A stretch of 64,000 nt of DNA, taken from assembly GCF_013391105.1 (NCBI RefSeq), contig NZ_CP058335.1, positions 2,852,001-2,916,000 on the forward strand, written 5' to 3'. Source of the DNA: Natronomonas salina. Its GTDB lineage: Archaea > Halobacteriota > Halobacteria > Halobacteriales > Haloarculaceae. This document shows, piece after piece, positions 1-64,000 of this stretch. Numbering within the stretch: the stretch's first letter is position 1; each line of letters opens with the position of its first letter. A model generated the notes under the pieces. That model made no database searches. It saw nothing but the letters and a program-made list of their open reading frames with translations, and was not told the DNA's origin. Position numbers and translations under genes: made by a program.

Positions 1-1
1 C

Positions 2-1429
2 AGCGACGACGAGCACGCCGACCGCGCCGCCGCGGGCATCCGGTCCGTCCTGGAGGGCGACGGCGGCCCGTTCTCGATGGAGTACCCCTGCCACGGCCCC
101 GACGAGCTCCGCTGGTTCGTCATGTGGGCCCGCGGCTTCGACCGCGACGGCGAGCGCTACGCGGTCGTGGTCCACCTGGACGTCACCGCCCGGAAGCTCT
201 CGGAGCTCGCCGTCGAGCGGCGCAACGCCGAGCTCCAGGCGGTCAACCGCATCGGCGAACTCGTCCGCGAGATCGTCGCCTCGCTCGGCCGCGCGACGAC
301 CCGCGCGGAGGTCGAGCGGAGCGTCTGCGAGCGGTTGACCACCGACGGCGCCTACGCGGCCGCAGCGGTCGTCGACCCCACGCCGACCGACGACGGGTTC
401 ACCGTCAGGGAGCGGTCAGTCGCGGCCGACGCCGGCGACCCGCCCGCCGCCGCCCACGTGGACGAGCGGACCGCGGCGGTCGTCCGGGCCGCCCTCGACG
501 CCGGCGAGACGCGCGTCGACCGCGAGCGGTCAGCGCCGGCCTCGACCGACGACGACCGCGACCCCGCCGTCGCGGCCGTGCCGCTCCGACACCGCGAGGC
601 CGTCTACGGCGTCCTCGCCGTGACGGGCCGCCGTCCGGACGCCTTCGACGAGCGCGAGGCCGCCGCCTTCGACGTCCTCGGGGAGAGCGCCGGCTTCGCC
701 GTCCATGCCGTCGAGACCGAGCGGTTCCTCCACGCCGACGAGACGCTCGAACTCCGCTTCCGGCTCCGCGAGGACGCCCTGCCGTTCTTCTCCTCCCTCG
801 GCGCCGGGGAGGACGCCGAGGTCGAGTTCAGCGACGTCGTCCCCGGAGGCGACGGCGCCGTGGTCGTGTACGCCAGCGTCGGCGGCGTCCCGGCCGCGGC
901 GGTCGAGTCGCGGGCGGCCGACCACGACGCCGTCGAATCCGTCCGCGTGATCGACGCCGGGGGCGACGAGGCGCCGGGGCGGCTGGAGTTCCGGTACCGG
1001 CCGCCGTCGCCGGTCCACGACGTCGTCGCGGCCGGGGGCGCGGTCCGGTCCTGCACCGTCGCGGCCGACGGCGGCCTCCTCGTCGCAGAGGTCGACGACG
1101 CGGCGACGATGCGCGCCGTCGTCGACGCCGTCGCGGGCGACGCCGACCTCGTCGGGAAGCGCGGTCGGAGCACGGCGGACGACGGCCCGCGAGGTGGCGA
1201 GGCGGCGATCGACGCCGGCCTCACCGACCGGCAGCGCGACGCGCTCGTCGCCGCCCACCGTGGCGGTTACTACGAGTGGCCCAGTCGGGACAGCAACGCC
1301 GAGGAGCTGGCGGCGGCCATGGACGTCGCGCCGCAGACGTTCCACGAGCATCTGCGGCGCGCCGAGGCGAAGGTCGTCGACCGGTTCGTCGAGGACGGGC
1401 TGGCGCGCCGGACGCCCGACCCAGAGTAA
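2..1429 (+). CDS. Bat-like regulator with PAS, GAF and HTH_10 domains (5' truncated)
   Basis: The frame is open from base 2, so the true start lies before the window; about 475 residues are visible. The visible N-terminus is the end of a PAS domain (a WFVMWARGFD strand, then DVTARKLSEL leading into a helix). A GAF domain follows (roughly residues 70-240), then a bacterio-opsin-activator-type β domain that starts near LELRFRLRED. It ends in an HTH_10 helix-turn-helix (LTDRQRDAL, GGYYEWP, then PQTFHEHLRRAE). Such proteins are soluble cytoplasmic sensors that bind DNA and respond to an unknown PAS/GAF ligand. The family assignment is firm; the signal and target genes cannot be read from the sequence. 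Confidence 0.9.
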   Translation, partial: SDDEHADRAAAGIRSVLEGDGGPFSMEYPCHGPDELRWFVMWARGFDRDGERYAVVVHLDVTARKLSELAVERRNAELQAVNRIGELVREIVASLGRATTRAEVERSVCERLTTDGAYAAAAVVDPTPTDDGFTVRERSVAADAGDPPAAAHVDERTAAVVRAALDAGETRVDRERSAPASTDDDRDPAVAAVPLRHREAVYGVLAVTGRRPDAFDEREAAAFDVLGESAGFAVHAVETERFLHADETLELRFRLREDALPFFSSLGAGEDAEVEFSDVVPGGDGAVVVYASVGGVPAAAVESRAADHDAVESVRVIDAGGDEAPGRLEFRYRPPSPVHDVVAAGGAVRSCTVAADGGLLVAEVDDAATMRAVVDAVAGDADLVGKRGRSTADDGPRGGEAAIDAGLTDRQRDALVAAHRGGYYEWPSRDSNAEELAAAMDVAPQTFHEHLRRAEAKVVDRFVEDGLARRTPDPE

Positions 1430-1474
1430 TCAGGGCTCGCGTTGAGGTCGGCTCGACCCCTCAGCTCACCTACA

Positions 1475-1838
1475 ATGAGGGACCACAGTAACGAACCCGG
1501 TGACGCGATCGGTGCGTTCGCCCACCAGCGCCGCCGAGAGACGCTATCCGCGTTGGCCGACCGCGAGCCGCCGGTGCCGCTTCATGAGCTCGCCGCGGCC
1601 GTCGACGAGGCGGAGTCGGACGACGGCTTCGTCGGCGAGCCGGCCACGGACGGGAGGACGTCGGAGGAGAGCGACCCCTCGGACGGGGGCGGTCGCGGGG
1701 GACCGCCGACAGCGTATCGCGATCGAACTCTACCACGTCCACCTCCCGAGGCTCGACGACGCCGGCCTGGTCTCGTTCGACCCGGCCTCGAAGCTGGTCG
1801 AGGACTGGCGGTCGAACATGCTGCTCGACGCGGTGTAG
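1475..1838 (+). pseudogene. Frameshifted DUF7344-type winged-helix protein
   Basis: From ATG 1475 one frame gives the first half of a DUF7344 winged helix (HQRRRETLSALADREPPVPL, then ELAAAVDEAE). The second half (RQRIAIELYHVHLPRLDDAG, then LVSFDPASKLVED) is in the next frame and stops at 1838. The shift falls between about 1680 and 1705, where there are two runs of five G. It is either a real inactivating indel or an assembly error in the G-runs. It lies directly behind the HTH_10 regulator and would encode a small regulator if intact; compare the intact two-domain relative at 45774. Confidence 0.75.
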
Positions 1839-1929
1839 CCGGCGTCCAGCGCTCTCGAGCCGGCGTCGAAGGTCCACTTTCACCGCGCCGTCGAACGGTT
1901 GAAGGCCACGCGGGGAGTAGGAGGGACGA

Positions 1930-3219
1930 ATGCGCCTCGACGAGTACGTTGACGACCTCGACCGCGACGAGTCGGTCGAACTGCGGAAGCTCGCCGAGGA
2001 GAAGTCCTACGCCGTCACGGACTACATCGACGACGCCCGGACGCGCTTCGACGAGACGCTCTCGGACGACACGCTCGTCGGCTCCACGGCGCCCTCGGTG
2101 TTCGTCGGTCGCTCCTCGTACCCGCGGGTCTCCGCCGGCCTGCTGGCGCCCGTCGGCGACGAGGACGACGCCGAGGGGTACGTCACCAGCGGCGACTGGT
2201 ACCGGCAGGGCTTCGACATCGACGACGTCTTCCAGAAGCGGACCGGCCTGCTGAACTCCACGCGTCGGTCGAACGTCGACGTCGAGGACGTCTGGGACGG
2301 CTTCGTCGGCACCCAGCGGGAGGTCGCCATCGCCGACCGCCCCGTCGACGTCGAGCTCGGCCTCGACGACAGGCCGGGCTTCGGCCTCGACGGCTCCCTC
2401 GAAGATATCGCCGCGCCGCGGGGCCCCCGCGCCAGCGCCGAGCGCGCGCAGGTGACCGAGAACCCCCACGTTCCCCGCGCCATCGAGAAGACGCTCTCGG
2501 ACGACGACTGGCGCGCCGAGGGCGCGATGACCTACCTCTACCGCCGCGGCTTCGACGTCTACGACATCAACAACGTGCTCTCGGTCGGCGCGCTCGGGCA
2601 GGGCGAGAACCGCCGGCTGGTCCCGACGCGGTGGTCGATCACCGCCGTCGACGACACCGTCGGGAAGTACCTCCGCGGCACCATCCGCAACGCCTCGACC
2701 ATCGACCGGACGATGGTCTGGCACAACAGCTACGTCGGCAACGACTACTGGGTGATCGCGACGCCCGGCGACTGGGAGTTCGAGCTCGTCGAGCTGAAGG
2801 CGCCGGGCTCCATCTGGAATCCGGACCCCGACGGCCAGCTCTACATGGCCGCCGACAGCGAGGGGTTCGAGGGCCGCACCGAGTACGTCGACGAGACCTC
2901 CGGGGCCTACTACGCCTCCCGGCTGGGCGTCCTCGAGGAGCTCGCCGACCGCGACCGGCAGGCGAAGGTGCTCGTCATCCGCCACGCCACCAACGAGTAC
3001 TGGGCGCCGGTCGGCGTCTGGCAGATCCGCGAGTCGATCCGGAACGCCTTCGACGCCGAGCCCGCGGTCGCCGAGACGCTCCACCAGGCCGTCCGCCAGC
3101 TCGTCCCGCAGCTCCCGGTCTCGCTGACCGACCTCCGCCGGAAGTCGACGATGGCCGCGGGCATCCAGTCGGACCTCTCGGCGTTCGGCGGCGGCGCCGG
3201 CGGCTCTCGAAGCGACTAA
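1930..3219 (+). CDS. nreA: NreA-type DNA repair protein
   Basis: This 429-residue protein matches archaeal NreA (DUF650/DUF651 architecture) over its whole length, with conserved stretches such as PSVFVGRSSYPRVSAGLL near residues 55-75, the APRGPRASAERAQVTENPHV region, and HNSYVGNDYWVI. The C-terminus carries QSDLSAFG, a PCNA-interacting (PIP-like) peptide; haloarchaeal NreA is known to act in DNA-damage repair with PCNA. A Shine-Dalgarno GGAGG at 1920-1924 lies five bases before the ATG and supports this start. It is monocistronic or followed by the small membrane protein 25 bases downstream. Confidence 0.93.
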   Translation: MRLDEYVDDLDRDESVELRKLAEEKSYAVTDYIDDARTRFDETLSDDTLVGSTAPSVFVGRSSYPRVSAGLLAPVGDEDDAEGYVTSGDWYRQGFDIDDVFQKRTGLLNSTRRSNVDVEDVWDGFVGTQREVAIADRPVDVELGLDDRPGFGLDGSLEDIAAPRGPRASAERAQVTENPHVPRAIEKTLSDDDWRAEGAMTYLYRRGFDVYDINNVLSVGALGQGENRRLVPTRWSITAVDDTVGKYLRGTIRNASTIDRTMVWHNSYVGNDYWVIATPGDWEFELVELKAPGSIWNPDPDGQLYMAADSEGFEGRTEYVDETSGAYYASRLGVLEELADRDRQAKVLVIRHATNEYWAPVGVWQIRESIRNAFDAEPAVAETLHQAVRQLVPQLPVSLTDLRRKSTMAAGIQSDLSAFGGGAGGSRSD

Positions 3220-3244
3220 GGCCGCCTCGCCGCTTCCCTCGGAT

Positions 3245-3391
3245 ATGCTCCTGCTCTCGGCGGACCTGCTCTCCGGGCCGGCGCTGTTCGTCGCGTTGCT
3301 CGCGGTCGCCTTCCTCGTGTTCCCCTGTCTGTACCTCTACATGGCGCTCCGCGAACGGGGCGTCTTCGAGCGAACCCTGGGCCGGGAGTGA
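3245..3391 (+). CDS. Small single-pass membrane protein (48 aa)
   Basis: A 48-residue frame starts 25 bases after nreA. It has one hydrophobic segment (residues about 12-33: ALFVALLAVAFLVFPCLYLY) followed by a basic/acidic tail that ends GVFERTLGRE. The family is not recognised. Codon use is strongly GC at third positions, as in its neighbours, and the spacing suggests co-transcription with nreA. It could be a small component of the membrane; function unknown. Confidence 0.6.
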   Translation: MLLLSADLLSGPALFVALLAVAFLVFPCLYLYMALRERGVFERTLGRE

Positions 3392-3460
3392 CCGCGGCCG
3401 AGGGGCGTGGTACCGCTCGCCCGCCGAGGGTTTAAGCCGCCGCTCCCGGTCACGACGTGT

Positions 3461-4933
3461 ATGCGAGACCGGCTGGGCCTGCGCGACCGGTTCGATCGGA
3501 CGATGCGCCGGCTCCGTCGTCGGCTGCGGGGGCTCCGCCGGACCCCGAGACGCCTCCCCCGGGGGCTCCGCCGGCGCCTCGAGGAGACCCGGACCATCGT
3601 CCACGTCTCCATCCTGCTGTTCGTGCCGTTCATGGTCGCGCTGCTGACGTACCTCTCTGCCCGGATCGACCAGCTCTCTTTCTTCCTGTTCCCGCCGCTG
3701 GCGGCCGGGACCTACGCGCTGTTCGCGAACCCCGAGAGCGAGTACGCCTCGCCGACGCGGTTCGTCGCCGGCCTGACCGCGGGCGCGGTCTGCGCGTGGA
3801 TCGCGATGGCGATCGCCGTCCGGTTCGTCTACCCGGGGTTGCCGCCGTCGGCCATCGAGGTGGACGCGCCCGGCGCAGCGTTCGCGGTGTTCCTCACCGG
3901 CGCCGTCACCTGGGCGCTGGACGTCGAGGAGGCTGCGGCGTTCTCGATGGCGCTGCTCGGGCTGCTCGTCGACCCCGGCGACCAGCTGTCCTTCGTCGTC
4001 AGCGTCGTCCTCGCCTCCAGCATCGTCGCCGGGGTCTTCACCGTCTGGCGGGAGCTCTTCTACGAGCAGCGGGCGCGGTACCTCTACCAGTCGATCCGCG
4101 GCGACGACCACGTGCTCGTGCCGATGCGCGGCGAGACGTCCGAGGCGACGGCGATGCTCGGCGGCCGCCTGGCCGCCGCCCACGACGCCGGGAAGGTCGT
4201 CCTGCTGGACGTCGTCGAGGACGACGAGGCCGACGCCCTGTCCGAGTCCGACGTGGAAGCCGACACCGTCGAGGCGGCGTCGACGGTGCCGACCGACGAG
4301 ACGGTCGCGGCGACCGCGTCGGACCTCGAGACGCTCGCCGCTCGCGTCGAGGCGACCCTGGATGTCCCCTGTCAGGTCGTCGTCGCGGCGACGGACGGCT
4401 CGGTCGCCTCGACGGTCCGGCAGACGGCCCGGGAGACCAACTGCGACCTCATCGCCACGCCCTACGAGACCGACGCCGACGGCGACCTGACGCGGTTCGT
4501 CACGCAGTTGCTGGACGCGCGGATGGACGTCCTCGTCCACAAGTCCCACGGTGGCCGGACGGAGTGGCGACGGGTCGTGGTCCCCGTCCGCCGGGCCAGC
4601 GACACCGCCCACGCGATGATCGACTTCGCGCTCCGGCTCGTCGGATCGGAGGGCCGCGTCAGCGTCGCCCGCTGTATCGACTCGGACCGGGAGCGCCGGC
4701 AGGCCACCGAGATGCTGGCCAACCTCGTGGAGACCGCCGACGGTCGCATCGAGACGCGGGTGGACAAGGCCCCCATCGAGGCGTTCGTCCGCCGCCTCGC
4801 GCGGACGAACGACCTCGTCATCGTCGGCGCCAGCCGCGACCGGAGCCGCGCCTCCAGGCTGCTCTCGCCGCCGACCTTCGAGCGCATCGACGACATCGAG
4901 ACCGACATCGCCATCGTCGACCGACGGCGGTAG
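3461..4933 (+). CDS. HPP-family membrane protein fused to tandem UspA domains
   Basis: The 490-residue protein has a cytoplasmic Arg-rich start, then an HPP-type membrane domain (residues about 45-200; about five hydrophobic segments, including QLSFFLFPPLAAGTYALF and ALLGLLVDPGDQLSFVVSVV). Two UspA-like α/β domains follow (about 210-350 and 360-490; the second has LVIVGASRDRSRASRL). The ATG at 3461 is preferred over an upstream ATG because TTTAAG at 3431-3436 sits about 25-30 bases before it, typical of a leaderless haloarchaeal gene. HPP domains occur in transporters, including nitrite transport in cyanobacteria and plants, so a regulated membrane transporter or sensor is plausible; substrate unknown. 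Confidence 0.85.
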   Translation: MRDRLGLRDRFDRTMRRLRRRLRGLRRTPRRLPRGLRRRLEETRTIVHVSILLFVPFMVALLTYLSARIDQLSFFLFPPLAAGTYALFANPESEYASPTRFVAGLTAGAVCAWIAMAIAVRFVYPGLPPSAIEVDAPGAAFAVFLTGAVTWALDVEEAAAFSMALLGLLVDPGDQLSFVVSVVLASSIVAGVFTVWRELFYEQRARYLYQSIRGDDHVLVPMRGETSEATAMLGGRLAAAHDAGKVVLLDVVEDDEADALSESDVEADTVEAASTVPTDETVAATASDLETLAARVEATLDVPCQVVVAATDGSVASTVRQTARETNCDLIATPYETDADGDLTRFVTQLLDARMDVLVHKSHGGRTEWRRVVVPVRRASDTAHAMIDFALRLVGSEGRVSVARCIDSDRERRQATEMLANLVETADGRIETRVDKAPIEAFVRRLARTNDLVIVGASRDRSRASRLLSPPTFERIDDIETDIAIVDRRR

Positions 4934-4979
4934 CGGCGGCGCTGACCGCCGCCAGCTATCCGCCGCTGGTAGCGCCCCG

Positions 4980-5417
4980 TCAGACCTGCTCGAAGAAGTC
5001 GTCGACGAGGGCGCCGGTGTCCTCGACGATACCCTCCCAGGCCTCGTTGTCGGGAGCGATGCCGACCAGCCGCGCGATCTTCATGATGGAGACGTGGTAG
5101 ACACGCTGGAGGCCGGGCTCCTCCTCCCAGACGACGAAGTTACAGGGGAACAGCGCGCCCTGCTGCAGCGTTACGTCGAGCGCGCGGTCGGCCATCTCCG
5201 GGTTGCAGGCGCCCAGCACGTAGTAGGGGTCGCGGTCGGCGTCAACTTTCTCGTTGAGCAGGTCCGAGGGCGAGAACTCCACTGGGATGCCGAAGCCGGT
5301 ATCGAGGGCAACCTCCCGGACGTGTTCGACGGCTTCCTCGTGGTCCATCTCCAGTGTCGTCTGTCGCTCCCCGATGTCCTCCGGGTCGACGTCTGCGGGG
5401 TCGAAGGTCAGGCTCAT
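4980..5417 (-). CDS. DUF302 family protein
   Basis: 145 residues. The core LDTGFGIPVEFSPSDLLNEK, then YVLGACNPEMADRAL and ALFPCNFVVWEEE, is the DUF302 signature, a small α/β fold found in many archaea and bacteria with no proven enzymatic role. ATG 5417 is chosen because CTTTTGC lies about 26 bases upstream on the minus strand; an in-frame ATG 36 bases further up would place the promoter inside the gene. It is convergent with the HPP-UspA gene, with 46 bases between. Confidence 0.85.
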   Translation of the reverse strand: MSLTFDPADVDPEDIGERQTTLEMDHEEAVEHVREVALDTGFGIPVEFSPSDLLNEKVDADRDPYYVLGACNPEMADRALDVTLQQGALFPCNFVVWEEEPGLQRVYHVSIMKIARLVGIAPDNEAWEGIVEDTGALVDDFFEQV

Positions 5418-5464
5418 GGCTACGGATGGGCGCGCGACCGCAAAAGAGTTCACCCTGGCCGTCG

Positions 5465-5845
5465 CTACGCCTCGTCGTCGAACTCGAACTCGCCGTCGTC
5501 GGCGTCCTCGTCCGCGGCGGCGTCGCCGGCGCTGCTCGAACCGCTCGACCCGCCGTCGCCCGTCGTCGGGACGGGGCCGGTGCCGACGACCGACCGGACG
5601 GTGCCGACGAAGTCCTGGCTGGTCTCGAAGTAGACCTCGTCGCTGCTACCGAGGACGTCCTTGACCGACTGGGGGCCGTCCGGCGTCCTGAGGGTCGTCC
5701 CGCCCTCCCGGCGGACGACCTCGCTCTTCTCGATCGGGAAGAACAGCCGCGAGGTCACCCGGGAGACCGGCGCGCCCTCGACCTCGTCGCCCTCGCCGAG
5801 TTCGACGACCGGCTCGTCTTCCTCCTCCTCGCCGTTGTCGCTCAT
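5465..5845 (-). CDS. Acidic haloarchaeal protein (DUF5789-like)
   Basis: 126 residues. A folded core (APVSRVTSRLFFPIEKSEVV, then RTPDGPQSVKDVLGSSDEVY) is followed by a Gly/Ser/Asp/Glu-rich tail that ends EFEFDDEA. The pattern resembles the DUF5789 family of haloarchaea, for which no function is established. It is encoded upstream of the DUF302 gene on the same strand with a 47-base gap, so the two may be linked, although each start has its own promoter-like box. Confidence 0.7.
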   Translation of the reverse strand: MSDNGEEEEDEPVVELGEGDEVEGAPVSRVTSRLFFPIEKSEVVRREGGTTLRTPDGPQSVKDVLGSSDEVYFETSQDFVGTVRSVVGTGPVPTTGDGGSSGSSSAGDAAADEDADDGEFEFDDEA

Positions 5846-5932
5846 GGCTCCGCCTTCAGGGCGTCCCGCCCTAATTGTTACGAACCCGGGCCGACGCGAG
5901 CGATTCATACTCGCGGAGCCGCAAGTTCCGAC

Positions 5933-6415
5933 GTGTACGGCCCCGGACACGTCGGCGCGGCGCTGTTCTGCTACGCGCCGGTCGCGGCGGCGCTGACCCG
6001 CAGCGGCGAGCCGGCGCTGGCGCTCTTCGGCACCGGGGTCGCCGTCGCGCTCTCGACGCTCCCCGACGCCGACCAGTTCGAGGTCGTCCCGGCCGACCAC
6101 CGCGGGCCGACCCACACCGTCTGGTTCGTCCTCGGAGTGGCGGCGGTCCTGGCGGCCAGCGGCGCGCTCGTCGGACTCCTCGCCGGTCGGCCCGCGGCGC
6201 TGGCGACCACCGCCGGCAGCGCGGCCCTCGTCTCGCTGGCCTCGCACCTGCTGGCCGACGTCATCACGCCGATGGGCATCCGGCCGTTCGCGCCGCTCTC
6301 GGGGTGGCACCACAGCTTCGACCTGACGCCGGCGAAGAACCCCCGGGCCAACGCGGCGCTGCTGGGGCTGGGGACGCTGTTCGCGCTCGGCTGCCAGATT
6401 GCGGTCTGGCCGTAG
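5933..6415 (+). CDS. YdjM/DUF457-type membrane metal-dependent hydrolase
   Basis: 160 residues with about four membrane segments. The arrangement GHVGAALF near the N-terminus, LPDADQFE, HRGPTHTVWF and SHLLADVITPMGIRPFAPLS is the YdjM/DUF457 pattern, with conserved His and Asp residues (LPDxD, HRGxTHT, SHLLxD) thought to bind metal in the membrane. The start is GTG at 5933: TTCATA lies about 28 bases before it and no suitable ATG exists. It is divergent from the DUF5789-like gene (87 bases). Confidence 0.85.
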   Translation: MYGPGHVGAALFCYAPVAAALTRSGEPALALFGTGVAVALSTLPDADQFEVVPADHRGPTHTVWFVLGVAAVLAASGALVGLLAGRPAALATTAGSAALVSLASHLLADVITPMGIRPFAPLSGWHHSFDLTPAKNPRANAALLGLGTLFALGCQIAVWP

Positions 6416-6507
6416 CACCGGTCGACGCGATGCCCCGACCCGGTGCGGGCTTGCGAATGACAGCCCCGAACACTTGGCGCCGTGTCGCCTTTCCTTATCC
6501 GATACTG

Positions 6508-7023
6508 ATGGCGCTCTTCAACACCGACACGGTCGGACATCTCGTCGAGGCGACCGGCGGCGTCTCGCGGAAGATGGCCGAATCCAGCACCGAGCCTGGC
6601 GACGCCGGCCGGTACGCCGACGCGTTCGGCGCGGCGGTCGACGAGCACGCGGCGACGCTCCGACGGTACGTGAACGACCGCGCCGATCCCGGCGACCGGG
6701 TGGTAGCGGTCCGGTTCGCCGACCGGAACGGCACCCGGACAGCGCGGTACGTCGTCGCGTCGTCCGGGTCGTCGGGCGACGTCGACGAGCTTCGAGTCCT
6801 CGATCCCGGGGGATTCGAGGAACTCGACAGGGGGGTCGACCACCGGCTGGAACTGGACTGGTTCCTCAGCCGCAACGCGGCCGACGAACTGCGGCGGTTC
6901 GTCGAAGAGTTCGCCGAGGACGGGCGGGACCCCTCGCAGTCCTACGTCGCCAAGACCGCCGCGAAGTACGGCGACAGCGTCAAGGGGGACCTCTTCGACG
7001 CGATAGTTGCCCGGTTCGATTGA
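6508..7023 (+). CDS. Conserved haloarchaeal protein of unknown function
   Basis: 171 residues, soluble and acidic. The N-terminus (MALFNTDTVGHLVEATGGVS) is helical; the centre is β-rich (DRVVAVRFADRNGTRTARYV); the C-terminus has FLSRNAADELRRFVEEF and a KTAAKYGDSVKGDLFDAIV helix. No known domain is recognised. An in-frame ATG at 6458 would add 16 residues; the start at 6508 is preferred because the extra residues look non-conserved, but this is not certain. Confidence 0.6.
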   Translation: MALFNTDTVGHLVEATGGVSRKMAESSTEPGDAGRYADAFGAAVDEHAATLRRYVNDRADPGDRVVAVRFADRNGTRTARYVVASSGSSGDVDELRVLDPGGFEELDRGVDHRLELDWFLSRNAADELRRFVEEFAEDGRDPSQSYVAKTAAKYGDSVKGDLFDAIVARFD

Positions 7024-7065
7024 CCTCGGCGGCGCGTCGCCGCTATTCGGCCTCTGCCCTCGCTC

Positions 7066-7248
7066 TCAGACCACCAGCAGCCAGAACCCGACGGCCATCC
7101 CCAGGCCCCCGACCGCGCGGACGGCGACCGTCTCCCAGTGGCCGGCCGTCCGGCCGAACCGCTCGCCGACCCCCGCCGCGACGCCCTGCGGGAAGACGAA
7201 CAGCCCCAGCCCGATGGAGAAGGCCACCAGGCCGACGAACTGGTTCAT
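7066..7248 (-). CDS. Small two-pass membrane protein (60 aa)
   Basis: Sixty residues with two hydrophobic helices (VGLVAFSIGLGLFVFPQGVA and AVRAVGGLGMAVGFWLLVV), joined by a short loop containing GERFGRTAGHWE. No named family is recognised. It is convergent with the upstream unknown gene and divergent from the zinc protein at 7342. The start is the only ATG that includes the first helix. Confidence 0.6.
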   Translation of the reverse strand: MNQFVGLVAFSIGLGLFVFPQGVAAGVGERFGRTAGHWETVAVRAVGGLGMAVGFWLLVV

Positions 7249-7341
7249 GCCCGACTCACCACCCCCGCGCCCGATAACGGTTCCGGCCCGGGAACCGACC
7301 CGGACGGAAGGTTGAAATCCGGCGACGACGGACGCGTGGGC

Positions 7342-7938
7342 ATGGAGAAGACGCCGCGGGGGACGTCGGTCGGAGTGGACGACCCCTACGCGACCGTCGA
7401 CCGCTGCGACCACCTCACCGACGACGGCCGCTGCCGCTACGCCGCCGAGCACGGCCACCACGACCCCGAGTTCGCCCGCGAGCGCCACGAGGACGACCTG
7501 CGGTGTCCCGCGGCCGACCCTGAAGGGGAGTGGGACTGGAGCGACTGCCCCCACTTCCGGGCGCGGCAGCGCTCGAAGGAGTGCGTCCGCTGCGGGCTCG
7601 AGGAGCGCCGCGTCGCCCACGAGAACGAGCGGCCGCTGCTGGAGGAGCACCACCTGAAGTATCCGGACAGCGAGGCGCGACGCGCCTCGGACGCGAGCGG
7701 GGAGCAGAGCGACCCGCAAGCGGACCACCGGAAGGAGCTCGCCCACGAGATCACGGTGTACATCTGCCGGTGGTGTCACGCGAAGATCCACCAGTCGTGG
7801 GCGCGGCTCGACGACGACGTGGCGCCGGACCCCGAGGCCATCGCCGAGGCCGAGGGGCGCCGCTCGAAGGAGCACGAGGAGTTCGGCTTCGAGACCGCGG
7901 CCGACCGGTTCGGCGACGGCGACGGCCGGGAGGGGTGA
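7342..7938 (+). CDS. HNH-like zinc-cluster protein (DUF7097-like)
   Basis: 198 residues, rich in Cys and His. After a Cys-containing N-terminal part (RCDHLTDDGRCRY; CPHFRARQRSKECVRCGLEE) comes an HNH-like core: EEHHLKYP, then ITVYICRWCHAKIHQSWARL. This resembles HNH endonuclease/zinc-binding domains; nuclease activity is not proven. A TTGAAA box about 28 bases upstream fits a leaderless start at 7342. Between the two HNH strands lies a low-complexity insert of about 20 residues (DSEARRASDASGEQSDPQAD), encoded by a palindromic repeat described separately. Confidence 0.75.
   Translation: MEKTPRGTSVGVDDPYATVDRCDHLTDDGRCRYAAEHGHHDPEFARERHEDDLRCPAADPEGEWDWSDCPHFRARQRSKECVRCGLEERRVAHENERPLLEEHHLKYPDSEARRASDASGEQSDPQADHRKELAHEITVYICRWCHAKIHQSWARLDDDVAPDPEAIAEAEGRRSKEHEEFGFETAADRFGDGDGREG
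7672..7688. repeat. Palindrome GAGGCGC-N3-GCGCCTC inside a coding sequence
   Basis: A perfect 7-bp inverted repeat with a three-base loop, followed by CGGACG, sits in frame in the HNH-like gene and encodes part of a charged low-complexity insert. The same palindrome with the same flank occurs, on the other strand, inside the acyl-CoA ligase gene at 22377-22393. Confidence 0.8.
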
Positions 7939-7944
7939 CGCCGC

Positions 7945-8382
7945 TCACTCGAGGTCGAAGGCGTCCGGCGGCTGGCCGGCCTCGTCGAGGACGTCGTCGC
8001 TGACGAGGATGGGGCAGTCCACCCGGAGGGCGACGGCGATGGCGTCGCTGGGCCGGGCGTCGAAGACGACCTTCTCGCGCTCGCCGTCGGCGTAGCGCTC
8101 CGCGTCGATCTTCGCGAGGAACGTGTTCTCCGAGAGGCCGTCGATGCGGACGCGGTCGATGGCGCCGCCGAACTCCGTGAGCATCTCGACGAACAGGTCG
8201 TGGGTCAGCGGCCGCTCGAAGGGGCGGCTCTCGAGCGCGTGGGAGATGGACTTCGCCTGGTCGGCGCTGATGAAGATGGGGACCGCCTCGTCGCGGGCGT
8301 TGAGGACGACGACTGGGGCGCCCTCGTCGCCACCTTCGTCGACGCTGATCCCGAGACCGCGGACGTCCGCCTCGTGTGTCAT
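7945..8382 (-). CDS. Bifunctional nuclease (BFN/DUF151) domain protein
   Basis: 145 residues. The body (PIFISADQAKSISHALESRP, THDLFVEMLTEFGG, ARPSDAIAVALRVDCPILVS) is the BFN/DUF151 domain, described as a nuclease in plants and widespread in prokaryotes. ATG 8382 is preferred; a GTG one codon upstream is possible. A CTTTTGG box about 30 bases upstream supports leaderless initiation. It is divergent from the gene at 8442, leaving a 59-base shared promoter. Confidence 0.88.
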   Translation of the reverse strand: MTHEADVRGLGISVDEGGDEGAPVVVLNARDEAVPIFISADQAKSISHALESRPFERPLTHDLFVEMLTEFGGAIDRVRIDGLSENTFLAKIDAERYADGEREKVVFDARPSDAIAVALRVDCPILVSDDVLDEAGQPPDAFDLE

Positions 8383-8441
8383 CACGTAACACTGGTGGAA
8401 GCTGCACCAAAGCTTTTCGCCCCCAGCGACGACGTCCGGGT

Positions 8442-8726
8442 ATGGGCGACCCCTACGTCGTCGCCGTGAAACCGTCGGCCCGCCGGGTCAGCGGCGCGGC
8501 CGGCGAGTGGGTCGCCGACGAGGGTCGCTTCCGCCGCTTCGACTCGAAGGCGCTGGCCCGCCAGTGGGCCCGCGAGGTGAGCCCGCAGGGCCGGACGCTG
8601 TGGGTCCAGGACGCCCACCCGCTCGACGAGGGGCCGGCCGACGGCTACCTCCTGGCCCGCCGGAGCCGCCTGCGCGGCAACGAGGAGGAGCTGCCGGGCG
8701 ACCAGGTGGCATTCACGGAGCTGTAG
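8442..8726 (+). CDS. Small conserved haloarchaeal protein (94 aa)
   Basis: 94 residues, compact and soluble, with strands and helices suggested by DPYVVAVKPSARRV, RRFDSKALARQWAREVS and GRTLWVQDAHPLD. Unusually for this proteome it contains many Arg residues, which may mean nucleic-acid contact (inference only). CTTTTC at about 8413 is the likely TATA box. It is not assigned to a named family. Confidence 0.65.
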   Translation: MGDPYVVAVKPSARRVSGAAGEWVADEGRFRRFDSKALARQWAREVSPQGRTLWVQDAHPLDEGPADGYLLARRSRLRGNEEELPGDQVAFTEL

Positions 8727-8772
8727 GGGTCCGTCCCCGAATTTTAAGCGGGTCGCCGCGCTCTCCGAGAGT

Positions 8773-9561
8773 ATGGAATCAGTTGGCACGGGACTGGCCG
8801 GCATCGACCGCGACGGCCCGCGGGCGGACGTCTACCTCTCGCGCCCCGAGAAGCGCAACGCGATGACCGAGGACCTGATGCGGGACCTCACGGAGGCCTT
8901 CGAGACCGTCAGCGCGGACGAGGACGTCCGCGCGGTGGCGCTGCTCGGCGAGGGGCCCGTCTTCTGTGCGGGGATGGACCTCCACATGATGCGGAACCGC
9001 GTCGAGGAGGACTCCGAGATCGACCGCGACGTCTTCCCCGGACTGCTCGAGGCCATCGAGACCGCCCGACAGCCGGTCGTCGCGGGCATCAAGACCGCCG
9101 CCCCCGCCGGCGCCTTCGAGCTGACGCTGCCCTGCGACTTCCGGGTCATCGGCAGCGACGCGACCTACGGCGTCATCGAGGTGAAGCTGGGGACGTTCCC
9201 CCACGGCGGCGCGACCCAGCGGCTCCCGCGGCTCGTCGGCCTCTCGAAGGCCAAGGAGCTGGTCCTCACCGGCGAGTTCATCGACCCCGAGGAGGCGCTG
9301 GACTGCGGGCTCGTCCACGAGGTCTGCGACCCCGACGAGGTCGACGACCGGGCGCGGGCGTTCGCCGACCGCCTCTGCGAGAACGCGCCGCTCGGCCTCC
9401 GGAACGCCAAGCAGGCGCTGAACACGGCCCTCGAGACGCCGCTGCAGCAGGGTCTCGAGTACGAGCGGTCGCTCGGTCGCGAACTGGACGACACCCGCGA
9501 CTACCGCGAGGGCTTCGAGGCCCGCATCGAGGAGCGCGACCCGGAGTTCCGCGGGGAGTGA
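8773..9561 (+). CDS. Enoyl-CoA hydratase/isomerase family protein
   Basis: 262 residues with the crotonase fold. GPVFCAGMDLHMM forms the first oxyanion-hole strand; the second region is GAFELTLPCDFRVIGSDATY; KLGTFPHGGATQRLPRLVG is the usual substrate-pocket segment. It probably hydrates or isomerises an acyl-CoA in fatty-acid or amino-acid breakdown. TTTTAAG lies about 28 bases before ATG 8773. A second crotonase is encoded at 30294; they are distinct in sequence. Confidence 0.92.
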   Translation: MESVGTGLAGIDRDGPRADVYLSRPEKRNAMTEDLMRDLTEAFETVSADEDVRAVALLGEGPVFCAGMDLHMMRNRVEEDSEIDRDVFPGLLEAIETARQPVVAGIKTAAPAGAFELTLPCDFRVIGSDATYGVIEVKLGTFPHGGATQRLPRLVGLSKAKELVLTGEFIDPEEALDCGLVHEVCDPDEVDDRARAFADRLCENAPLGLRNAKQALNTALETPLQQGLEYERSLGRELDDTRDYREGFEARIEERDPEFRGE

Positions 9562-9658
9562 CCCGCGCGGAGGCGGGATCACCCCGCCGAGCCCGCTCCG
9601 CGGTTTCGTCGACCGATATGGCCAGAAACCTATTACATGCTCGTCAGAATGTTGTCGT

Positions 9659-10132
9659 ATGCGACTCCGAGCACTCGCCGTCGCGCTCGCCGTGCTGCTG
9701 TCGGTCGGTCTGGCAGCCGCACCGGTGGCCGCGGCAGAGCAGACGAGCGAGGCAGACGCCCAGGAGGTCGTCGAGTTCTACAACCAGAACGTCGATCAGG
9801 TGCCCGACGTCGTCCGCGACCGGTTCGCCGACGAGCGCGTCACCCTGACCGTCGAGCGCGACGGGCAGTCCGACGAAGTCTACACCGCGGTCACCGACGA
9901 CGAGGGCCAGGTCGTCTCCTTCGAGGAGGGCACCCACGACCCCACGATGCGGGTGACGACGGACGAGGCGACCATCCGCGACGTCGCCCAGTCTGAGAAC
10001 CCCCAGAGCGCCGCGATGGACGCCTACCGGTCCGAGCGCGTCGACGTCGAGGGCGTCGGGGTCACGAACACCGTGAAGGTCGAGGCCACGAAGCTCGGCT
10101 ATGAGATCGCCTCGAAGCTCGGCTTGTTCTGA
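9659..10132 (+). CDS. Secreted protein with SCP2-like domain
   Basis: 157 residues with a clear Sec-type signal peptide (LRALAVALAVLLSVGLAAAP, cleavage near VAAAEQ). The mature part has FYNQNVDQVPDVVRDRFADE and a C-terminal region (PTMRVTTDEATIRDVAQSEN, then TNTVKVEATKLGYEIASKLG) that resembles SCP2 sterol-carrier domains, which bind lipids. It would act outside the membrane. TATTAC about 28 bases upstream fits a leaderless start. Confidence 0.7.
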   Translation: MRLRALAVALAVLLSVGLAAAPVAAAEQTSEADAQEVVEFYNQNVDQVPDVVRDRFADERVTLTVERDGQSDEVYTAVTDDEGQVVSFEEGTHDPTMRVTTDEATIRDVAQSENPQSAAMDAYRSERVDVEGVGVTNTVKVEATKLGYEIASKLGLF

Positions 10133-10399
10133 CGGCCAGTAGCGTTCTTCTCCGCGTTCGATTTCGCTCTCAGCCGACGGTCAGCCCTCGCTGACGCTCC
10201 TCGATCGTCGCCCGGAGAACGGCAGGAGCGCCGGGCCATCGGGTCCACGTCGGGGATGGTGGGGATGGGGGGATAGGTGTGATCGACCCGGCGCACCGGC
10301 CCTTTCGACTCGATATTATTAACTCTTTGCAAGCGTAAATAACGCCGTCGGCGTCCCGGAACCCAGGCGTTTTTCTCGCCGGGCGCCGAAGGACCGCCA

Positions 10400-10651
10400 A
10401 TGAGCGACCCAGCGCGGACGGACGACGGCGGGTTCCGCAAGGGACGGAAGGACGCGACCATCATCATCGCGCCGTTCGTCCTCCTCGGGATCGGGAACCT
10501 GCTGCTCATCATGTGGTGGGGGATGGACCCGCTGTGGGGGTTCCTGCTGTTGCCGCCGATCCTCTTCATCTGCGTCATCGGGTGGATCGCCGTCCGCGGC
10601 GGCTTCGCCGAGGACCGCGCCGGGGGCGGCGACTACGAGGGCGGCGTCTAG
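10400..10651 (+). CDS. Small two-pass membrane protein (83 aa)
   Basis: 83 residues: a charged N-terminus, two transmembrane helices (IIIAPFVLLGIGNLLLIMWW and LWGFLLLPPILFICVIGWIA), and a Gly/Asp tail. No named family is recognised. Its stop codon overlaps the stop of the convergent PPOX gene in a shared CTAG (10648-10651). The 267-base stretch before it contains an AT-rich patch (near 10313-10342) but no convincing gene. Confidence 0.75.
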   Translation: MSDPARTDDGGFRKGRKDATIIIAPFVLLGIGNLLLIMWWGMDPLWGFLLLPPILFICVIGWIAVRGGFAEDRAGGGDYEGGV

Positions 10652-11109
10652 CGGACCGGCGCCGGCGCGTACGACTGGTCGCGGGCGACGACCGTCTCCG
10701 GTTCGACGCGGACCAGCAGCGCGGTGTCGGTCGGCTGGGCGACGTACTCCGAGAACCGCGGGTCCCAGTCCTCGCGGTCGGGCCCGAGGTAGCGCGCCAG
10801 CAGGCGCTCGGCCAGCGTCGGGTCGAAGGGCTCGACGCTGCCCGCCCCGCGGATGCCGACGTGCTGGACGAGGCCGCGCTCGGCGTCGAAGTCGACGACG
10901 CCGAGCGCGCAGGCCGGTTCGCGTTCGATGCGGGACGGGAACGTGTCCGTCGCGGCGTCCCCGAGGATCCAGGCCGCCTCGTCCTCCCAGAGGTACCAGA
11001 CCGGCGACTCCCGGGGTCCCTCGGGGGCCCGCGTCGCCAGGTGGCCGAACAGCGGCCGCGAGAGGAACGCCTCGAGGCTGGGCCCGAGGCTGTTCTCGAC
11101 GATCTCCAT
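10648..11109 (-). CDS. Pyridoxamine 5'-phosphate oxidase-like (PPOX) flavin protein
   Basis: 153 residues of split-barrel FMN-binding type: FLSRPLFGHLATRAPEGPRE, PVWYLWEDEAAWILG, a SRIEREPACALGVVDFD segment and a C-terminal dimer-type region. Haloarchaea carry many such proteins; they may reduce flavins, F420 or other cofactors, so no reaction is assigned. It is convergent with the small membrane protein and upstream of the tRNA on the same strand. Confidence 0.85.
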   Translation of the reverse strand: MEIVENSLGPSLEAFLSRPLFGHLATRAPEGPRESPVWYLWEDEAAWILGDAATDTFPSRIEREPACALGVVDFDAERGLVQHVGIRGAGSVEPFDPTLAERLLARYLGPDREDWDPRFSEYVAQPTDTALLVRVEPETVVARDQSYAPAPVR

Positions 11110-11248
11110 GGCCGAACCCCGACGGGGGCGAGCAAGAAGGTGGCGATATTTGCGGGTACTGGTGGGGACTAGCACGCCTGCAGCGGGGTTACGAATTGAT
11201 CGGCCCCTGGCCGGCGATTGCGCTACGGGTACGCTTCGAGTTGGAGAA

Positions 11249-11333
11249 CGCCGAGGAGGAGATTTGAACTCCTGAGTCCGTGAGGACAGTTGCTCTCGAA
11301 GCAACCGCCTTGGCCGGGCTAGGCTACCTCGGC
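11249..11333 (-). tRNA. tRNA-Ser (anticodon CGA)
   Basis: Read on the minus strand, a 7-bp acceptor stem (GCCGAGG with CCTCGGC) encloses a D arm, an anticodon arm GTTGC-TTCGAGA-GCAAC with anticodon CGA, a long variable arm with a GTCC/GGAC stem, and a T arm GGAGTTCAAATCTCC. The discriminator base is G, usual for archaeal tRNA-Ser, and CCA is not encoded. No intron is visible. An upstream box (CATAAAG near 11360) could be the promoter. Confidence 0.95.
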
Positions 11334-11496
11334 TCACTCGGACGTGGGACGGTTTCGACTTTATGGGTTTCGGTCTACCGGAACGACGGCGAGGGTCGCG
11401 CGGTCGCTCTCGAACGCGGCCGGGCAGTGCCGGCGGGGTCGCGTCCGATGCGTCGGCGTGGGAAGAACAAAGGGGATTGCCACCCTCTGACACGAC

Positions 11497-11949
11497 ATGA
11501 CGCTGCTCGTCCCGTACGACGGTTCGGAGCTCTCGGAAGCGGCCCTGCAACGCGCCACGCAGTTCGGCGAGGCGTTCGACCAGGAGGTCGTCGTCCTGGT
11601 CGTGGTCCCCACGGACGAGGACTACGTCCGCGAACGCGGCCTCGTCGACGAGGGCGAGGAGTACGACTCCGAGCTCTTCGCCCTCGAGCTCCGCGACGAG
11701 GCCGAGAAGATCGCCCCCGACGCGACGTTCCGGAGCGAGCGTGCGACCGACCCCGAGGACGAGCCGTACGCCTCCACGACGATGAACATCGTCCGGACCA
11801 TCCGGCAGGTCGCCGGCGAGCTCGACGCCGAGATCGTCTTCCTCGGCAGCGAGAACGCCGCCAGCGTCTCACAGCCGCTCTCGAGCATCGGCGCGCCGGT
11901 CTCGAACGACCCCCGCTACGACGTCCACATCGTCAGGCACCCCGACTAG
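11497..11949 (+). CDS. UspA-like universal stress protein (ATP motif absent)
   Basis: 150 residues with the UspA start LLVPYDGSELSEAALQRATQ and a VVVLVVVPTDEDY strand. The C-terminal Gly-x2-Gly-x9-Gly-Ser nucleotide motif of ATP-binding Usp proteins is not preserved (FLGSENAASVSQPLSSIGAP), so ATP binding is doubtful. It overlaps the next usp gene tail-to-tail by 17 bases. First of three usp genes within 1.4 kb. Confidence 0.88.
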   Translation: MTLLVPYDGSELSEAALQRATQFGEAFDQEVVVLVVVPTDEDYVRERGLVDEGEEYDSELFALELRDEAEKIAPDATFRSERATDPEDEPYASTTMNIVRTIRQVAGELDAEIVFLGSENAASVSQPLSSIGAPVSNDPRYDVHIVRHPD

Positions 11950-12382
11950 ACTCGTTCCCGCGGCCGACCACCACGACCGGCACCGGCGACTGCGAGAGCA
12001 ACTGCTCGGTGGTGCTGCCGAGGACGAGCCGCTTGAACCCCGACCGACCGGTCGCCCCGAGGACGACGACGTCGGCGCCGCTCTCCTCGACCTGTTCCAG
12101 CAGCCGCTCCGGCGGCGGCCCCTCGTCGACCGTCGTCTCGCAGTCGACGCCGGCCGACTCGGCGACGCGGGCGACCGCGTCCACGGCCTCCCTGGCGTCC
12201 GCCCGGAGGTTCTCCCGGACCTCGTCGGGGTCGACGATGGCGTTGTCGTAGGCCGTCCGCGTCTCCACGACGGCGACCGCGTGGACCCGCGCCCCGGTCG
12301 GGGCCGCCAGCGCCATCGCGTGGTCGGTGGCCGCCGCCGAGTCCTCGCTGCCGTCGGTGGCCACCAGGATGGTGTCGTACAT
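11933..12382 (-). CDS. UspA-like universal stress protein
   Basis: 149 residues: TILVATDGSEDSAAATDHAM at the start and VVVLGATGRSGFKRLVLGST, then TEQLLSQSPVPVVVV, at the end. The latter carries an intact Gly-x2-Gly-x9-Gly-Ser ATP-binding motif. It is expected to be a cytoplasmic homodimer. It has the most typical sequence of the three local usp genes. Confidence 0.93.
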   Translation of the reverse strand: MYDTILVATDGSEDSAAATDHAMALAAPTGARVHAVAVVETRTAYDNAIVDPDEVRENLRADAREAVDAVARVAESAGVDCETTVDEGPPPERLLEQVEESGADVVVLGATGRSGFKRLVLGSTTEQLLSQSPVPVVVVGRGNESSRGA

Positions 12383-12485
12383 GCGCGGGGGTAGGCGGGC
12401 GGACTGGATAAAGCCGGACGTCGACCAGCGCCGCCCCTCGACGCGGTCCCCGGCGGGCGTGGCCCGTCGCTCCGCGCGGCGGCCG

Positions 12486-12908
12486 TCAGTCCCGGTCCCG
12501 GACGACCGTCACGGGCACCGGCGATCGCCGGATGACCGTCTCGGCGACGCTCCCGAGGAGGACGCGGCTGATGCCGTCGCGGCCGTGACTCCCGATGACG
12601 ACGTGGTCGACGCCCTCGTCCTCGGCGTACTGGACGATGGCGCGGGCGGGCCGGCCGACCACCGAGTCCGTGACGATGTCGACGCCTGCAGCGACCGCCC
12701 GTTCCTCCGCGTCGCCGAGCACGGTCTCGGCTCCCTCTTCGGCGCTCGAGAGCCAGTCGCCGGCGCTTCCGGGCCCCCACGTGGTCGCCCCGTCGACGGG
12801 GTCCATCACGTACAGCGCCGTGATGTCGTCGTCGCCGAACTGCTCGAAGGCGTGGGCCAGCGCCGCCACGGACGGATCGGAGCCGTCGACCGGCACGAGG
12901 ACGTGCAT
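12486..12908 (-). CDS. UspA-like universal stress protein
   Basis: 140 residues from ATG 12908 (MHVLVPVDGSDPS); an upstream ATG nine codons earlier is rejected because CTTTATG at about -30 fits leaderless initiation at 12908. The ATP motif is present: VVIGSHGRDGISRVLLGSVA, then RRSPVPVTVV. It lies 103 bases before the neighbouring usp on the same strand. Confidence 0.92.
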   Translation of the reverse strand: MHVLVPVDGSDPSVAALAHAFEQFGDDDITALYVMDPVDGATTWGPGSAGDWLSSAEEGAETVLGDAEERAVAAGVDIVTDSVVGRPARAIVQYAEDEGVDHVVIGSHGRDGISRVLLGSVAETVIRRSPVPVTVVRDRD

Positions 12909-12965
12909 GTGGTTTGCTACCGTGCCGTAACACATAAAGCCCGGAGGCCGTTCGTCGGTCGGGGC

Positions 12966-14018
12966 CTACGCCTCCGGGTCGGGCCTGGCGCCGATGGGGA
13001 CCGTGACCTCCTGGCGCTCGCCGTCGCGGATCACGACCGCGTCGACGCGCTGGCCCGGCGAGAGCTCAAGGGCCAGCGTCGTCCCCAGGTCGGCGTTCGA
13101 GTCGATGCGGTTGCCCGCGAGCTCGACCAGCACGTCGCCGCCCGTGGGGACGCGCTGGCCGTCGACGACCGTCTCGCCGTCGGCGCCGCGCAGCGTCTGG
13201 CCCTCGGGGCCGTCGTCGCGCAACTCGAGGACGAAGATGCCGCGGGCTGCCTCGAGGTCGTTCGCCTCGGCGAGCGTCGGCGTCACCGGGAGCAGGCTGA
13301 TCCCGAGGTACGGGTGGTCGTAGCTCCCCGTCTGGATCAGCTCCGGAAGCACCCGCTGGGCCAGCAGCGGCGAGACGGCGAAGCCGACGCTCGTCCCCGC
13401 GCCGGCGACCGCGATGCCGGTCACCTCGCCGTCCATGGTGACCAGCGGACCGCCGCTGTTGCCGGGGTCGAGCCCGGCGTCGGTCTGGACCGTGTTCGGG
13501 ATAGAGTATCCGGTGGGTCCCGGCAACGACCGGTTCTTCCCGCTGATGATGCCGGTCGACACCGACGACTCCAGGCCGAAGGGGCTGCCGAGCGCCAGCA
13601 CCTCCGTCCCGACCGGCGGGACGCTGTCGACGAACGACAGCGGCGGCGCGTCGTCCGGGACGTCCGTCGCCAGCACCGCGAGGTCGGCGTAGACGTCGCT
13701 GGCGTTGACCGCCGCCTCGCGCCACTCGCCGTCGGCGAACCTGACGTCCAGGGAGTCCGCGTCGGCGACGACGTGCTGGTTCGTGACGACGTAGTCCTCG
13801 TAGACGAACCCGGAGCCGCCGCCGCGGGCGTCGCCGACGTAGGTGACCGAACCGACGGTCCCCTCGTACACCTCGGTGTACCGACCGGTCCGGTTCGCCG
13901 GGGCGGACGACCTCGAGACCGGTTCCGCCGACTCCTGGAACCCGGTCGGACAGCCCGCGAGGCCGGCAGCCAGGCCGGTCGCAGCCGCGAGGAATCGACG
14001 TCGGGTCGGGTCTTCCAT
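12966..14018 (-). CDS. HtrA/DegP-type serine protease, Tat lipoprotein
   Basis: 350 residues. The N-terminus TRRRFLAAATGLAAGLAGC is a twin-arginine signal with a lipobox (Cys23), so the protein is exported folded and lipid-anchored on the outer face. The trypsin-like triad is His82 (VVTNQHVV), Asp112 (YADLAVLA) and Ser188 (DPGNSGGPLV). A PDZ domain follows (about 240-345: LGISLLPVTPTLAEANDLEA, GGDVLVELAGNRID). It is probably a quality-control protease for secreted proteins. Its upstream region is the repeat-rich spacer 14019-14262. Confidence 0.93.
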   Translation of the reverse strand: MEDPTRRRFLAAATGLAAGLAGCPTGFQESAEPVSRSSAPANRTGRYTEVYEGTVGSVTYVGDARGGGSGFVYEDYVVTNQHVVADADSLDVRFADGEWREAAVNASDVYADLAVLATDVPDDAPPLSFVDSVPPVGTEVLALGSPFGLESSVSTGIISGKNRSLPGPTGYSIPNTVQTDAGLDPGNSGGPLVTMDGEVTGIAVAGAGTSVGFAVSPLLAQRVLPELIQTGSYDHPYLGISLLPVTPTLAEANDLEAARGIFVLELRDDGPEGQTLRGADGETVVDGQRVPTGGDVLVELAGNRIDSNADLGTTLALELSPGQRVDAVVIRDGERQEVTVPIGARPDPEA

Positions 14019-14081
14019 ACCCCCCGTTGGACGTCGACCGGAAAAGTGGTTCGGACGCGAGGATACGTCACACGAACCCGC

Positions 14082-14110
14082 TGCTCGCGGGTCGTTCCAC
14101 TCCCCGCTCG
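14082..14110 (+). repeat. Copy 1 of a 29-bp perfect direct repeat
   Basis: This 29-bp sequence (begins TGCTCGCGGG, ends CCCCGCTCG) recurs exactly at 14184-14212. The spacer that contains both (14019-14262) also has several degenerate CGCTCACTTCGTTCAC-like units, a common haloarchaeal intergenic theme. Confidence 0.85.
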
Positions 14111-14183
14111 TCACTCGAGGTCGTCGTGGACGACTCGCGGCTCACTCCGTTCGCCGCTCGTGTTTCGCGGTTCTCGCTCGCTT

Positions 14184-14212
14184 TGCTCGCGGGTCGTTCC
14201 ACTCCCCGCTCG
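14184..14212 (+). repeat. Copy 2 of the 29-bp direct repeat, followed by a hairpin
   Basis: Identical to 14082-14110. Immediately after it, CGAGACG (14218-14224) pairs with CGTCTCG (14238-14244) to form a 7-bp stem with a 13-base loop. Both lie between the stop of the 7TM gene and the start of the protease gene, both minus strand, so the hairpin may end the upstream transcript. Confidence 0.8.
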
Positions 14213-14262
14213 CCGAACGAGACGCTCACTTCGTTCACGTCTCGCGCTCGCTCCGAACCGCG

Positions 14263-15033
14263 CTAGTCTTCCATCGTCTGCTGTCGCCACGTCGTCTGGT
14301 CGTACAGCCGTTCGACCTCCCCCTCCTGCTGGCGGATGGTGACCGCGGTGTTGAACAGGAACGCGGCGACCAGGACGGTGCCGACAAGCCAGACGGCGTC
14401 GACGATGCCGGGGTCGAAGCCGACGATGCCGGCCGCGAGGTCGGTCATCACGATGACGACGGTCCCGAGGATGGCCGGCAGCAGGTGGCGGGTCAGCGCC
14501 GCGAGGGTCGTGCCCTCGTAGACCCGGACGGTCTGGACGGCGTAGAAGACCGCCCAGACGGACGCGGCCACCCAGCCGACGGCGACGACGGGTCGGACCC
14601 ACTCGCTGGCGACGAGAAAGCCCGCCCACCAGGCGACAATGAACGCCGCGACGACGACGTAGTCCACCCAAACGGGCAGCAGTCGGGAGGGGCTCTCGAC
14701 GGTGCGCTCGGCGTGGTACATCGCGCGGATGCCCAGGCCGAGAAAGAGGATGAAGAAGAGGACGGCGCCCTCGACGAAGACGTTGACCCACGGCAGGTCG
14801 GTGAGCTGTGCGGCGACGCCGGCGACGCCATAGACGGCCGCCGCCCCGACGCCGACCGCGAGGTACCCCCACTCGTAGTCGAACCCCTCTGCGAGCACCC
14901 GCCGGACGTACTGCACGAGGTAGACGAGCAGCACGCCGGCCGCGACCGCGATGACGCCGTAGGCCAGCAGCCGTGCGAACAGCACTGTCACCGCCGGATC
15001 GCCGCCACCGACGAAGAGCGGGGTCGGTCCCAT
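14263..15033 (-). CDS. Seven-transmembrane haloarchaeal protein
   Basis: 256 residues with seven predicted membrane helices (for example VTVLFARLLAYGVIAVAAGV, VFVEGAVLFFILFLGLGIRA, ILGTVVIVMTDLAAGIVG) and a short charged cytoplasmic tail ending TTWRQQTMED. No retinal lysine motif of rhodopsins is apparent. The family is not recognised beyond similar haloarchaeal membrane proteins. ACCTTTCAGG about 30 bases before ATG 15033 is the probable promoter. Confidence 0.75.
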   Translation of the reverse strand: MGPTPLFVGGGDPAVTVLFARLLAYGVIAVAAGVLLVYLVQYVRRVLAEGFDYEWGYLAVGVGAAAVYGVAGVAAQLTDLPWVNVFVEGAVLFFILFLGLGIRAMYHAERTVESPSRLLPVWVDYVVVAAFIVAWWAGFLVASEWVRPVVAVGWVAASVWAVFYAVQTVRVYEGTTLAALTRHLLPAILGTVVIVMTDLAAGIVGFDPGIVDAVWLVGTVLVAAFLFNTAVTIRQQEGEVERLYDQTTWRQQTMED

Positions 15034-15125
15034 GATTGCCCCTCGGATGCCCTCCCTGAAAGGTGTTGATTCTCGTCCGGCCGCGCCCGGCCATTTATGG
15101 GAGCGGCGGACGAGTGCCGAACGCC

Positions 15126-17006
15126 ATGAGCGACGACGCGGACCTCCGCGAGGCGGTGCGGCGCCTCGAATCGGAGGTCGACGCCCTCCACCGTCGCCTC
15201 GACGCGCTCGAGGAAGCGACCGACCGCGAACCGACCGACCGGCCCTCGGACCCCGTCGCCAGCGAAGCCGAGACCGGACCGTCGACGGATGCCCCGCCGC
15301 CGACGGATGCCGAGGCGGCTCGACCGACGGGGCCCCCTGGAGACGAATCGACGGCGACGCCCGAATCGACCGCGGGGGGCTGGACCCAGGTGGGCGATAC
15401 CCAGGAGAGCGGTCGCGACTGGGAGCTGGCCGTCGGCGTCAGGTGGCTCGGACTCCTCGGCGCGCTCGCGCTCGTCGTCGGCGTCGTCTTCTTCGTCCGG
15501 CTGGCCATCGAGCGGGGGATGCTCGGCCCGCTCGGTCGCGTCGCCGCGGGGACGGTCGGCGGACTCGCGTTGCTCGCGGTCGGGCGGTACGCCGCGACCC
15601 GACGCGGGTACGTCCGCTGGGGCCGCATCGCGTCGGGCGCCGGCCTCGCGGTCGCGTACTTCAGCATCTACGCCGCCTACGGCTTCGCGAGCTACCGGGA
15701 GGCCATCGGAACCCCGCTGTGGGCGGCGCTGGCCGCGATGACGTTGCTGGTCGGCGCGACCGCCGCCGTCTCCATCCGCGACCGGGCGCCGCTGGTCGCC
15801 GGCGAGGCGTTCCTCTTCGGCTACGTCACCGCCTACCTGAGCACCGAGGCGACCACGCTGGTGCTGACGCCGACGTACGCGCTGCTGCTGGCGGGCGGAC
15901 TGGTCGCCATCGCCGCCGTCCGGTCCTGGAGCGGCCTGGTGGTTGCCAGCGTGTTCGCGACCTACGCCGTCGTCGGATTCTGGCTGCTCGACCTCGACCC
16001 GCCGTCGTGGGGCGTCGCCGTCGTCACCGGCGCGACGTTCCTGCTGTACCTCGCGGGCAGCTACGCACTCCGGCGGTACGACCGGTTCGACGACCCGCTG
16101 TTCCGGGGCGGTCTGGTCGCGCTCACCGTCTCGAACGGCCTCTTTGCGGCGCTCCTCCTCGAGATATCGCTCCTCGGACTGTTCGCGGAGCCGCTCGTCG
16201 AGGGCGCGGGGACGGTCCTCGTCGGCCTCGCGCTGGCGGTGTTCTACGCCCTCACGGATCGCCCGTCGGTCCTCCACCGCCACGCTGGCGTACCGGGCAG
16301 GCGCGACGGGACCGCCGCGGCGACGTCGGTCGTGCTGCTGGCGGTCGGCCTCGGGCAGGCCCTGGGGCCGTTCTGGACGACGGTCGCCGGCCTCGCGGTC
16401 GTCTGCCTCGCCGTCGGTCTCTCGGCGGTCGACGACGCGCCCGCCTTCCGCACCGGCGCCCACGTCGTCGCCGTCGGCGTCGCGGGCAAGATTCTCGTCT
16501 TCGACGCCGGCGACCTGGCCGGGTTCGACGCCGCCGAGCCGCTCGCGGCGTTGACCGGCCGTCCCGTCGCCTTCGCGCTCGGCGTCGCCGTGTTCTACGG
16601 CCTCGCCCGGTGGTTCGCGGTCCGCGAGGGCTCGCTGCACGACGCCGAGCGGAGCCGGAAGATCACCGTGAGCGCGCCGTACGCCGCCGCGGCGACGGTG
16701 ATCGCGGTCGTCGGACTCGGCCTGGAGCTCTCCGGGGTCGGCATCTCGGTCGCGTGGGCGCTGTTCGGCGTCGCGCTGCTGGCCGTCGGCCTCGCCGGCG
16801 ACCGCCGCGGCGTCCGCCTGCTCGGCGTCGGCGTCCTCGGACTGGCGACCGCCAAGGTGTTCCTCTTCGACACCCGGGGACTCGACACCGTCGCGCGGAC
16901 GCTGTCGTTCCTCGTGCTGGGGGCCGTCCTGCTGGCCGCGTCGTACGGCTACGCCCGAACGCGGGCGGACGTCGACCTGGGGATAGACCTCCCGGGCGGG
17001 AAGTGA
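15126..17006 (+). CDS. DUF2339 polytopic membrane protein
   Basis: 626 residues. A coiled N-terminus (DLREAVRRLESEVDALHRRL, then DALEEATDRE) and a Pro/Thr/Asp linker are followed by a membrane domain of about 16-18 hydrophobic segments that begins at GVRWLGLLGALALVVGVVFF. Recurrent motifs (RYAATRRGYVRWGRIASGAG, KVFLFDTRGLDTVARTLSFL) are those of DUF2339 proteins. These large integral proteins are widespread; the role is unknown, with cell-envelope functions suggested for some. ATG 15126 starts the coiled segment. Confidence 0.9.
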   Translation: MSDDADLREAVRRLESEVDALHRRLDALEEATDREPTDRPSDPVASEAETGPSTDAPPPTDAEAARPTGPPGDESTATPESTAGGWTQVGDTQESGRDWELAVGVRWLGLLGALALVVGVVFFVRLAIERGMLGPLGRVAAGTVGGLALLAVGRYAATRRGYVRWGRIASGAGLAVAYFSIYAAYGFASYREAIGTPLWAALAAMTLLVGATAAVSIRDRAPLVAGEAFLFGYVTAYLSTEATTLVLTPTYALLLAGGLVAIAAVRSWSGLVVASVFATYAVVGFWLLDLDPPSWGVAVVTGATFLLYLAGSYALRRYDRFDDPLFRGGLVALTVSNGLFAALLLEISLLGLFAEPLVEGAGTVLVGLALAVFYALTDRPSVLHRHAGVPGRRDGTAAATSVVLLAVGLGQALGPFWTTVAGLAVVCLAVGLSAVDDAPAFRTGAHVVAVGVAGKILVFDAGDLAGFDAAEPLAALTGRPVAFALGVAVFYGLARWFAVREGSLHDAERSRKITVSAPYAAAATVIAVVGLGLELSGVGISVAWALFGVALLAVGLAGDRRGVRLLGVGVLGLATAKVFLFDTRGLDTVARTLSFLVLGAVLLAASYGYARTRADVDLGIDLPGGK

Positions 17007-17059
17007 CCCGTCCGGTCGGGACCGCAAGCCCCTTCGAGCGCTGGCGCCCAGCGACGGGC

Positions 17060-17440
17060 ATGGCGCGTCGACGTCTGTTGCTCGGGGCCGTCGCCGCGGG
17101 GCTGGCCGGCTGCATCACCGACCCGGGGCGGAGCTGCCGGGGCGCGACGTGGCGCCTCTCGCTGGCGCCGACCGAATCGGTCGACGACCCGCTCTCCCTG
17201 GAGGCCGATTCGCTGTCGACGGCCGCCGACGCGGTCGTGGAGACGGCCGTCGACGGCGAGCACGTCGAGCGCTGCGTCGTCTGGGACGCCGACCCCGGCC
17301 CCTCCGACGGGCTGCGGGAGGTCGGCGAGCGGCTCGAGGCCCACCTCGGGATCGATCTGGCCGGCCGCCGCGAGACGGTCCGGGCGGACGCGCGACGTGC
17401 GGGCGAGGACTACCGGCTGACGCTCCAGATCGAGGGATAG
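17060..17440 (+). CDS. Small putative lipoprotein
   Basis: 126 residues. MARRRLLLGAVAAGLAGC is a basic signal peptide with a lipobox ending at Cys18, so a membrane-anchored extracellular lipoprotein is predicted. The mature domain (SCRGATWRLSLAPTESVDDP, EHVERCVVWDADPGPSDGL) has two further Cys that may pair. It lies 53 bases after the DUF2339 gene and may be co-transcribed. No named family is recognised. Confidence 0.72.
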   Translation: MARRRLLLGAVAAGLAGCITDPGRSCRGATWRLSLAPTESVDDPLSLEADSLSTAADAVVETAVDGEHVERCVVWDADPGPSDGLREVGERLEAHLGIDLAGRRETVRADARRAGEDYRLTLQIEG

Positions 17441-17480
17441 TCGTTAGCTTCATTCGGCTCGGCCTGGTATAGGGGGATAG

Positions 17481-18089
17481 ATGCTCCGCAGGCGCGCGCG
17501 ACGAATCCTCGCGAAGACCCGGCGAGAGATACACGACGCGCTCCAGGAGACCCACACCCCCAGACAGGTCGCCGCGAGCTTCGCCCTCGGCATCTTCATC
17601 ACCGCGCTGCCGACGCTCGGCACCGGCGTCCTGCTGTTCTTCCTCATCGCCTACCTCTTCGAGAACGCCTCCCGCATCGCGCTGTTCGCCTCGGTCATCG
17701 TCCTCAACCCGGTCGTGAAGTGGGGCGTCTACGGCGCGAGCTTCTGGCTCGGCAGCGAGATCCTCGGGCCCGTCTCCGGCATCAGCGTCACCGAGATCTC
17801 GCTGTCGGCCGGCCCGCAGATCGTCAGCCGCCTCCTGGTCGGCAACTTCATTTTGGCGGTCGTCTTCACCGTCATCGCCTACTTCCTGGGCTACCGGCTG
17901 ACCGTCGAGTACCGCCGACGCTCCGGCGAGGTCGGCTTCCTCGAGCGCAACTTCGAGCGGCTCGTCCGGCGGCTCCCCGGCGGCGTCGACCCCGCCGCTG
18001 CGGCGGCCCCGGATGCGACCGCCGACAGCGAGGCCGCCACCGACGGCGGCCAGACCGACCCCGCGAACGCCGAGCGACCCCGGGACTGA
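17481..18089 (+). CDS. DUF2062 membrane protein
   Basis: 202 residues. HTPRQVAASFALGIFITALP, then TLGTGVLLFFLIAYLFE, VIVLNPVVKWGVYGASFWLG and LLVGNFILAVVFTVIAYFLG match DUF2062, a membrane domain of three or four helices often found beside glycosyltransferases or alone. The C-terminus (after about residue 165) is an Ala/Asp-rich disordered tail. Function unknown. Confidence 0.88.
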   Translation: MLRRRARRILAKTRREIHDALQETHTPRQVAASFALGIFITALPTLGTGVLLFFLIAYLFENASRIALFASVIVLNPVVKWGVYGASFWLGSEILGPVSGISVTEISLSAGPQIVSRLLVGNFILAVVFTVIAYFLGYRLTVEYRRRSGEVGFLERNFERLVRRLPGGVDPAAAAAPDATADSEAATDGGQTDPANAERPRD

Positions 18090-18158
18090 GTTCGGAGCGT
18101 TCTCTCGCGCCGTGCCGACCAGCGACGCGGCCGGCCGGGAAGGCAAGACATTTGACTG

Positions 18159-18172
18159 ACTGACCGGTCAGT
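18159..18172. promoter_or_regulatory. Palindromic operator (TetR-like) before MATE gene
   Basis: ACTGACCGGTCAGT is a perfect 14-bp palindrome with an extra upstream TGACTGAC half-unit. It lies 7 bases before the GTG start at 18180 and just after an ACATTTGAC TATA-like box, so a bound protein would cover the transcription start. The TGACCGGTCA core is the type of site used by TetR/AcrR repressors of drug exporters. No TetR gene lies in the window. Confidence 0.7.
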
Positions 18173-18179
18173 TAGGGTC

Positions 18180-19625
18180 GTGTCCCGGTATCCGAACCCC
18201 TTCCGGCTGGCCATCCTCGCGATCGGCCTCGCCCTGGCGCGGGCGGGCCTGATCACCGAGTCGCGGGCCCGCCGGACGACGGACCTGGCGTGGCCGCGCA
18301 TCGTCACCGGCCTCGCCCGGATGTCGAAGAACGCCGTCGACGTGGCGATGGTCGGGGTCGCCGTCGGTTCGGCGGCCATCGCGGGGGTCGGCATCGCCGG
18401 GCCGTTCTGGGGGCTCGCCTTCTCCATCGGCGGCGGCGTCGCCGGCGGGACCATCGCGCTCGTCAGCCAGCGGTTCGGCGCCGACGCCCACGAGGACCTG
18501 GGGCTGGCGGTCCGCTCCAGCGTCTTCCTCGTCGTCGCCGCCAGCCTCCCGGTCGCCGCCGTCTTCTGGACGTTCTCGACCGAACTCATCGGCCTGCTGA
18601 GCAGCGACCCCGAGGTGGTCCGCCTCGGGGGCGACTACCTGCAGGTGGTCGGCCTCGGCGTCCCGTTCGCGGGCCTGAACCTCGTCGGCAGCCGCGTCCT
18701 CGTCGGCTCCGACGACGCCTACACGGCGATGGTGCTGCGGGCGGGCGGCGCGGTCGCCAACGTCGGCATCAACGCCCTCCTCATCTTCGGGCTCGGGATT
18801 GGCGTCGTCGGCGCCGCGATGGGGACCGTCCTCTCGAACGTCGTCGTCACGGCGGCCTTCGCCATCGGTCTCACCGCCGGGCGGTTCCCGGGGGCGGGCG
18901 CCTTCCCCGTCACCGTCGACCCGTTCGGTGACTACGTCGACCCCGGGACGATCTCCGACCTGGTCGCCATCGGCCTGCCGGTGATGGGCCGGAACCTCGC
19001 CTGGACCGTCGCCGAGTTCCCCATGTTCGCCATCCTCGACGTCTTCGGCCAGGACGTCGTCTCGGCGTTCGTCATCGCCCGCCGCGTCTGGGGGCTGATG
19101 AACACCCCCGGCTGGGGGTTCGGCCTCGCCTCCTCGAGCCTCGTCGGCCAGGAACTCGGCACCGGCGACGAGGCGACCGCCGAGGCCTTCGGCCGCGAGA
19201 TCATCCGCTTCTCCGTGGCCGTCTACCTCGTCTTCGGCGCGATCGTCTTCGTCTTCGCCGACCCCATCGTGACGCTGTTCGTCGACGACCCGACCGCCCC
19301 GGAGATCCCGCTGGCCGTCGACCTCGTCCGGGTCGCCTGCGCGGCCATCGTCTTCCAGGGGGTCTCCGGCGGCGCGGCCGGCCCGCTCGACGCCGCCGGG
19401 GACACCCGGTGGCCGTTCGTCAGCCAGGCCGTCGGCATGTTCGGCTGCTCCATCCCCCTCACCTTCCTCGGGGCGACGACGCCGCTCGGCATCTACGGGC
19501 TCTACCTGGCGTTCCTCGCGGAGACGTCGGTACCGGCGGCGCTCAACTACTACCGGTTCGACAGCGGGAAGTGGAAGCGCGTGAGCCGGGCGTACCGCCC
19601 CGAGGCCGGCGTCGCCGACGACTGA
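18180..19625 (+). CDS. MATE family multidrug/metabolite exporter
   Basis: 481 residues, 12 hydrophobic segments. GIAGPFWGLAFSIGGGVAGG, then VSQRFGADAHEDLGLAVRSS, and the second-half repeat FGLASSSLVGQELGTGDEAT show the internal two-fold MATE repeat. These are Na+- or H+-driven antiporters that expel drugs and organic cations. Start is GTG 18180: the N-terminus SRYPNPFRLAILAIGLALAR is typical for haloarchaeal members, and the operator spacing agrees. Confidence 0.93.
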   Translation: MSRYPNPFRLAILAIGLALARAGLITESRARRTTDLAWPRIVTGLARMSKNAVDVAMVGVAVGSAAIAGVGIAGPFWGLAFSIGGGVAGGTIALVSQRFGADAHEDLGLAVRSSVFLVVAASLPVAAVFWTFSTELIGLLSSDPEVVRLGGDYLQVVGLGVPFAGLNLVGSRVLVGSDDAYTAMVLRAGGAVANVGINALLIFGLGIGVVGAAMGTVLSNVVVTAAFAIGLTAGRFPGAGAFPVTVDPFGDYVDPGTISDLVAIGLPVMGRNLAWTVAEFPMFAILDVFGQDVVSAFVIARRVWGLMNTPGWGFGLASSSLVGQELGTGDEATAEAFGREIIRFSVAVYLVFGAIVFVFADPIVTLFVDDPTAPEIPLAVDLVRVACAAIVFQGVSGGAAGPLDAAGDTRWPFVSQAVGMFGCSIPLTFLGATTPLGIYGLYLAFLAETSVPAALNYYRFDSGKWKRVSRAYRPEAGVADD

Positions 19626-19703
19626 GGTCGTCCCGCCGACTGCCTCACTCGAGGATTCGGGGCAAAAGGTATTGGCCCCGGCGTCGGTAGGCTCCCCGAC
19701 CCC

Positions 19704-20552
19704 ATGACGACCGACGAGGAGCTCCGTGTCGCCGCCGACGCGCTGGGCGAGTCGGTACTCGTCCTCGGCTGCGGCGACGCTGGCGAGGCCGCCGCGACGG
19801 CGGTGGCCGAAGCGGACGTCCCCGCCACCGACGACGCCGCGACGCCGGACGCGGTCGTCCTCGCGGTCGACGGGGCGACCCCGCCGGAGGCGCTCCCGGA
19901 GTCGGTCCCGGAGGCCCCGCTCGTCGTCGCCGTCGTCGCGCTGCCGCACCGGCCCGACCCCGGCGAGCGCGACCTGCTGGCGGCGCTCGCCGAGCGCGTC
20001 GACAGCGTCGTGCTCGCGCCCGGCGACGACGCCGCGGCGCTGACCGACGCCGTCGGCACGCTCGTCTCCGTCGTCCGCGACCCCGGCTTCGTCAACCTCG
20101 ACCTCGCCGACGCCCGGACGCTGCTCCGCCCCGTCGACCTCGCCGCCCTCGGCGTCGGCTCGAGCGAGGAGGGTGCGCCGGAGGACGCCGCCGCCGCGGC
20201 GTTCGCGTCGCTGCCGGCGGGCGTCGAGACCGACCCCGCCGACGGCGTCCTCGTGGACCTGCTCGGCGGCCCCGCGATGAGCGTCGAGGACGTCAGCGAC
20301 GCGGTCACCGCCGTCCGGGGCCGCGTCGGCCCCGACGCCCACGTCATCTGGGGCGGCGGCGTCGACGACGACCTCGCCGAGACCGTCCGGGTGCGACTCG
20401 TCGTCGCCAGCGTCGCGAACGTCCGCGCGGCGCCCGGCGACCCCTGCCCCCGGTGTGCGTCGTCGCTGGCGGCGTACTCGCTGGGCGGCCGGACGACCCT
20501 CTCCTGCGAGCACTGCGGGTTCGCCGGCGTCTCGGTCAGGCTCCGGGAGTGA
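19704..20552 (+). CDS. Reduced FtsZ/tubulin-like protein with C-terminal zinc ribbon
   Basis: 282 residues. Residues about 18-37 (VLVLGCGDAGEAAATAVAEA) look like the FtsZ T1 nucleotide loop. Residues 72-83 and 98-140 follow the FtsZ order, including a T7-like NLDLAD (Asn131, Asp133, Asp136). The C-terminal FtsZ domain is visible in GVLVDLLGGPAMSVEDVSDA and VIWGGGVDDDLAETVRVRLV. The part holding the T4 glycine loop (GGGTG) is missing, so GTP binding is unlikely. Cys248, Cys251, Cys268 and Cys271 form a zinc ribbon. No other frame supplies the missing part, so it is not a simple frameshift. The role is unknown; it might modulate FtsZ or CetZ filaments (inference). Confidence 0.75.
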   Translation: MTTDEELRVAADALGESVLVLGCGDAGEAAATAVAEADVPATDDAATPDAVVLAVDGATPPEALPESVPEAPLVVAVVALPHRPDPGERDLLAALAERVDSVVLAPGDDAAALTDAVGTLVSVVRDPGFVNLDLADARTLLRPVDLAALGVGSSEEGAPEDAAAAAFASLPAGVETDPADGVLVDLLGGPAMSVEDVSDAVTAVRGRVGPDAHVIWGGGVDDDLAETVRVRLVVASVANVRAAPGDPCPRCASSLAAYSLGGRTTLSCEHCGFAGVSVRLRE

Positions 20553-20567
20553 CGCCCGGCGGGGGCG

Positions 20568-21854
20568 CTACTGGCCCAGCTTCTCGACGTGGTACCACTC
20601 GCCCTCCCAGCTGAACAGGTACTCGAGGACGGACTTGATCGTCATCAGTCCGAAGAAGGGGTAGACCAGCGGCGTGGCGAACCAGCTGACCGAGAGGCCG
20701 TCGATGTCGCCGTTCCGGCGATCGACGGCGGCGACCGCGGCGACAGTCCCCAGGATGGCCGCCAGCGGCAGCAGGTTGAACAGCTCGAGGTCCAGCAGGA
20801 GCAGGAGGACGAACTTCGAGACGAGCGTCAGCAGGAAGATGCTCCCCAGCAGGCTGGAGACGATGCGGATCGTCGAGACGTAAGCCCGGGGGTTCCTCGG
20901 CGACCGGACCAGCTCGCGGAGCGTGCGGTGGAGCACCTCGACCTGGCCGATCCGCCAGCGCTTCCGCTGCCCCCAGAGGTCCCGGAGGGTGTGCGGCGCC
21001 TCCATCTCGTTGGTGCGGTACCGCGCCCGGGCGACGGGGACGCCGGCGCGGTAGATCTTGTGGGAGAAGTCCAGGTCCTCGGTGAGGACGTCGTCGTAGC
21101 CGCCGACGGTCTCGAAGGCCTCGCGGGTGAACGCCGTCGAGGAGCTGCGGCAGTTCCGGAAGCCGATCAGCTCGACCAGCTTGTAGCCGGCCTGGAAGAG
21201 GACGCGCTCGCAGTAGGCGACCGTCTCGATGGGGCCGGTCGGCTGGGGGACGCGGCGCCCCTGGAAGACCTCGTAGTCGCCGACGAGCCGCTCCATCGCC
21301 GCGGAGACGAACGCCTCGTCGACGACCTCGTCGGCGTCGAACACCACGAAGTGGTCGGTCTCGGCGCGCTCGACGGCGTAGTTGATGGCGCCGGCTTTCG
21401 ACCCCGCGTAGCCGTTCTCGAGCCACTCGACGCGGTCGTACTCGTCGGCCAGCCGCAGGGCCTCCCGGCGGCTCGCCGCGTCGTCGTGTTCGCCGACGAC
21501 GACCACGCGGAGGTCCTCGTAGGCGGCGGCCGCGAGGCTCTCGACGCTGTTGGCCAGCACGTTCGCGTCGCGGTAGACGGGGACGATGGCGGTCACGGGC
21601 GGCCCCTCGTGGCTCGGTTCCTCCGGTTCGGTCCGTACCTCGCGGAGGAGCAGAAGTCCGGTGACGGTCCCGAAGACCGCGAAGCCGATGGCCGACGAGA
21701 CGGCCTCCAGCAGGACGATCCGCACCGTCGCCACCAATAGATCGAGTGTAACCGACTGGACGTTCTGACCGGTGACGAAGCCGAAGGCGAGTAGCCCGAC
21801 AGTGGCGGTGCAGTACCCGCCGTACTCGGCGGCCCGGGTGAGGTAGCCCGTCAT
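20568..21854 (-). CDS. GT2 processive glycosyltransferase (cellulose synthase-like)
   Basis: 428 residues. Two membrane helices at the N-terminus precede a GT-A domain: VTAIVPVYRDANVLANSVES, DHFVVFDADEVVDEAF (the DxD metal site), TEDLDFSHKIYRAGVPVARA (acceptor Asp) and GQRKRWRIGQVE (the QxxRW motif). C-terminal membrane helices follow. This arrangement is that of processive GT2 enzymes that extend and export a polysaccharide from nucleotide sugars. The product cannot be inferred. It is convergent with the FtsZ-like gene, 15 bases apart. Confidence 0.9.
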   Translation of the reverse strand: MTGYLTRAAEYGGYCTATVGLLAFGFVTGQNVQSVTLDLLVATVRIVLLEAVSSAIGFAVFGTVTGLLLLREVRTEPEEPSHEGPPVTAIVPVYRDANVLANSVESLAAAAYEDLRVVVVGEHDDAASRREALRLADEYDRVEWLENGYAGSKAGAINYAVERAETDHFVVFDADEVVDEAFVSAAMERLVGDYEVFQGRRVPQPTGPIETVAYCERVLFQAGYKLVELIGFRNCRSSSTAFTREAFETVGGYDDVLTEDLDFSHKIYRAGVPVARARYRTNEMEAPHTLRDLWGQRKRWRIGQVEVLHRTLRELVRSPRNPRAYVSTIRIVSSLLGSIFLLTLVSKFVLLLLLDLELFNLLPLAAILGTVAAVAAVDRRNGDIDGLSVSWFATPLVYPFFGLMTIKSVLEYLFSWEGEWYHVEKLGQ

Positions 21855-21961
21855 CTGCCTTCTCGTGGGGGAGATGTCAACGACGGCTTATCAATTTTGT
21901 AATTCGTTGCCGGCCGGGAGGCGAGTAAGAGGCGTCTACGTCCCGTCCGACGGCGACCCGG

Positions 21962-23566
21962 TCACTCGAAGTCCTCCAGCTCGAACTTCTGGACCTTGCC
22001 GGTCGTCGTCCGCGGCAGTTCGTCGACGAAGTTCACCGTCCGGGGGTGCTTGTACGCCGCGAGGTTGTCGAGGCAGTACTGCTTGATCTCCTCTTCGGTC
22101 ACGTCGACGTCGGGCTGGGTGACGACGAAGGCGGTGACGGTCTCGCCGCGGCGCTCGTCGGGGACGCCCACGACGGCGGCGTCGGCGACGTCGGGGTGCT
22201 CGAAGAGCAGCTCCTCGACCTCGCGGGGGTAGATGTTGTAGCCGCCGCTGACGATCATGTGCTTCTCGCGGTCGACGATGTAGAAGAAGCCGTCCTCGTC
22301 GTAGTAGCCGAGGTCGCCGGAGTGGAACCAGCGCTTGCCGTCTCTCGAGTCGCTCCGCTCCTCGCTCGACCCGTCCGAGGCGCCTTGCGCCTCGCGGTCC
22401 TCGTACGTGAACGACTCCTCGTTGGCCTCCGGGCGCTCGTAGTACTCCTTCATCACGTTCGGGCCGTGGATGACGATCTCGCCGACGACCTCGTCGAGTT
22501 CGGTCTCGTCGTCGACGGGGCCCTCCGGGACCGGTTCGACCTCCTCGAAGTTGTGGTCGACGACCTTCGACTCGACGCCGGGCAGCGGCTTGCCGATCGA
22601 GCCCGCCCGGCGGTCGTCGGGGCGGTTCGCGTGGGTGACCGGCGCCGTCTCCGTGAGGCCGTACCCCTCCAGCAGCTTCGGCTCGTAGAGCTCCTCGAAG
22701 CGCCGCATGACCTCCAGCGGCAGACTCGACCCGCCGGCGTTGGCGAACCGGACCGTCTCGAGGCTGTACTCGTCGGCGTCCGGCTGGTTGACGACGTCGT
22801 TGAACATCGCGGGGACGCCGTGGACGATGGTCATGCCCTCCGACTCGATGAGCTCGAGGGCCTCCGTGGCGTCCCACTCGGGCAGCGGCCAGAAGCTCCC
22901 GCCCTCGTAGAGGGTCGCCAGCATCGTCACCGTCATCCCGTAGATGTGGAACAGCGGGAGGACGCCGAGGACCTTGTCCTCGCGGTTCATGCCGTCGTGG
23001 ATCTTCGGGGAGGCCCGCGCCTCGAAGGCGAGGTTGCCGTGCGTGAGGAGGACGCCCTTCGGCGTGCCGGTCGTCCCCGAGGTGTACGGCTGGCAGGCGA
23101 CGTCGTCGTCGTCACGGTCGACGACGTCGAGTTCGCCGTCGGCGAGGAAGTCGTCGAACTCGGTGGCGCCCTCGGCGTCGCCGACGCTGACGACGGTGTG
23201 GACGTCCGTGTCGTCCTGGACCTCCCGGACCTGCGGGACGAGGTCGGCCAGCGCGACGACCGCGACGGCGCCGGAGTCGCCGAGCAGGTGCTCGATCTCC
23301 CGGGACTTGTACTGGGGGTTCATCGGGACCACGATGCCGCCCGCCCGCAGGATGCCGTGGAACGCGACGACGTACTGCGGGAGGTTCGGCAGGTAGATCC
23401 CGACGCGGTCGCCGGGTTCGACGCCGGCGTCCGCGAGCGCCTGCGCGAAGCGGCCCGCCTGCGACCAGAACTCCTCGTAGGTTATCTCCCGACCGCGGTA
23501 GCCGATCGCCGTCGCGTCGGGCGACGCCGCGGCGGTCTCTCCGATATCCGTGACGAGATTCGTCAT
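21962..23566 (-). CDS. AMP-forming acyl-CoA ligase
   Basis: 534 residues. ANL-superfamily motifs are in order: YTSGTTGTPKGVLLTHGNLA, LEGYGLTETAPVTHANRP, FHSGDLGYYDEDGFFYIVDR, and the C-terminal lysine motif TTGKVQKFELEDF. It activates a carboxylic acid, probably a medium- or long-chain fatty acid, as acyl-AMP and transfers it to CoA. Between FTYEDREAQG and GKRWFHSGD lies a low-complexity insert (ASDGSSEERSDSRD) coded by a palindromic repeat; it sits in a loop before the hinge and need not abolish activity. It is last in a same-strand run with the repeat proteins but probably unrelated to them. Confidence 0.93.
   Translation of the reverse strand: MTNLVTDIGETAAASPDATAIGYRGREITYEEFWSQAGRFAQALADAGVEPGDRVGIYLPNLPQYVVAFHGILRAGGIVVPMNPQYKSREIEHLLGDSGAVAVVALADLVPQVREVQDDTDVHTVVSVGDAEGATEFDDFLADGELDVVDRDDDDVACQPYTSGTTGTPKGVLLTHGNLAFEARASPKIHDGMNREDKVLGVLPLFHIYGMTVTMLATLYEGGSFWPLPEWDATEALELIESEGMTIVHGVPAMFNDVVNQPDADEYSLETVRFANAGGSSLPLEVMRRFEELYEPKLLEGYGLTETAPVTHANRPDDRRAGSIGKPLPGVESKVVDHNFEEVEPVPEGPVDDETELDEVVGEIVIHGPNVMKEYYERPEANEESFTYEDREAQGASDGSSEERSDSRDGKRWFHSGDLGYYDEDGFFYIVDREKHMIVSGGYNIYPREVEELLFEHPDVADAAVVGVPDERRGETVTAFVVTQPDVDVTEEEIKQYCLDNLAAYKHPRTVNFVDELPRTTTGKVQKFELEDFE
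22377..22393. repeat. Palindrome GAGGCGC-N3-GCGCCTC inside the ligase gene
   Basis: Same 7-bp inverted repeat as at 7672-7688, here on the opposite strand but coding in frame for a similar Arg/Ala/Ser/Asp/Glu-rich peptide. Flanking bases (CGGACG after the palindrome, then GAGCG units) also match, which points to a mobile or copied miniature element. Confidence 0.8.
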
Positions 23567-23663
23567 CGTCCGTACGTCCCGGCGAAAAAGGGTAAACGTT
23601 GCTTACCAGGAGAGACCGTCGAAACCCGTTCAACGGTCCAACTGGGTTTCAATTCACGTCAGA

Positions 23664-24977
23664 TCAGACCACGTAGCAGCCGGGGCCGGTGGTGAACTGG
23701 TTGCTGTAGTTCTCCTGGCTGTCCGTGTCGCCGCCCTCGCCGGCGGACGTCCCGGAGTCGCCGCCACCGCCGGAGTTCGACATGTCGTTGCCGCCCTCGA
23801 CGGGGACGACCGCCGAGTTGTTGCTGTCCGCCTGGTGCTGGCGGTTGGTGTCGCTATCTTCGCCGTTGCCGCCCTTCTTGACGTCCTGGTTGCGCTGGCT
23901 GTTCGTGTCGCCGCCGTCGCCGGCGGTGGTGTTGTCGCTGCCGAGCGAGCCGGCGAGCGAGTGACCGTTCAGCAGCAGCGCGGAGACGACGTCGCTGTCG
24001 CCGTTGGACTGCTGGCTCTGCTGGCTCGACTGCCCGCCGCAGTCGCCGCCGTTGGTCTGCCAGTTCTCGTTGTACTGGGTGCCGGTGTCGCCGCCGTCGC
24101 CGGCGTGGGTGTCGCTGCTGCCGATGGCGAGGGCACCGGAGTTGCCGTTGCCCGCGGCGGCGTCGACGACGTCGTTGTCGCTATTGGACTGCTGGCTCTG
24201 CTGGTTGGCGTCGCTGTCCGAACACTCGCTGCCCTGCGCGTTGTCGTTCTCCTGGTTGCCGGTGTCGCCGCCGTCGCCGGCGTACGTGTCCTCGCTCAGG
24301 AGCGCGACGGCCAGCGAGTTGCCGTTCAGCAGGTCGACGTCGGCGACGTCGTTGTCGCTGTTGGACTGCTGGCTCTGCTGGTTGGAGTCGCCCTCGCGCT
24401 GGTTGTACTGGCCGTTGTCGTTCTCCTGGTTCCCGGAGTCGCCGCCGTCGTCGCCGTGGGTCCCGTTCCCGCCGACGGCGATGACGACCGAGTTGCCGTT
24501 GAGCGCGTCGGCGTCGACGGCGTCGTTGTCGCTGTTGGACTGCTGGCTCTGCTGGTTGGAGTCGCCCTCCTCGCTGCCGTCGACGTCGTCCTCGTCGTTC
24601 GTCCGGTTGTCGTCGACGGTGGGCGACTCGAGCGTCAGGTTCTGGTCGCCGAGGCCGATGGTCACTGAGTTCCCGGAGCCGACGTTGGGGTCGACCGGGT
24701 CGTCCTCGACGTTCTCCTGGGTGTTGGACTGGTCGGCACCGTCGTCGCCGTCCTTGTCCTTCGACCCGTCCTGATCGCCGGCCGAGTCGTCGCCCGTCGT
24801 CCCGAGGGTCTCGCTACCCGACGTCGTCGCGTCCTCGAGCGACGCATCGTCCAGTTGCGCGTCCTGTTCCTCGCCGTCGGTATCGGTCAGCCCGACGCCC
24901 GCCACCGGCGTCGCGAGGACGCCGACGATGGTGAACACCGTGACTGCGATTACCAGTACGTTACGTTTGTTGTTCAT
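23664..24977 (-). CDS. Secreted Asn/Gln/Ser-rich repeat protein (paralogue A)
   Basis: 437 residues from ATG 24977 (MNNKRNVLVIAVTVFTIVGV), a Sec-type signal peptide ending near residue 28. An acidic linker leads to a unit shared with paralogue B (QENVEDDPVDPN, NLTLESPTVDDN). Five repeats then begin near residues 139, 197, 256, 315 and 376; each has NQQSQQSNSDND, a hydrophobic segment after NGNS, and DGGDTxxQxN. The last is degenerate and ends GPGCYVV. Three Cys (about 252, 313, 434) are absent from the equivalent repeats of B. The pattern suggests a stacked β-solenoid or amyloid-like surface fibre (inference). Upstream element at 25026. Confidence 0.8.
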   Translation of the reverse strand: MNNKRNVLVIAVTVFTIVGVLATPVAGVGLTDTDGEEQDAQLDDASLEDATTSGSETLGTTGDDSAGDQDGSKDKDGDDGADQSNTQENVEDDPVDPNVGSGNSVTIGLGDQNLTLESPTVDDNRTNDEDDVDGSEEGDSNQQSQQSNSDNDAVDADALNGNSVVIAVGGNGTHGDDGGDSGNQENDNGQYNQREGDSNQQSQQSNSDNDVADVDLLNGNSLAVALLSEDTYAGDGGDTGNQENDNAQGSECSDSDANQQSQQSNSDNDVVDAAAGNGNSGALAIGSSDTHAGDGGDTGTQYNENWQTNGGDCGGQSSQQSQQSNGDSDVVSALLLNGHSLAGSLGSDNTTAGDGGDTNSQRNQDVKKGGNGEDSDTNRQHQADSNNSAVVPVEGGNDMSNSGGGGDSGTSAGEGGDTDSQENYSNQFTTGPGCYVV

Positions 24978-25025
24978 GTGGCAAGTATCCACCAGCTTAT
25001 CGGTTATCCCATCAAAAAGGGGTTA

Positions 25026-25042
25026 TCTAGGTTCTCTCGAAA
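25026..25042 (-). promoter_or_regulatory. Shared 17-bp element upstream of paralogue A
   Basis: TCTAGGTTCTCTCGAAA on the plus strand, ending 48 bases before the ATG at 24977. The identical 17-mer stands at the same distance (49 bases) before paralogue B (26919-26935), just upstream of CTTTTTG/CTTTTGT TATA-like sequences in both. This is the position expected for an activator or BRE-adjacent site. Confidence 0.7.
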
Positions 25043-25124
25043 CCCGATCGAACTGATCTCGGAGCAAGAGCGAAGCGCGGCGGAGCGGCCCGGAACGGAC
25101 TTCAGCAGGTGGAATCACTTGCGT

Positions 25125-25156
25125 CCCAGCGCTAATCGTCTCATCGGAGCGCTGGG
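25125..25156. terminator. 9-bp stem hairpin downstream of paralogue B
   Basis: CCCAGCGCT (25125-25133) and AGCGCTGGG (25148-25156) can pair perfectly with a 14-base loop. It is 3' of paralogue B and 5' of paralogue A, so it may separate the two transcripts or regulate read-through. No T-tract follows directly, so termination is not certain. Confidence 0.45.
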
Positions 25157-25249
25157 TAGACACGGGGCTACGGATCCAGATGCAGGCGCTCGACCGTTTC
25201 GGCTCGGTCGAAAGAAGGAACCGCGAAAGCCGCTGTGAAGTCGTCGGTG

Positions 25250-25268
25250 CCCGTCGACTGTCGACGGG
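25250..25268. terminator. Short GC hairpin just after paralogue B stop
   Basis: CCCGTCGA-CTG-TCGACGGG forms an 8-bp stem with a 3-base loop, 38 bases after the stop codon of paralogue B. It may stabilise the 3' end of the mRNA or contribute to termination; no poly-T run is adjacent. Confidence 0.4.
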
Positions 25269-25306
25269 TGATCTGGTGGTCCGAAGGACCGGACCGCCCG
25301 TCGGGA

Positions 25307-26869
25307 TCAGTTCCCGATGGACTGTTCGTTGGTGTTGTTCTGGACGTTGCTGTCGCCGCCGTCGCCTGCGGAGCCGGAACCGCCTTCGACCTCCTGGTCG
25401 TTGAGTGCCTCGACGGGCACGACAGTGTCGTCGCTGTCCTGGTCCTGGCTCTGCGAGTTGGTGTCGTCGCCGCCGGACTGCTCGTTGCTGTTGGACTGGG
25501 TGTTGGTGTCGCCACCGTCGCCGGCGGTGTTGTTCTCGCCGCCGAGTCCGATCGCGGCGCTGTCACCGTTCAGCAGGCTCGCGCGGACGACGTCCGTGTT
25601 GACGTTGGACTGCTGACTCTGCTGGTTGGCGTCGCCGTCACCGCCGCTGGACTGCTCGTTGCTGTTGGACTGGGTGTCCGTGTCGCCACCGTCACCGGAA
25701 GACGTGTCGCTGCTGCCGATGGCGATGTTGCCGGAGTTGCCGTTAGCCGCGGCGGCCTCGACGACGTCGTTGTCGCTGTTGGACTGCTGGCTCTGCTGGT
25801 TGGAGTCGCCGCTGCCGTCGCTGGACTGGCTGTTCGAGTTCTCCTGGTTACCGGTGTCGCCACCGTCGCCCGTGGAGACGTTGTCGCTGAGGACCGTGAC
25901 AGCCAGGGCGTTGCCGTTCAGCAGGTCACCGTTCACGACGTCGTTGTCGCTGTTGGACTGCTGGCTCTGCTGGTTGGAGTCGCCGCTGTTGCCGCTGGAC
26001 TGCTCGTTGCTGTTCTCCTGGTTGCCGGAGTCGCCACCGTCGCCGCCGTTAGAACCGCTGGCGCCGACGCCGACGAGGATCGAGTTACCGTTGATCGCGT
26101 CGAGGTCTGCGGCGTCGTTGTCGCTGTTGGACTGCTGGTTCTGCTGGTTGGAGTCACCGCCCGAGCCGCTCTCGGAGTCGGTGTTCGACTGGTTACCGTC
26201 GATGGTGGGTGACTCGAGGGTCAGGTTCTCGCTACCGAGCGCGACGGTCACGGAGTTCCCGGAGAGGAGGTTCGGGTCGACGGGATCGTCGTCCAGGTTC
26301 TCCTGGGAGTTCGACTGGGTGACGTCGTCGCCACCGTTGTCGCCGTCACCCTTGTCGCCGTCACCGTTGTCACCGGTGCCGTCGTCACCGTCGCCGTTGT
26401 CACCGGTACCGTCGTCACCGTCACCGTCGCCGTTATCGCCGGAGCCGTCGTCGCCGTCACCGGTACCGTCGTCACCGTCGCCGTCGCCGTTATCGCCGGT
26501 GCCGTCGTCACCGTCGTCACCAGTTCCATCATCGCCGGTGCCGTCGTCGCCGTCACCGGTACCGTCGTCACCGTCGCCGTCACCGTCCTTGTCCTTCTCG
26601 CCGTCCTGATCGCCGGTACCGTCGTCGCCGTCACCGGTACCGTCGTCGCTATCGTTGCTGCCGTCGTCGCACTCGCAATCGCCGTCTCCGGCCGTGCCAG
26701 CCGTGGCGGCGGTGCTGGATGCGCCGCCGTCATCTTCGAGCTGTTCGTCGCCCGATTCGTTCGTGTCTTCCGTCAGTGCGATGCCGATTCCTGTCACCGG
26801 GGCTGCCAGCATCCCGATGACCGTGGCCGCTGCAATCGCGAGTACCAGTAGGCCTTGTCGTTGGTTCAT
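25307..26869 (-). CDS. Secreted Asn/Gln/Ser-rich repeat protein (paralogue B)
   Basis: 520 residues from ATG 26869 (MNQRQGLLVLAIAAATVIGM), with a Sec signal peptide ending near residue 28. Residues 61-182 are an extreme low-complexity tract of Gly, Asp, Thr and Asn (DDGTGDGDDGTGD type), possibly a flexible or Ca2+-binding spacer. The shared unit follows (QENLDDDPVDPNLLSGNSVT, NLTLESPTIDGN). Five repeats begin at about 239, 297, 355, 413 and 469 (58-residue period); each contains NQQSQQSNSDND, NGN(S/A), DGGD(S/T) and QxNSNxQ. Only two Cys (65, 67) occur, both in the spacer. Probably an extracellular fibre or matrix protein; function not known. Confidence 0.8.
   Translation of the reverse strand: MNQRQGLLVLAIAAATVIGMLAAPVTGIGIALTEDTNESGDEQLEDDGGASSTAATAGTAGDGDCECDDGSNDSDDGTGDGDDGTGDQDGEKDKDGDGDGDDGTGDGDDGTGDDGTGDDGDDGTGDNGDGDGDDGTGDGDDGSGDNGDGDGDDGTGDNGDGDDGTGDNGDGDKGDGDNGGDDVTQSNSQENLDDDPVDPNLLSGNSVTVALGSENLTLESPTIDGNQSNTDSESGSGGDSNQQNQQSNSDNDAADLDAINGNSILVGVGASGSNGGDGGDSGNQENSNEQSSGNSGDSNQQSQQSNSDNDVVNGDLLNGNALAVTVLSDNVSTGDGGDTGNQENSNSQSSDGSGDSNQQSQQSNSDNDVVEAAAANGNSGNIAIGSSDTSSGDGGDTDTQSNSNEQSSGGDGDANQQSQQSNVNTDVVRASLLNGDSAAIGLGGENNTAGDGGDTNTQSNSNEQSGGDDTNSQSQDQDSDDTVVPVEALNDQEVEGGSGSAGDGGDSNVQNNTNEQSIGN
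26324..26689 (-). repeat. Gly-Asp low-complexity coding tract
   Basis: About 366 bases made of short GTCGTCACC/GCCGTC-type units in many imperfect copies encode residues 61-182 of paralogue B. Tracts like this expand and contract by slippage, so length may vary among strains. Confidence 0.8.
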
Positions 26870-26918
26870 GTGGGAGATAGTCCATTCGATTCTGCGTATA
26901 TCTGACAAAAGTGATTTC

Positions 26919-26935
26919 TCTAGGTTCTCTCGAAA
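26919..26935 (-). promoter_or_regulatory. Shared 17-bp element upstream of paralogue B
   Basis: Identical to 25026-25042 (TCTAGGTTCTCTCGAAA) at nearly the same distance from the start codon. The leader ends of both genes are also alike (GGAxxxTxxCCACATG type). The next gene upstream, the transmembrane regulator, lacks a copy before its own start. Confidence 0.7.
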
Positions 26936-26998
26936 AACTCTCTCGCCCGCCGTCCGATAACGGGCATGGCTACTGTTAGATTACAGCTGCCAGAAGCG

Positions 26999-28846
26999 TC
27001 AGTCGTCGGCGACGCTGCCCTGGAGCGCGGACTTGGTGGCGCGCCGCAGGCGGATGCGGACCGAGCCGCCGTCGCGTTCCCGCGAGACGAGGCCGTCCTC
27101 CTCCAGGCGGTCGAGGTGGTAGGAGACGGTGCTCGGGGCGCAGCCGACGGCGTCGGCCACGGCCGAGAGCGTCGTCGGTTCCCGGCGCTCGATGGCCGAG
27201 AGGACGTCCGACGCCGCGGAGTCGGCCATCGCCGCCGCGAGCTCGGGGTCGTCGTCGTCCATCGACACGGGGTAGAGCCGCTGGCGGCCGCGAAGCTTGC
27301 GGCGCTCGAGGAGCCCCTCGTCGGCCAGGATGCGGCAGTGATACCGGACCGTCTCGACGGTGACGTCGGTCTCCTCCGCCAGTTGCGCGTAGTAGATCCC
27401 CGGCGATTCCTCGACCAGCTCGAAGATCTGCGCCCGCGTATCGTTCTCCAGCGGGTCCGAGCTATCGTGTCGACTGTACCCGAACACCGGCGGGAGGATC
27501 CGGTCGGACAGCCCGCCGACGTGCGAGGCGATCGAGTGCTTGAGCGTCCCCAGCAGTCCCGGCTGCCCCATCGAGGCCAGCATGGCCGTCTGGTTCATCG
27601 CCACTCGACCGCCGCCGAGGTAACCGACGAGCACCAGCAGCGCGGCTCCCTCGCCGGGACCACCTGCGGGCGCTTCCCCGCCGTCGTCGCCCGAGTCGGC
27701 ACCGGCCGTATCGTTTTCGTCGGATCGCTCGTCGTCGCCGTCGTCGCTCGCAGCGAGCGGAATCGAACTGTCGCGCGCGCCCGTCTGGTCCTCGTTGCTG
27801 CCGGTCTTCTTCTCCGCAGCCCCCTCGTTTCCAGTGGCGGTCGATGGCTGTTGGTCGTCGTCTTCGACCGGGGAGCCCGCGATTATGGACACGACTTTCG
27901 AGACGACGACGCTCTCCGACTCCAGCGATGTGACCAGCCGCTCGATCCCGGCGGTGGCGCTACGGTCGCCGTCCCCGTCGACGAACGCCGACAGTTCGTC
28001 GAACCGCTCGGCTTCGAGCGTCCCATCCAGCCCGTCGTCTACGATCCGCTCGAGGCCCGACGACGGACGTGTCTCGGCATCGTCGTCGACGTCGCGATCA
28101 GTCGTCCAATCGTTCATCTCGCCCCTCGTCAGGCCCGTGTCGTTGGTGGCGTTGCCGGTCAGGTCCGCCGTGACGTTCGTCGTCACGTCGCCCACGCCGA
28201 GGACGATGTCGGTCACGTCGTCGAGGAGGAACTCGTCTAGCGTCCCGTTGACGCTGGTCGTCGAGTTTCCTGTCTCGTTACCGGCGTCGGTTCCGTTCTC
28301 CTCCCCGTCCGATGACCCGTTGACCCATCCCTCGCCGGCGTCCGCATCACTGTCGTTGTCGCTCGAGTTCTCGCCGTCGGATTCCGTGTCGCTCTCGTTG
28401 CGACCTTCGGAGTTCCACACCTCCCCGTCGGAGTCCGAACTCTCGTTATCTGATTCGTTCTCGCGCTGCTCGCCCCAGCGATGGTCGTCGTCGGAATCGT
28501 CGCCCCACCCATCGTCGTCCGATTCGTTGTCGCTGTGGCCACCCCATCCGTCCTCGTCGTCCGACTCGTTGTCGTCGCTCTCCCCGTCCCCGTCGTCCGA
28601 ATCAGCTCCGTCTTCGCCAGTCTCCCCGTCGGCCGTTTCGGTTTCGGTCCCCTCGCGCGTATCGCTTCCATCGTCGGAGTCCTGTTGAATCAGCCCGTCC
28701 GTCAGGTTCTCCTGGATTAGTCCGTCCGAGTCGGCTCCGTGGAACGTCGTTCCCGATCCGTCGCCGGCCAGCGCCGGCTGGGCGCCGACCAGCGACACGC
28801 CGAGACAGCAGACGAGGAGGACGGCGAGGAGTTCACGGTGGACCAT
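26999..28846 (-). CDS. Transmembrane one-component regulator with acidic ectodomain and two winged helices
   Basis: 615 residues. A Sec signal peptide (1-27, ALLVCC-type core, AQPALA cut site) is followed by a roughly 350-residue acidic, Asn-rich ectodomain with many Asn-x-Ser/Thr glycosylation sequons. One membrane helix (about 400-420, AALLVLVGYLGGG) leads to a conserved VAMNQTAMLASMGQPGLLGT linker. Two cytoplasmic winged helices follow: about 469-515 (ETVRYHCRILADEGLLERRK) and about 546-600 (APSTVSYHLDRLEEDGLVSR). The membrane-linked wHTH half is a known haloarchaeal type; the long ectodomain is unusual. Being just upstream of both repeat genes, it may sense the surface and control them (inference). 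Confidence 0.85.
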   Translation of the reverse strand: MVHRELLAVLLVCCLGVSLVGAQPALAGDGSGTTFHGADSDGLIQENLTDGLIQQDSDDGSDTREGTETETADGETGEDGADSDDGDGESDDNESDDEDGWGGHSDNESDDDGWGDDSDDDHRWGEQRENESDNESSDSDGEVWNSEGRNESDTESDGENSSDNDSDADAGEGWVNGSSDGEENGTDAGNETGNSTTSVNGTLDEFLLDDVTDIVLGVGDVTTNVTADLTGNATNDTGLTRGEMNDWTTDRDVDDDAETRPSSGLERIVDDGLDGTLEAERFDELSAFVDGDGDRSATAGIERLVTSLESESVVVSKVVSIIAGSPVEDDDQQPSTATGNEGAAEKKTGSNEDQTGARDSSIPLAASDDGDDERSDENDTAGADSGDDGGEAPAGGPGEGAALLVLVGYLGGGRVAMNQTAMLASMGQPGLLGTLKHSIASHVGGLSDRILPPVFGYSRHDSSDPLENDTRAQIFELVEESPGIYYAQLAEETDVTVETVRYHCRILADEGLLERRKLRGRQRLYPVSMDDDDPELAAAMADSAASDVLSAIERREPTTLSAVADAVGCAPSTVSYHLDRLEEDGLVSRERDGGSVRIRLRRATKSALQGSVADD

Positions 28847-28980
28847 AGTCGGCTCTCGTAGAGGCCCACGATTCGGAGGTAATTCGTATTGCGGCGGGTA
28901 ACTGGGTTAGGAGACTTTTAATCGCGCATACCCGCCGGTTCCGGTGGCTTCTACTGTGAGCCACTGTCATCCACGAACGA

Positions 28981-30195
28981 ATGGTCCGGCCGCCGACTCG
29001 GGTCGAGAACGCCGCCCTCCTCTCGCTCGGCGGGCTGGGATACGGAGCGCTGCTGTTCGTCTGGTTCGCGCTGCCCGCGTCGCTCCAGCCCATCATCGAC
29101 GAACTCGGGCTGACGGGGACGCAGGCCGGCATCCTGGCCGGCGCGGTCCCGCTGACGTACATCCCCATCGGCCTGGCCAGCGGCCTGGTCGTCGACCGCC
29201 TCGGCGCGCGGGTCGGCGTCGGCGCGGGCGTCGCGCTCGCGGGCGTCGCACAGGTCGGCCGCGCCTACGCCCCCGGGTTCGCCTCGATGCTCGCGCTCAC
29301 GCTGGTACTGGGCGTCGGCGCGACGGGCATCACATTCGGGATGCCGAAGCTCGCCTCCGAACTGTACCCCTCCGACCGGGTCGGGCGAGCGGCGTCGGTC
29401 TACCTGATCGGTTCCTACGCCGGCAGCGCGAGCGTCTTCGCGACCGGGCGGTCGATCCTCGTGCCGGCGCTTGGCGGCTGGCGGCCCCTCTTCCTCGCGA
29501 GCGGCCTCGGGACGCTCGGGGTCGCCGCCGTCTGGGCCGCCGCCGCGTGGCACGTCCCGCCCGGGAGCCACGAGACGGACGACCAGGGGACCTTCTCGCT
29601 GGCCTCGCTGACCGACGACCTCCGGGCGGTCCTCGGGCACCGCGACCTCCGGCTGCTCGTCCTCCTGGGGACGATGTACCTGTTCGTCCTCCACGGGACC
29701 CAGGGCTGGCTCGTCACGATCCTCGAGCGGCGGGGCGTCGACCCCGGCCTCGCGGGCTCGGTCACCAGCCTGCTCGTCGTCGGCCAGACCGCCGGCGTCC
29801 TGGCGGTCCCGGTCGTCGCCGAGCGGCTCGACCGCAAGCGCGAGTCGCTCGTCGTCTGCGGCGTGCTCTCGAGCCTCGGCGCGGTCGGGCTGCTCGCCGA
29901 GCCCGCGGTGGTCTTGCTGCTAGTCGTCCCCGTCGTGCTCGTCGGGTTCGGGATGGGCGGCCTCTCGCCGCTCATCCGGGCCATCCCGGTCGAACTGGAC
30001 GGGATCGGCCCCGGCCTCACCGGAACGGCGGTGGGGATGATCTTCGCCGTCGGCGAGATCGGCGGCTTCCTCGGGCCGGTCGTCATCGGCGCGCTGCGGG
30101 ACGCCACCGGCTCGTTCACGCCGGGCCTGCTGTTCGTCGCGGTCGGCGCGCTCGTCGCCGCCGGCGCCGGGGCGGCGATGTCGGAACTGGACTGA
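28981..30195 (+). CDS. Major facilitator superfamily transporter
   Basis: 404 residues, 12 membrane helices. The loop between helices 2 and 3 has GLVVDRLGARVGVGAGVALA (the MFS A-motif DRxGxR variant), and the mid-protein loop (HETDDQGTFSLASLTDDLRA) divides the halves. The substrate is not predictable; the family includes cyanate/nitrate and drug exporters. It is divergent from the transmembrane regulator (134 bases), with an AT-rich CTTTTAATC in between. Confidence 0.9.
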   Translation: MVRPPTRVENAALLSLGGLGYGALLFVWFALPASLQPIIDELGLTGTQAGILAGAVPLTYIPIGLASGLVVDRLGARVGVGAGVALAGVAQVGRAYAPGFASMLALTLVLGVGATGITFGMPKLASELYPSDRVGRAASVYLIGSYAGSASVFATGRSILVPALGGWRPLFLASGLGTLGVAAVWAAAAWHVPPGSHETDDQGTFSLASLTDDLRAVLGHRDLRLLVLLGTMYLFVLHGTQGWLVTILERRGVDPGLAGSVTSLLVVGQTAGVLAVPVVAERLDRKRESLVVCGVLSSLGAVGLLAEPAVVLLLVVPVVLVGFGMGGLSPLIRAIPVELDGIGPGLTGTAVGMIFAVGEIGGFLGPVVIGALRDATGSFTPGLLFVAVGALVAAGAGAAMSELD

Positions 30196-30293
30196 CCGAA
30201 CGCCCGAAGCGAAGCCCCTCGCCGACGTGCCTTGTTAAACCCCCTCATAACCGGCGTGCAACGGCTTTTAGGCTGGCGGGCGGCCACCCTGCC

Positions 30294-31094
30294 ATGAGCC
30301 TCTACGAGGCCGAGTACGAGACGATCCGCGTCGAATCGCCGACCGACCACCTCGCCCACGTCGTCCTCAACCGGCCCGACGACCTCAACACGGTCAGCGA
30401 CGGGATGCTCGACGACCTCGACGACCTCGTCGACGACCTCGAGGACGCCGACGTCGACGAGGCCCGCGCGGTCCTGCTCACCGGCGCCGGCGAGAAGGCG
30501 TTCTCGGCGGGCGCGGACCTCGGCGGCGGGGCGATGGACCCCCGCGAGGCCGTCGAGCACTCCCGCCGCGGGAAGACGGTCTTCGGGCGGTTCCGCGAAC
30601 TCGACCTGCCGGTCGTCGCCGGCATCGACGGCTACTGCCTGGGCGGCGGCTTCGAACTCTCGATGTGCGCCGACCTCCGGGTGGCCAGCGACGCCGCGGA
30701 GTTCGGCCTGCCCGAGCACAACCGCGGGCTGCTGCCGGGCTGGGGCGGCACCCAGCGCCTCCAGCAGCTCATCGGGCAGAGCGCCGCCAAGCAGATCGTC
30801 TTCACCGCCGACCGGTTCGACGCCGACCGGATGTACGAGTTCGGCTACCTGACCGAGGTCTACGACGACGAGGCGTTCGACGACCGGGTCGTCGAGTTCG
30901 CCGACGGGATCGCCCGCGGCCCGCCGATCGCCCAGCGGTACACCAAGCGCGCGATGCGGGAGGGCTACGAGAACCTCGACGCCGGCCTCGAACTGGAGTC
31001 CCACGCCTTCGGGTACCTGCTCGGCACCGAGGACCTCATGGAGGGCATCACCGCCTTCATGCAGGACCGGGAGCCGGAGTTCGAAGGGAAGTAG
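30294..31094 (+). CDS. Enoyl-CoA hydratase/isomerase family protein
   Basis: 266 residues. The crotonase fold is shown by GAGEKAFSAGADLGGGAMDP (oxyanion hole), DGYCLGGGFELSMCADLRVA with the GGG motif, and GLPEHNRGLLPGWGGTQRLQ, whose Glu fits a catalytic position of hydratases. GGCTTTTAGG about 28 bases before ATG 30294 gives a leaderless promoter. Separate from the MFS gene by 98 bases. Likely fatty-acid or amino-acid β-oxidation. Confidence 0.93.
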   Translation: MSLYEAEYETIRVESPTDHLAHVVLNRPDDLNTVSDGMLDDLDDLVDDLEDADVDEARAVLLTGAGEKAFSAGADLGGGAMDPREAVEHSRRGKTVFGRFRELDLPVVAGIDGYCLGGGFELSMCADLRVASDAAEFGLPEHNRGLLPGWGGTQRLQQLIGQSAAKQIVFTADRFDADRMYEFGYLTEVYDDEAFDDRVVEFADGIARGPPIAQRYTKRAMREGYENLDAGLELESHAFGYLLGTEDLMEGITAFMQDREPEFEGK

Positions 31095-31130
31095 GGCGAT
31101 TCGGAGTGAGCGAAGCGAACGAGAATCGCC
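31095..31130 (+). terminator. Hairpin directly after the enoyl-CoA hydratase stop
   Basis: GGCGATTC (31095-31102) pairs with GAATCGCC (31123-31130) around a loop with AGTGAGCGAAGCGA. A second small stem, CAGGG/CCCTG, follows at 31149-31168. Both carry the GAGCGAAGCGA unit typical of haloarchaeal intergenic repeats, so they may be repeats rather than true terminators. Confidence 0.5.
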
Positions 31131-31293
31131 GTGATGCCGAACGGCGAACAGGGAGCGAAGCGACCCTGCCCTCGACCATCTTCAGCCGCCGACCGGGGGG
31201 TCGTTGTTCCCGGCATAGCCGGGGGAACGTTGAGGTGGCTGCCTCCGTACCCGCCTGTATGGCAGTCACACGCACGGAGGGGGTGTTCCGACC

Positions 31294-31938
31294 GTGAGCC
31301 ACACGCGGGGCACCTTCGCGGCGCTCGTCGACGCGCTCATTCCCGAGACGCCCGAACTCGAAGCCCGAGGCGAGGAACACGTCCCCGGCGGCCTGCAGGC
31401 TGGGCTGGTCGACGCCGTCGTCACGCGCGTGAACAACTTCCTGGAGACGCGCGGGCTGGCTTCGCAGGTGACCGATGCGGTACCGCTGGCGCCGGCCGTC
31501 GCGACGCTGCTCGACGTCGCCGCCGTCGAGTTGCTCGTCCGCCGCCGCGCAGAATCGGGGCTGCAGTCGCCCGACGAGCAGTTCTCCCGGGGCACGTTCT
31601 CGCGGCTGTCCAGGGAGGACCGCCTCCGGGCGCTCAGACTGCTCGAGGAGGAGGGGGTGATCGCCCGACTGGCGGATCGCTTCGACGCCGCGAGCCTCGG
31701 CGCCGTACAGTTCCTCGCCGGCGCGATGCCCATCCTCGTCGAGTTCGTCTACTACTCGGAGATCTGTGCCGGAGAGGGGGAGCGCGTGGCGGCCGACGGC
31801 CGCCACGACGAGAGGCGGTCGGCTCCGCCGACCGCCCGGTCCCTCGGCTGGCGGCAGGCCGACTACCCCGGCCCGTCGGACGGCTATCCGGTGATGCTCG
31901 GCTACGAGGTCGAGGAATTCGAGGAGAACGACTACTGA
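31294..31938 (+). CDS. Gluconate 2-dehydrogenase subunit 3-like protein
   Basis: 214 residues. FAALVDALIPETPELEARGE at the N-terminus and YYSEICAGEGER, then SLGWRQADYPGPSDGYPVML, near the end match the small subunit that accompanies GMC dehydrogenases. The start is a GTG at 31294 with GGAGGG about 12 bases upstream; there is no in-frame ATG nearby. It lacks an evident Tat signal, unlike bacterial relatives. Its stop is one base before the start of the flavoprotein gene, so the two are co-translated. Confidence 0.85.
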   Translation: MSHTRGTFAALVDALIPETPELEARGEEHVPGGLQAGLVDAVVTRVNNFLETRGLASQVTDAVPLAPAVATLLDVAAVELLVRRRAESGLQSPDEQFSRGTFSRLSREDRLRALRLLEEEGVIARLADRFDAASLGAVQFLAGAMPILVEFVYYSEICAGEGERVAADGRHDERRSAPPTARSLGWRQADYPGPSDGYPVMLGYEVEEFEENDY

Positions 31939-31939
31939 C

Positions 31940-33772
31940 ATGCGCGAACGTACCACCGACGTCGTCGTGGTCGGCGCGGGCGGCGACGGGCCGGCGCTGG
32001 CGTGGCGGCTCGGCCAACTCGGCGTCGACGTGACGGTCCTGGAGGCCGGCCCGTTCTACGGCAACGAGCGGTGGGAGGCGCCGAACGACGCCCCTGGCGG
32101 CGAGTCCACGACGGATCCCTCGGACCTCTCCGGCGAGTTGCTCGACGAGCAGTTCACCTCGCGGGAGGGCGACATGAACGACCCCGTCTCCGGGAAGCTC
32201 CGGTGGGGGCCGGCCGACTCCGACCGGCCGCCCTGGCAGCGCACCGTTCCCCAGCAGGCGCTCATCTCGCAGCTGTCGGGCGTCGGCGGGACGACCCAGC
32301 ACTACTACGCGAACCACCCGCGGGCGTTCGTCCCCTCGATCGACGAGCAGCCGCACTGGCCCATCGACTACGCCGACCTCGTCCCCTACTACCAGCACCT
32401 GGAGGACGCCCACCCCATTGAGCCGGCGCCGACGACGCCGAAGGGCGAGGCGTTCTTCGAGGGCGCTCGTCGTGCGGGCTACGACCTGAACGACGGCTAC
32501 AACGTGACCGACGCTGGCTATCGCCCGTTCCCGAACGCCATCACCCAGCCGGACGAGCGCCTGCGGCGCGACGCCGAGGAGACCGAAGAAGACGAGCCCG
32601 TCGCGCAGGACGGGGGCACGACCGACCCCGACGGGTCCGACCCCGCCACGGGCGGTCGAGTGAACGAGCAGTACCGCTACCCCGACTTCGAGGGCGACAC
32701 GCTCGCGATGCACGAACACCAGGGCGGCCCGCAGCCCCGCGGCGCGCCCGTCCGCGAGCGGGCCAAGCGCGCCTCGAACGTCTCCCTGGTCCCGCGGGCG
32801 CTGGACACCGGCAACGTCGAGATCCGGCCGAACGCCTTCGCGACCGAGGTGCTCACGGAAGGCGGCCCCGGCTCCGTCGAGGCGACCGGCGTCGAGTTCC
32901 GCGACACCTGGGCCGGGACGACCGAGCGCGTCTACGCCGATACCGTCGTGCTGGCGGCGGGCTGCGTCGAGACGCCGCGGCTGTGGCTCAACTCCGGACT
33001 GCCGGACAACGGCTGGGTCGGCCGGGGGCTCACCACCCACTGGTTCGACTTCGTCGCCGGCACCTTCGACCCCGAGACCCTGGAGGACCGCATCGGCCAG
33101 CCGGCCGTCGAGCCCCACCAGGGGCAGGCGGCGGGCTCCCGGCTGGACGTCCCCGGGACCGGCGGCATCGCCGTGAACACGTTCGCGCCCGGCATCACCG
33201 CGATGGCGATGTATGCCGCCGGCCAGGGGGACTTCCACTTCGACCGCGACACGGCCGGCGAGCCGTGGGACTCCGCGGGCCGCCTCGCCGGCCGTGACCT
33301 GAAGGAGCAGATGGCCGACTACCGCCGGACGCTGACGCTCATCTGCCACACCGACGACCGGCCGCGCCAGGAGAACGGCGTCTCGGTCGACCCCGCGACG
33401 GAGGACGAGCACGGCCCCGTCGCGCTCGTCGAGTGGGAACCGCATCCGGAGGACGACGCCCGCCGGGACGAACTGGCGCGTCGCGCGACCGAGGTGCTGC
33501 GGGAGGCCGGCGCCGACCACGTCCACCGCGCCGACGCCGCCCCCATCCTGCTGCACCTGCAGTCCTCGATGGCCATGGGGAAGGTCGTCGACGAGGGCTG
33601 CGAGGCCTACGACGTCGACCGGCTGTTCGTCGCCGACCACTCGGCGCTGGCCAACGGCGTCGGCGGCGCGAACCCGACGCACACCGGGCAGGCGCTGGCG
33701 CTGCGGACGGCCGAGGCGGTCGCCGACCGGTACTTCGGCGGCGTCGACGACCCCATTCCAGAGGGGTCGTAA
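31940..33772 (+). CDS. GMC-family oxidoreductase (gluconate dehydrogenase-like flavoprotein)
   Basis: 610 residues. VVVVGAGGDGPALAWRLGQL, then VTVLEAG, is the FAD-binding Rossmann motif; GVGGTTQHYYANHPRAF and TVVLAAGCVETPRLWLNSGL are GMC signatures; the C-terminus has GVGGANPTHTGQALALRTAE. It probably oxidises a sugar, sugar acid or alcohol and passes electrons to the respiratory chain via the small subunit encoded one base upstream. No Fe-S or haem motif is seen. An acidic insert is present at about residues 210-235. Confidence 0.9.
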   Translation: MRERTTDVVVVGAGGDGPALAWRLGQLGVDVTVLEAGPFYGNERWEAPNDAPGGESTTDPSDLSGELLDEQFTSREGDMNDPVSGKLRWGPADSDRPPWQRTVPQQALISQLSGVGGTTQHYYANHPRAFVPSIDEQPHWPIDYADLVPYYQHLEDAHPIEPAPTTPKGEAFFEGARRAGYDLNDGYNVTDAGYRPFPNAITQPDERLRRDAEETEEDEPVAQDGGTTDPDGSDPATGGRVNEQYRYPDFEGDTLAMHEHQGGPQPRGAPVRERAKRASNVSLVPRALDTGNVEIRPNAFATEVLTEGGPGSVEATGVEFRDTWAGTTERVYADTVVLAAGCVETPRLWLNSGLPDNGWVGRGLTTHWFDFVAGTFDPETLEDRIGQPAVEPHQGQAAGSRLDVPGTGGIAVNTFAPGITAMAMYAAGQGDFHFDRDTAGEPWDSAGRLAGRDLKEQMADYRRTLTLICHTDDRPRQENGVSVDPATEDEHGPVALVEWEPHPEDDARRDELARRATEVLREAGADHVHRADAAPILLHLQSSMAMGKVVDEGCEAYDVDRLFVADHSALANGVGGANPTHTGQALALRTAEAVADRYFGGVDDPIPEGS

Positions 33773-33934
33773 CGGCGACCGCTCGCCCCGGTTTTTGTTA
33801 CCGGTTATCAATGTTCGGTCGGTTACCGCGGCCGAAAATCCTCTGACCTACTACGTCACGGTGTCCCAATCGCTCTGGAAGGAGGAGCCGCCGGTGGACG
33901 AACATACCAGCGGCGTCCCCACGAGCGATCTTCC

Positions 33935-35446
33935 ATGACCGGAACACCACCCAGCCGCCCCGCCGCGCCGGAGAACGTCCTCCTGCAGACGGGCGACCAC
34001 GACGACTGCGACGAGTCGGCCTGTATGGACCTCCTCGGCGTCGAGGACCCCGCGGCGGCGGACGTCCTCTTCGTGACCGTCACGAAGTCGGCGCGCGAAC
34101 GGCTGGACGCCCTGAAGCGGCACGCGGACGCGCCGCCGGCCAACGTCGGCGTCGTGAGCGTCCAGGTCGGCGGCTCCGGCGGCACCGCACGGGCCGGCGG
34201 CGAGGACGGGCCCGCGGTGCGGCGCATCTCCGACCCGAGCGACCTCACCGGCGTCGGCATCGCCATCTCGGAGTTCCTCTCCGCCTGGCGTGACACCGGC
34301 AACCGGACCGTCGTCTGCGTCGAGTCGCTGACCGCACTGCTGCAGTACGTCGACGCCAACCGCGTCTTCCAGTTCTGTAACGAGATCACCTCGAAGTTCG
34401 AGCGGGCCGAGGCGCTCGCGCACTTCCACATCACGCCCGGCGCCCACGAGCCGCAGGTGCTGAACGTGCTGTCCTCGCTATTCGACAGCCGCGTCGGCGC
34501 CGCCGACCTGGGGTACGGCTCGCAGGTCGAGGAATCGACATCGGCGAGCGAAGCGACGACTGGACCCGACCGCTCGGGCGGAGCGGGCGCCGAGTCAGGC
34601 GGGGACGCCGACGATCCGTTCGAGTACGTCGCCGAGGATCCGGACTCCGATCAGGAAGCGACGGACGGCGACCCCACAGAACCCGAGACGGGAAGGGAAC
34701 CGGCGGCGGAGCCGTCCGAATCCGTCGACACCGAGGAGGCCGACGAGGCGGTCGAGGAGATCGACCTCGTCGACCCGCGAGAGTCGGGCCTGGACGACGC
34801 GGGAGTAGCGGCCGACGCTACAGATGACGAGCCCGCGTCGACCGTCGAAACGTCAGGCGGGGACGACGAAGCCGATGCGAGCGAGGTACACGACACCCCG
34901 ACAGACAGCGGGCGGTCGGTCGGAAAAGACGTCAGTGAAACCAGTACGGATGTAGGTGCATCGGAGCCGGGGCCGTCGAACGAACCGGGCGACCGTCCGG
35001 TGAAGTACGCGCTCTACCAGCGGACGACGGCGACCGTCGTCGGCGTGGTCGTCATGCTGGTGCTGTTGAGCTTCCTCGCGGCGGCGATGCCGCTTCCGAT
35101 CGGTACCGACGGCCCCGGAAACGGCGGTGCCGACGTGCCAGAGACGACGACACCCACGCCGGACGCTGCCGCAGCGGCGGACGCAGACGGCGATCAGGGA
35201 GCGACCGCCACTGCAACGTCCACGCCGGAGCCCACGGCGACGCCGACCCCGACGGCCGAACCGACGCCGACTCCAACGGCGACGCCGACGGCCACCGAGA
35301 CGCCGACGCCGTCTCCCACGCCGACCGCGGAACCGACGGCGACGCCCGAACCGACGGCGACCGCGACCCCGGACGACGGCTCGCTCACGGACGGCATCTC
35401 CGACACGCTGGACGGCGACGAAGACGGCGACGATAGCCTCCTCTGA
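33935..35446 (+). CDS. DUF7504-like RecA-fold protein with membrane anchor and Thr/Pro stalk
   Basis: 503 residues. Residues 10-195 form a RecA/KaiC-like α/β domain (NVLLQTGDHDD, DVLFVTVTKSARERLDALKR, TVVCVESLTALLQYVD) without a Walker A lysine, as in DUF7504 proteins. A 160-residue acidic linker leads to one membrane helix (about 365-386, TATVVGVVVMLVLLSFLAAA), then a Pro/Thr repeat tract (403-475, PTPTPTAEPTPTPTATPT type), likely exposed and O-glycosylated. The domain order implies a cytoplasmic sensor head tied to an external stalk. Role unknown. Confidence 0.72.
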   Translation: MTGTPPSRPAAPENVLLQTGDHDDCDESACMDLLGVEDPAAADVLFVTVTKSARERLDALKRHADAPPANVGVVSVQVGGSGGTARAGGEDGPAVRRISDPSDLTGVGIAISEFLSAWRDTGNRTVVCVESLTALLQYVDANRVFQFCNEITSKFERAEALAHFHITPGAHEPQVLNVLSSLFDSRVGAADLGYGSQVEESTSASEATTGPDRSGGAGAESGGDADDPFEYVAEDPDSDQEATDGDPTEPETGREPAAEPSESVDTEEADEAVEEIDLVDPRESGLDDAGVAADATDDEPASTVETSGGDDEADASEVHDTPTDSGRSVGKDVSETSTDVGASEPGPSNEPGDRPVKYALYQRTTATVVGVVVMLVLLSFLAAAMPLPIGTDGPGNGGADVPETTTPTPDAAAAADADGDQGATATATSTPEPTATPTPTAEPTPTPTATPTATETPTPSPTPTAEPTATPEPTATATPDDGSLTDGISDTLDGDEDGDDSLL

Positions 35447-35548
35447 TCGCCCTCCAGACCTGGACGGTCGTCCATCCCCCGCTGCGTCGTCGCCGGTGTC
35501 CGACCATCGAGCGTGAGAATTAACCGACCGCCAGCGCAAGCGCAACCG

Positions 35549-35956
35549 ATGGCGACGCTCGTCACGTCGGTCGACGACATCCCCGAGGACGGGTCGTACC
35601 TGTTCACCGTCGAGGCCGCCGACGGCGAGACGGAGGAGGTCATCCTGGTCCGGCTCGAGGACGGCGTCTCGGCGTGGAAGAACTTCTGCCAGCACGAGAC
35701 CGACCAGCGGCTCGACCTCGGCGAGGGCGTGGCGCGCCGCGACGACCAGATCATCTGCCCGAAGCACGGCTCGGCGTTCGACGTCGGATCGGGCTACTGC
35801 GGCAACGGCCCGGCCGCCGGCTCCACGCTGGAGGAGGTCGACGTCACCGTCCGCCACGGACAGGTGTACCTCACGGACGACGACCTGGAGTTCAGCCACG
35901 AGGGCGGCAGCGACGAGGACGACACACCGGGCTCGTCGTCGCACCTGCGGTTCTGA
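35549..35956 (+). CDS. Rieske-type [2Fe-2S] protein
   Basis: 135 residues from ATG 35549 (MATLVTSVDDIPEDGSYLFT). The cluster ligands are visible as Cys-x-His in FCQHETDQ and Cys-x2-His in IICPKHGSAFDVG, the normal Rieske ferredoxin spacing. It ends in a Gly/Asp/Ser tail. It likely carries electrons for an oxygenase or reductase, but no such partner is adjacent. GAATTAACC about 30 bases upstream supports this leaderless start. Confidence 0.93.
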   Translation: MATLVTSVDDIPEDGSYLFTVEAADGETEEVILVRLEDGVSAWKNFCQHETDQRLDLGEGVARRDDQIICPKHGSAFDVGSGYCGNGPAAGSTLEEVDVTVRHGQVYLTDDDLEFSHEGGSDEDDTPGSSSHLRF

Positions 35957-35992
35957 GCGGGGCGGCACCGGAAAACAGTCCGGACCGTTCGG

Positions 35993-37756
35993 TTACGAAT
36001 CCTCGAAGTCGATCGTCGGCATCTCGTCGTCGCCGGACTTCTTGGTGTCGACGTCGCCGATCTCGAAGATGGAGCTCGCCCGCTTCGGAGACTCGTCGGC
36101 CTCTTCGTCGTCCTCCTCTTCGGCTTCGTGATCGGCACCGTCGTCGACCTCGTCGCGCCCTTCGTCGGGGTCGTGGCCTGTTCCGTCGACCGGTTCCACG
36201 TCTCCGTCTATCCCTGTTCCATCGGCGGGTCCGTCGGCCATCTCGGAGTCGTCGTCGAGGCCCGGTCCGTCGTCGAGGTCCGTACTGCTGGATTCGAAGG
36301 CGAGGCTGACGGAATCGGGCCCATCCTCCGGGTCGGGCTCCTCGTCCGCTTCGTCGGCCGTCGGCACCGAATCCGGGGAGACGAACGCGTCGTCCGCGTG
36401 TTCCAGTTCCGTCGCCCCGTCGGCGTCGGCCCCGTTCGAGTCGGTCTGCTCCGAACCGGACGACACCGAGAAGTGCGTCGCCTCCGCGGTTTCGAGGCTA
36501 TCCTGGAGATAGACGTCGGTCGTCGGGCCTTCCTCTGAGGTGCCGTCGTCGGATTCGGAGGTTCCGTCGTCAACGTCGTCGGCATCGTTTGCATCTCCTT
36601 CGTCGACGGAGACCTCGCCTGCGTCGGAGGTATCCTCACCGGCAGAGGGCTCGTCGTCGGACGAGTCGACGACGGTGACCGCCTCGGTGTCGTCGACGGC
36701 GTCGAGGTCCGCTCCCTCGACGGTCGTGCCCGGAGGCGTGTCGTCCGGTCGCTGCAGGCCGTCGACGAGCGTCCGCCGGATGGACTCGAAGGCCTCGACC
36801 TCAGCCTCGAGCGCCGCGACGTCCTCGGAGATGGACTGCTCGAGGTCGTTGAACTCCTCGCACATCACCTCCGCGCGGCGGCGGATCTCCGTCCGGACGT
36901 CGTCGACGTCCTCCTGGTGGGCGACCTGGAGTGACTCGATGGTCTCCGCCTGCGCGTCGAGTCCGGCGGAGAGTTCGTCCAGCCGCTCGGCCAGCTCGTC
37001 CTGGCGCTGCCGGACCGTCTCGACGTCGTCGACGAACTCCTCGAGTCGGTCGAGCCGTTCGTCGAACTCCGTGATGGCGTCGTCGCCCTCGCCGTGGACG
37101 GACAGCAGATCCTCCAGCGCGTCGACGGAGGCGTCGAAGTCGGCGAGGCGCTTCTGGACGTACTCCAGCCGCACCGCCTCGGACTCCGAGTTCTCGACGC
37201 CGAGGTGGTCTCTGAGCTTCGCCCGCTGGGACTCCGGGACGGTCCCCGACTCCAGTTCGGCGATCAGCGCCGACGCGACGCTACCGGGTTCCGTTTCGGG
37301 GTTCACGACACCGCCGTCGGCGTCGACCCGCTTCTGGTCGGCGCTGTCGTCGGCGCTGGTTCCCTGATCGGGAACGACTTCGTCGCCGCTCGCCGACACG
37401 TCTGTACGGTTCTCACTGGCGACCTGCAGTTCGGGCTCGGCGGAGCCAAACGCCAGCTCTCCGCCTTTCGACGCGACCATCCCCAGCACGTAGGTCTGCT
37501 CGACCCCAGGGTCGAGGGTCACCTCCGCGTGGAGTTCGCCGTCGACGACCCGCCAGTCCGACGGTTCGTACTCCTCGTGGAAGCCGTACTCGGCGAGGTT
37601 CGCGGTCGGCAGTCCGTCGACGAGACGCACCGTGACCGACTCGTCGCCGGTGGACTCGAGGGCGTACTCGACGACCAGGCCCTCTCCCTGCCGTTCGACA
37701 GCCCTTGTACCCGAGACGGTACCCCCCGGAACCGTATCGGAGAAGTGGGTCGGCAT
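35993..37756 (-). CDS. Acidic coiled-coil protein with N-terminal β domain
   Basis: 587 residues. The N-terminus (about 1-115; VVEYALESTGDESVTVRLVD, GVEQTYVLGMVASKGGELAF) looks like an Ig-like or DUF11-type β domain. Residues about 190-345 are a heptad-rich coiled coil (RLADFDASVDALEDLLSV, RQRQDELAERLDELSAGLDA). A 230-residue Asp/Glu/Ser-rich region follows, ending EMPTIDFEDS. No signal peptide or membrane helix is seen, so it is probably cytoplasmic and scaffold-like. It is divergent from the TbsP-like regulator and shares its AT-rich spacer. No named family is recognised. Confidence 0.75.
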   Translation of the reverse strand: MPTHFSDTVPGGTVSGTRAVERQGEGLVVEYALESTGDESVTVRLVDGLPTANLAEYGFHEEYEPSDWRVVDGELHAEVTLDPGVEQTYVLGMVASKGGELAFGSAEPELQVASENRTDVSASGDEVVPDQGTSADDSADQKRVDADGGVVNPETEPGSVASALIAELESGTVPESQRAKLRDHLGVENSESEAVRLEYVQKRLADFDASVDALEDLLSVHGEGDDAITEFDERLDRLEEFVDDVETVRQRQDELAERLDELSAGLDAQAETIESLQVAHQEDVDDVRTEIRRRAEVMCEEFNDLEQSISEDVAALEAEVEAFESIRRTLVDGLQRPDDTPPGTTVEGADLDAVDDTEAVTVVDSSDDEPSAGEDTSDAGEVSVDEGDANDADDVDDGTSESDDGTSEEGPTTDVYLQDSLETAEATHFSVSSGSEQTDSNGADADGATELEHADDAFVSPDSVPTADEADEEPDPEDGPDSVSLAFESSSTDLDDGPGLDDDSEMADGPADGTGIDGDVEPVDGTGHDPDEGRDEVDDGADHEAEEEDDEEADESPKRASSIFEIGDVDTKKSGDDEMPTIDFEDS

Positions 37757-38079
37757 TGGTACTCTACGAGGACGATTTCACCACCACGCATATATCTTTA
37801 GTACCTGTATCGGCAGGCGAAAGGAGGTCCGGAACGATGCCCCGAGTCGAGCGCCGGAGGCGGCGCGGGTCGCCCCGGTCGCTCAGCGCCGCGTACGGAC
37901 TCGTTTCCCCTCGATAATCACCACCTAGAGAGCAGGTCCCGGCACAGCCGAACTTACCAACGGCATGTAATATTCTAGTTACCTAGTGTAAAATTATACA
38001 CGACCTAGAGATGACTTCATTATCCGGTTTATTCCGAGGTATTCGATGGCTTTATTCTTAGTGTGGGTGAAAATTGCAT
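37757..38079. other. AT-rich divergent promoter region
   Basis: 323 bases with no gene, far more AT-rich than the surroundings (37910-38075). It holds ACCTAG three times (about 37923, 37981, 38003, two within ACCTAGAGA), an inverted repeat at 37986-38001, and a CTTTATTC box about 30 bases before ATG 38080. On the other side CATATATC near 37790 could be the TATA box of the coiled-coil gene. Confidence 0.7.
37986..38001. promoter_or_regulatory. Inverted repeat GTGTA-N6-TACAC
   Basis: GTGTAAAATTATACAC lies midway between two divergent genes, one coding for a DNA-binding protein of the TbsP-like type. It is flanked by ACCTAG repeats. It is a good candidate for an autoregulatory operator, though the binding protein is not shown by sequence. 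Confidence 0.5.
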
Positions 38080-38901
38080 ATGGCTAACGAAACGGTCGAA
38101 GGGGTTCGCCAGGATCGCTTCGAGAGCCTGCTGGAGGAGCTATCCGGAACCGTGCTGGTGACGACGTCGACCTCCGACGACGTCGCCGGTCTCGTGACCG
38201 CGCTCGAATCGAACACCGACGACGAGGTGCGCCTCCTCGTCGACGAACCGACCGCGAAGATCGTCAGGGACTCGTTCCTCCTGTCGTCGCGTGTCGTCGA
38301 CCTGGTCGACGAAGGTATCCTCGAGGTCCGCATCGCGTCCCCCGAGACGCCGTTCTCCACCCTGTTGGCCGGGAGCGACGACGTTCGGTGCATCGCCTCG
38401 ATCGCCGGCTCGGCGGTCACGGAACTGCGATCGGACTCCGACGACGCGGCGGTCGGAGCCATCCGGGAGGAGTTCGACGACGTCTGGGCCGACGCCGAGC
38501 AGTTCGTCGCCCGGACGCCGGCCTACTCCGTGATGCTCGATACCCTCGACGACCGGCTGGGCGAGTCGATGCGGGCGGACGTCGAACAGGTCTTCGAGGA
38601 GGCCACGGCCGTCCGGGGTGACGCCCGGGCGATCAAGCCGGTCCGGCTCAGCCTGCTGATGGGCGCGAAGAACCGGGTCCAGTTCTACGAACTCGGCCTC
38701 TGGGGCGAATCCGAGGGCGTCGCCAGTCGAGCGAAGTTCTCCCGTGAGAAGCAGGCCCTCGAGGAGCACGGCCTCATCGACACCGAGAAGGTCCCGACCG
38801 ACGTCGGCCGGCCGCGACAGCGGCTCGTCCTCGGCGACGAACTCGAGGAGATGGACGCGCTCGAACTGACCAGCGCCGCGCGGAGCGTCCTCCCCGACTA
38901 G
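38080..38901 (+). CDS. TbsP-like transcriptional regulator (DUF5821)
   Basis: 273 residues. The N-terminal α/β domain (RFESLLEELSGTVLVTTSTS, VRLLVDEPTAKIVRDSFLLS) and the C-terminal winged-helix region (KNRVQFYELGLWGESEGVAS, KFSREKQALEEHGLIDTEKV, RPRQRLVLGDEL) match the haloarchaeal DUF5821 family, which includes the regulator TbsP of Haloferax. The symbol tbsP is not assigned because orthology is unproven. ATG 38080 is chosen over a codon six bases upstream by the TATA spacing. Its stop is shared in CTAG with the convergent CHAT gene. Confidence 0.82.
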   Translation: MANETVEGVRQDRFESLLEELSGTVLVTTSTSDDVAGLVTALESNTDDEVRLLVDEPTAKIVRDSFLLSSRVVDLVDEGILEVRIASPETPFSTLLAGSDDVRCIASIAGSAVTELRSDSDDAAVGAIREEFDDVWADAEQFVARTPAYSVMLDTLDDRLGESMRADVEQVFEEATAVRGDARAIKPVRLSLLMGAKNRVQFYELGLWGESEGVASRAKFSREKQALEEHGLIDTEKVPTDVGRPRQRLVLGDELEEMDALELTSAARSVLPD

Positions 38902-40973
38902 TCGAGCTCCTCGGCGAGGTCGAACGCCCAGCGGAACTCGCCGTCGAACTGGACGGGGACGTTCGTGAACTCGAGGAATTCACTGAGTTCCGTCGCTCGA
39001 AGCTCGAACGGCCCGATAGATCTTCCTGCAAGGAAACTTCCCTCTTCGGAGCTCAGCCAGGGCTGGTAGATCCCTCCAGCGCCTAGGCGGAACGTTTGAT
39101 AGGTGGAGATAGTTAATTCGTATCCGTCGTCCGTGGATTCTACGGTGCATCTGTTCGGGATTCCTTGCGTGGATACGAGAGTGGCACTGTCGTCGCCAAC
39201 AGCCAGATACTGACCGCCGATGATCGATCGGGAACGAGCGATTTCGAGTGCCATTCGCAACGGGTATCCGATGTTCAGTAGCCGTGTGGCCGTCCGGCCG
39301 ACGATGGTCGCCTGATCGTCGGTGACGTCGCTGAGTGTCGCGATGCCGCCGATCGCGCCCCCCTCGACGAGCTTGATCGCCTGCCTGTAGGATTGGCAGG
39401 CGTTGAGGAAGAACGCCTCGACCCCGACCGATTCGACCGAAGCGATATCGAGGTAGCCGTCGTTACACTGGAGCCCGTCAGCCGTAGCGTGACCGATGTA
39501 GTGAAGGAAGTCCGTCTTCTGTTCGAGCAAGCTCACGAGTGACGCCCGATCGAGGTTCTCGTGGATCGTCACGTTGAACGGTAACTCCCTGGCGTCAGCG
39601 TAATAGTCTCGGACCGTAGTCGCCTCTGCGTTCATCCACGATTCGTTACAGACGATCGTGACATCGATCGAATTCCTTTCGGACGAACCTCGTTTGAACC
39701 TGTTTCGGAACCCTTCTACGACGAGCTTGTTCGTCGAGATCGGGATGTCGTCCCCGACCCAGATATCGTGGCTGTTCTCGCTCGATTCTATCTCGACGAA
39801 CGACGCTTCGCCGTTGAACACTTCCGACGCGGCACGCGTCGAGCCACCGGTGGTGAAGGCGCGGAGCGCTGAACGCCGCGCTTCGATCCCCGAGATTCGG
39901 GCCGGTGACACCGCCCGCACCGGTACGAGCTGCGCGACGAGATGTGGAATCGCTTCGATATTCGTGGCAAACGGTTCGACGTATGCCGTGGCCGGCCAAT
40001 CGGGAACCTGGGCACGAACGGGCTGGAACGGCACGTCGAGGTACTTTCTGAGTCTGGTCTCCTGATCGGCCTCGTACAGTTCGAGGAGGTCGAACGGGAT
40101 GACGTCAGAGAGACGGTTCGTTTCGACTGTTTCTACCGGGTACGACCCTGCGGTCCGGACGGCACAGTCGAGACCGAAGGTGTGCTGCAATAGCTCGGAT
40201 ACGCCCGACCCGAATGAGCCGGAGTCGAACTGGTAGACGGAGTCGCCATCGACACGTAATTCGGGTTCCGAATTCGGTCGAACGTCCGCGCTGAGATAGT
40301 AGATGAGCGGTGCAGCTTCATAGAGAAACGACACTTCCTCGGGCAGGGCCATCGTCACGGGTTGCTCTCCGGTCTTCAGGTCGCTAGGGACATCGAGTTC
40401 GTCCCCCAACCGTACCTCTGGAGGATATCCCCGGAGGTTGGGATAAGACCTCAAGGGCTTCGTCGTCATCAGCCCCTCGCCGAGATACGAAAAGGCGCTC
40501 ATGATGTCAGCCGGGTTGTTCGTCGTGGTGATGGTGCCTGCTGGTTGCTTCCGTGGTGATCTCGCGCCGATCGAAATAGCTGTCGACCCATCGAACTGAA
40601 TCTGCAGCCGTTCGTCGACCGAGGTGACAGCCACCGATCCACTGAAACGAATATACGTCTTCACCGGGTGGCAGATCTCGAGGTAGTAGTCACCAGACGA
40701 CACGTTTAGGTCGGTATCTCGGTCAGTAATGTGGAGCAATTCACCCTCGTCGCTCCAGAGGTGCATCGTGACGAGAGTGCCTAGTTGAAATCCCGACGTC
40801 TCGACCCGAACCGCGTCGCTCACCGGGTATTCGAACCCGTCGGTCGAGACCGGCTCCGGCGACACCGGCTCGCCCGTGTAGAGCGTGTACTGTTCGTTCC
40901 CGACCGTATCCGCGACGTGTAACCGAGGCGGTCCCTCGAGCGCCTCGAACGCGACTTGCCCCATCCCTGCCAC
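38898..40973 (-). CDS. CHAT-domain (caspase-fold) protease
   Basis: 691 residues. The C-terminal third is a CHAT peptidase: LHYIGHATADGLQCNDGYLD supplies His495 and FFLNACQSYRQA supplies Cys526, the expected His-Cys dyad, followed by GGAIGGIATLSDVTDDQATI. The first 350 residues are β-rich (YYLEICHPVKTYIRFSGSVA; VPFQPVRAQVPDWPAT) and match no family I can name. There is no signal peptide, so it acts in the cytoplasm. ATTTATGG about 27 bases upstream supports ATG 40973. Base composition is plainly less GC-biased than its neighbours, consistent with transfer. No TPR, gasdermin or STAND partner is adjacent. Confidence 0.85.
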   Translation of the reverse strand: MAGMGQVAFEALEGPPRLHVADTVGNEQYTLYTGEPVSPEPVSTDGFEYPVSDAVRVETSGFQLGTLVTMHLWSDEGELLHITDRDTDLNVSSGDYYLEICHPVKTYIRFSGSVAVTSVDERLQIQFDGSTAISIGARSPRKQPAGTITTTNNPADIMSAFSYLGEGLMTTKPLRSYPNLRGYPPEVRLGDELDVPSDLKTGEQPVTMALPEEVSFLYEAAPLIYYLSADVRPNSEPELRVDGDSVYQFDSGSFGSGVSELLQHTFGLDCAVRTAGSYPVETVETNRLSDVIPFDLLELYEADQETRLRKYLDVPFQPVRAQVPDWPATAYVEPFATNIEAIPHLVAQLVPVRAVSPARISGIEARRSALRAFTTGGSTRAASEVFNGEASFVEIESSENSHDIWVGDDIPISTNKLVVEGFRNRFKRGSSERNSIDVTIVCNESWMNAEATTVRDYYADARELPFNVTIHENLDRASLVSLLEQKTDFLHYIGHATADGLQCNDGYLDIASVESVGVEAFFLNACQSYRQAIKLVEGGAIGGIATLSDVTDDQATIVGRTATRLLNIGYPLRMALEIARSRSIIGGQYLAVGDDSATLVSTQGIPNRCTVESTDDGYELTISTYQTFRLGAGGIYQPWLSSEEGSFLAGRSIGPFELRATELSEFLEFTNVPVQFDGEFRWAFDLAEELD

Positions 40974-41103
40974 CCCTGAAGACGGAGACCCCCATAAATC
41001 GCTCGCGGATTCTCACAGCCAGCAAACGCCCGGCCGTAGCGAGAATCGAGGCTCGCGGAGCGGATAGGTACCGGTCTCGGGAGCACCGATGTCGAACTCC
41101 GGC

Positions 41104-41718
41104 TCAGATGTCGAGTTCCGGGACGTCGACGGCCCCCTCGTCGGTCTCGGGGTCGTACGCCCGGATGGCGTCGAGGACGATACCCAGGGTCCGCTCGGGG
41201 CTCCAGCGGGCGGTGTTGAGAACGAGGTCGTAGATGGACCGGTCCGAGAGGTCGACGTCGTAGTAGCCCTCGAACCGCTTGACGTCGATGACGTCACGGA
41301 CGCGCATCTCGGCGCCCATCTCCTCGCGGTCGGCGGTGCGGGCGACCCGGACCTCCTCGGGGGCGTCCACCCAGATGCGGAGGTCGGCGCGGTTACCGGC
41401 GAGCCAGCCGGCCAGCCGGGACTCGAGGACGAACGCCTTGTTCGCGGCGCCCCACTTCTCGGCGATGGTCTTGAGCCGGCGGTCGATCTCGCGGTCGATA
41501 TCGCCGGACTCGCTGGCTGCCGCGACGAGCTGCGTGATGGTCTCGTCGCGCTCCTCGGCGATGTCGCGGAACACCTCGCCGCCGGAGACGTGCCCGCAGT
41601 CGAGGGCCTCCGAGAGCCCCTCGCAGAGCGTCGTGAGGCCGGCGCCCGACGGCCCCGAGACCGTGATGAAGAGGTTGCTGTCGACACGCTGGTCCGCAGT
41701 GATGTCGAACTCCGACAT
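41104..41718 (-). CDS. Cytidylate-kinase-like protein with altered P-loop
   Basis: 204 residues. The fold of archaeal CMP kinases is clear (FITVSGPSGAGLTTLCEGLS; GGEVFRDIAEERD; ADLRIWVDAPEEVRVARTAD; YDVDLSDRSIYDLVLNTARW). However, Walker A reads GPSGAGLTT: the Lys that grips the ATP phosphates is Leu28. The Arg-rich lid and the NMP-binding part remain. It is either a paralogue that lost kinase activity or one that uses another basic residue; a canonical cmk gene would be expected elsewhere. It is downstream of the CHAT promoter but in its own unit. Confidence 0.8.
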   Translation of the reverse strand: MSEFDITADQRVDSNLFITVSGPSGAGLTTLCEGLSEALDCGHVSGGEVFRDIAEERDETITQLVAAASESGDIDREIDRRLKTIAEKWGAANKAFVLESRLAGWLAGNRADLRIWVDAPEEVRVARTADREEMGAEMRVRDVIDVKRFEGYYDVDLSDRSIYDLVLNTARWSPERTLGIVLDAIRAYDPETDEGAVDVPELDI

Positions 41719-41790
41719 GGTCTCCCTTCCGAGGCGGCCCGGATAAACGCGGCGGGCGCGTCGGTCCGCGATGCCACCGACGGCCTCCGG

Positions 41791-44700
41791 TCACCCGGTT
41801 GCGGGGAGCTCCTCGAACATGGCCTCCAGCAGCTTCCGCTCGGCGGTCCGGAGGTGTTGGGTGAACGTCGCCGGCGCGATGTCGAGCTGTTCGGCGATCT
41901 CCTCGCCGGTGCTGTCGCGGGGCCACTCGAAAAACCCGCCGTGGAAGGCCGTCTCCAGGGCGGTCTGCTGGCGGTCGGTGAGTTCGGCGGTCAGCGCTAG
42001 CGTCGTCTCGCGGGCGGAGCCCGACGGGCGCTCGACCTGCCGGCGCGCCAGCAGCTCCACGCTGGGGTACTCCGACTCCACCCGGTCGACGACCTGCCGG
42101 ACGTCGGTCCCCTGCGGCAGGTGGACCGTCCCGTTGAGGTCGCCGTTCTCGAAGACCGCGCTCTCGACGACGCCGCCGCTCTCGGCGATCATCTCGATGA
42201 GCGGCGAGTGGGAGGCGCGGATCTCGAAGCGGCTCTCGGTGTCGGCGTCGCCGCGGATCTCCATCGACTCCCAGTTGTGGTGGCGGTCGGCGATGGCCCG
42301 GAGGCTGTCGTGGGCGCCCGCGCTCACCCGGCCGTAGAGGATGAACTCGCCGTCGCCGACGGGGACGGCGCGGTCGATGGCGATCCACCCGTCGGTGGGC
42401 GGGACGTCGAGGGCCTCGAAGACCGACGGAATGCGGAACTCGACCTCGAGGACCTCGTCGCTCATCAGCGCCCGTTTCCGCTCGACGGCGGCGATGGCGT
42501 GGCCGACGATCTCGCCGACCTGCTCGATTATCGCCCGCTCCTCCTCGGCGAAGGCGTAGGGCCGCTCGGCGTAGACGTTCAGCACGCCGAAGACGGTGTC
42601 CTCGTGGACGATGGGGATCGACGCCGACGACTGGAAGCCGTAGTGCTCGGCGTGCTCCCGCCAGGGGTCGAACCGGGCGTCGGTCTGGACGTTCTGGCTC
42701 GTCTGGACCTCGCCGGTGAGGTACGCCTGCCCCGCGGGGCCGTTGCTCCGGGGGTCGTCGGGATCGATGGAGATCTCGATCTCCTCGAGGTAGCCGTCGG
42801 TGGCGGCGCTGGCCTGCGGGAGCACCGACTGGTTCCGCGTGTCGACCTCGCCGATCCACGCGAACCGGTAGGAGTCGGAGGCGGCCAGACGGTCGCAGAC
42901 GGCCTGCTCGATCTCCTCGCGCGTCGAGTGCTCGATCACGGCGTCGGTGATCCCCTGGATGACCTCGTGGAGGCTGTTGAGCGCCTCGAGGCGCTCGCGC
43001 TGCTGGGCGAGCTGTCGCTCGTGGGCCAGCCGGTCGATGGCCGTCGCCAGCACGTTCGCGACGCTCTGGACGAAGCTGACGTCCTCGTCCGTGAACTCCC
43101 GCCGGTCGGTGTCGTGGGCCGTCAGGACGCCCCACGGCGCCGCCACGGAGCCGACGACCGTGCTGAGACCGCTGGTGACGTCCCCGCGTTCGAGCAGCTC
43201 CGGCGGGTCGAACCGCGTCTCAGTCTCGAGGTCCTCGACGACGACCGGTTCCTCCCGCCCCAGCGTGTAGCCGGACTGGGAGTTCCCATCGGCGCCGACG
43301 CGCCGCCCGACGAGGTCGGCGTCCGTGCCGGCGACCTCCCTGAGTTCGAGTTCGTCGCCGGAGGTATCGAGCTCGAGGAGCGCGGCGTAGTCCGTCCCGA
43401 GCGTCTCGGCGACCAGCGTCGTCGCCTCGCACATCAGCTCGTCGAGGTCGTCGGTCTCGAGGGCGAGCTGTCCGAGTTCGGCGACGACCTGCTGCTGGCG
43501 CTGGTGCCGCTGGAGTTCGGCCTCGTGTTCGAGGCGCTCGGTGATGTTCCGGCCGATGCCGGCCACCCGCGACGAGCCATCCGGCGCCGTCACCCGCGAG
43601 GCGACGAACTCGTGGGGGATCTGCTCGCTCTCCTTCGTCAGGAACGGCAGCTCGAGCCGCGCGCTCCCGGTCTCGAAGGCATTCTGGATGGCCCTGCTGA
43701 CGGCTTCGCGGTCGGACGGCGCGAAGAGATCCAGCGCGTTCATCGACGCCATGGTCTCGTCGTCGTAGCCCGTCACCGCCAGGAGGGTCTCGTTCCACCG
43801 CTGGACGTCGCCGGCCTCGTCGAGCGTGTAGAAGACGTCGTCGATGGCGTCGAGGATGTCGTCGGTGTACTCGCGGTACTCGCTGAGCTCCCGCTCGCGA
43901 CGCTGCCGCTCCAGTTCGTGGCTCACCCACTGTGTCGCCAGCTCGACGAACCGCTTCTCGGCGTCGGTGAACGCCGGTCGCGGCCCCGAGTCGGCGAAGC
44001 AGAGCGTCCCGTAGGGTTCGCCGTCGACGGTCACCGTCCCGCCGACGTAGGCGTCGAGGGCCCACCGGTCGTACGCCGGGTCCTGCGACCAGCCCTCCTC
44101 GGGCGCGTCCTTCACGCAGAGCAACCCCTCGGAGCCGATCGTCCGCCGGCAGTACGTCTCCGACAGCGCCGACTCGATCCCCGATTGGAACCGGTCGTCG
44201 TCGCCGGCGGCGTACCGGACCTCGAACCGGCCGTCCGGCCGGTCGATGGCCGCGAGGAAGCCGGTCTCGAGGTCGAGGTACTCCCGGCCGACCTCGAGGA
44301 CCTCGCGGACCCGCTCGTCGAAGGACCGGTCGCCGCTGGCGCTGATCTCGTAGAGCCGCTGCAGCGCCCGGTTGTGCCCCTGGAGTTGTTCCTGGAGCCG
44401 CTTGCGGTCGGTGATCTCCTGGGTCATCGCCAGGCCGGCGAACACCTCGCCGTCGTCGTCCGTGATCGGGACGCCGTGGACGACCCACTCCCGGCCCCCG
44501 TAGGCGAGCTCCGTCGAGGCCGTCCGGCCGTCGAGCGCTGCGCGGTAGACCGGCTCGAGTGCGGCTGCCGTCTCCTCGTCCCAGACGTCGTCGAACCGCT
44601 GGCCCTGCAGCTCCTCCGGGACGACGTCGATCTGCTCGAACCCTCGCCCGGCGGCGAGCGTGTACCGGTAGTCCTCGTCGAACATGGTGACCGCACCGTT

Positions 44701-45540
44701 GGGGAACTGCTCGGCGAGCGTCCGGTAGCGCTGCTCGGACTCCTCGAGGGCGCGCTCGCGCTCCTTGCGCTCCGAGCTGTCGCGGAAGTACACCGACAGC
44801 CCGCTCTCGGAGGGGTAGACGCTCGCGTCGACGTGGAGTTCGAGCGGGTCGAAGTAGAACTCCAGGTCGACCTGCTCCTGGGTCTCGAGGGCCTCGTGGA
44901 ACGCCGCCCAGGCCGCCGTCTCGGTCGCCGCCGGGAACTGCTCATCGAGGCGCTCGCCGAGCAGGTCGGCCTCGGCGGTCTCCAGCAGTTCCTCGGCCCG
45001 TTCGTTGACGTAGGTGAACCGGAACTCCTCGTCGAGGGCGTAGAAGGCGTCGTCGACCCGCTCGAACACCTCCTCGAGTTCCCGTTCGAGCGCACGATCC
45101 GTCGACGCCGCGTCGTCGGTTGCGGGCCGCCCGGCCGAGCGGTCGCGGACGACGCCGACGGTCCCCCGGAACTCGCCATCGTCGAAGATCGGCGTCAGCC
45201 GGACGCGACAGGGCAGCACCGTGCCGTCCGACCTGCGCAGCGCCACCTCCAGGGTCGCGGTCTCGAGGTCGTTCGCCAGCATCGCCCGGATCGTCGATTC
45301 GGCCGTCGAGACGTCGTCGGCCTCGAGCAGCGTCTCGACGTGCGCTCCGAGCAGTTCCTCGCGTTCGTAGCCCGCCAGTTCGGCGAACCCGTCGCTGACG
45401 GCCGCGATACGGCCGCCCGCGTCGAGTTGGTAGAGCCCGTCCTGGGTCGACTCGAGCAGGGCCCGGTACCGTTCGGGAGCGGACGTGTCGCCGACGGTAT
45501 CGAGGGGGAACGATCCCGTCGGTCCGGCGTGTCCGGCCAT
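41791..45540 (-). CDS. Multi-PAS/GAF Bat-like regulator (1249 aa)
   Basis: 1249 residues. In order: PAS (about 25-140), PAS (150-270), PAS (275-385), GAF (400-560), PAS (570-690), GAF (705-860), GAF (870-1020), bacterio-opsin-activator β domain (1025-1180) and HTH_10 (1185-1245: LTDRQQTALETAFHGGFFEW, TFTQHLRTAERKLLEAM). No kinase domain is present. It is a one-component regulator that should combine several redox, light or metabolite inputs. No membrane helices. GAF domains contain few Cys; the ligands are unknown. Confidence 0.93.
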   Translation of the reverse strand: MAGHAGPTGSFPLDTVGDTSAPERYRALLESTQDGLYQLDAGGRIAAVSDGFAELAGYEREELLGAHVETLLEADDVSTAESTIRAMLANDLETATLEVALRRSDGTVLPCRVRLTPIFDDGEFRGTVGVVRDRSAGRPATDDAASTDRALERELEEVFERVDDAFYALDEEFRFTYVNERAEELLETAEADLLGERLDEQFPAATETAAWAAFHEALETQEQVDLEFYFDPLELHVDASVYPSESGLSVYFRDSSERKERERALEESEQRYRTLAEQFPNGAVTMFDEDYRYTLAAGRGFEQIDVVPEELQGQRFDDVWDEETAAALEPVYRAALDGRTASTELAYGGREWVVHGVPITDDDGEVFAGLAMTQEITDRKRLQEQLQGHNRALQRLYEISASGDRSFDERVREVLEVGREYLDLETGFLAAIDRPDGRFEVRYAAGDDDRFQSGIESALSETYCRRTIGSEGLLCVKDAPEEGWSQDPAYDRWALDAYVGGTVTVDGEPYGTLCFADSGPRPAFTDAEKRFVELATQWVSHELERQRRERELSEYREYTDDILDAIDDVFYTLDEAGDVQRWNETLLAVTGYDDETMASMNALDLFAPSDREAVSRAIQNAFETGSARLELPFLTKESEQIPHEFVASRVTAPDGSSRVAGIGRNITERLEHEAELQRHQRQQQVVAELGQLALETDDLDELMCEATTLVAETLGTDYAALLELDTSGDELELREVAGTDADLVGRRVGADGNSQSGYTLGREEPVVVEDLETETRFDPPELLERGDVTSGLSTVVGSVAAPWGVLTAHDTDRREFTDEDVSFVQSVANVLATAIDRLAHERQLAQQRERLEALNSLHEVIQGITDAVIEHSTREEIEQAVCDRLAASDSYRFAWIGEVDTRNQSVLPQASAATDGYLEEIEISIDPDDPRSNGPAGQAYLTGEVQTSQNVQTDARFDPWREHAEHYGFQSSASIPIVHEDTVFGVLNVYAERPYAFAEEERAIIEQVGEIVGHAIAAVERKRALMSDEVLEVEFRIPSVFEALDVPPTDGWIAIDRAVPVGDGEFILYGRVSAGAHDSLRAIADRHHNWESMEIRGDADTESRFEIRASHSPLIEMIAESGGVVESAVFENGDLNGTVHLPQGTDVRQVVDRVESEYPSVELLARRQVERPSGSARETTLALTAELTDRQQTALETAFHGGFFEWPRDSTGEEIAEQLDIAPATFTQHLRTAERKLLEAMFEELPATG

Positions 45541-45773
45541 TCGTGGGAGTACAACCGTTCGCCATCGAAAAGGGTACTCGCAGATTGCGATGGGGTTGGT
45601 TTAGCTTTCGCCGTGGCCGGCCGGTGGTTACTGCCAGGGGGTGACGGACGCCTATCGGGTCGACCGGGGCTCCAGACCACGTAAGAGGACGTTACCGGTC
45701 GGAGGCGCCGCAGGCCGGTTCCAAAGCATTTTGGGAGTGCCCACTTCCCCGCTGGCCCCGAAGAACCGCCTGC

Positions 45774-46418
45774 ATGAGTTCAAGCGACCTGTACCAGGGG
45801 GTGGCCATCCCCGACGACCTCGCCGCGAACCCTCCGCTTACTCCGGTTCTGGAGCGGCTTACGGATCGTCGCCGCGCGATCCTCGCCCGCCTCCTCGACG
45901 ACGGCCCCGTTCGCGTGCCGACGCTGGCCGAGCGACTCGCCGCTGCCGACGCCGACACCCCGACGCCGGACCCCGACGCGGTCGACCGGGTCGCCGCCGA
46001 CCTCTACCACGTCCACGTTCCGATCCTCGAGTCGGTCGGCCTCCTCGAGCGCGACCGGGCCGCCGGGACGGTCGCCACGAGCGACCACCCCCTCTACGAC
46101 GACGCCGACTTCCGGCGGTTCCTCGAGTCCGACGCCGAACTCGAGGACCTCGTCGACTGTCTCGCCGACGAGTGCCGGCGCGCCGTCCTCGAGGTGCTCG
46201 ACGACCGCGCCGAGCCCATCTCGCGGGACGACCTCGCCCGCGCCGCGGCCGCGCCGCTGTCCCGGCGGGCCGAGGAGCTCCGCGTCGACCTCCACCACGT
46301 CCACCTGCCGAAGCTCGACGCCGTGGGCCTCCTCGAGTACGACGCCGCGACGGCGGTCGTCGAGCCGGCCCCCGCGGGCAGCACCGTCGAGGTCGTCGAG
46401 CAACTCACCGGTCGGTGA
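45774..46418 (+). CDS. Two-domain DUF7344 winged-helix protein
   Basis: 214 residues with two copies of the same small wHTH: residues about 25-95 (LTDRRRAILARLLDDGPVRV, AADLYHVHVPILESVGLLER) and 125-200 (LADECRRAVLEVLDDRAEPI, RVDLHHVHLPKLDAVGLLEY). It is a probable transcription regulator that uses both domains on DNA. Divergent from the multi-PAS regulator (233 bases with no gene), and its stop overlaps the methyltransferase gene by 14 bases. Confidence 0.88.
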   Translation: MSSSDLYQGVAIPDDLAANPPLTPVLERLTDRRRAILARLLDDGPVRVPTLAERLAAADADTPTPDPDAVDRVAADLYHVHVPILESVGLLERDRAAGTVATSDHPLYDDADFRRFLESDAELEDLVDCLADECRRAVLEVLDDRAEPISRDDLARAAAAPLSRRAEELRVDLHHVHLPKLDAVGLLEYDAATAVVEPAPAGSTVEVVEQLTGR

Positions 46419-47019
46419 GGACGTCGGGTCGGTACGACTGCCTCGGACCCGCGGAGTTCCGGGCCACCACCTGCGCCGTCGCGCCGCGTTCGCCGTCCGC
46501 TCGCGTCTCCAGTCCTTCCTCGTAGTGCAGCACCGTCAGATCCAGACACGCGTGCAGTAGCTCGTTGGCCGCGAACCGGTAGCGGTCGCCGCCCGGCCCG
46601 AGGTCGACGTCGTCCGTCGTCCGGAGGTGGTGCTGGACGAACAGCACGCCGCCCGGCCGCAGCGCCTCCTTGACGTCGGGGAACCGGTCGACCGCGCGGT
46701 AGAAGCTGACCGTTATCAGGTCGTAGCAACCCGTCGGGAACGCGTAGCTCGGCACGTCGGCCTGGATGGGATGCAGCCGGTCGGCGACGCCGCGCTCCGC
46801 GGCCCGTTCCCGGGCGATCCGCAGTCCCTCCCGCGACTGGTCGATGGCGTCGACCTCGTGGCCGGCCTCGGCGAGGAAGACGGCGTTGCGGCCGGTGCCG
46901 GTCGCGACGTCGAGGGCCCGCCCCTCCGGCAGCGCGTCGACGTACCGTTCGAGGACCGCCGAGGGCTCCGGCGCCCGCGGGTACTCGCCCGCGCGGAAGC
47001 GTTCGTCCCAGTCGCTCAT
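46405..47019 (-). CDS. SAM-dependent methyltransferase (TehB-like)
   Basis: 204 residues. ALDVATGTGRNAVFLAEAGH is motif I of class I methyltransferases; EVDAIDQSREGLRIARERA holds the acidic residue of motif II; LRPGGVLFVQHH is the later motif. The N-terminus (WDERFRAGEYPRAPEPSAVL) is typical of TehB/TPMT-like enzymes acting on small molecules, perhaps tellurite or thiols. It ends inside the DUF7344 gene on the other strand. Confidence 0.88.
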   Translation of the reverse strand: MSDWDERFRAGEYPRAPEPSAVLERYVDALPEGRALDVATGTGRNAVFLAEAGHEVDAIDQSREGLRIARERAAERGVADRLHPIQADVPSYAFPTGCYDLITVSFYRAVDRFPDVKEALRPGGVLFVQHHLRTTDDVDLGPGGDRYRFAANELLHACLDLTVLHYEEGLETRADGERGATAQVVARNSAGPRQSYRPDVLTDR

Positions 47020-47070
47020 ACCGTCGCTAGGCGCCCCCGGGACAAGAATCGGGCGCCGAACGTCGCCGGC

Positions 47071-47709
47071 TCACTCCAGCAGTCGACCGGCCATCCCGTC
47101 GACGAACTCGAGTTCGTCCTCGTTGACGCCGTGGGCCATCCCCTCGTAGATGCGCGTTGTGACGTCGGCGTCCAGGCGCTCGAAGACCTCGGCGGTGGCG
47201 TGGACGCGCTCCTCGGGGATGTGCGGGTCGACGTCGCTGCAACCCAGGAACGCCGGCGTCCCATCGAGGCTCCCCTCGTAGTCGTCGCGGTCGATCGACT
47301 CGCCGATGAGGCCGCCGCTCAGGACGGCCAGGCCGCCGTATCTCCGGGGGTTCCGGGCGACGTACTCGCTGGCCAGACAGGCGCCCTGCGAGAAACCCAT
47401 CACGAGTACCTTCTCGGTCGCGACGCCGGCGTCCGTCGCCCTCTCGACGGCGTCGCCGACCGCTCGCAGGCCGGACGACCGCCCGGGTTCGTTCTGCTCG
47501 ACGGGCGCGAGGAATGAGTTCGGATACCACGTGTTGCGCGCGGCCTGCGGCGCGAGGATGGCGATACCCTCCCTGTGGACCTCTCCGGCCATCTGAGCGA
47601 TGCTACTGGCGGTCGCGCCTCGGCCGTGGACGGCGACGACGGCGGCAGTCGCGTCGGCCAGCGGCGTCCCTGCGGTGTGCAGCTCCTGCTCCTGGTGTGG
47701 GCCGGTCAT
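47071..47709 (-). CDS. Phospholipase/carboxylesterase-type α/β hydrolase
   Basis: 212 residues. AVVAVHGRGATASSIAQMAG is the oxyanion-loop region; the nucleophile is Ser107 in VMGFSQGACLA; the acid is in GCSDVDPHIPEE (Asp159 or Asp161); the base is His193 in GMAHGVNEDE. It would cleave carboxylic esters in the cytoplasm; no signal peptide. It lies 51 bases upstream of the methyltransferase gene on the same strand. Confidence 0.92.
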   Translation of the reverse strand: MTGPHQEQELHTAGTPLADATAAVVAVHGRGATASSIAQMAGEVHREGIAILAPQAARNTWYPNSFLAPVEQNEPGRSSGLRAVGDAVERATDAGVATEKVLVMGFSQGACLASEYVARNPRRYGGLAVLSGGLIGESIDRDDYEGSLDGTPAFLGCSDVDPHIPEERVHATAEVFERLDADVTTRIYEGMAHGVNEDELEFVDGMAGRLLE

Positions 47710-47792
47710 CGTAGTTCCACCTGGGGGCCGAAGACGGAAGAAGGCGGTCGTGACGGAGCGACAGGCCGGTGAGTTGTCGGCGACGGCGCCGC

Positions 47793-48119
47793 TCAGGTCT
47801 CGTCGTCGAGGGGGTGGATCTCGACGAAGCCGAGGCTCTCGACGGTCACCCGGCGGCCCTGGTAGGTGAACTCGACGGTGCGGTTGCCGTCGCGCCGCGG
47901 CGGAGCGTCCTCGCTGCAGATCCGGTCGAGGCTATCCGGGTCGACGGCCTCGTGGAGGGGGTCGAGGTCGGAGGGGTCCGCCGCCTCGGCGGCGGCCATC
48001 GCCCGGACGACGGCGACGGTCGGCTCGACGGTCGCGCTGTCGAAGGTAGCCCGGTAGGTGTCCGTCTCCGGATCCCGGGAGACCGTGACGTCTTCGTCGT
48101 CCGACGGTTCGGCGGTCAT
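47793..48119 (-). CDS. HalOD1 output-domain protein
   Basis: 108 residues. PTVAVVRAMAAAEAADPSDL, then LHEAVDPDSLDRI, and GNRTVEFTYQGRRVTVESLG, then FVEIHPL, are the HalOD1 signature, a haloarchaea-restricted output domain. The start is one base after the stop of the Lrp gene, so both proteins come from one message and may act together. Confidence 0.9.
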   Translation of the reverse strand: MTAEPSDDEDVTVSRDPETDTYRATFDSATVEPTVAVVRAMAAAEAADPSDLDPLHEAVDPDSLDRICSEDAPPRRDGNRTVEFTYQGRRVTVESLGFVEIHPLDDET

Positions 48120-48120
48120 C

Positions 48121-48591
48121 TCACTCCCCCTCCACCAGGTGCTGGCCGAAGTGGTTGAACGGCTGGACGTGGGTGTCCTTGATGATCTTCGTGTTGACGA
48201 CGTCCAGCCCGATGTCGCTGATCTCGTCGGTGATGCGGGCGACGTCGTCGGAGTCGGTGCCGACGGCGTCGATCTGGACGTTCTCCTTGCCGTTGAGCAC
48301 CTCGCGGATGGCGACGACGCCGTCGACCGATTGGGCGGCCTCGGCGAACGTCGCGCGGTCCGGGTTCGGCGCCGAACAGATGATCTCGACGTGCAGCTGC
48401 AGCCCCGCCTCGTCGTAGTCGATGTCCGGGTGGTAGCCCCGGATGACGCCCACGTCCTCGAGGCGCTCGATGCGGTTTCGCACCGTGCTGGCCGAGACGC
48501 CCACCCGTTCGGCCATCTCCTGGGTGGTGATTCCACGCGCGTCCTGCTGGAGCAGATAGAGGACCCCCTTGTCCGTATCGTCCAGTTCCAT
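48121..48591 (-). CDS. Lrp/AsnC family transcriptional regulator
   Basis: 156 residues. HTH at residues 1-50 (MELDDTDKGVLYLLQQDARG; EMAERVGVSASTVRNRIERL) and an AsnC/RAM ligand domain (GLQLHVEIICSAPNPDRATF; GVVAIREVLNGKENVQIDAV; ITDEISDIGLDVVNTKIIKD). It would sense an amino acid or metabolite. Upstream (48592-48812) is a 221-base AT-rich region with no gene; CATCATAG near 48613 is a possible TATA box. Confidence 0.92.
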   Translation of the reverse strand: MELDDTDKGVLYLLQQDARGITTQEMAERVGVSASTVRNRIERLEDVGVIRGYHPDIDYDEAGLQLHVEIICSAPNPDRATFAEAAQSVDGVVAIREVLNGKENVQIDAVGTDSDDVARITDEISDIGLDVVNTKIIKDTHVQPFNHFGQHLVEGE

Positions 48592-48812
48592 GCGCGTCCC
48601 GTAGCGGCCATCTATGATGTGTTTTTTGCAACGCTCGCGCTATCAGATGGCGAAGACTGACTACTACAACCAGATGATTGAGAAAAACGAAAACTGTGCC
48701 CGGTTGGAAGCGGATGATAGGGTACCACCGCTACGAAAATAATACTCCTTAGTGGCGCCGCCGACTGACGGGACCCGACCGGCCCCAACCCACACGGCCA
48801 CCAGGGGCCGGA

Positions 48813-49493
48813 TTACTCCCCGAGCTCCTCGAGGAGCGTCGTCGCGGCGGCGCTGGAGGACTCCGGGCCCCGCGCCGTGATCAGGTCGCCGTCGACCGTG
48901 ACGCTCTCGTCGGCGTCGAGTTCGGCGTCCCAGTTGCCGCCCACCGCCGAGACCTCGTCCTCGACGTAGTAGGGGAGCTTCCGGCCGTCCGGCATCCGGT
49001 CGGCCTCGTCGACGATGCCCTCCTCCCACTCGTTCGGGAAGCCGGTGACGTCGCGGCCGTCGACGAGCGCCGACCCGTCGGCCTCGCGGGTGAACGCGAG
49101 GATGCCGACGGCGTGGCAGACGACGAGCGCGACGCCGTCGTCGCCGGCGACCGACTGACCGAGTAGCTGTCGGGCGTGGCGGTCCTGATTGACGTCCCAC
49201 TCGGTGCCGTGGCCGCCCGGGAAGACGACGGCGTCGTGGTCGTCCGCGTCGGCCTCGGCCACCGGGATCGGGTCGTTGAGTTCCGGGTGCGACTCGATGG
49301 TCTCGCGGAACTCCTCGACGGTCTCCTCGCCGACGTCGTCGGGGTCCAGCGAGCGCTCGTCGACGACCGGCTCGCCGCCGCTCGGCGTCGCCACCGTCAC
49401 GTCGACGCCCTCGCTCTCGAGCGTCGTGAGCGGCTCGATACACTCCTCGGCCCAGTACCCCTCCTCGCTGACGACGAACAGTGCTGACGTCAT
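48813..49493 (-). CDS. DJ-1/PfpI family protein
   Basis: 226 residues. ALFVVSEEGYWAEECIEPLT opens the fold; HDAVVFPGGHGTEWDV and ALVVCHAVGILAFT hold the nucleophile elbow (Cys126). The sequence is closest to Hsp31/glyoxalase-III-like members with a lid segment (VTGFPNEWEEGIVDEADRMP). It may detoxify glyoxals or act as a chaperone or protease-like protein; the precise activity is not assigned. Confidence 0.9.
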   Translation of the reverse strand: MTSALFVVSEEGYWAEECIEPLTTLESEGVDVTVATPSGGEPVVDERSLDPDDVGEETVEEFRETIESHPELNDPIPVAEADADDHDAVVFPGGHGTEWDVNQDRHARQLLGQSVAGDDGVALVVCHAVGILAFTREADGSALVDGRDVTGFPNEWEEGIVDEADRMPDGRKLPYYVEDEVSAVGGNWDAELDADESVTVDGDLITARGPESSSAAATTLLEELGE

Positions 49494-49652
49494 ACCTACT
49501 GATAGGGTCAGGAGCCACAAAAAGAGCGGTCGCCCGGCAGTCGCGGCCGCCTCCCGACGGTTTATCCACGGGGACGCGCGGTCCGGGCCGTCGCGCGACT
49601 GTTGGACGGTTTTGTCAGAACCGGTATTTCGGGGGCGTGCTTCCGCCGACCC

Positions 49653-51971
49653 ATGCGACTCGACCGACGAACGTTCGTGAAGGGTGCGGGCGTGGCCGCC
49701 GGGGCGGCGCTGACGCCCGGGACGGCCGCGGGGCTCATCGACGACGGCATCGACACCGACGGAGGACTCCAGGAGGTCATCGTCGTCTTCGAGGACAACG
49801 ACGATGTCGACGTCCTCGAACGGTTCGACCTCGCCGACGGCTACTACCGGTTCCAGGTGCTGCCCTTCGGCTACACCAGGGCGACCGGCGACCAGATCGA
49901 GCGCATCGCCGCGCTGGACTCGGTCCGGTACGTCGAGAAGAACCGCGAACTGGAGTACCACAACGACGACGCCCGGGAGCTGACAGGCGCCGCGGCGGCC
50001 CAGGAGGACCTCGTCGAGACCGGCGCGGGCGCCCACACGGTCGTCATCGACTCCGGCGTCGACGGCTACCACCCCGACCTGCAGCCGAACCTCCGGAACA
50101 ACTTCCGGTACGTCAACCCGCTGTCGGACGCCGAGGACACGATGTGGGTCGACGTCGGCGCCGGCGACTCCGACGACATCGGCCACGGGACGCACTGCTC
50201 GGGGTCGGTCGCCGGCATCGGCCAGCAGTCCGACGGCCAGTACGCCGGGATGGCCCCCGACGCCGATCTCACGGTCTACTCGGCCGGGCTGACCGTCTAC
50301 ATCCTGAAGATCGCGGGTGCGGTCGACGACATGATCGCGCGCAAGCGGAACGGCGAGTTGGACGTCCAGGTCGTCTCGAACTCCTACGGGCTCGACAACG
50401 ACCACGACTTCAACCCGGTCAGCGCCAGCAACCTCGCGATGTGGGAGGCCTTCGCCTCGGGCATCCTCCCGGTGTTCTCGGCCAGCAACTCCGGCCCCGA
50501 CCACGGGACGCTCAACTACGCGGCGAAGGCGCCGTACGTCCTCGGCGTCGCCGCCACCTTCGACGGCGACTTCGGCCCCGCGAAGCGGCCGACCGACTTC
50601 TCCTCGCGCGGTCGCCCGCCGGCCGACGAGCGGGGCGCGGGCTACGCCGCCGACTACGAGACCGCTTACGACGACAACGAGGGCGCCCACTACGACCGGC
50701 GGCGGGCGCTGCGCAACGTCCGGCGGTTCCACCGCTCCGGGCAGGGCGACGTCGCGGAGGTCGATGCCGACTACGAGACCTCCATCAGCGGGACCGTCAG
50801 CTACGGCGTCGACCCCGCCTACGAGGACCCGATCCAGGACCCCAACTACTTCGAGTGGCAGTCGCCGCCCGGCGCCGGCTACCTGGAGGCGACGGTCACG
50901 TGGCAGCCGCAGGGCCAGGCCATCCAGGTGAAGGTCCACAGGGATAGCGAGGAGGGCACGGTGATCGCCACCGGCAGCGAACTCGTCAACGACGGTGAGT
51001 TCACCTTCGATGCCCCCATCGACGGCGACCGGACCTACGTCTTCGAGGTCGTCGGTGAGTACAACGTCCAGTCGCAGTTCACGATGGAGCTGACGGCCCT
51101 CGAGACGGAGCCGTCGGCGCCGGAGGGACCGTTCGGCATCTACCGGGTCGGCGTCGGCGCTCCCGGAAACGCCGTCATGTCCACGGAGACCCACACGGAC
51201 GTCCTGAAGTACACCGGTCCGACCTACGGGGGCGACGACGGCACCGACCCCTGGTACGGCTCGCTGTCCGGCACCTCGATGTCGTGTCCCGTGACGTCGG
51301 GCATCTGTACGCTCGTGAACGCGGCGTACCGCCGCGAGGCGGGGCACTTCCCGAAACCAATCGACGTCCTCAACATCGTCGAGGCGACGGCCGAGGGCGG
51401 CACCGGCGAGGAACTGGCCGGCCACACCGAGGCGAACATGGGCGCCGGCTTCGTCGACGCGGCGGCCGCCGTCGAACGCGCCCGGGAACTCGGCCGACGG
51501 GCCGGTTCCCGGGGTGACGACGAGACGAAGTCCGACCACCCCCAGCTGTGGAACGCCGTCGACCTCTGCGACCACGGTCGCGGCGTCGCCGTCCCCGACG
51601 TGCAGGGCAACCGGGCCGACGACGGCTCCGTCTTCACGGCCGGCCAGGTGAACCACGTCGAGTTCACGCTCACCGACGCCACCCACCGGCTCTCGCGGGT
51701 CCGCGACGCGATCCCGGCGAGCTGGGAGGTGGTCGCCGGGGACCACGCGGAGGTCGTCGAGGTGTTCGACGCCAAGTACGTCTACTTCGACGTCGACTAC
51801 CATGGCGAGGGCGAGACGACCTTCGGCTACATCGTCGAGGCCCCCTCGGAGACCGGCCAGTACGGCTTCGGGCCCGCGGAGGCCATCGCCGAGGACGGCG
51901 AGTCCTTCGTGCCCATCCCGGACACCGAGGACACGAACGCGGTCGTCGGCCAGGAGCAACCCGACCTCTGA
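49653..51971 (+). CDS. Halolysin-like subtilase with inserted β domain
   Basis: 772 residues from ATG 49653. RLDRRTFVKGAGVAAGAALT is a Tat signal. After a pro-region, the S8 triad is Asp133 (VIDSGVDGYHPDL), His178 (DIGHGTHCSG) and Ser541 (SGTSMSCPVTSGI), with oxyanion Asn278. Between Asn278 and Ser541 about 260 residues stand where most subtilases have fewer than 100; residues about 325-485 (SISGTVSYGVDPAYEDP, ATVTWQPQGQAIQVKVHRDS) look like a PPC-type β sandwich nested in the catalytic domain. A second β region follows the catalytic domain (about 640-750). Secreted protease of an active, salt-adapted type. Confidence 0.9.
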   Translation: MRLDRRTFVKGAGVAAGAALTPGTAAGLIDDGIDTDGGLQEVIVVFEDNDDVDVLERFDLADGYYRFQVLPFGYTRATGDQIERIAALDSVRYVEKNRELEYHNDDARELTGAAAAQEDLVETGAGAHTVVIDSGVDGYHPDLQPNLRNNFRYVNPLSDAEDTMWVDVGAGDSDDIGHGTHCSGSVAGIGQQSDGQYAGMAPDADLTVYSAGLTVYILKIAGAVDDMIARKRNGELDVQVVSNSYGLDNDHDFNPVSASNLAMWEAFASGILPVFSASNSGPDHGTLNYAAKAPYVLGVAATFDGDFGPAKRPTDFSSRGRPPADERGAGYAADYETAYDDNEGAHYDRRRALRNVRRFHRSGQGDVAEVDADYETSISGTVSYGVDPAYEDPIQDPNYFEWQSPPGAGYLEATVTWQPQGQAIQVKVHRDSEEGTVIATGSELVNDGEFTFDAPIDGDRTYVFEVVGEYNVQSQFTMELTALETEPSAPEGPFGIYRVGVGAPGNAVMSTETHTDVLKYTGPTYGGDDGTDPWYGSLSGTSMSCPVTSGICTLVNAAYRREAGHFPKPIDVLNIVEATAEGGTGEELAGHTEANMGAGFVDAAAAVERARELGRRAGSRGDDETKSDHPQLWNAVDLCDHGRGVAVPDVQGNRADDGSVFTAGQVNHVEFTLTDATHRLSRVRDAIPASWEVVAGDHAEVVEVFDAKYVYFDVDYHGEGETTFGYIVEAPSETGQYGFGPAEAIAEDGESFVPIPDTEDTNAVVGQEQPDL

Positions 51972-52020
51972 ACTCCGTCCGGGTCGGTCCCCGTTCGGGC
52001 GCCGCAATCGGCGACCGGGG

Positions 52021-53493
52021 TCAGAACCGGCGGCGCCGCGCCGTCGACCCCGACCGGAGCTCCTCGAGGGAGACCGGCCGGACGTACGGCCCGGACCGCT
52101 CGCGGTGCCACCACCGCCCAGTCTCGCGTCGCTCCTCGGGCGTCGTGTACCGGTAGCGGTACCGCACCGCCCGGACGTGCGTCGGGGGCTCCTCGGGGAA
52201 CGGGTCGTCCTTCAGCAGCGACCGCACCGCCTCGTCACCTTCCAGCAGCTTCTCGAGCAGCCGCGAGAACCACGGGTGGCGGTGCGGCGTCGAGGACATG
52301 GCGGCGAACCACAGCTGCCAGTCCAGCCGGAGGTGGTACGGCGCCAGCTGCGGCGGCCGGCGCCCGGGGTCGGTCGGCTTCCCCGGGAAGGTGTAGGTCT
52401 CCCACTCGGGGTCGTCCTCGGGGTCGTCGCGGGTGCCCTGGATCACGACCTCGTAGCGCTCGCGGGTGACGCGGCCGAAGGCGCCGTAGCTGTTGACGAG
52501 GTGCAGCGGGTCGAAGGAGGTGTTCATCACCTGCGAGGTCGAGAGCATGTTGCGGGTGGGCTCGACACTCTTGTAGACGACAACGGCAGCGACCAGCAGC
52601 GCGAGCGCCTGGAGGTACGTCGGCGTCGGCGCGACCGCGGGCGTCGTCGCCGGGAGCACCGACTGGACCACGCCGTCGCCGAACGTCGGAATGGCGAGGA
52701 CGAGCGTCAGCGCGTTCAGCCACGAGAAGTTCCCGGTGAGCATCAGCCACAGCTGGAAGCCGACCGTCGCGAGCCCCGCCGCGGCGGCCCAGGGCTGCGG
52801 CGCGAAGTAGAGGAACGGCACCGCCAGCTCGACGACGTGGTTGCCCAGCGTCTCGACGCGGTGGAACCGGTCGGGGAGGTGGTGGGCGTGCCACGACAGC
52901 GGGTTCGGGATCGGCTGGGTCTCGTAGTGGTAGTCCATGCACGTCAGCTCGCGCCAGCAGTCGTCGCCGCGGAGCTTGATGAGCCCCGCGCCGAACATGT
53001 TGCGGAACAGCACCCACTTCAACAGGAGGATCACGACGAACGGCGGGCCGGCGTCGCCGGCGCCGAGGAACACCGCGAGGAAGCCGGTCTCCAGCAGCAT
53101 CGACTCCCAGCCGTAGCCGTAGAACGTCTGGCCGGCGTTGACGAACGAGAGGTAGAGCAGCCACAGCAGCGCCCACAGGGCCATCGAGGCGGGGACGGCG
53201 AGCGCGTCGGGCAACCAGTAGGGGACCGCGAGGACGGCCAGCGCCGAGAGGCCGACGCCGGTCCAGGCGGTGACGGCGACCGCGCGGTCGTCGGGGACGA
53301 GGTGGAAGAGGCTGGGTCGCTCCCGGAAGTCCCACCGCTCGCGGTAGTTCTCGATCGGCAGCAGCCCGTCCTCGCCGGCCAGCGGGCGGAACTGCGTCGC
53401 CGCGACGAGGAACCCCAGGAGGTAGATGAGCGCGAGCCCCCGCTGGAAGGCGAAGCGGGCGAGCCAGTAGCTCTCGGCCCAGGGTAGCTCCAT
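52021..53493 (-). CDS. Lipase maturation factor-like membrane protein
   Basis: 490 residues. The N-terminal membrane part (FQRGLALIYLLGFLVAATQF; LLYLSFVNAGQTFYGYGWES) contains the conserved KWVLFRNMFGAGLIKLRGDD and CMDYHYETQPIPNPLSWHAH motifs of the LMF1 family, and the C-terminal soluble region (DPLHLVNSYGAFGRVTRERY) follows. In animals LMF1 helps lipases fold in the ER; archaeal members have no proven role. The short gap to the secreted protease (49 bases, convergent) suggests no co-transcription. Confidence 0.9.
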   Translation of the reverse strand: MELPWAESYWLARFAFQRGLALIYLLGFLVAATQFRPLAGEDGLLPIENYRERWDFRERPSLFHLVPDDRAVAVTAWTGVGLSALAVLAVPYWLPDALAVPASMALWALLWLLYLSFVNAGQTFYGYGWESMLLETGFLAVFLGAGDAGPPFVVILLLKWVLFRNMFGAGLIKLRGDDCWRELTCMDYHYETQPIPNPLSWHAHHLPDRFHRVETLGNHVVELAVPFLYFAPQPWAAAAGLATVGFQLWLMLTGNFSWLNALTLVLAIPTFGDGVVQSVLPATTPAVAPTPTYLQALALLVAAVVVYKSVEPTRNMLSTSQVMNTSFDPLHLVNSYGAFGRVTRERYEVVIQGTRDDPEDDPEWETYTFPGKPTDPGRRPPQLAPYHLRLDWQLWFAAMSSTPHRHPWFSRLLEKLLEGDEAVRSLLKDDPFPEEPPTHVRAVRYRYRYTTPEERRETGRWWHRERSGPYVRPVSLEELRSGSTARRRRF

Positions 53494-53576
53494 GTCCGCG
53501 GGTAACTCCCCGGACCCCCAAATCAGTGGGGGACGCCGCCGTCGGCGTGCGGACAGCCGTCAGCCCGGTCCTTCCG

Positions 53577-53762
53577 TCAGGCCTCCCGGACGTCGACGTC
53601 GAGTTCGGTCCAGATGCCGGCGCCGAGACCGACCGCTCCGGCCAGTGCGAGGGCGGCGCCGGCCAGCCAGGGTAGCGACCCGGTCGCGACCAGCGCCGTC
53701 AGCCACAGCCCCGCGACCAGGGCGAGGCCGCCGGCGGTGATCAGTTCGGCGAACCGCTCCAT
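53577..53762 (-). CDS. Small two-pass membrane protein (61 aa)
   Basis: 61 residues: ITAGGLALVAGLWLTALVAT and LPWLAGAALALAGAVGLGAG are two membrane helices, then an acidic tail WTELDVDVREA. No named family is recognised. It is 83 bases upstream of the lipase-maturation-factor-like gene on the same strand. Confidence 0.6.
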   Translation of the reverse strand: MERFAELITAGGLALVAGLWLTALVATGSLPWLAGAALALAGAVGLGAGIWTELDVDVREA

Positions 53763-53882
53763 GCGGGGTCGTTTCGGCGGGCGAAGGTTTCAGTCCAGGG
53801 GATGGACGGACCGCGGCGCTCCGCCACCGAGCCTCTATTCTGAGGGTTTCGCGTCGGCTACCGTCGATCTGTGGCCGGTAAG

Positions 53883-53899
53883 CTGCAAAAAGTTAAACC
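53883..53899 (+). promoter_or_regulatory. Promoter element of DUF445 paralogue 1
   Basis: CTGCAAAAAGTTAAACC differs by two bases from the 17-mer found before paralogues 2 and 3. The AAAAAGTTAAA core looks like a strong BRE/TATA. 72 bases separate it from the ATG, so the gene would have a leader of about 50 nt rather than being leaderless. Confidence 0.75.
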
Positions 53900-53971
53900 T
53901 GAACCGAGTGATGTGTTTGCACGACCCACGGCGTATCGTCTCCGACCGAACTCCCCGCACCTCCACACGAG

Positions 53972-55348
53972 ATGAACATCGCTTTCGCCCTGCTCGTCGA
54001 GACGGCCGCAGCGATCGGCGTCGCGTCGACGCTTCGAGCACTCCCCGCGGTCGCGGCCATCGGCGGCGACCTCTTCGGCTGGTGGGAGTGGCGACTGCTG
54101 TTGATCCCGCCGATCACCGGCATCATCGGGTACATCACCAACTACGTCGCCATCTACATGCTGTTCCACCCGCTGCGGTTCAAGGGGTTCGACGTCCCCG
54201 GCATGGAGAAGCTGACCGTGAACTCGCCGTACCGCATCCGGCAGATACCGGGAATGCTGGAGGGCCGCGTCGGCTGGCAGGGTATCATCCCCTCGAAGGC
54301 CCGTAAGATGGGCAGCATCAACGTCGACACGGCGATCGGGAAGATCACCACGCAGACCGAGATCTTCCAGGAACTCGACCCCGACCTCCTGGCCGACCAC
54401 ATCTACGAGTCCGCGGGCGACGACATCAAGGAGATGGTCGTCGAGACGATCCGCGAGCAGAACCCCGAGCTGTGGGACGACGCCCCCGAGCAGGTCCACG
54501 ACGCGGTCCGCTCGCAGGTGGACGACCAGCTCCCGGAGATCATCCAGCACATCACCGAGCACATCGGCGAGCACGTCGACGAGCTGTTCGACACGAAGAT
54601 GATGGTCATCGAGCACCTCGACGAGCACCCCGAACACGTCAACGAGATCTTCCTGGAGACCGGCGACAAGGAGTTCGACTTCATCGTCAACTCTGGGTTC
54701 TACTTCGGCACGCTGCTCGGCATCTTCTCCATCCCCGCGTACGTCATCATCGGTTCCTGGTGGGTCCTGCCGCTGTTCGGCGTCTTCGTCGGCTATACGA
54801 CCAACTGGCTGGCGCTGAAGATGATCTTCCGGCCGCTGCAGCGTCACGATATCGGGCCGTTCACGCTGCAGGGCATCTTCCTGCGACGGCAGGACGTCGC
54901 CAGCGAGACGTACGCCGAGATCGTCGCCCGGGAGATCATCACCCTCGAGAACATCGCCGACAACCTCATGTACGGGCCGAATTCCGACCGCACCCGACAG
55001 CTGATCAGGGAGGACCTCCGCGAGTCAATCGACGACATGTTCGGGGCGGACTCGCCGGTCGTCCGGGTCCTCGGCGGCACCGAGGAGTACGAGGCCGTCC
55101 GGGACGAAGTCGCGGAGAACGGCGTCGAGTACGCGGTCTCGCCGCTCCAGGAGCCCGAGATAAACGAGGCGCGGCGGAGCGCCATCGAGCGGTTGCTCGC
55201 CAGTCGGATGAAGGAGCTCCCGCCGGACGAGTTCGCGCACATGCTGCGGTCGGCGTTCAAGGAGGACGAGTGGCTGCTCATCGCCTGCGGGGCCGCGCTG
55301 GGGTTCGTCGCCGGCTGGATCCAGTTGCTCGTCGTGACCACGGTGTGA
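53972..55348 (+). CDS. DUF445 membrane protein, paralogue 1
   Basis: 458 residues. A membrane hairpin near residues 35-65 (RLLLIPPITGIIGYITNYVA) is followed by GWQGIIPSKARKMGSINVD and a long amphipathic region, another pair of helices near 240-290 (WWVLPLFGVFVGYTTNWLAL) and a C-terminal helix (GAALGFVAGWIQLLVVTTV). The duplicated P(I/L)xGxxxGYxTNxxA motif is the DUF445/YheB signature. The role is unknown; bacterial members localise to the envelope. It is the first of three tandem copies, each with its own promoter. Confidence 0.92.
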   Translation: MNIAFALLVETAAAIGVASTLRALPAVAAIGGDLFGWWEWRLLLIPPITGIIGYITNYVAIYMLFHPLRFKGFDVPGMEKLTVNSPYRIRQIPGMLEGRVGWQGIIPSKARKMGSINVDTAIGKITTQTEIFQELDPDLLADHIYESAGDDIKEMVVETIREQNPELWDDAPEQVHDAVRSQVDDQLPEIIQHITEHIGEHVDELFDTKMMVIEHLDEHPEHVNEIFLETGDKEFDFIVNSGFYFGTLLGIFSIPAYVIIGSWWVLPLFGVFVGYTTNWLALKMIFRPLQRHDIGPFTLQGIFLRRQDVASETYAEIVAREIITLENIADNLMYGPNSDRTRQLIREDLRESIDDMFGADSPVVRVLGGTEEYEAVRDEVAENGVEYAVSPLQEPEINEARRSAIERLLASRMKELPPDEFAHMLRSAFKEDEWLLIACGAALGFVAGWIQLLVVTTV

Positions 55349-55386
55349 CCCGCGGCGTCGCGTCACCTCGACGCTAGCCGATGGAG

Positions 55387-55400
55387 CTTGCAAATGCAAG
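55387..55400. promoter_or_regulatory. Inverted repeat CTTGCA-AA-TGCAAG
   Basis: A perfect 6-bp inverted repeat with a two-base centre, 30 bases before the promoter element of DUF445 paralogue 2 and 39 bases after the stop of paralogue 1. It may be an operator for the second gene or a structure at the end of the first transcript; not found before paralogues 1 or 3. Confidence 0.45.
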
Positions 55401-55429
55401 TGCCTAGGCGCCGTATAACTCCTGGATGG

Positions 55430-55446
55430 CTGTAAAAAGTTAAATC
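55430..55446 (+). promoter_or_regulatory. Promoter element of DUF445 paralogue 2
   Basis: CTGTAAAAAGTTAAATC, identical to the copy before paralogue 3. The start codon is 90 bases away, implying a 5' leader of about 65-70 nt. Confidence 0.8.
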
Positions 55447-55536
55447 GGATTATGTGATACGTGTACACAGGACCCGTCGTGTCGTCCCGGGCCGTTCCGC
55501 GTCCCGAACCGACCCCCAGAACACCCTCATGTTCAG

Positions 55537-56895
55537 ATGAATTCCGCGTTCGTCATCGTCGCCTCGTTGACCCACGTCGTCGAGTCGCTCCCCGAAACCG
55601 TCGCTGCCACCGGTGGCCTCCTGAGCTGGTGGGAGTGGAGTCTGCTGTTGATCCCGCCGATCACCGGCATCATCGGGTACATCACCAACTACGCCGCCAT
55701 CTACATGCTGTTCCACCCGCTGCGCTTCAAGGGCGTCGACGTGCCGGGGATGGAGCACATTACGGCGAACTCGCCGTACCGCATCCGGCAGATCCCCGGG
55801 ATGCTGCAGGGCCGGGCCGGCTGGCAGGGGATCATCCCCTCGAAGGCCCGCAAGATGGGCAGCATCAACGTCGACAGCGCGCTCTCACAGCTCGCCACCC
55901 AGGAGGAGGTCTACGAGGAGTTCGACCCCGACCGCCTCGCCGAGTACATCCACGAGAACTCCGGCGAGGAGATCCGGGGGATGGTCATCGAGACGATCCG
56001 CGAGCAGAACCCCGAGCTGTGGGACAACGCCCCCGAGCAGGCCCGCGAGGTGATCCGACAGCGCGTCGACGACCAGCTCCCGGAGATCATCCGGCACATC
56101 ACCCAGCGAATCGGCGAGAACGTCGACGAACTCCTCGACATCAAGATGATGGTCATCGACCACTTCGAGGAGAACCCCGGCGACATGAACGCGATCTTCC
56201 TGGAGACCGGCGACAAGGAGTTCGACTTCATCATCAACTCCGGATTCTACGTCGGGACGCTCCTGGGCATCTTCGCCATCCCGATGTACGTCTTCATCGG
56301 TACGTGGTGGGTCCTCCCTATCTTCGGTGTCTTCGTCGGCTACGCGACCAACTGGCTGGCGCTGAAGATGATCTTCCGGCCGAAGCAGCGCCGCGAGATC
56401 GGGCCATTTACGCTCCACGGGATCTTCCTGCGACGGCAGGACAAGGCCGCCGAGACGTACGCGCGTATCGTCGCCAACCGCGTCCTGACCCTCGAGAACA
56501 TCGCCGACAACCTGATGAACGGTCCCAAGTCGGACCGGACGAAGAAGATGATCAAGGAGGACCTCAAGGACTCCATCGACGACATGTTCGGCCCCGGCTC
56601 GCCCGTCGTCCGGATGATGGGCGGCACCGAGGAGTACGAGGACATCCGCGACCGGATCGCCGAGGACAGCGTCGAGTACGCCGTCGAGCCGATGCAGGAC
56701 GACGAGATCCACGAGGAGCGACGCGGGGCCATCCAGAACCTCCTCGCCGGTCGGATGAAGGAGCTCCCCCCCGCCCAGTACACGGTGATGCTGCGGTCGG
56801 CGTTCAAGGAGGACGAGTGGCTGCTCATCGCGATGGGAGCGGCCCTCGGGTTCGTCGCCGGCTGGATCCAGCTGCTCGTCGTCAACGCGGTCTGA
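55537..56895 (+). CDS. DUF445 membrane protein, paralogue 2
   Basis: 452 residues, very close to paralogue 1 throughout (SLLLIPPITGIIGYITNYAA; GWQGIIPSKARKMGSINVDS; GDKEFDFIINSGFYVGTLLG; VFVGYATNWLALKMIFRPKQ). Differences concentrate in the first 25 residues, which precede the conserved membrane part. This points to a fairly recent tandem duplication with separate promoters. The paralogues may form homo- or hetero-oligomers (inference). Confidence 0.92.
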   Translation: MNSAFVIVASLTHVVESLPETVAATGGLLSWWEWSLLLIPPITGIIGYITNYAAIYMLFHPLRFKGVDVPGMEHITANSPYRIRQIPGMLQGRAGWQGIIPSKARKMGSINVDSALSQLATQEEVYEEFDPDRLAEYIHENSGEEIRGMVIETIREQNPELWDNAPEQAREVIRQRVDDQLPEIIRHITQRIGENVDELLDIKMMVIDHFEENPGDMNAIFLETGDKEFDFIINSGFYVGTLLGIFAIPMYVFIGTWWVLPIFGVFVGYATNWLALKMIFRPKQRREIGPFTLHGIFLRRQDKAAETYARIVANRVLTLENIADNLMNGPKSDRTKKMIKEDLKDSIDDMFGPGSPVVRMMGGTEEYEDIRDRIAEDSVEYAVEPMQDDEIHEERRGAIQNLLAGRMKELPPAQYTVMLRSAFKEDEWLLIAMGAALGFVAGWIQLLVVNAV

Positions 56896-57214
56896 GTCCC
56901 GCTCACCGCTGCGATGCCGGAGGGTGACCGGCCATCGACTCTCAGCGTCACCACGCCTCACTTTCTCTGCCCATCGTCGTCGTCGTCGGTCCCCGGTTCG
57001 TCGACCCCGGCTACCGGGGTGCTCCGTTCGGCGATCGCAGCTCTCCGGTCGACCGGCGACCACCCCGGAAATCCGCCAGCGGGCTCGACGGCGGGAGAAT
57101 CTCGCCTGTCTGTAAAAAGTTAAATCAGTTCTCTCGGGAAACAACAGATACCACTTCGGTGACCGCCGGTCGACGGCCGGGCTGCGGCGGCTCACTGGCG
57201 CGCCCCAACACAGC
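56896..57214. other. Intergenic region before DUF445 paralogue 3
   Basis: 319 bases. Bases 56896-57100 hold no gene that I can support: open frames here lack promoter and family similarity and are probably chance GC-rich frames. The right end has the promoter element (57110-57126) and an 88-base leader. Confidence 0.65.
57110..57126 (+). promoter_or_regulatory. Promoter element of DUF445 paralogue 3
   Basis: CTGTAAAAAGTTAAATC, identical to 55430-55446; the ATG follows 88 bases later. Sequences between element and ATG are not alike among the three genes, so the promoter alone seems conserved. Confidence 0.8.
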
Positions 57215-58573
57215 ATGACCCCACTGTTCGTCCTCGCGACGGGACTCGCGTTCGCCGGCGAGTGGGGGGTCCGGCTCTCGTCGATCGTCACCGACTACGT
57301 CCCCTGGTTCGAGTGGCGGCTGCTGTTGATCCCGCCGATCACCGGCATCATCGGCTACCTCACCAACTGGGTCGCCATCCGGATGCTGTTCTACCCCCTC
57401 GGATTCCGGGGGGTCGACGTGCCGGGGATGGAGCAGCTCACGGCCAACCTCCCCTACCGGATCCGGCAGATCCCGGGGATGATGGAGGGAAAACTCGGCT
57501 GGCAGGGGATCATCCCCTCGCGAGCCCGGAAGATGGGCAGCATCTCCGTCGACACCGGCATCACCCGCATCGCCAGCCAGCGGGAGTTCTACGAGACGTT
57601 CGACCCCGAGATCATCGCCGAGCACATCGTCTCGACCTCCGAGGAGGCGATCCACGACCTCGTCGAGGAGATCGTCCGCGAGCAGAACCCCGAGCTGTGG
57701 GTGAACTCGTCGACGCTCGTCCGGCAGCTGATGCACGCCCGCATCAGCGACCAGCTCCCCTCGGTCACCCGGCGTATCACCCACCGGATCGGCGAGAACG
57801 TCGACGACCTCCTGGACATCAAGATGATGGTCATCGAGGACCTCGGCGAGAACCCCGAGCTGCTCAACCGCATCTTCCTTGAGACCGGGGACCGGGAGTT
57901 CACGTTCCTCGTCCGGTCGGGCTTCTACTTCGGCACGCTGCTCGGCTGCATCTCAGTCCCCCTCTTCGTCTTCATCGACCGGTGGTGGGTGCTGCCGGTC
58001 GCGGGCGTCTTCGTCGGGTACGCGACCAACTGGCTGGCGCTGAAGATGATCTTCCGGCCGATGCACCCCATCGACGTCGGCCCCTTCACGTTCCAGGGCA
58101 TCTTCCTGAGCCGGCAGGACGAGGCCGCCGAGACGTACGCGGAGATCGTCTCCGAGGAGATCCTCACCCTCGAGAACATCGCCGAGAACCTGCTGTCCGG
58201 GCCGAACGCCGACCGGACGCGCCGGATGATCAAGGAGGAACTCGCGGAGGCCATCGACCGGTCGGCCGGCCTCGCGGGCCCCATCGTCCGCATGACCGCC
58301 GGGGCCTCGCAGTACGAGTCCATCCGCCAGGAGATCGCGGACCGCGGCGTCGACTACGCCGTCGAGCCGATGCAGGACCGGACGATCAACGAGCGGCGCA
58401 GCGGGGCGATCCGGGAGCTGATGGCCCGCCGGATGAAGGAGATGCCGGCCGCGGACTTCGCGACGATGCTCCGGGCAGCGTTCAAGGAGGACGAGTGGTT
58501 GCTCATCGCTGTTGGTGCGGCACTGGGGTTCGTCGCCGGCTGGGTCCAGTTACTCGTCGTGACGGCCGTCTGA
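57215..58573 (+). CDS. DUF445 membrane protein, paralogue 3
   Basis: 452 residues. More divergent than copies 1 and 2: YLTNWVAIRMLFYPLGFRGV in the first hairpin, IIPSRARKMGSISVDTGITR, and a DRSAGLAGPIVRMTAGASQY segment. It keeps both GYxTNW motifs and the C-terminal helix (GAALGFVAGWVQLLVVTAV). It is probably the oldest split of the three. Confidence 0.92.
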   Translation: MTPLFVLATGLAFAGEWGVRLSSIVTDYVPWFEWRLLLIPPITGIIGYLTNWVAIRMLFYPLGFRGVDVPGMEQLTANLPYRIRQIPGMMEGKLGWQGIIPSRARKMGSISVDTGITRIASQREFYETFDPEIIAEHIVSTSEEAIHDLVEEIVREQNPELWVNSSTLVRQLMHARISDQLPSVTRRITHRIGENVDDLLDIKMMVIEDLGENPELLNRIFLETGDREFTFLVRSGFYFGTLLGCISVPLFVFIDRWWVLPVAGVFVGYATNWLALKMIFRPMHPIDVGPFTFQGIFLSRQDEAAETYAEIVSEEILTLENIAENLLSGPNADRTRRMIKEELAEAIDRSAGLAGPIVRMTAGASQYESIRQEIADRGVDYAVEPMQDRTINERRSGAIRELMARRMKEMPAADFATMLRAAFKEDEWLLIAVGAALGFVAGWVQLLVVTAV

Positions 58574-58601
58574 GCCGGCGACGGCGCAGCGGTCCGTCGG
58601 G

Positions 58602-58787
58602 TCAGGGCCGCCGGTCGGTCGGCGAGCCGTCCTCGCGGTGGCTCAGCCGCTCGGCGATGGCGGCCGGCACCGGCGTCCGGCAGTACTGGCAGTACCACGA
58701 CCGCCCCGTGTGTCGCGACTCCCGTATCAGCTCGTCGCCGGAGCCCAGCGTCGCCCCGCACCCGTCGCAGGTGTAGCTCGTCGCCAT
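58602..58787 (-). CDS. Small zinc-ribbon protein (61 aa)
   Basis: 61 residues from ATG 58787: YTCDGCGATLGSGDELIRES, then YCQYCRTPVP. Two CxxC pairs about 22 residues apart form a treble-clef or ribbon-type zinc site. The tail is disordered. Upstream ATG codons would add residues without conservation. Haloarchaeal mini zinc-finger proteins are often regulators or protein-binding adaptors. It is divergent from another mini zinc protein at 58910. Confidence 0.75.
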   Translation of the reverse strand: MATSYTCDGCGATLGSGDELIRESRHTGRSWYCQYCRTPVPAAIAERLSHREDGSPTDRRP

Positions 58788-58909
58788 ACTGCAGGCTACG
58801 CGTTCGACGCCATATCGTTGTCGCCGGGCCCGGGTCGTAAGCGCTGGCCGTCCATCAGGGCTCGGAGCGCCCTCCGACACTCTCTTCCGGCTCCGTGCCA
58901 ATAGGTACC

Positions 58910-59065
58910 ATGGTCAAGTGTCCGCGATGCAGCCACGAGGTGGACCGCCTCCTCCCGCTTCCGGCGGACGCGCTCGAGGACCGCTTGCTGGAGGTCCGGG
59001 AGGACGGGAGCGAACGGAGCGGGCGGGCCTGCCGGTGGTGTCGACACGAGGTTATCGAGGGGTAA
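58910..59065 (+). CDS. Mini zinc-finger protein (51 aa)
   Basis: 51 residues: MVKCPRCSHEVDRLLPLPAD, then RACRWCRHEVIEG. CPRC and CRWC supply four Cys for one zinc; the central helix (ADALEDRLLEVRED) is amphipathic. It is well below usual gene-size cut-offs but has a good ATG, an in-frame stop and a coherent zinc motif. It is followed after 7 bases by the convergent dUTPase-like gene. Confidence 0.75.
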   Translation: MVKCPRCSHEVDRLLPLPADALEDRLLEVREDGSERSGRACRWCRHEVIEG

Positions 59066-59072
59066 CCGCGGC

Positions 59073-59492
59073 TCACTCCGACAGCAGCGTCGACACCCGC
59101 GCGTTCTCCTTCAGACGGAGCCCGGCCCCGCCGACGACCAGCGGGACCCGGTCCAGCGACTCGACGTGCAGCGTCGGGTGGAAGGCCCCCCGCGCCAGGA
59201 GTTCGTCCCGGGTCTGCAGGAGGAAGCGCTCGTCGCTCGGAACCGTGAGCGACTCGTTGTACTCGATGAGGTATCGGCCGCTCTCGAGGTTCCACCAGCC
59301 GTAGTCGTCGTCCGGGTTCCGCCGTTCGGTCTCGACCGCCTCGAGTTCTGCGGCCGTCAGTTCGCCGCCGCCGAAGTCGACCCGTCCGGGTTCGGCGACG
59401 CGCGAGATACCGGCGACGGTGAGGTCGAGGCCCCGGCCATCGGTCTGGGTCGGTTCGTGGACGATATCGTCGACGAACTCGGTCAGGTCCAT
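59073..59492 (-). CDS. dUTPase/dCTP deaminase-like protein
   Basis: 139 residues. WWNLESGRYLIEYNESLTVP, ERFLLQTRDELLARGAFHPT and VPLVVGGAGLRLKENARVST follow the β-strand order of the dUTPase/dCTP-deaminase fold, including the Q-x-R turn. The C-terminal glycine-rich lid of active dUTPases is not evident, so the substrate is uncertain. Haloarchaeal annotations commonly call this family dCTP deaminase-like. Confidence 0.7.
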   Translation of the reverse strand: MDLTEFVDDIVHEPTQTDGRGLDLTVAGISRVAEPGRVDFGGGELTAAELEAVETERRNPDDDYGWWNLESGRYLIEYNESLTVPSDERFLLQTRDELLARGAFHPTLHVESLDRVPLVVGGAGLRLKENARVSTLLSE

Positions 59493-59559
59493 GCGCGGAG
59501 CGTGGGACCGACGGACCGAAAAACCGACGCTGGACCGGGGTCGCGGACGCGGCCGGACC

Positions 59560-59964
59560 CTACGCCGGGGTCGGCGACTCGACCTTCGAGACGTACGCCG
59601 TCAGGTCCGTCGTCGAGATCATGCCGATGACGCCCTCCGTCTCGTCGACGACTGGGAGGTGGTGGAAGCCGCACTCGATCATCCGGTCGGCCGCGTCCTG
59701 GATGGGTTCCTGGGCCGTCGCCGTCTCCACGTCGGTCGACATGTACTTCGAGACGGACGTCTGGTCCTTCGGCTTCTGTTCGGCGACGATCTTCACGAAG
59801 TCCGTCGACGTGAGGATGCCCTGGAGGGCGTTCGTCTCGTCGACGACGACCACGGACCCGATCTCGTTGTCCAGCATCACGTGCGCGGCGTCCTCGACGA
59901 GCGTATCGGGACTCACGGTGTAGATCCCCGACGACATGAGTCGGGCGACGAAGATATCGTCCAT
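59560..59964 (-). CDS. Tandem CBS-domain protein
   Basis: 134 residues containing two CBS motifs (about 8-63: SSGIYTVSPDTLVEDAAHVM, GSVVVVDETNALQGILTSTD; about 73-128: TDVETATAQEPIQDAADRMI, HHLPVVDETEGVIGMISTTD). The pair would form a Bateman module that binds adenine nucleotides such as AMP, ATP or SAM. It has no attached effector domain, so it presumably acts through a partner. Confidence 0.93.
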   Translation of the reverse strand: MDDIFVARLMSSGIYTVSPDTLVEDAAHVMLDNEIGSVVVVDETNALQGILTSTDFVKIVAEQKPKDQTSVSKYMSTDVETATAQEPIQDAADRMIECGFHHLPVVDETEGVIGMISTTDLTAYVSKVESPTPA

Positions 59965-60129
59965 GGCCTCCGTATCCAGTGCGCCGTGTTAAGCGTTGTC
60001 GATTGTGCAGGTTCTTGCCTGCATCCGGCACGGGGGCGGCGGTCCGGGCGGCGGCGAATCCGGGCGCGGCAACAGGGTTATCCCCCTCCAGTGCCGCGTT
60101 CCGACGCGGGCAACCGCAGCAAACCCACC

Positions 60130-60672
60130 ATGCCCGAGAACACGCACGCGACTCCCGAGAGTCACGAGTACGACCGTTTCGCGGAACTCGCCGTCGAGAG
60201 CGCCGACTACGACCGCGTCGACGAGTTCCTGAACAATCGCGTCTCCTTCACGCCCCGCGAGTGGGCCATCGCCCGGCTCTGTGCGGACTTCCGGACCGGC
60301 ACCGGCGTCGAGATGACGAAGATCGGCGAGCACCTGCCGGAGCTCGTCCCCTTCATGTCGGAGCCCTACAGCCGCCAGGCCGTCTACCAGGCCAGACGGG
60401 ACTTCGAGGAGAAGGTCCGGATCGCCGGCGCGACGTTCCTCTACGGCGCTTACTCCGAGTTCGTCACCGCCGACGAACTGGACGACCTGATGTACGAGGC
60501 CGTCGAGACCGCCAAGTTCCTCCTGGAGGTCGAGGGCGCGGACGTCTCCCTGGAGGACGAACTCACCACCGAGGAGCGCGTCCGGACCGCGATGCAGGAG
60601 GTCCGCGAGGCCAGCGCCGAACTCCGCTACGACCGGTGTCCCCACTGCGGCGAGCAGCTGGGCGACGACTGA
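60130..60672 (+). CDS. DUF5806 family protein
   Basis: 180 residues. FLNNRVSFTPREWAIARLCA, EMTKIGEHLPELVPFMSEPY, QAVYQARRDFEEKVRIAGAT and FLLEVEGADVSLEDEL match a haloarchaeal helical family known as DUF5806. The C-terminus has CPHC, half a zinc site. It resembles a small HTH-like α-helical protein, but DNA binding is not established. The start follows a 165-base gap after the CBS gene (divergent). Confidence 0.82.
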   Translation: MPENTHATPESHEYDRFAELAVESADYDRVDEFLNNRVSFTPREWAIARLCADFRTGTGVEMTKIGEHLPELVPFMSEPYSRQAVYQARRDFEEKVRIAGATFLYGAYSEFVTADELDDLMYEAVETAKFLLEVEGADVSLEDELTTEERVRTAMQEVREASAELRYDRCPHCGEQLGDD

Positions 60673-60902
60673 ACGGACCACACCTCACCGGGATCCGTCC
60701 GAGGCTACAGCACGCGGCTCGACGCCGGACTAGACGGCCGAACCGCACCACGGGGCGACGACGCCGGACCTAAGCACGTTGGAGGTCGGGTTTTCCCCTT
60801 CAACCGACTCCGGTAGGGTACGGTACAACGACGATTTTCGGGACGGCTCCCGCGTCGCTCCGCGGTGATGCGAAACCAAGGTGGAAAACACCCAACCCTA
60901 CC

Positions 60903-62006
60903 ATGCAACTCAGTCTCGAACTCGAATACTGGACGGTGGACGATACGGGTGCGCTGGCATCCGCAAAGCCGGTGCTCGACCGCGTCGATACGCTACACGC
61001 CGAGAGTGCCGACCCCATGCTCGAGGTCGTCACCGATCCCTGTGCCGACGTACCCGAACTCCGGGCGGAAGTGGCCGCCAGACTCCGGGAGGTCCTCGAA
61101 GTCGCTCGCGAGGAGGGACGTCGGATCGTCCCGCTCGGTACGCCGCTCAACGCCGGGCCGATCGCCACGAACGACGGCCCGCGGACGGAGATCCAGCGTC
61201 GGGTCCTCGGCGAGACGTTCGACTACGCGACCCGCTGTGCCGGGACGCACCTGCACGTCGATCAGATCGACGGCGCCGAGGCCGACCAGTTGAACCTGTT
61301 GACCGCGCTCGATCCGGCGTTCGCGCTCGTCGCGAGTTCCCCGTTTCACCGGGGGCACCCCGTGGCTGCCTGCGCGCGTAGCCACGTCTACCGGCGGACG
61401 TGTTACGCGGACCACCCCCGACTCGGCCGGCTGTGGCCCTATGTCGAGGACGTCGACGAGTGGGAGGAACGGATCGACGAGACGTTCGATCGCTTCCGTC
61501 GGCAGGCGCTGTCCAGCGGCGTCGACCCGGAGGCGTTCGACGAGCACTTCGCTCCCGAGGACTCGATCTGGGCGCCCGTCCGGTTGCGCGAGAAGTACGG
61601 CACGGTCGAGTGGCGCGCGCCAGACACCGCACTGCCGGGACAGATCCTGCGACTCGTCGAGGACGTCCGGGACGTCCTGGCACTCGTCGAGGACCGGCGC
61701 GTGGAGATCGGGGGGCGCGCCGGAATCACGTCGTCCAGCGTGTCGCTGCCGGCCTTCGACTGGCTACAGCAGCAGGTCGATACGGCCATGGATCACGGGC
61801 TCGAATCGGCCCCGGTCGGGCGGTACCTGGCGTCGATGGGGTTCGACCCTGCCAGCTACGCTCCCATCTCGGCGGAACTCGACGACGTCGTTCACCTGTC
61901 CCGGTCGCGATCGCGGGCGCTTCGCCTCCGGTACGCCGACCGGCTCGAGCGGGACGTCGGCGCCCTCGCCGTCGAGCGTGCGCCGACGCGGTGGGGCGTG
62001 GCCTGA
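60903..62006 (+). CDS. Glutamate-cysteine ligase family 2 (GCS2)-like protein
   Basis: 367 residues. LSLELEYWTVDDTGALASAK at the N-terminus, CAGTHLHVDQIDGAEAD in the middle (the conserved GxHxH-type strand) and KYGTVEWRAPDT later follow the GCS2/YbdK fold, which ligates Glu with Cys or another amine. Haloarchaea use γ-glutamylcysteine as thiol and have a distinct GshA; this protein may be a paralogue with another amine substrate. GGAAAAC is about 25 bases upstream. The 230 bases before it contain no gene. Confidence 0.85.
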   Translation: MQLSLELEYWTVDDTGALASAKPVLDRVDTLHAESADPMLEVVTDPCADVPELRAEVAARLREVLEVAREEGRRIVPLGTPLNAGPIATNDGPRTEIQRRVLGETFDYATRCAGTHLHVDQIDGAEADQLNLLTALDPAFALVASSPFHRGHPVAACARSHVYRRTCYADHPRLGRLWPYVEDVDEWEERIDETFDRFRRQALSSGVDPEAFDEHFAPEDSIWAPVRLREKYGTVEWRAPDTALPGQILRLVEDVRDVLALVEDRRVEIGGRAGITSSSVSLPAFDWLQQQVDTAMDHGLESAPVGRYLASMGFDPASYAPISAELDDVVHLSRSRSRALRLRYADRLERDVGALAVERAPTRWGVA

Positions 62007-62114
62007 CCGTCGGTCCCCCCTCGGCGAGGAGGCCGACCCGGCCGAGTAAGTACCCGCCGCCGCTCAAGCCAACCGACAACCAGCGTTTTTGCCGCGACAG
62101 ATGCAGTAAACGGT

Positions 62115-62903
62115 ATGTCCACCGCGCCGAATCTGGGCGAGATATTCGACCGGGCGGTCGACGAGGGCGAACGACGCCTCGACCAGTCGCTCCTGGAGCT
62201 CGTCTCGACGAGCTTCATCGCCGGATTCACCATCGTCTTCGGCATCGTCGGGCAGGTCATCGTCCACGCCAGCTTCGCACCGGAGTTCGGCTCGGTCGCG
62301 CGGGTCTTCGGCGCGCTCGCGTTCGGCGTCGGGATGGTGTTCCTCATCGTCGGCCGCGCGGAACTGTTCAACGAGAACTTCTTCGACCCGGCCGCGGTGG
62401 TGACCGACCGCAGCGTCGGCGACGTTCTCCCCTCGATACTCCGGTTGTGGGCGCTGACGTTCCTCTTCAACCTCCTCGGCGGGGTCATCCTCGTGGCCGT
62501 ACTCTCCGTTCCAGGGGTGCTGCCGCACGGCACCGGCGAGGCGCTCCGGACGACCGCCCAGGAGGTGGCCCACCGCAGCCCCGTGGCCAGGTTCGCCAGC
62601 GGCATCGCGGGCGGGACGCTCGTCTCGCTGCTGTCGTTCCTCCTCGTCGCCGTCGACAGTGTCGGTAGCCGGGCTGGGATGGCCTACGTCGTGGGGTTCC
62701 TGCTCGCGCTCGGCCCGTTCGACCACGTCATCGTCACGCTGCTGCACCTCTCCTTCGGCGTCCTCGCCGGCGCGCCGATCGGTCTCGCCAGCCTGGCCGG
62801 CGTCGCGCTCTTCGTCACGGCCGGGAACCTCGTCGGAGGCATCGGCCTGGTCGCGACCACCCACGTCGCACAGGCGGTCGGCGCGAACGAGTCGCGGCAG
62901 TAA
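62115..62903 (+). CDS. Formate/nitrite transporter (FNT) family channel
   Basis: 262 residues, six membrane helices. FIAGFTIVFGIVGQVIVHAS and GMVFLIVGRAELFNENFFDP carry the FNT family signature; the second half repeats it (AYVVGFLLALGPFDHVIVTL, TAGNLVGGIGLVATTHVAQA). FNT pentamers pass formate, nitrite or hydrosulfide. The substrate cannot be fixed here. The GxLVxGxG region in helix 6 is standard. Confidence 0.92.
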   Translation: MSTAPNLGEIFDRAVDEGERRLDQSLLELVSTSFIAGFTIVFGIVGQVIVHASFAPEFGSVARVFGALAFGVGMVFLIVGRAELFNENFFDPAAVVTDRSVGDVLPSILRLWALTFLFNLLGGVILVAVLSVPGVLPHGTGEALRTTAQEVAHRSPVARFASGIAGGTLVSLLSFLLVAVDSVGSRAGMAYVVGFLLALGPFDHVIVTLLHLSFGVLAGAPIGLASLAGVALFVTAGNLVGGIGLVATTHVAQAVGANESRQ

Positions 62904-62926
62904 GCCCCGGTTCGGAGCTCTCGGTC

Positions 62927-63937
62927 TCAGAGCCCGGGGTAGGGGCCCTGCTTGGCCTCGGTGAGCCGGTCGACCTGGTCGTCCGAGAGGTCGATCGTCG
63001 CGGCGGCCAGGTTCTCCTCGAGCTGGTCGACGGTGCGGGCGCCGACGATCGGCGCGGTGACGCCGTCCCGGTGCACCAGCCACGCGAGGGCGGTCTGAGC
63101 CGGCGTGGCGTCCACCTCGTCGGCGACCGCGTCGAGCTCGTCGTGGAGGTCGAAGTTCTCCTCGGTGAGGTACGCCTCCTCGAAGCGGCTGGACTCGGCG
63201 GCGCGGGACTGCCCCGTCAGCCCGTCCTCGCGGTCGTACTTCCCGGTCAGGAAGCCCTGGCCGAGCGGGCTCCACGGGCAGACCGCGAGTCCGTAGTGGC
63301 GGGCCATCTCGAGGTAGTCGCCCTCGATCTCGCGGTCGACGAGGTTGTACCGCGGCTGGACGACCGAGAACGGCTCCCAGCCCTCGCTGCGGGCGATCTC
63401 GTTGGCCTTCGCGACCTTCCAGGCGTTCGGCCGCAGCGTCGACGCGCCGAGGTAGTGGACCTTCCCTGACTCGACGAGCCCATTCAGTGTCTTCATCAGC
63501 TCTCTGGCCGAGGTCTGGTCGTCCCAGCGGTGGATGTACAGCAGGTCGAGGTAGTCGGTGTCCAGCCGGTCGAGGATGCGCTCGACGCGGTGGCGGACGT
63601 TCTTGCGATTCGTCCCGCGGCTGTTGGGGTCGTCCTCGCGGATCTGCCAGTAGACCTTCGAGGCGATCGTGTACCGCTCGCGGTCGCGGTCGGCGAGCCA
63701 GTCGCCGATCCAGCGTTCGGCCTTGCCGTTCCCGTAGACGTCGGCGGTGTCGATGAAGCGGCCGCCCGCGGCCTCGTAGGCGTCCAGCAGCTCGTGGCCG
63801 CGCTCCTCGTCGATCTCGACGTTCCCCGCCTCGGTCTCCTTGCCGAACCGCCAGGTGCCGAACTGGAGTTCGCTGGTCTGCAGGCCCGTCTCCCCCAACT
63901 GGACGAACTCCAGGTCGACGTCTTCCAGGTCGGTCAT
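62927..63937 (-). CDS. Aldo/keto reductase
   Basis: 336 residues from ATG 63937. The AKR tetrad is visible: Asp and Tyr in FIDTADVYGNG, Lys in YTIASKVYW, and His in LLYIHRWDDQ. NAD(P)-binding residues lie in APIVGARTVDQLEENLAAA. It is of the AKR11/general-stress type and reduces aldehydes or ketones with NADPH. The ATG five codons upstream is not preferred because the extra residues (MASCS) lack support. Confidence 0.93.
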   Translation of the reverse strand: MTDLEDVDLEFVQLGETGLQTSELQFGTWRFGKETEAGNVEIDEERGHELLDAYEAAGGRFIDTADVYGNGKAERWIGDWLADRDRERYTIASKVYWQIREDDPNSRGTNRKNVRHRVERILDRLDTDYLDLLYIHRWDDQTSARELMKTLNGLVESGKVHYLGASTLRPNAWKVAKANEIARSEGWEPFSVVQPRYNLVDREIEGDYLEMARHYGLAVCPWSPLGQGFLTGKYDREDGLTGQSRAAESSRFEEAYLTEENFDLHDELDAVADEVDATPAQTALAWLVHRDGVTAPIVGARTVDQLEENLAAATIDLSDDQVDRLTEAKQGPYPGL

Positions 63938-64000
63938 GCTACACGAGGCCACGACCGAGACGCCCTAAAGGGTTCAGCAACCGGCAGGGAAGCGACGAGA

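Follow-up and report, generated by a model that had tools for sequence, protein, structure and literature searches.

A zinc-ribbon-bearing FtsZ paralog of Halobacteria with conserved T7 residues and lost GTP-binding loops

FtsZ hydrolyses GTP only where the T7 loop of one subunit meets the GTP of the next one, which makes it difficult to examine either half of the active site on its own in the living cell. In S. aureus FtsZ, residues N208, D210, and D213 contact the GTP site of the neighbouring subunit and hold the attacking (catalytic) water (PMC8936486). Current models have T7 exposed at the plus end of FtsZ filaments and GTP at the minus end (PMC8936486, PMC11938149). The structurally mapped FtsZ modulators SulA, MciZ, MinC, and MipZ target the bottom face, and ligands of the top face are expected to promote nucleation and stabilisation (PMC11938149). 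Archaeal FtsZ binds SepF via its C-terminal GID tail (PMC8178401). In a published survey, members of the superfamily were sought with the GTPase domain as the query (PMC9871819), so that a family without this domain such as the one described here would be missed; our literature search of open-licence papers revealed no description of such an FtsZ paralog.

In this study, we analysed a stretch of 64,000 nucleotides of the Natronomonas salina genome (NZ_CP058335.1, positions 2,852,001 to 2,916,000), referred to as the window, which harbours a gene for a shortened FtsZ paralog (Table 1). The same genome encodes an ordinary FtsZ1, an ordinary FtsZ2, and one CetZ at other sites. A first-pass annotation, made from the sequence alone, had described the product as a shrunken FtsZ-like protein fused to a zinc ribbon, and its positions for the gene, for T7 residues Asn131, Asp133, and Asp136, and for the Cys4 ribbon (248-271; Cys248, Cys251, Cys268, and Cys271 in our analysis) agreed exactly with ours.

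Table 1. Gene and protein features of the FtsZ paralog, with positions in the window.
Feature	Position	Strand	Remarks
FtsZ paralog gene	19704..20552	+	282 aa + stop; ATG at 19704, stop ends 20552
Residues 17-27, SVLVLGCGDAG	19752..19784	+	Vestige of strand S1 and loop T1 of FtsZ, by alignment
Residues 73-81, LVVAVVALP	19920..19946	+	Counterpart of FtsZ strand S5
Residues 110-125, shortened FtsZ H7 central helix	20031..20078	+	Guanine-stacking Phe/Asp positions gone
Residues 128-136, T7 loop GFVNLDLAD	20085..20111	+	Asn131, Asp133, Asp136 invariant in 29/29 members
Residues 147-237, FtsZ C-terminal domain	20142..20414	+	PF12327, E 3.8e-13; Trp216-Gly217 invariant
Residues 248-272, CPxC...CxxCG zinc ribbon	20445..20519	+	Replaces FtsZ linker and SepF-binding tail; conserved in all members

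Pfam scans of the paralog revealed FtsZ_C (PF12327; 50 bits, cut-off 27), a domain that was matched in all 27 family members scanned, and no match to the tubulin/FtsZ GTPase domain PF00091. Accordingly, a PF00091 search of the genome led to FtsZ1, FtsZ2, and one CetZ, the paralog not being among the matches. The NCBI ftsZ model TIGR00065 reached 55.7 bits against a cut-off of 295.2 and covered residues 112-239 only, and the best solved relative in a sequence search was M. jannaschii FtsZ (E 8.6e-17, residues 112-238); residues 1-110 were left unaccounted for by plain sequence search. Alignment of the family profile with the archaeal FtsZ1 profile extended over residues 3-247 (probability 99.85, E 1.3e-30). 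An AlphaFold2 model based on 27 sequences (mean pLDDT 88, pTM 0.83) retrieved FtsZ as the first and best match among solved structures with Foldseek (E 1e-16), and superposition with VIA-align placed residues 1-242 of the model on residues 23-354 of M. jannaschii FtsZ (Z 22.9, rmsd 3.8, 242 aligned). According to this model, the whole two-domain FtsZ fold is present with a reduced N domain, and profile-profile alignment and structural superposition together describe a whole FtsZ fold whose GTPase domain has been shortened by about 80-90 residues. Both the HMM comparison with FtsZ/tubulin families and the superposition on FtsZ had been proposed as checks in the first-pass annotation; they came out in favour of FtsZ and also bore out the order of motifs it had recognised, together with its T1-like and LVVAVVALP strands. 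Its estimate of about 90 absent residues including the GGGTG loop was right as to the loss of T4 and had to be widened to about 80-90 in size, while its proposed FtsZ/CetZ homology was narrowed to FtsZ, with FtsZ1 as nearest relative, and abandoned for CetZ, as matches were to FtsZ families only. No GID tail was found, the C-domain being followed by the ribbon and about ten further residues. Based on the missing GTPase domain, a score below the equivalog cut-off, and the missing SepF-binding tail, the paralog falls outside canonical FtsZ.

When the family profile was run against 391 sampled genomes of Halobacteria, 29 of them proved to contain a family member besides ordinary FtsZ. All members were found at E 5.5e-63 or better and were separated by a clean gap from the next matches (E 2.3e-41 and worse), which were canonical FtsZ. 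They belong to the genus of the window (6 of 11 genomes), g20 (14 of 46, with Halorubrum alkaliphilum as one named record), g3 (5 of 24), g9 (1 of 4), g82 (2 of 2), and g33 (1 of 1), and no member was detected outside Halobacteria in a 294-genome sample of the phylum at E 1e-44. An origin from plasmids or viruses was considered and rejected, since plasmid records gave ordinary FtsZ only and viral contigs contained no member, with no PHROG match of note. The family is chromosomal and monophyletic (support 99), and FtsZ1 sequences surround it, with the CetZ of the same genome far away, in a tree whose root is one CetZ and in which the exact attachment is unsupported; nearest by sequence to the paralog is FtsZ1 of the same genome (34% over 123 residues). 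Reading frames were intact in the 29 genomes of six genera, with no internal stops. As judged from dN/dS values of 0.15-0.44 in eight close pairs of members, the family is under purifying selection and evolves fairly fast.

For analysis of individual residues, 48 archaeal FtsZ1/FtsZ2 sequences were aligned with the 29 family members and comparison groups, and columns conserved to at least 95% in FtsZ were selected, leading to 91 conserved columns. Only five of these were unchanged in 29 of 29 members, namely the Asn, Asp, and Asp of T7 and a Trp-Gly pair in the C-domain. Conserved columns of T3, T4, T6, H2, and H7 were retained at 1-13% (mean retention of 0.13 for T4, 0.07 for T3, and 0.01 each for T6 and H7), and the T1 Asn was absent from 29 of 29 members. 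The combination of an intact T7 with a lost GTP loop, first noticed in the Natronomonas salina protein, is hence a property of the whole family. With sequence kinship ignored, the three T7 residues would all be part of this set of five by chance with a probability of 8e-5 if every column is counted and, again ignoring kinship, of 1.5e-3 when only the C-domain side is considered. From its sequence, the paralog is predicted to be devoid of GTP binding, GTPase activity, and polymerisation of its own. The T7 Asn and first Asp could be retained for a fold or partner reason specific to the family.

A phylum-wide FtsZ_C search revealed two further kinds of half-FtsZ. Genus g114 on the methanogen side of Halobacteriota (L094, L114-L119) harbours a protein of FtsZ2 origin, about 272-301 aa in length, that has lost the T4 loop and is nested in FtsZ2 (support 88). 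Its T7 NLDLAD (NxDxxD) is retained in 6 of 6 sequences from six genomes (L114-L119). In the one g114 genome that was counted (G433), the derivative stands beside a single canonical FtsZ, and a GTPase-domain search of six g114 genomes resulted in one strong FtsZ-like and one weaker CetZ-sized match each. The predicted structure of this pseudo-FtsZ was too poor for use (pLDDT 49), and its reading is thus based on sequence. Given the Halobacteria family and the derivative nested in FtsZ2, loss of the GTP site with retention of T7 arose at least two times. The mirror image was identified in family f19 (Methanosarcina-type; L093, L095, L096), in which a third FtsZ largely keeps T4 and has T7 N and first D replaced, NxDxxD being changed to HxNxxD or HxAxxD. 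As these third FtsZs do without both residues, T7 Asn and Asp are dispensable for the FtsZ fold.

Taken together, we suggest that the paralog is a dedicated FtsZ1-side relative whose T7 face binds to the GTP face of FtsZ1 or FtsZ2, where it would cap filaments, nucleate them, or stimulate hydrolysis, a reading to which we assign a probability of roughly 0.5. Incapable of binding GTP, such a protein would make no filaments by itself and would still offer an FtsZ bottom face in which the catalytic T7 is intact. This face would dock on the top face of FtsZ1 or FtsZ2, where GTP is bound, either on free subunits or at the filament end exposing GTP, which current models identify as the minus end. 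As only its bottom face is functional and its top face is gone, the paralog could be added at a single site, atop an FtsZ subunit showing its GTP. Once docked, it would complete a composite GTPase site and, for lack of a top face of its own, terminate or template the filament. The ribbon in place of the SepF tail would favour attachment to another partner, protein or nucleic acid, rather than to the membrane via SepF. Judging from its sequence features, the paralog thus probably acts on FtsZ filament ends and forms no filaments alone, and the idea of a filament cap or regulator, already put forward in the first-pass annotation, gains strong indirect support from the strict conservation of T7. 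Only tentatively, and with more doubt than confidence, we regard it as the first FtsZ paralog of prokaryotes specialised for the GTP-exposing (minus) end of FtsZ filaments, either as a nucleator or as a GTPase-activating half-site cap with a gamma-tubulin-like function; such a half-enzyme would have arisen once more from FtsZ2 in the methanogen-side genus.

The ribbon of the paralog matched several zinc ribbons of Pfam, though weakly. Four genomes were checked for the same ribbon, and each had it in one further, otherwise unrelated protein (L004/L134, L133, L135, one per genome), where the near-identical copy lies close to the N-terminus. The corresponding protein of the window genome has 146-149 aa and carries a C2H2-like finger, too.

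The neighbours of the paralog gene were compared in 18 relatives. In the window, a gene for a MATE-family transporter (18180-19625, +) ends 78 bases upstream on the same strand. In L046 and L047, which belong to two further genomes of this genus, it adjoins the paralog as well, though not in other lineages. Four genomes of the window's genus without the paralog kept the MATE gene and showed no paralog remnant. A functional operon was rejected, because the MATE adjacency is confined to this genus and Halorubrum-type and g3 genomes have other neighbours. In four genomes of genus g3 (L035-L038), the paralog is located between levansucrase-type (GH68) and invertase-type (GH32) genes, and a gene for salactin, an actin homolog identified in L037, lies about 5 kb away. 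Further downstream in the window, two adjoining paralogous genes are found (23664-24992 and 25307-26908, both -), the product of the first being secreted-looking and acidic with repeated QQSQQSNSDND-type units. No division gene recurred near the paralog among the 18 relatives, and in the lineages examined its gene neither adjoined sepF nor formed part of a conserved division cluster. Based on this missing linkage and on its accessory occurrence (29 of 391 genomes), the paralog is not a core division factor.

These observations on ribbon and neighbourhood bear on the best-surviving alternative, according to which an FtsZ-fold protein was recruited away from FtsZ, e.g., as a zinc-ribbon regulator that binds nucleic acid or another protein, with T7 serving as a mere structural helix cap. 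The gene is accessory, occurs patchily, and is not linked to division genes, which would fit such a role, as would the similarity of the ribbon to haloarchaeal CPxCG zinc-finger proteins, the additional ribbon protein in each of the four genomes, and the example of Brz, a small haloarchaeal protein of the CPxCG kind that regulates transcription (PMC2253796). Still, we consider it rather unlikely, as T7 N, D, and D are the sole invariants besides Trp-Gly among the 91 columns and as paralogs that keep the fold have lost T7 N and D. Less probable again is a sequestering inhibitor, whose T7 face would pair with free GTP-bound FtsZ monomers instead of filament ends and halt division under some stress. 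The identical retained surface would do for this purpose, and SulA and MciZ demonstrate that assembly stops once a single polymerisation face is blocked (PMC11938149); however, known inhibitors sit on the bottom face, ligands of the top face are predicted to promote nucleation or stabilisation rather than inhibition (PMC11938149), and no stress context was seen in the gene neighbourhood. That the gene is a decaying ftsZ copy heading for loss, as the 80-90 missing residues, the patchy presence, and the lack of remnants in neighbouring genomes without the gene might imply, is refuted by frames intact across six genera, dN/dS well below 1, and the invariance of T7 and ribbon cysteines.

Compared with known systems, the paralog shares with archaeal FtsZ1/FtsZ2 the fold over residues 1-242, the C-terminal domain, and the NxDxxD of T7, but differs from them by the loss of T3, T4, T6, the guanine-binding residues, PF00091, the linker, and the GID tail and by the added zinc ribbon. 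CetZ and other tubulin-superfamily paralogs of Halobacteria are likewise extra paralogs beyond FtsZ1/FtsZ2; CetZ, however, keeps its GTPase domain, reads VVDASE at T7 in the same genome, and is not the closest relative of the paralog. The CPxC...CxxCG ribbon is common to Brz-type CPxCG proteins, which are small and stand-alone, whereas here it is fused to an FtsZ core. Gamma-tubulin, a paralog within the superfamily that is devoted to a filament end, serves as a working analogy only, as it binds GTP and sits in ring complexes, of which none is known for the paralog. A T7-only family beside intact FtsZ1/FtsZ2, together with mirror paralogs keeping the GTP half only, would represent natural separation-of-function proteins. 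If the inferred mechanism holds, the paralog would be an FtsZ end regulator in function and is predicted to act on a polymerisation face of FtsZ like MciZ, SulA, MinC, and MipZ. None of these four is a paralog of FtsZ, however, and all of them bind its bottom (T7) face, whereas the paralog would bind the top face, and a protein presenting a T7 face would thus target the other end of the filament.

Follow-up and report, generated by a model that had tools for sequence, protein, structure and literature searches.

A three-gene cassette in a variable chromosomal slot

The window that we analysed is a stretch of 64 000 nucleotides, bases 2852001-2916000 of the complete 3.75 Mb chromosome of Natronomonas salina. 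On its minus strand we find three consecutive genes, in the order of transcription a regulator gene (26999-28846), a gene for a secreted repeat protein, here called A (25307-26869), and a gene for a second one, B (23664-24977), with intergenic gaps of 129 nt (regulator-A) and 329 nt (A-B). The initial annotation had described two adjacent same-strand genes for secreted repeat proteins with a co-oriented regulator gene upstream; its coordinates are right and the open reading frames match. For A the start was taken as ATG, a longer open reading frame starting with TTG being less likely.

The cassette is bordered by genes for an acyl-CoA synthetase (21962-23566) and an MFS transporter (28981-30195), and these bracket the same slot in four congeners. 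The slots of the congeners carry unrelated genes, typically those of a KaiC-like ATPase and a PAS histidine kinase (8000-11600 in locus L126, 4700-11500 in L127, 6200-11800 in L128 and 1200-6800 in L131); three of the four also carry a gene for an MBL-fold protein. Since the four congeners fill the same slot with other genes, the slot is variable and the regulator-A-B cassette within it is specific to this genome. A close copy of the displaced KaiC-like protein was not found elsewhere in the N. salina genome. We found no support for a virus or plasmid origin of the cassette: the repeats were not found in viral contigs by a pattern search, nor in plasmids and phages by tblastn, the repeat proteins have no PHROG match, and no tRNA gene adjoins the cassette (tRNA genes lie at 11249 and 35242 of the window).

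The open reading frames of the cassette and their Pfam matches include no toxin domain, immunity-like gene or protease, and the cassette holds neither an assembly or export factor nor Csg machinery. Gene B is followed by a terminator-like hairpin with a T tract (23591-23607, minus strand), which is a match to a consensus only, the number of such sites across the region being near the shuffle mean. Two other groups of genes in the window may be mentioned: a Tat-signal S8 subtilase of 789 a.a. is encoded 20 kb from the cassette (49602-51971), and three tandem genes, apparently paralogues, encode proteins of 452-458 a.a. with about four predicted membrane helices each (53972-58573).

The upstream regions of A and B contain identical copies of a 17-nt element, TTTCGAGAGAACCTAGA, on the minus strand at 26919-26935 (66 nt before the ATG of A) and at 25026-25042 (65 nt before the ATG of B). 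The 14-nt core of this element has no further copy in the genome, even when one mismatch is allowed, and the element is absent from the regulator's own upstream region. Around the element only about half of the positions are identical between the two upstream regions. It is a possible operator or promoter element; the upstream identity may be partly inherited, because A and B are paralogues (see below). A TTC-N4-GAA dyad within it was set aside as too short to argue from.

Two secreted proteins built of 58-residue units

A (520 a.a.) and B (437 a.a.) each begin with a Sec-type signal peptide, and neither sequence shows a C-terminal anchor. In A an Asp/Gly/Thr-rich stalk of ∼120 residues precedes the repeat units (25310-26329, minus strand); B has a shorter, acidic linker (units at 23685-24743, minus strand). 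The initial annotation counted five units of ∼58 residues in each protein. Its period and length hold, and five is a fair count: our unit profile matches 12 units, six per protein, of which about four are clear and the first and last of each protein are degenerate. The best self-match of A, at a lag of 58 residues, reaches 45% identity, whereas 500 shuffles gave at most 20% at any tested lag; the period is not due to chance. A and B are paralogues and share 64% identity when aligned unit by unit.

The units have the consensus GDSNQQSQQSNSDNDVVDxxxLNGNSxxxxxGSxxTxAGDGGDTGNQxNxNxQS. Aromatic residues, Lys, His, Cys and Met are all absent from the repeat part of A. The two proteins have net charges of -75 and -114, and N-glycosylation sequons are slightly below expectation in both. 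Between matching units, the columns of the motif core have a pN of 0.06 versus a pS of 0.22, which shows purifying selection on the core and a genuine reading frame; the values for the other columns are 0.34 and 0.29. At a lag of 2, Asn/Gln residues follow one another with twice the expected frequency, with no such excess at lags 1 or 3, a pattern that fits beta-strands with one Gln/Asn face. Together, the alternating Gln/Asn residues and the purifying selection on the core appear compatible with the stacking of beta-strands. AlphaFold2 models of units 2-6 (two alignment rows) and of three units (five rows) gave strands only and were unusable (pLDDT 38.7 and 37.2); such low-confidence models neither support nor refute a solenoid, as disorder would look the same. 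We rejected membership of the curlin (CsgA-type) family: the repeat proteins have no Pfam curlin match at E-values up to 10 and lack the motif Sx5QxGx2NxAx3Q.

The repeats were found in one genome only. Full-length protein queries found no second genome with them among 146 genomes of the family, and the unit profile found no homologue outside N. salina in 142 family genomes (E-values up to 10), in 392 genomes of the order or among 393 genomes of the phylum, where the best outside score was that of a single fragment (E-value 0.006, locus L232). A pattern search of genome contigs likewise revealed no second genome, and PDB sequences gave no match to the repeats. Marginal profile matches (loci L107-L112, L114, L116, L122 and L010-L012) turned out on reading to be unrelated soluble or membrane proteins or Asp/Pro-rich linkers. 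Homologues may have escaped these searches, since each species is represented by a single genome in the collections and distant relatives may be masked by low-complexity filtering.

A family of ectodomain-first regulators and its neighbours

The regulator has 615 a.a. and starts with a signal peptide or helix of hydropathy 2.18. An acidic ectodomain follows (residues ∼29-395; 27662-28762, minus strand, as are all features of this gene), with 17 N-glycosylation sequons where 3.9 are expected (none of 2000 shuffles had as many). Near the C-terminus are two winged helices, HTH_HVO_0163_N (residues 468-531; 27254-27445; Pfam E-value 3e-14) and an HTH_20/ArsR-like domain (residues 540-588; 27083-27229; E-value 1e-19). 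Signal peptide, ectodomain and winged helices are thus as the initial annotation had them. The single membrane helix that it also named is predicted at residues ∼399-418 (27593-27652) and is weak by hydropathy (1.25), yet in the family alignment it lines up with clearer helices of relatives.

The regulator's family is widespread in Halobacteria, with members in 102 of 392 genomes of the order (E-values up to 1e-30) and five in the N. salina genome; the cassette regulator itself forms a long branch with no firmly placed sister. In the family a membrane helix and, in most members, a juxtamembrane motif YSRxDxSDPLE precede the winged helices. The ectodomains of 52 non-redundant members contain 331 sequons versus 122 expected (2.7-fold; 48 of the 52 are above expectation). 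No such enrichment is seen in the cytosolic ends of the same proteins (19 versus 19.7 expected) or in 189 soluble open reading frames of the same loci, which served as a control (174 versus 196 expected). Because sequons are enriched in the ectodomains and flat in the cytosolic ends and soluble proteins, a topology with the N-terminal part outside and the winged helices inside is well supported for the family.

Genes next to these regulators tend to encode secreted proteins. By a crude signal-peptide rule, 22 of the 102 genes flanking the 52 non-redundant regulators look secreted, compared with 49 out of 470 further away (odds ratio 2.4, p = 0.004). Subtilases, identified by homology, occupy 10 of the 102 flanking positions and 1 of 386 positions at least three genes away (p = 1e-6). 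These p-values are optimistic, as the loci share ancestry. The next most common secreted neighbours are PGF-CTERM-like surface proteins (four) and acidic low-complexity proteins (four). The tendency is not universal, since the regulators of Natrialbales adjoin a housekeeping gene such as that of MutS.

Regulators lie directly beside genes of secreted S8 subtilases in loci L062, L071, L072, L073, L076-L080 and L146. Both tandem and divergent pairs occur, and for two of the subtilases the S8 domain and a Tat signal were confirmed by Pfam. This adjacency may represent a more general regulator-protease system. Other related regulators adjoin genes for secreted proteins that end in long low-complexity stretches of Ala/Asp/Ser/Glu (5658-6674 in L090, 3466-4665 in L144, 4158-5036 in L153 and 4891-5838 in L093); these proteins may be the functional counterparts of A and B.

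Proposed function and comparison with known systems

We propose that the regulator is a membrane one-component transcription factor whose acidic N-terminal part is extracellular and probably glycosylated and whose tandem winged helices are cytosolic. It would most likely sense the state of the cell envelope or the surroundings, and would set the expression of A and B, up or down, through the shared 17-nt promoter element, presumably by binding DNA there. A and B would leave the cell by the Sec route. Their units would carry beta-strands, a Gln/Asn face alternating with a Val/Ala/Leu face and Asp-Gly turns between the strands, and would probably stack, or assemble by themselves, to form a fibre or matrix layer outside the cell. 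The sequon-rich ectodomains of the family, and the signal peptides, units, lag-2 periodicity and conserved core of the repeat proteins speak for this reading, as does a precedent: ArnR and ArnR1 are archaeal membrane-bound winged-helix proteins that control surface structures (PMC6396743). The surface-state sensor controlling its neighbours that the initial annotation had suggested is plausible from the enrichment of secreted neighbours (subtilases among them) and from the unique element before both repeat genes, and we lean towards control of the adjacent repeat genes by the regulator. Assembly of A and B into a fibre or matrix layer is a more tentative proposal, somewhat short of probable, and the whole chain, from sensing of the outside to expression of the regulator's own self-assembling secreted proteins, we consider just short of probable. 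Several observations count against it: the uninformative structure models, the weak membrane helix of the regulator, the cassette's lack of an assembly or export factor, the possible inheritance of the 17-nt element by the paralogues and the housekeeping neighbours in Natrialbales. The regulator-repeat pair, moreover, is not a system shared by several genomes in our searches, and co-occurrence is silent on this exact pairing because the repeats were found in one genome only. The broadest version, an undescribed archaeal system for an extracellular fibre or matrix in which orphan Gln/Asn-ladder repeats are switched by one member of a family of envelope sensors, each governing a neighbouring secreted protein (a protease, a PGF-CTERM protein, an acidic protein or a repeat protein), seems to us doubtful.

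The chief alternative keeps the control by the regulator and replaces the fibre: A and B would be soluble, largely disordered, acidic surface proteins, brush-like or mucin-like, for hydration, ion binding or shielding. Their charge, the Asp/Gly/Thr stalk, the absence of aromatic residues from the repeat part of A, pLDDT values below 40 and the acidic low-complexity secreted proteins next to related regulators are all in its favour. The strict 58-residue register, the selection on the core motif and the Asn/Gln alternation, however, exceed what a disordered brush needs, and sequons slightly under expectation are unlike a mucin, so we regard the brush as rather unlikely, though to be taken seriously. 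It is improbable that the three genes are chance neighbours in a variable slot and that the regulator controls something else. The slot does vary between congeners, the repeats do occur in one genome and many regulators of the family do adjoin housekeeping genes, but the three co-oriented genes fill the slot exactly, secreted neighbours are enriched across the family, and both repeat genes carry the same unique 17-nt element. Finally, the lineage-specific distribution of the repeat proteins would be explained if they were agents of microbial conflict, secreted antagonists or decoys; lineage-specific secreted proteins of archaeal 'dark matter' islands have been proposed to act in conflict (PMC4158269), and in the variable columns of the units pN equals or exceeds pS. 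Against this, neither a toxin domain nor a protease nor an immunity-like gene is present in the cassette, and we consider the explanation very improbable.

Among known systems, A and B resemble curli CsgA in being secreted tandem-repeat proteins rich in Gln/Asn/Ser/Gly with alternating polar residues, and differ in their acidic 58-residue units and in the lack of curlin motif, Pfam match and accompanying Csg machinery. The sheath protein SH of Methanospirillum, compared by its description, is likewise an archaeal secreted protein, one that forms an external layer of amyloid-like beta-arches; no tandem 58-residue repeat is described for it (PMC10593813), and no sequence relation to A and B was noticed. 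Amyloid dyes stain Haloferax biofilms, and the protein behind the staining was only a guess when this was reported (PMC4180959). An archaeal fibre is therefore possible in principle, and the A/B pair offers a concrete candidate type for the protein behind such staining in haloarchaea.

The initial annotation did not recognise the system as described. Membrane one-component regulators are, however, a described class: transmembrane transcription regulators (TTRs), surveyed in PMC10269533, combine a DNA-binding domain and a membrane helix in one chain and are presumed to signal directly from the outside to DNA. The cassette regulator has a predicted DNA-binding domain and at least one membrane region, the features by which TTRs are recognised, and would act on transcription from the membrane; it differs in domain order, with signal peptide and ectodomain first and tandem winged helices last. 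In ToxR-type TTRs the DNA-binding domain comes first. ArnR and ArnR1 of Sulfolobus, also archaeal membrane-bound helix-turn-helix one-component regulators, have an N-terminal HTH, a HAMP-like part and two C-terminal membrane helices, and their targets are the archaellum and pili instead of secreted repeat proteins (PMC6396743); with its domain order reversed, the cassette regulator is not of the ArnR type. A further likeness is within the family: haloarchaeal regulators beside subtilases (L062, L073, L076-L080 and L146) also adjoin a secreted-protein gene, here that of an S8 protease and not of a repeat protein. The family offers a testable model of how haloarchaea couple the cell's outside directly to transcription without a kinase. 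What sets it apart from the described membrane one-component regulators is that the ectodomain comes first and the winged helices are in tandem.
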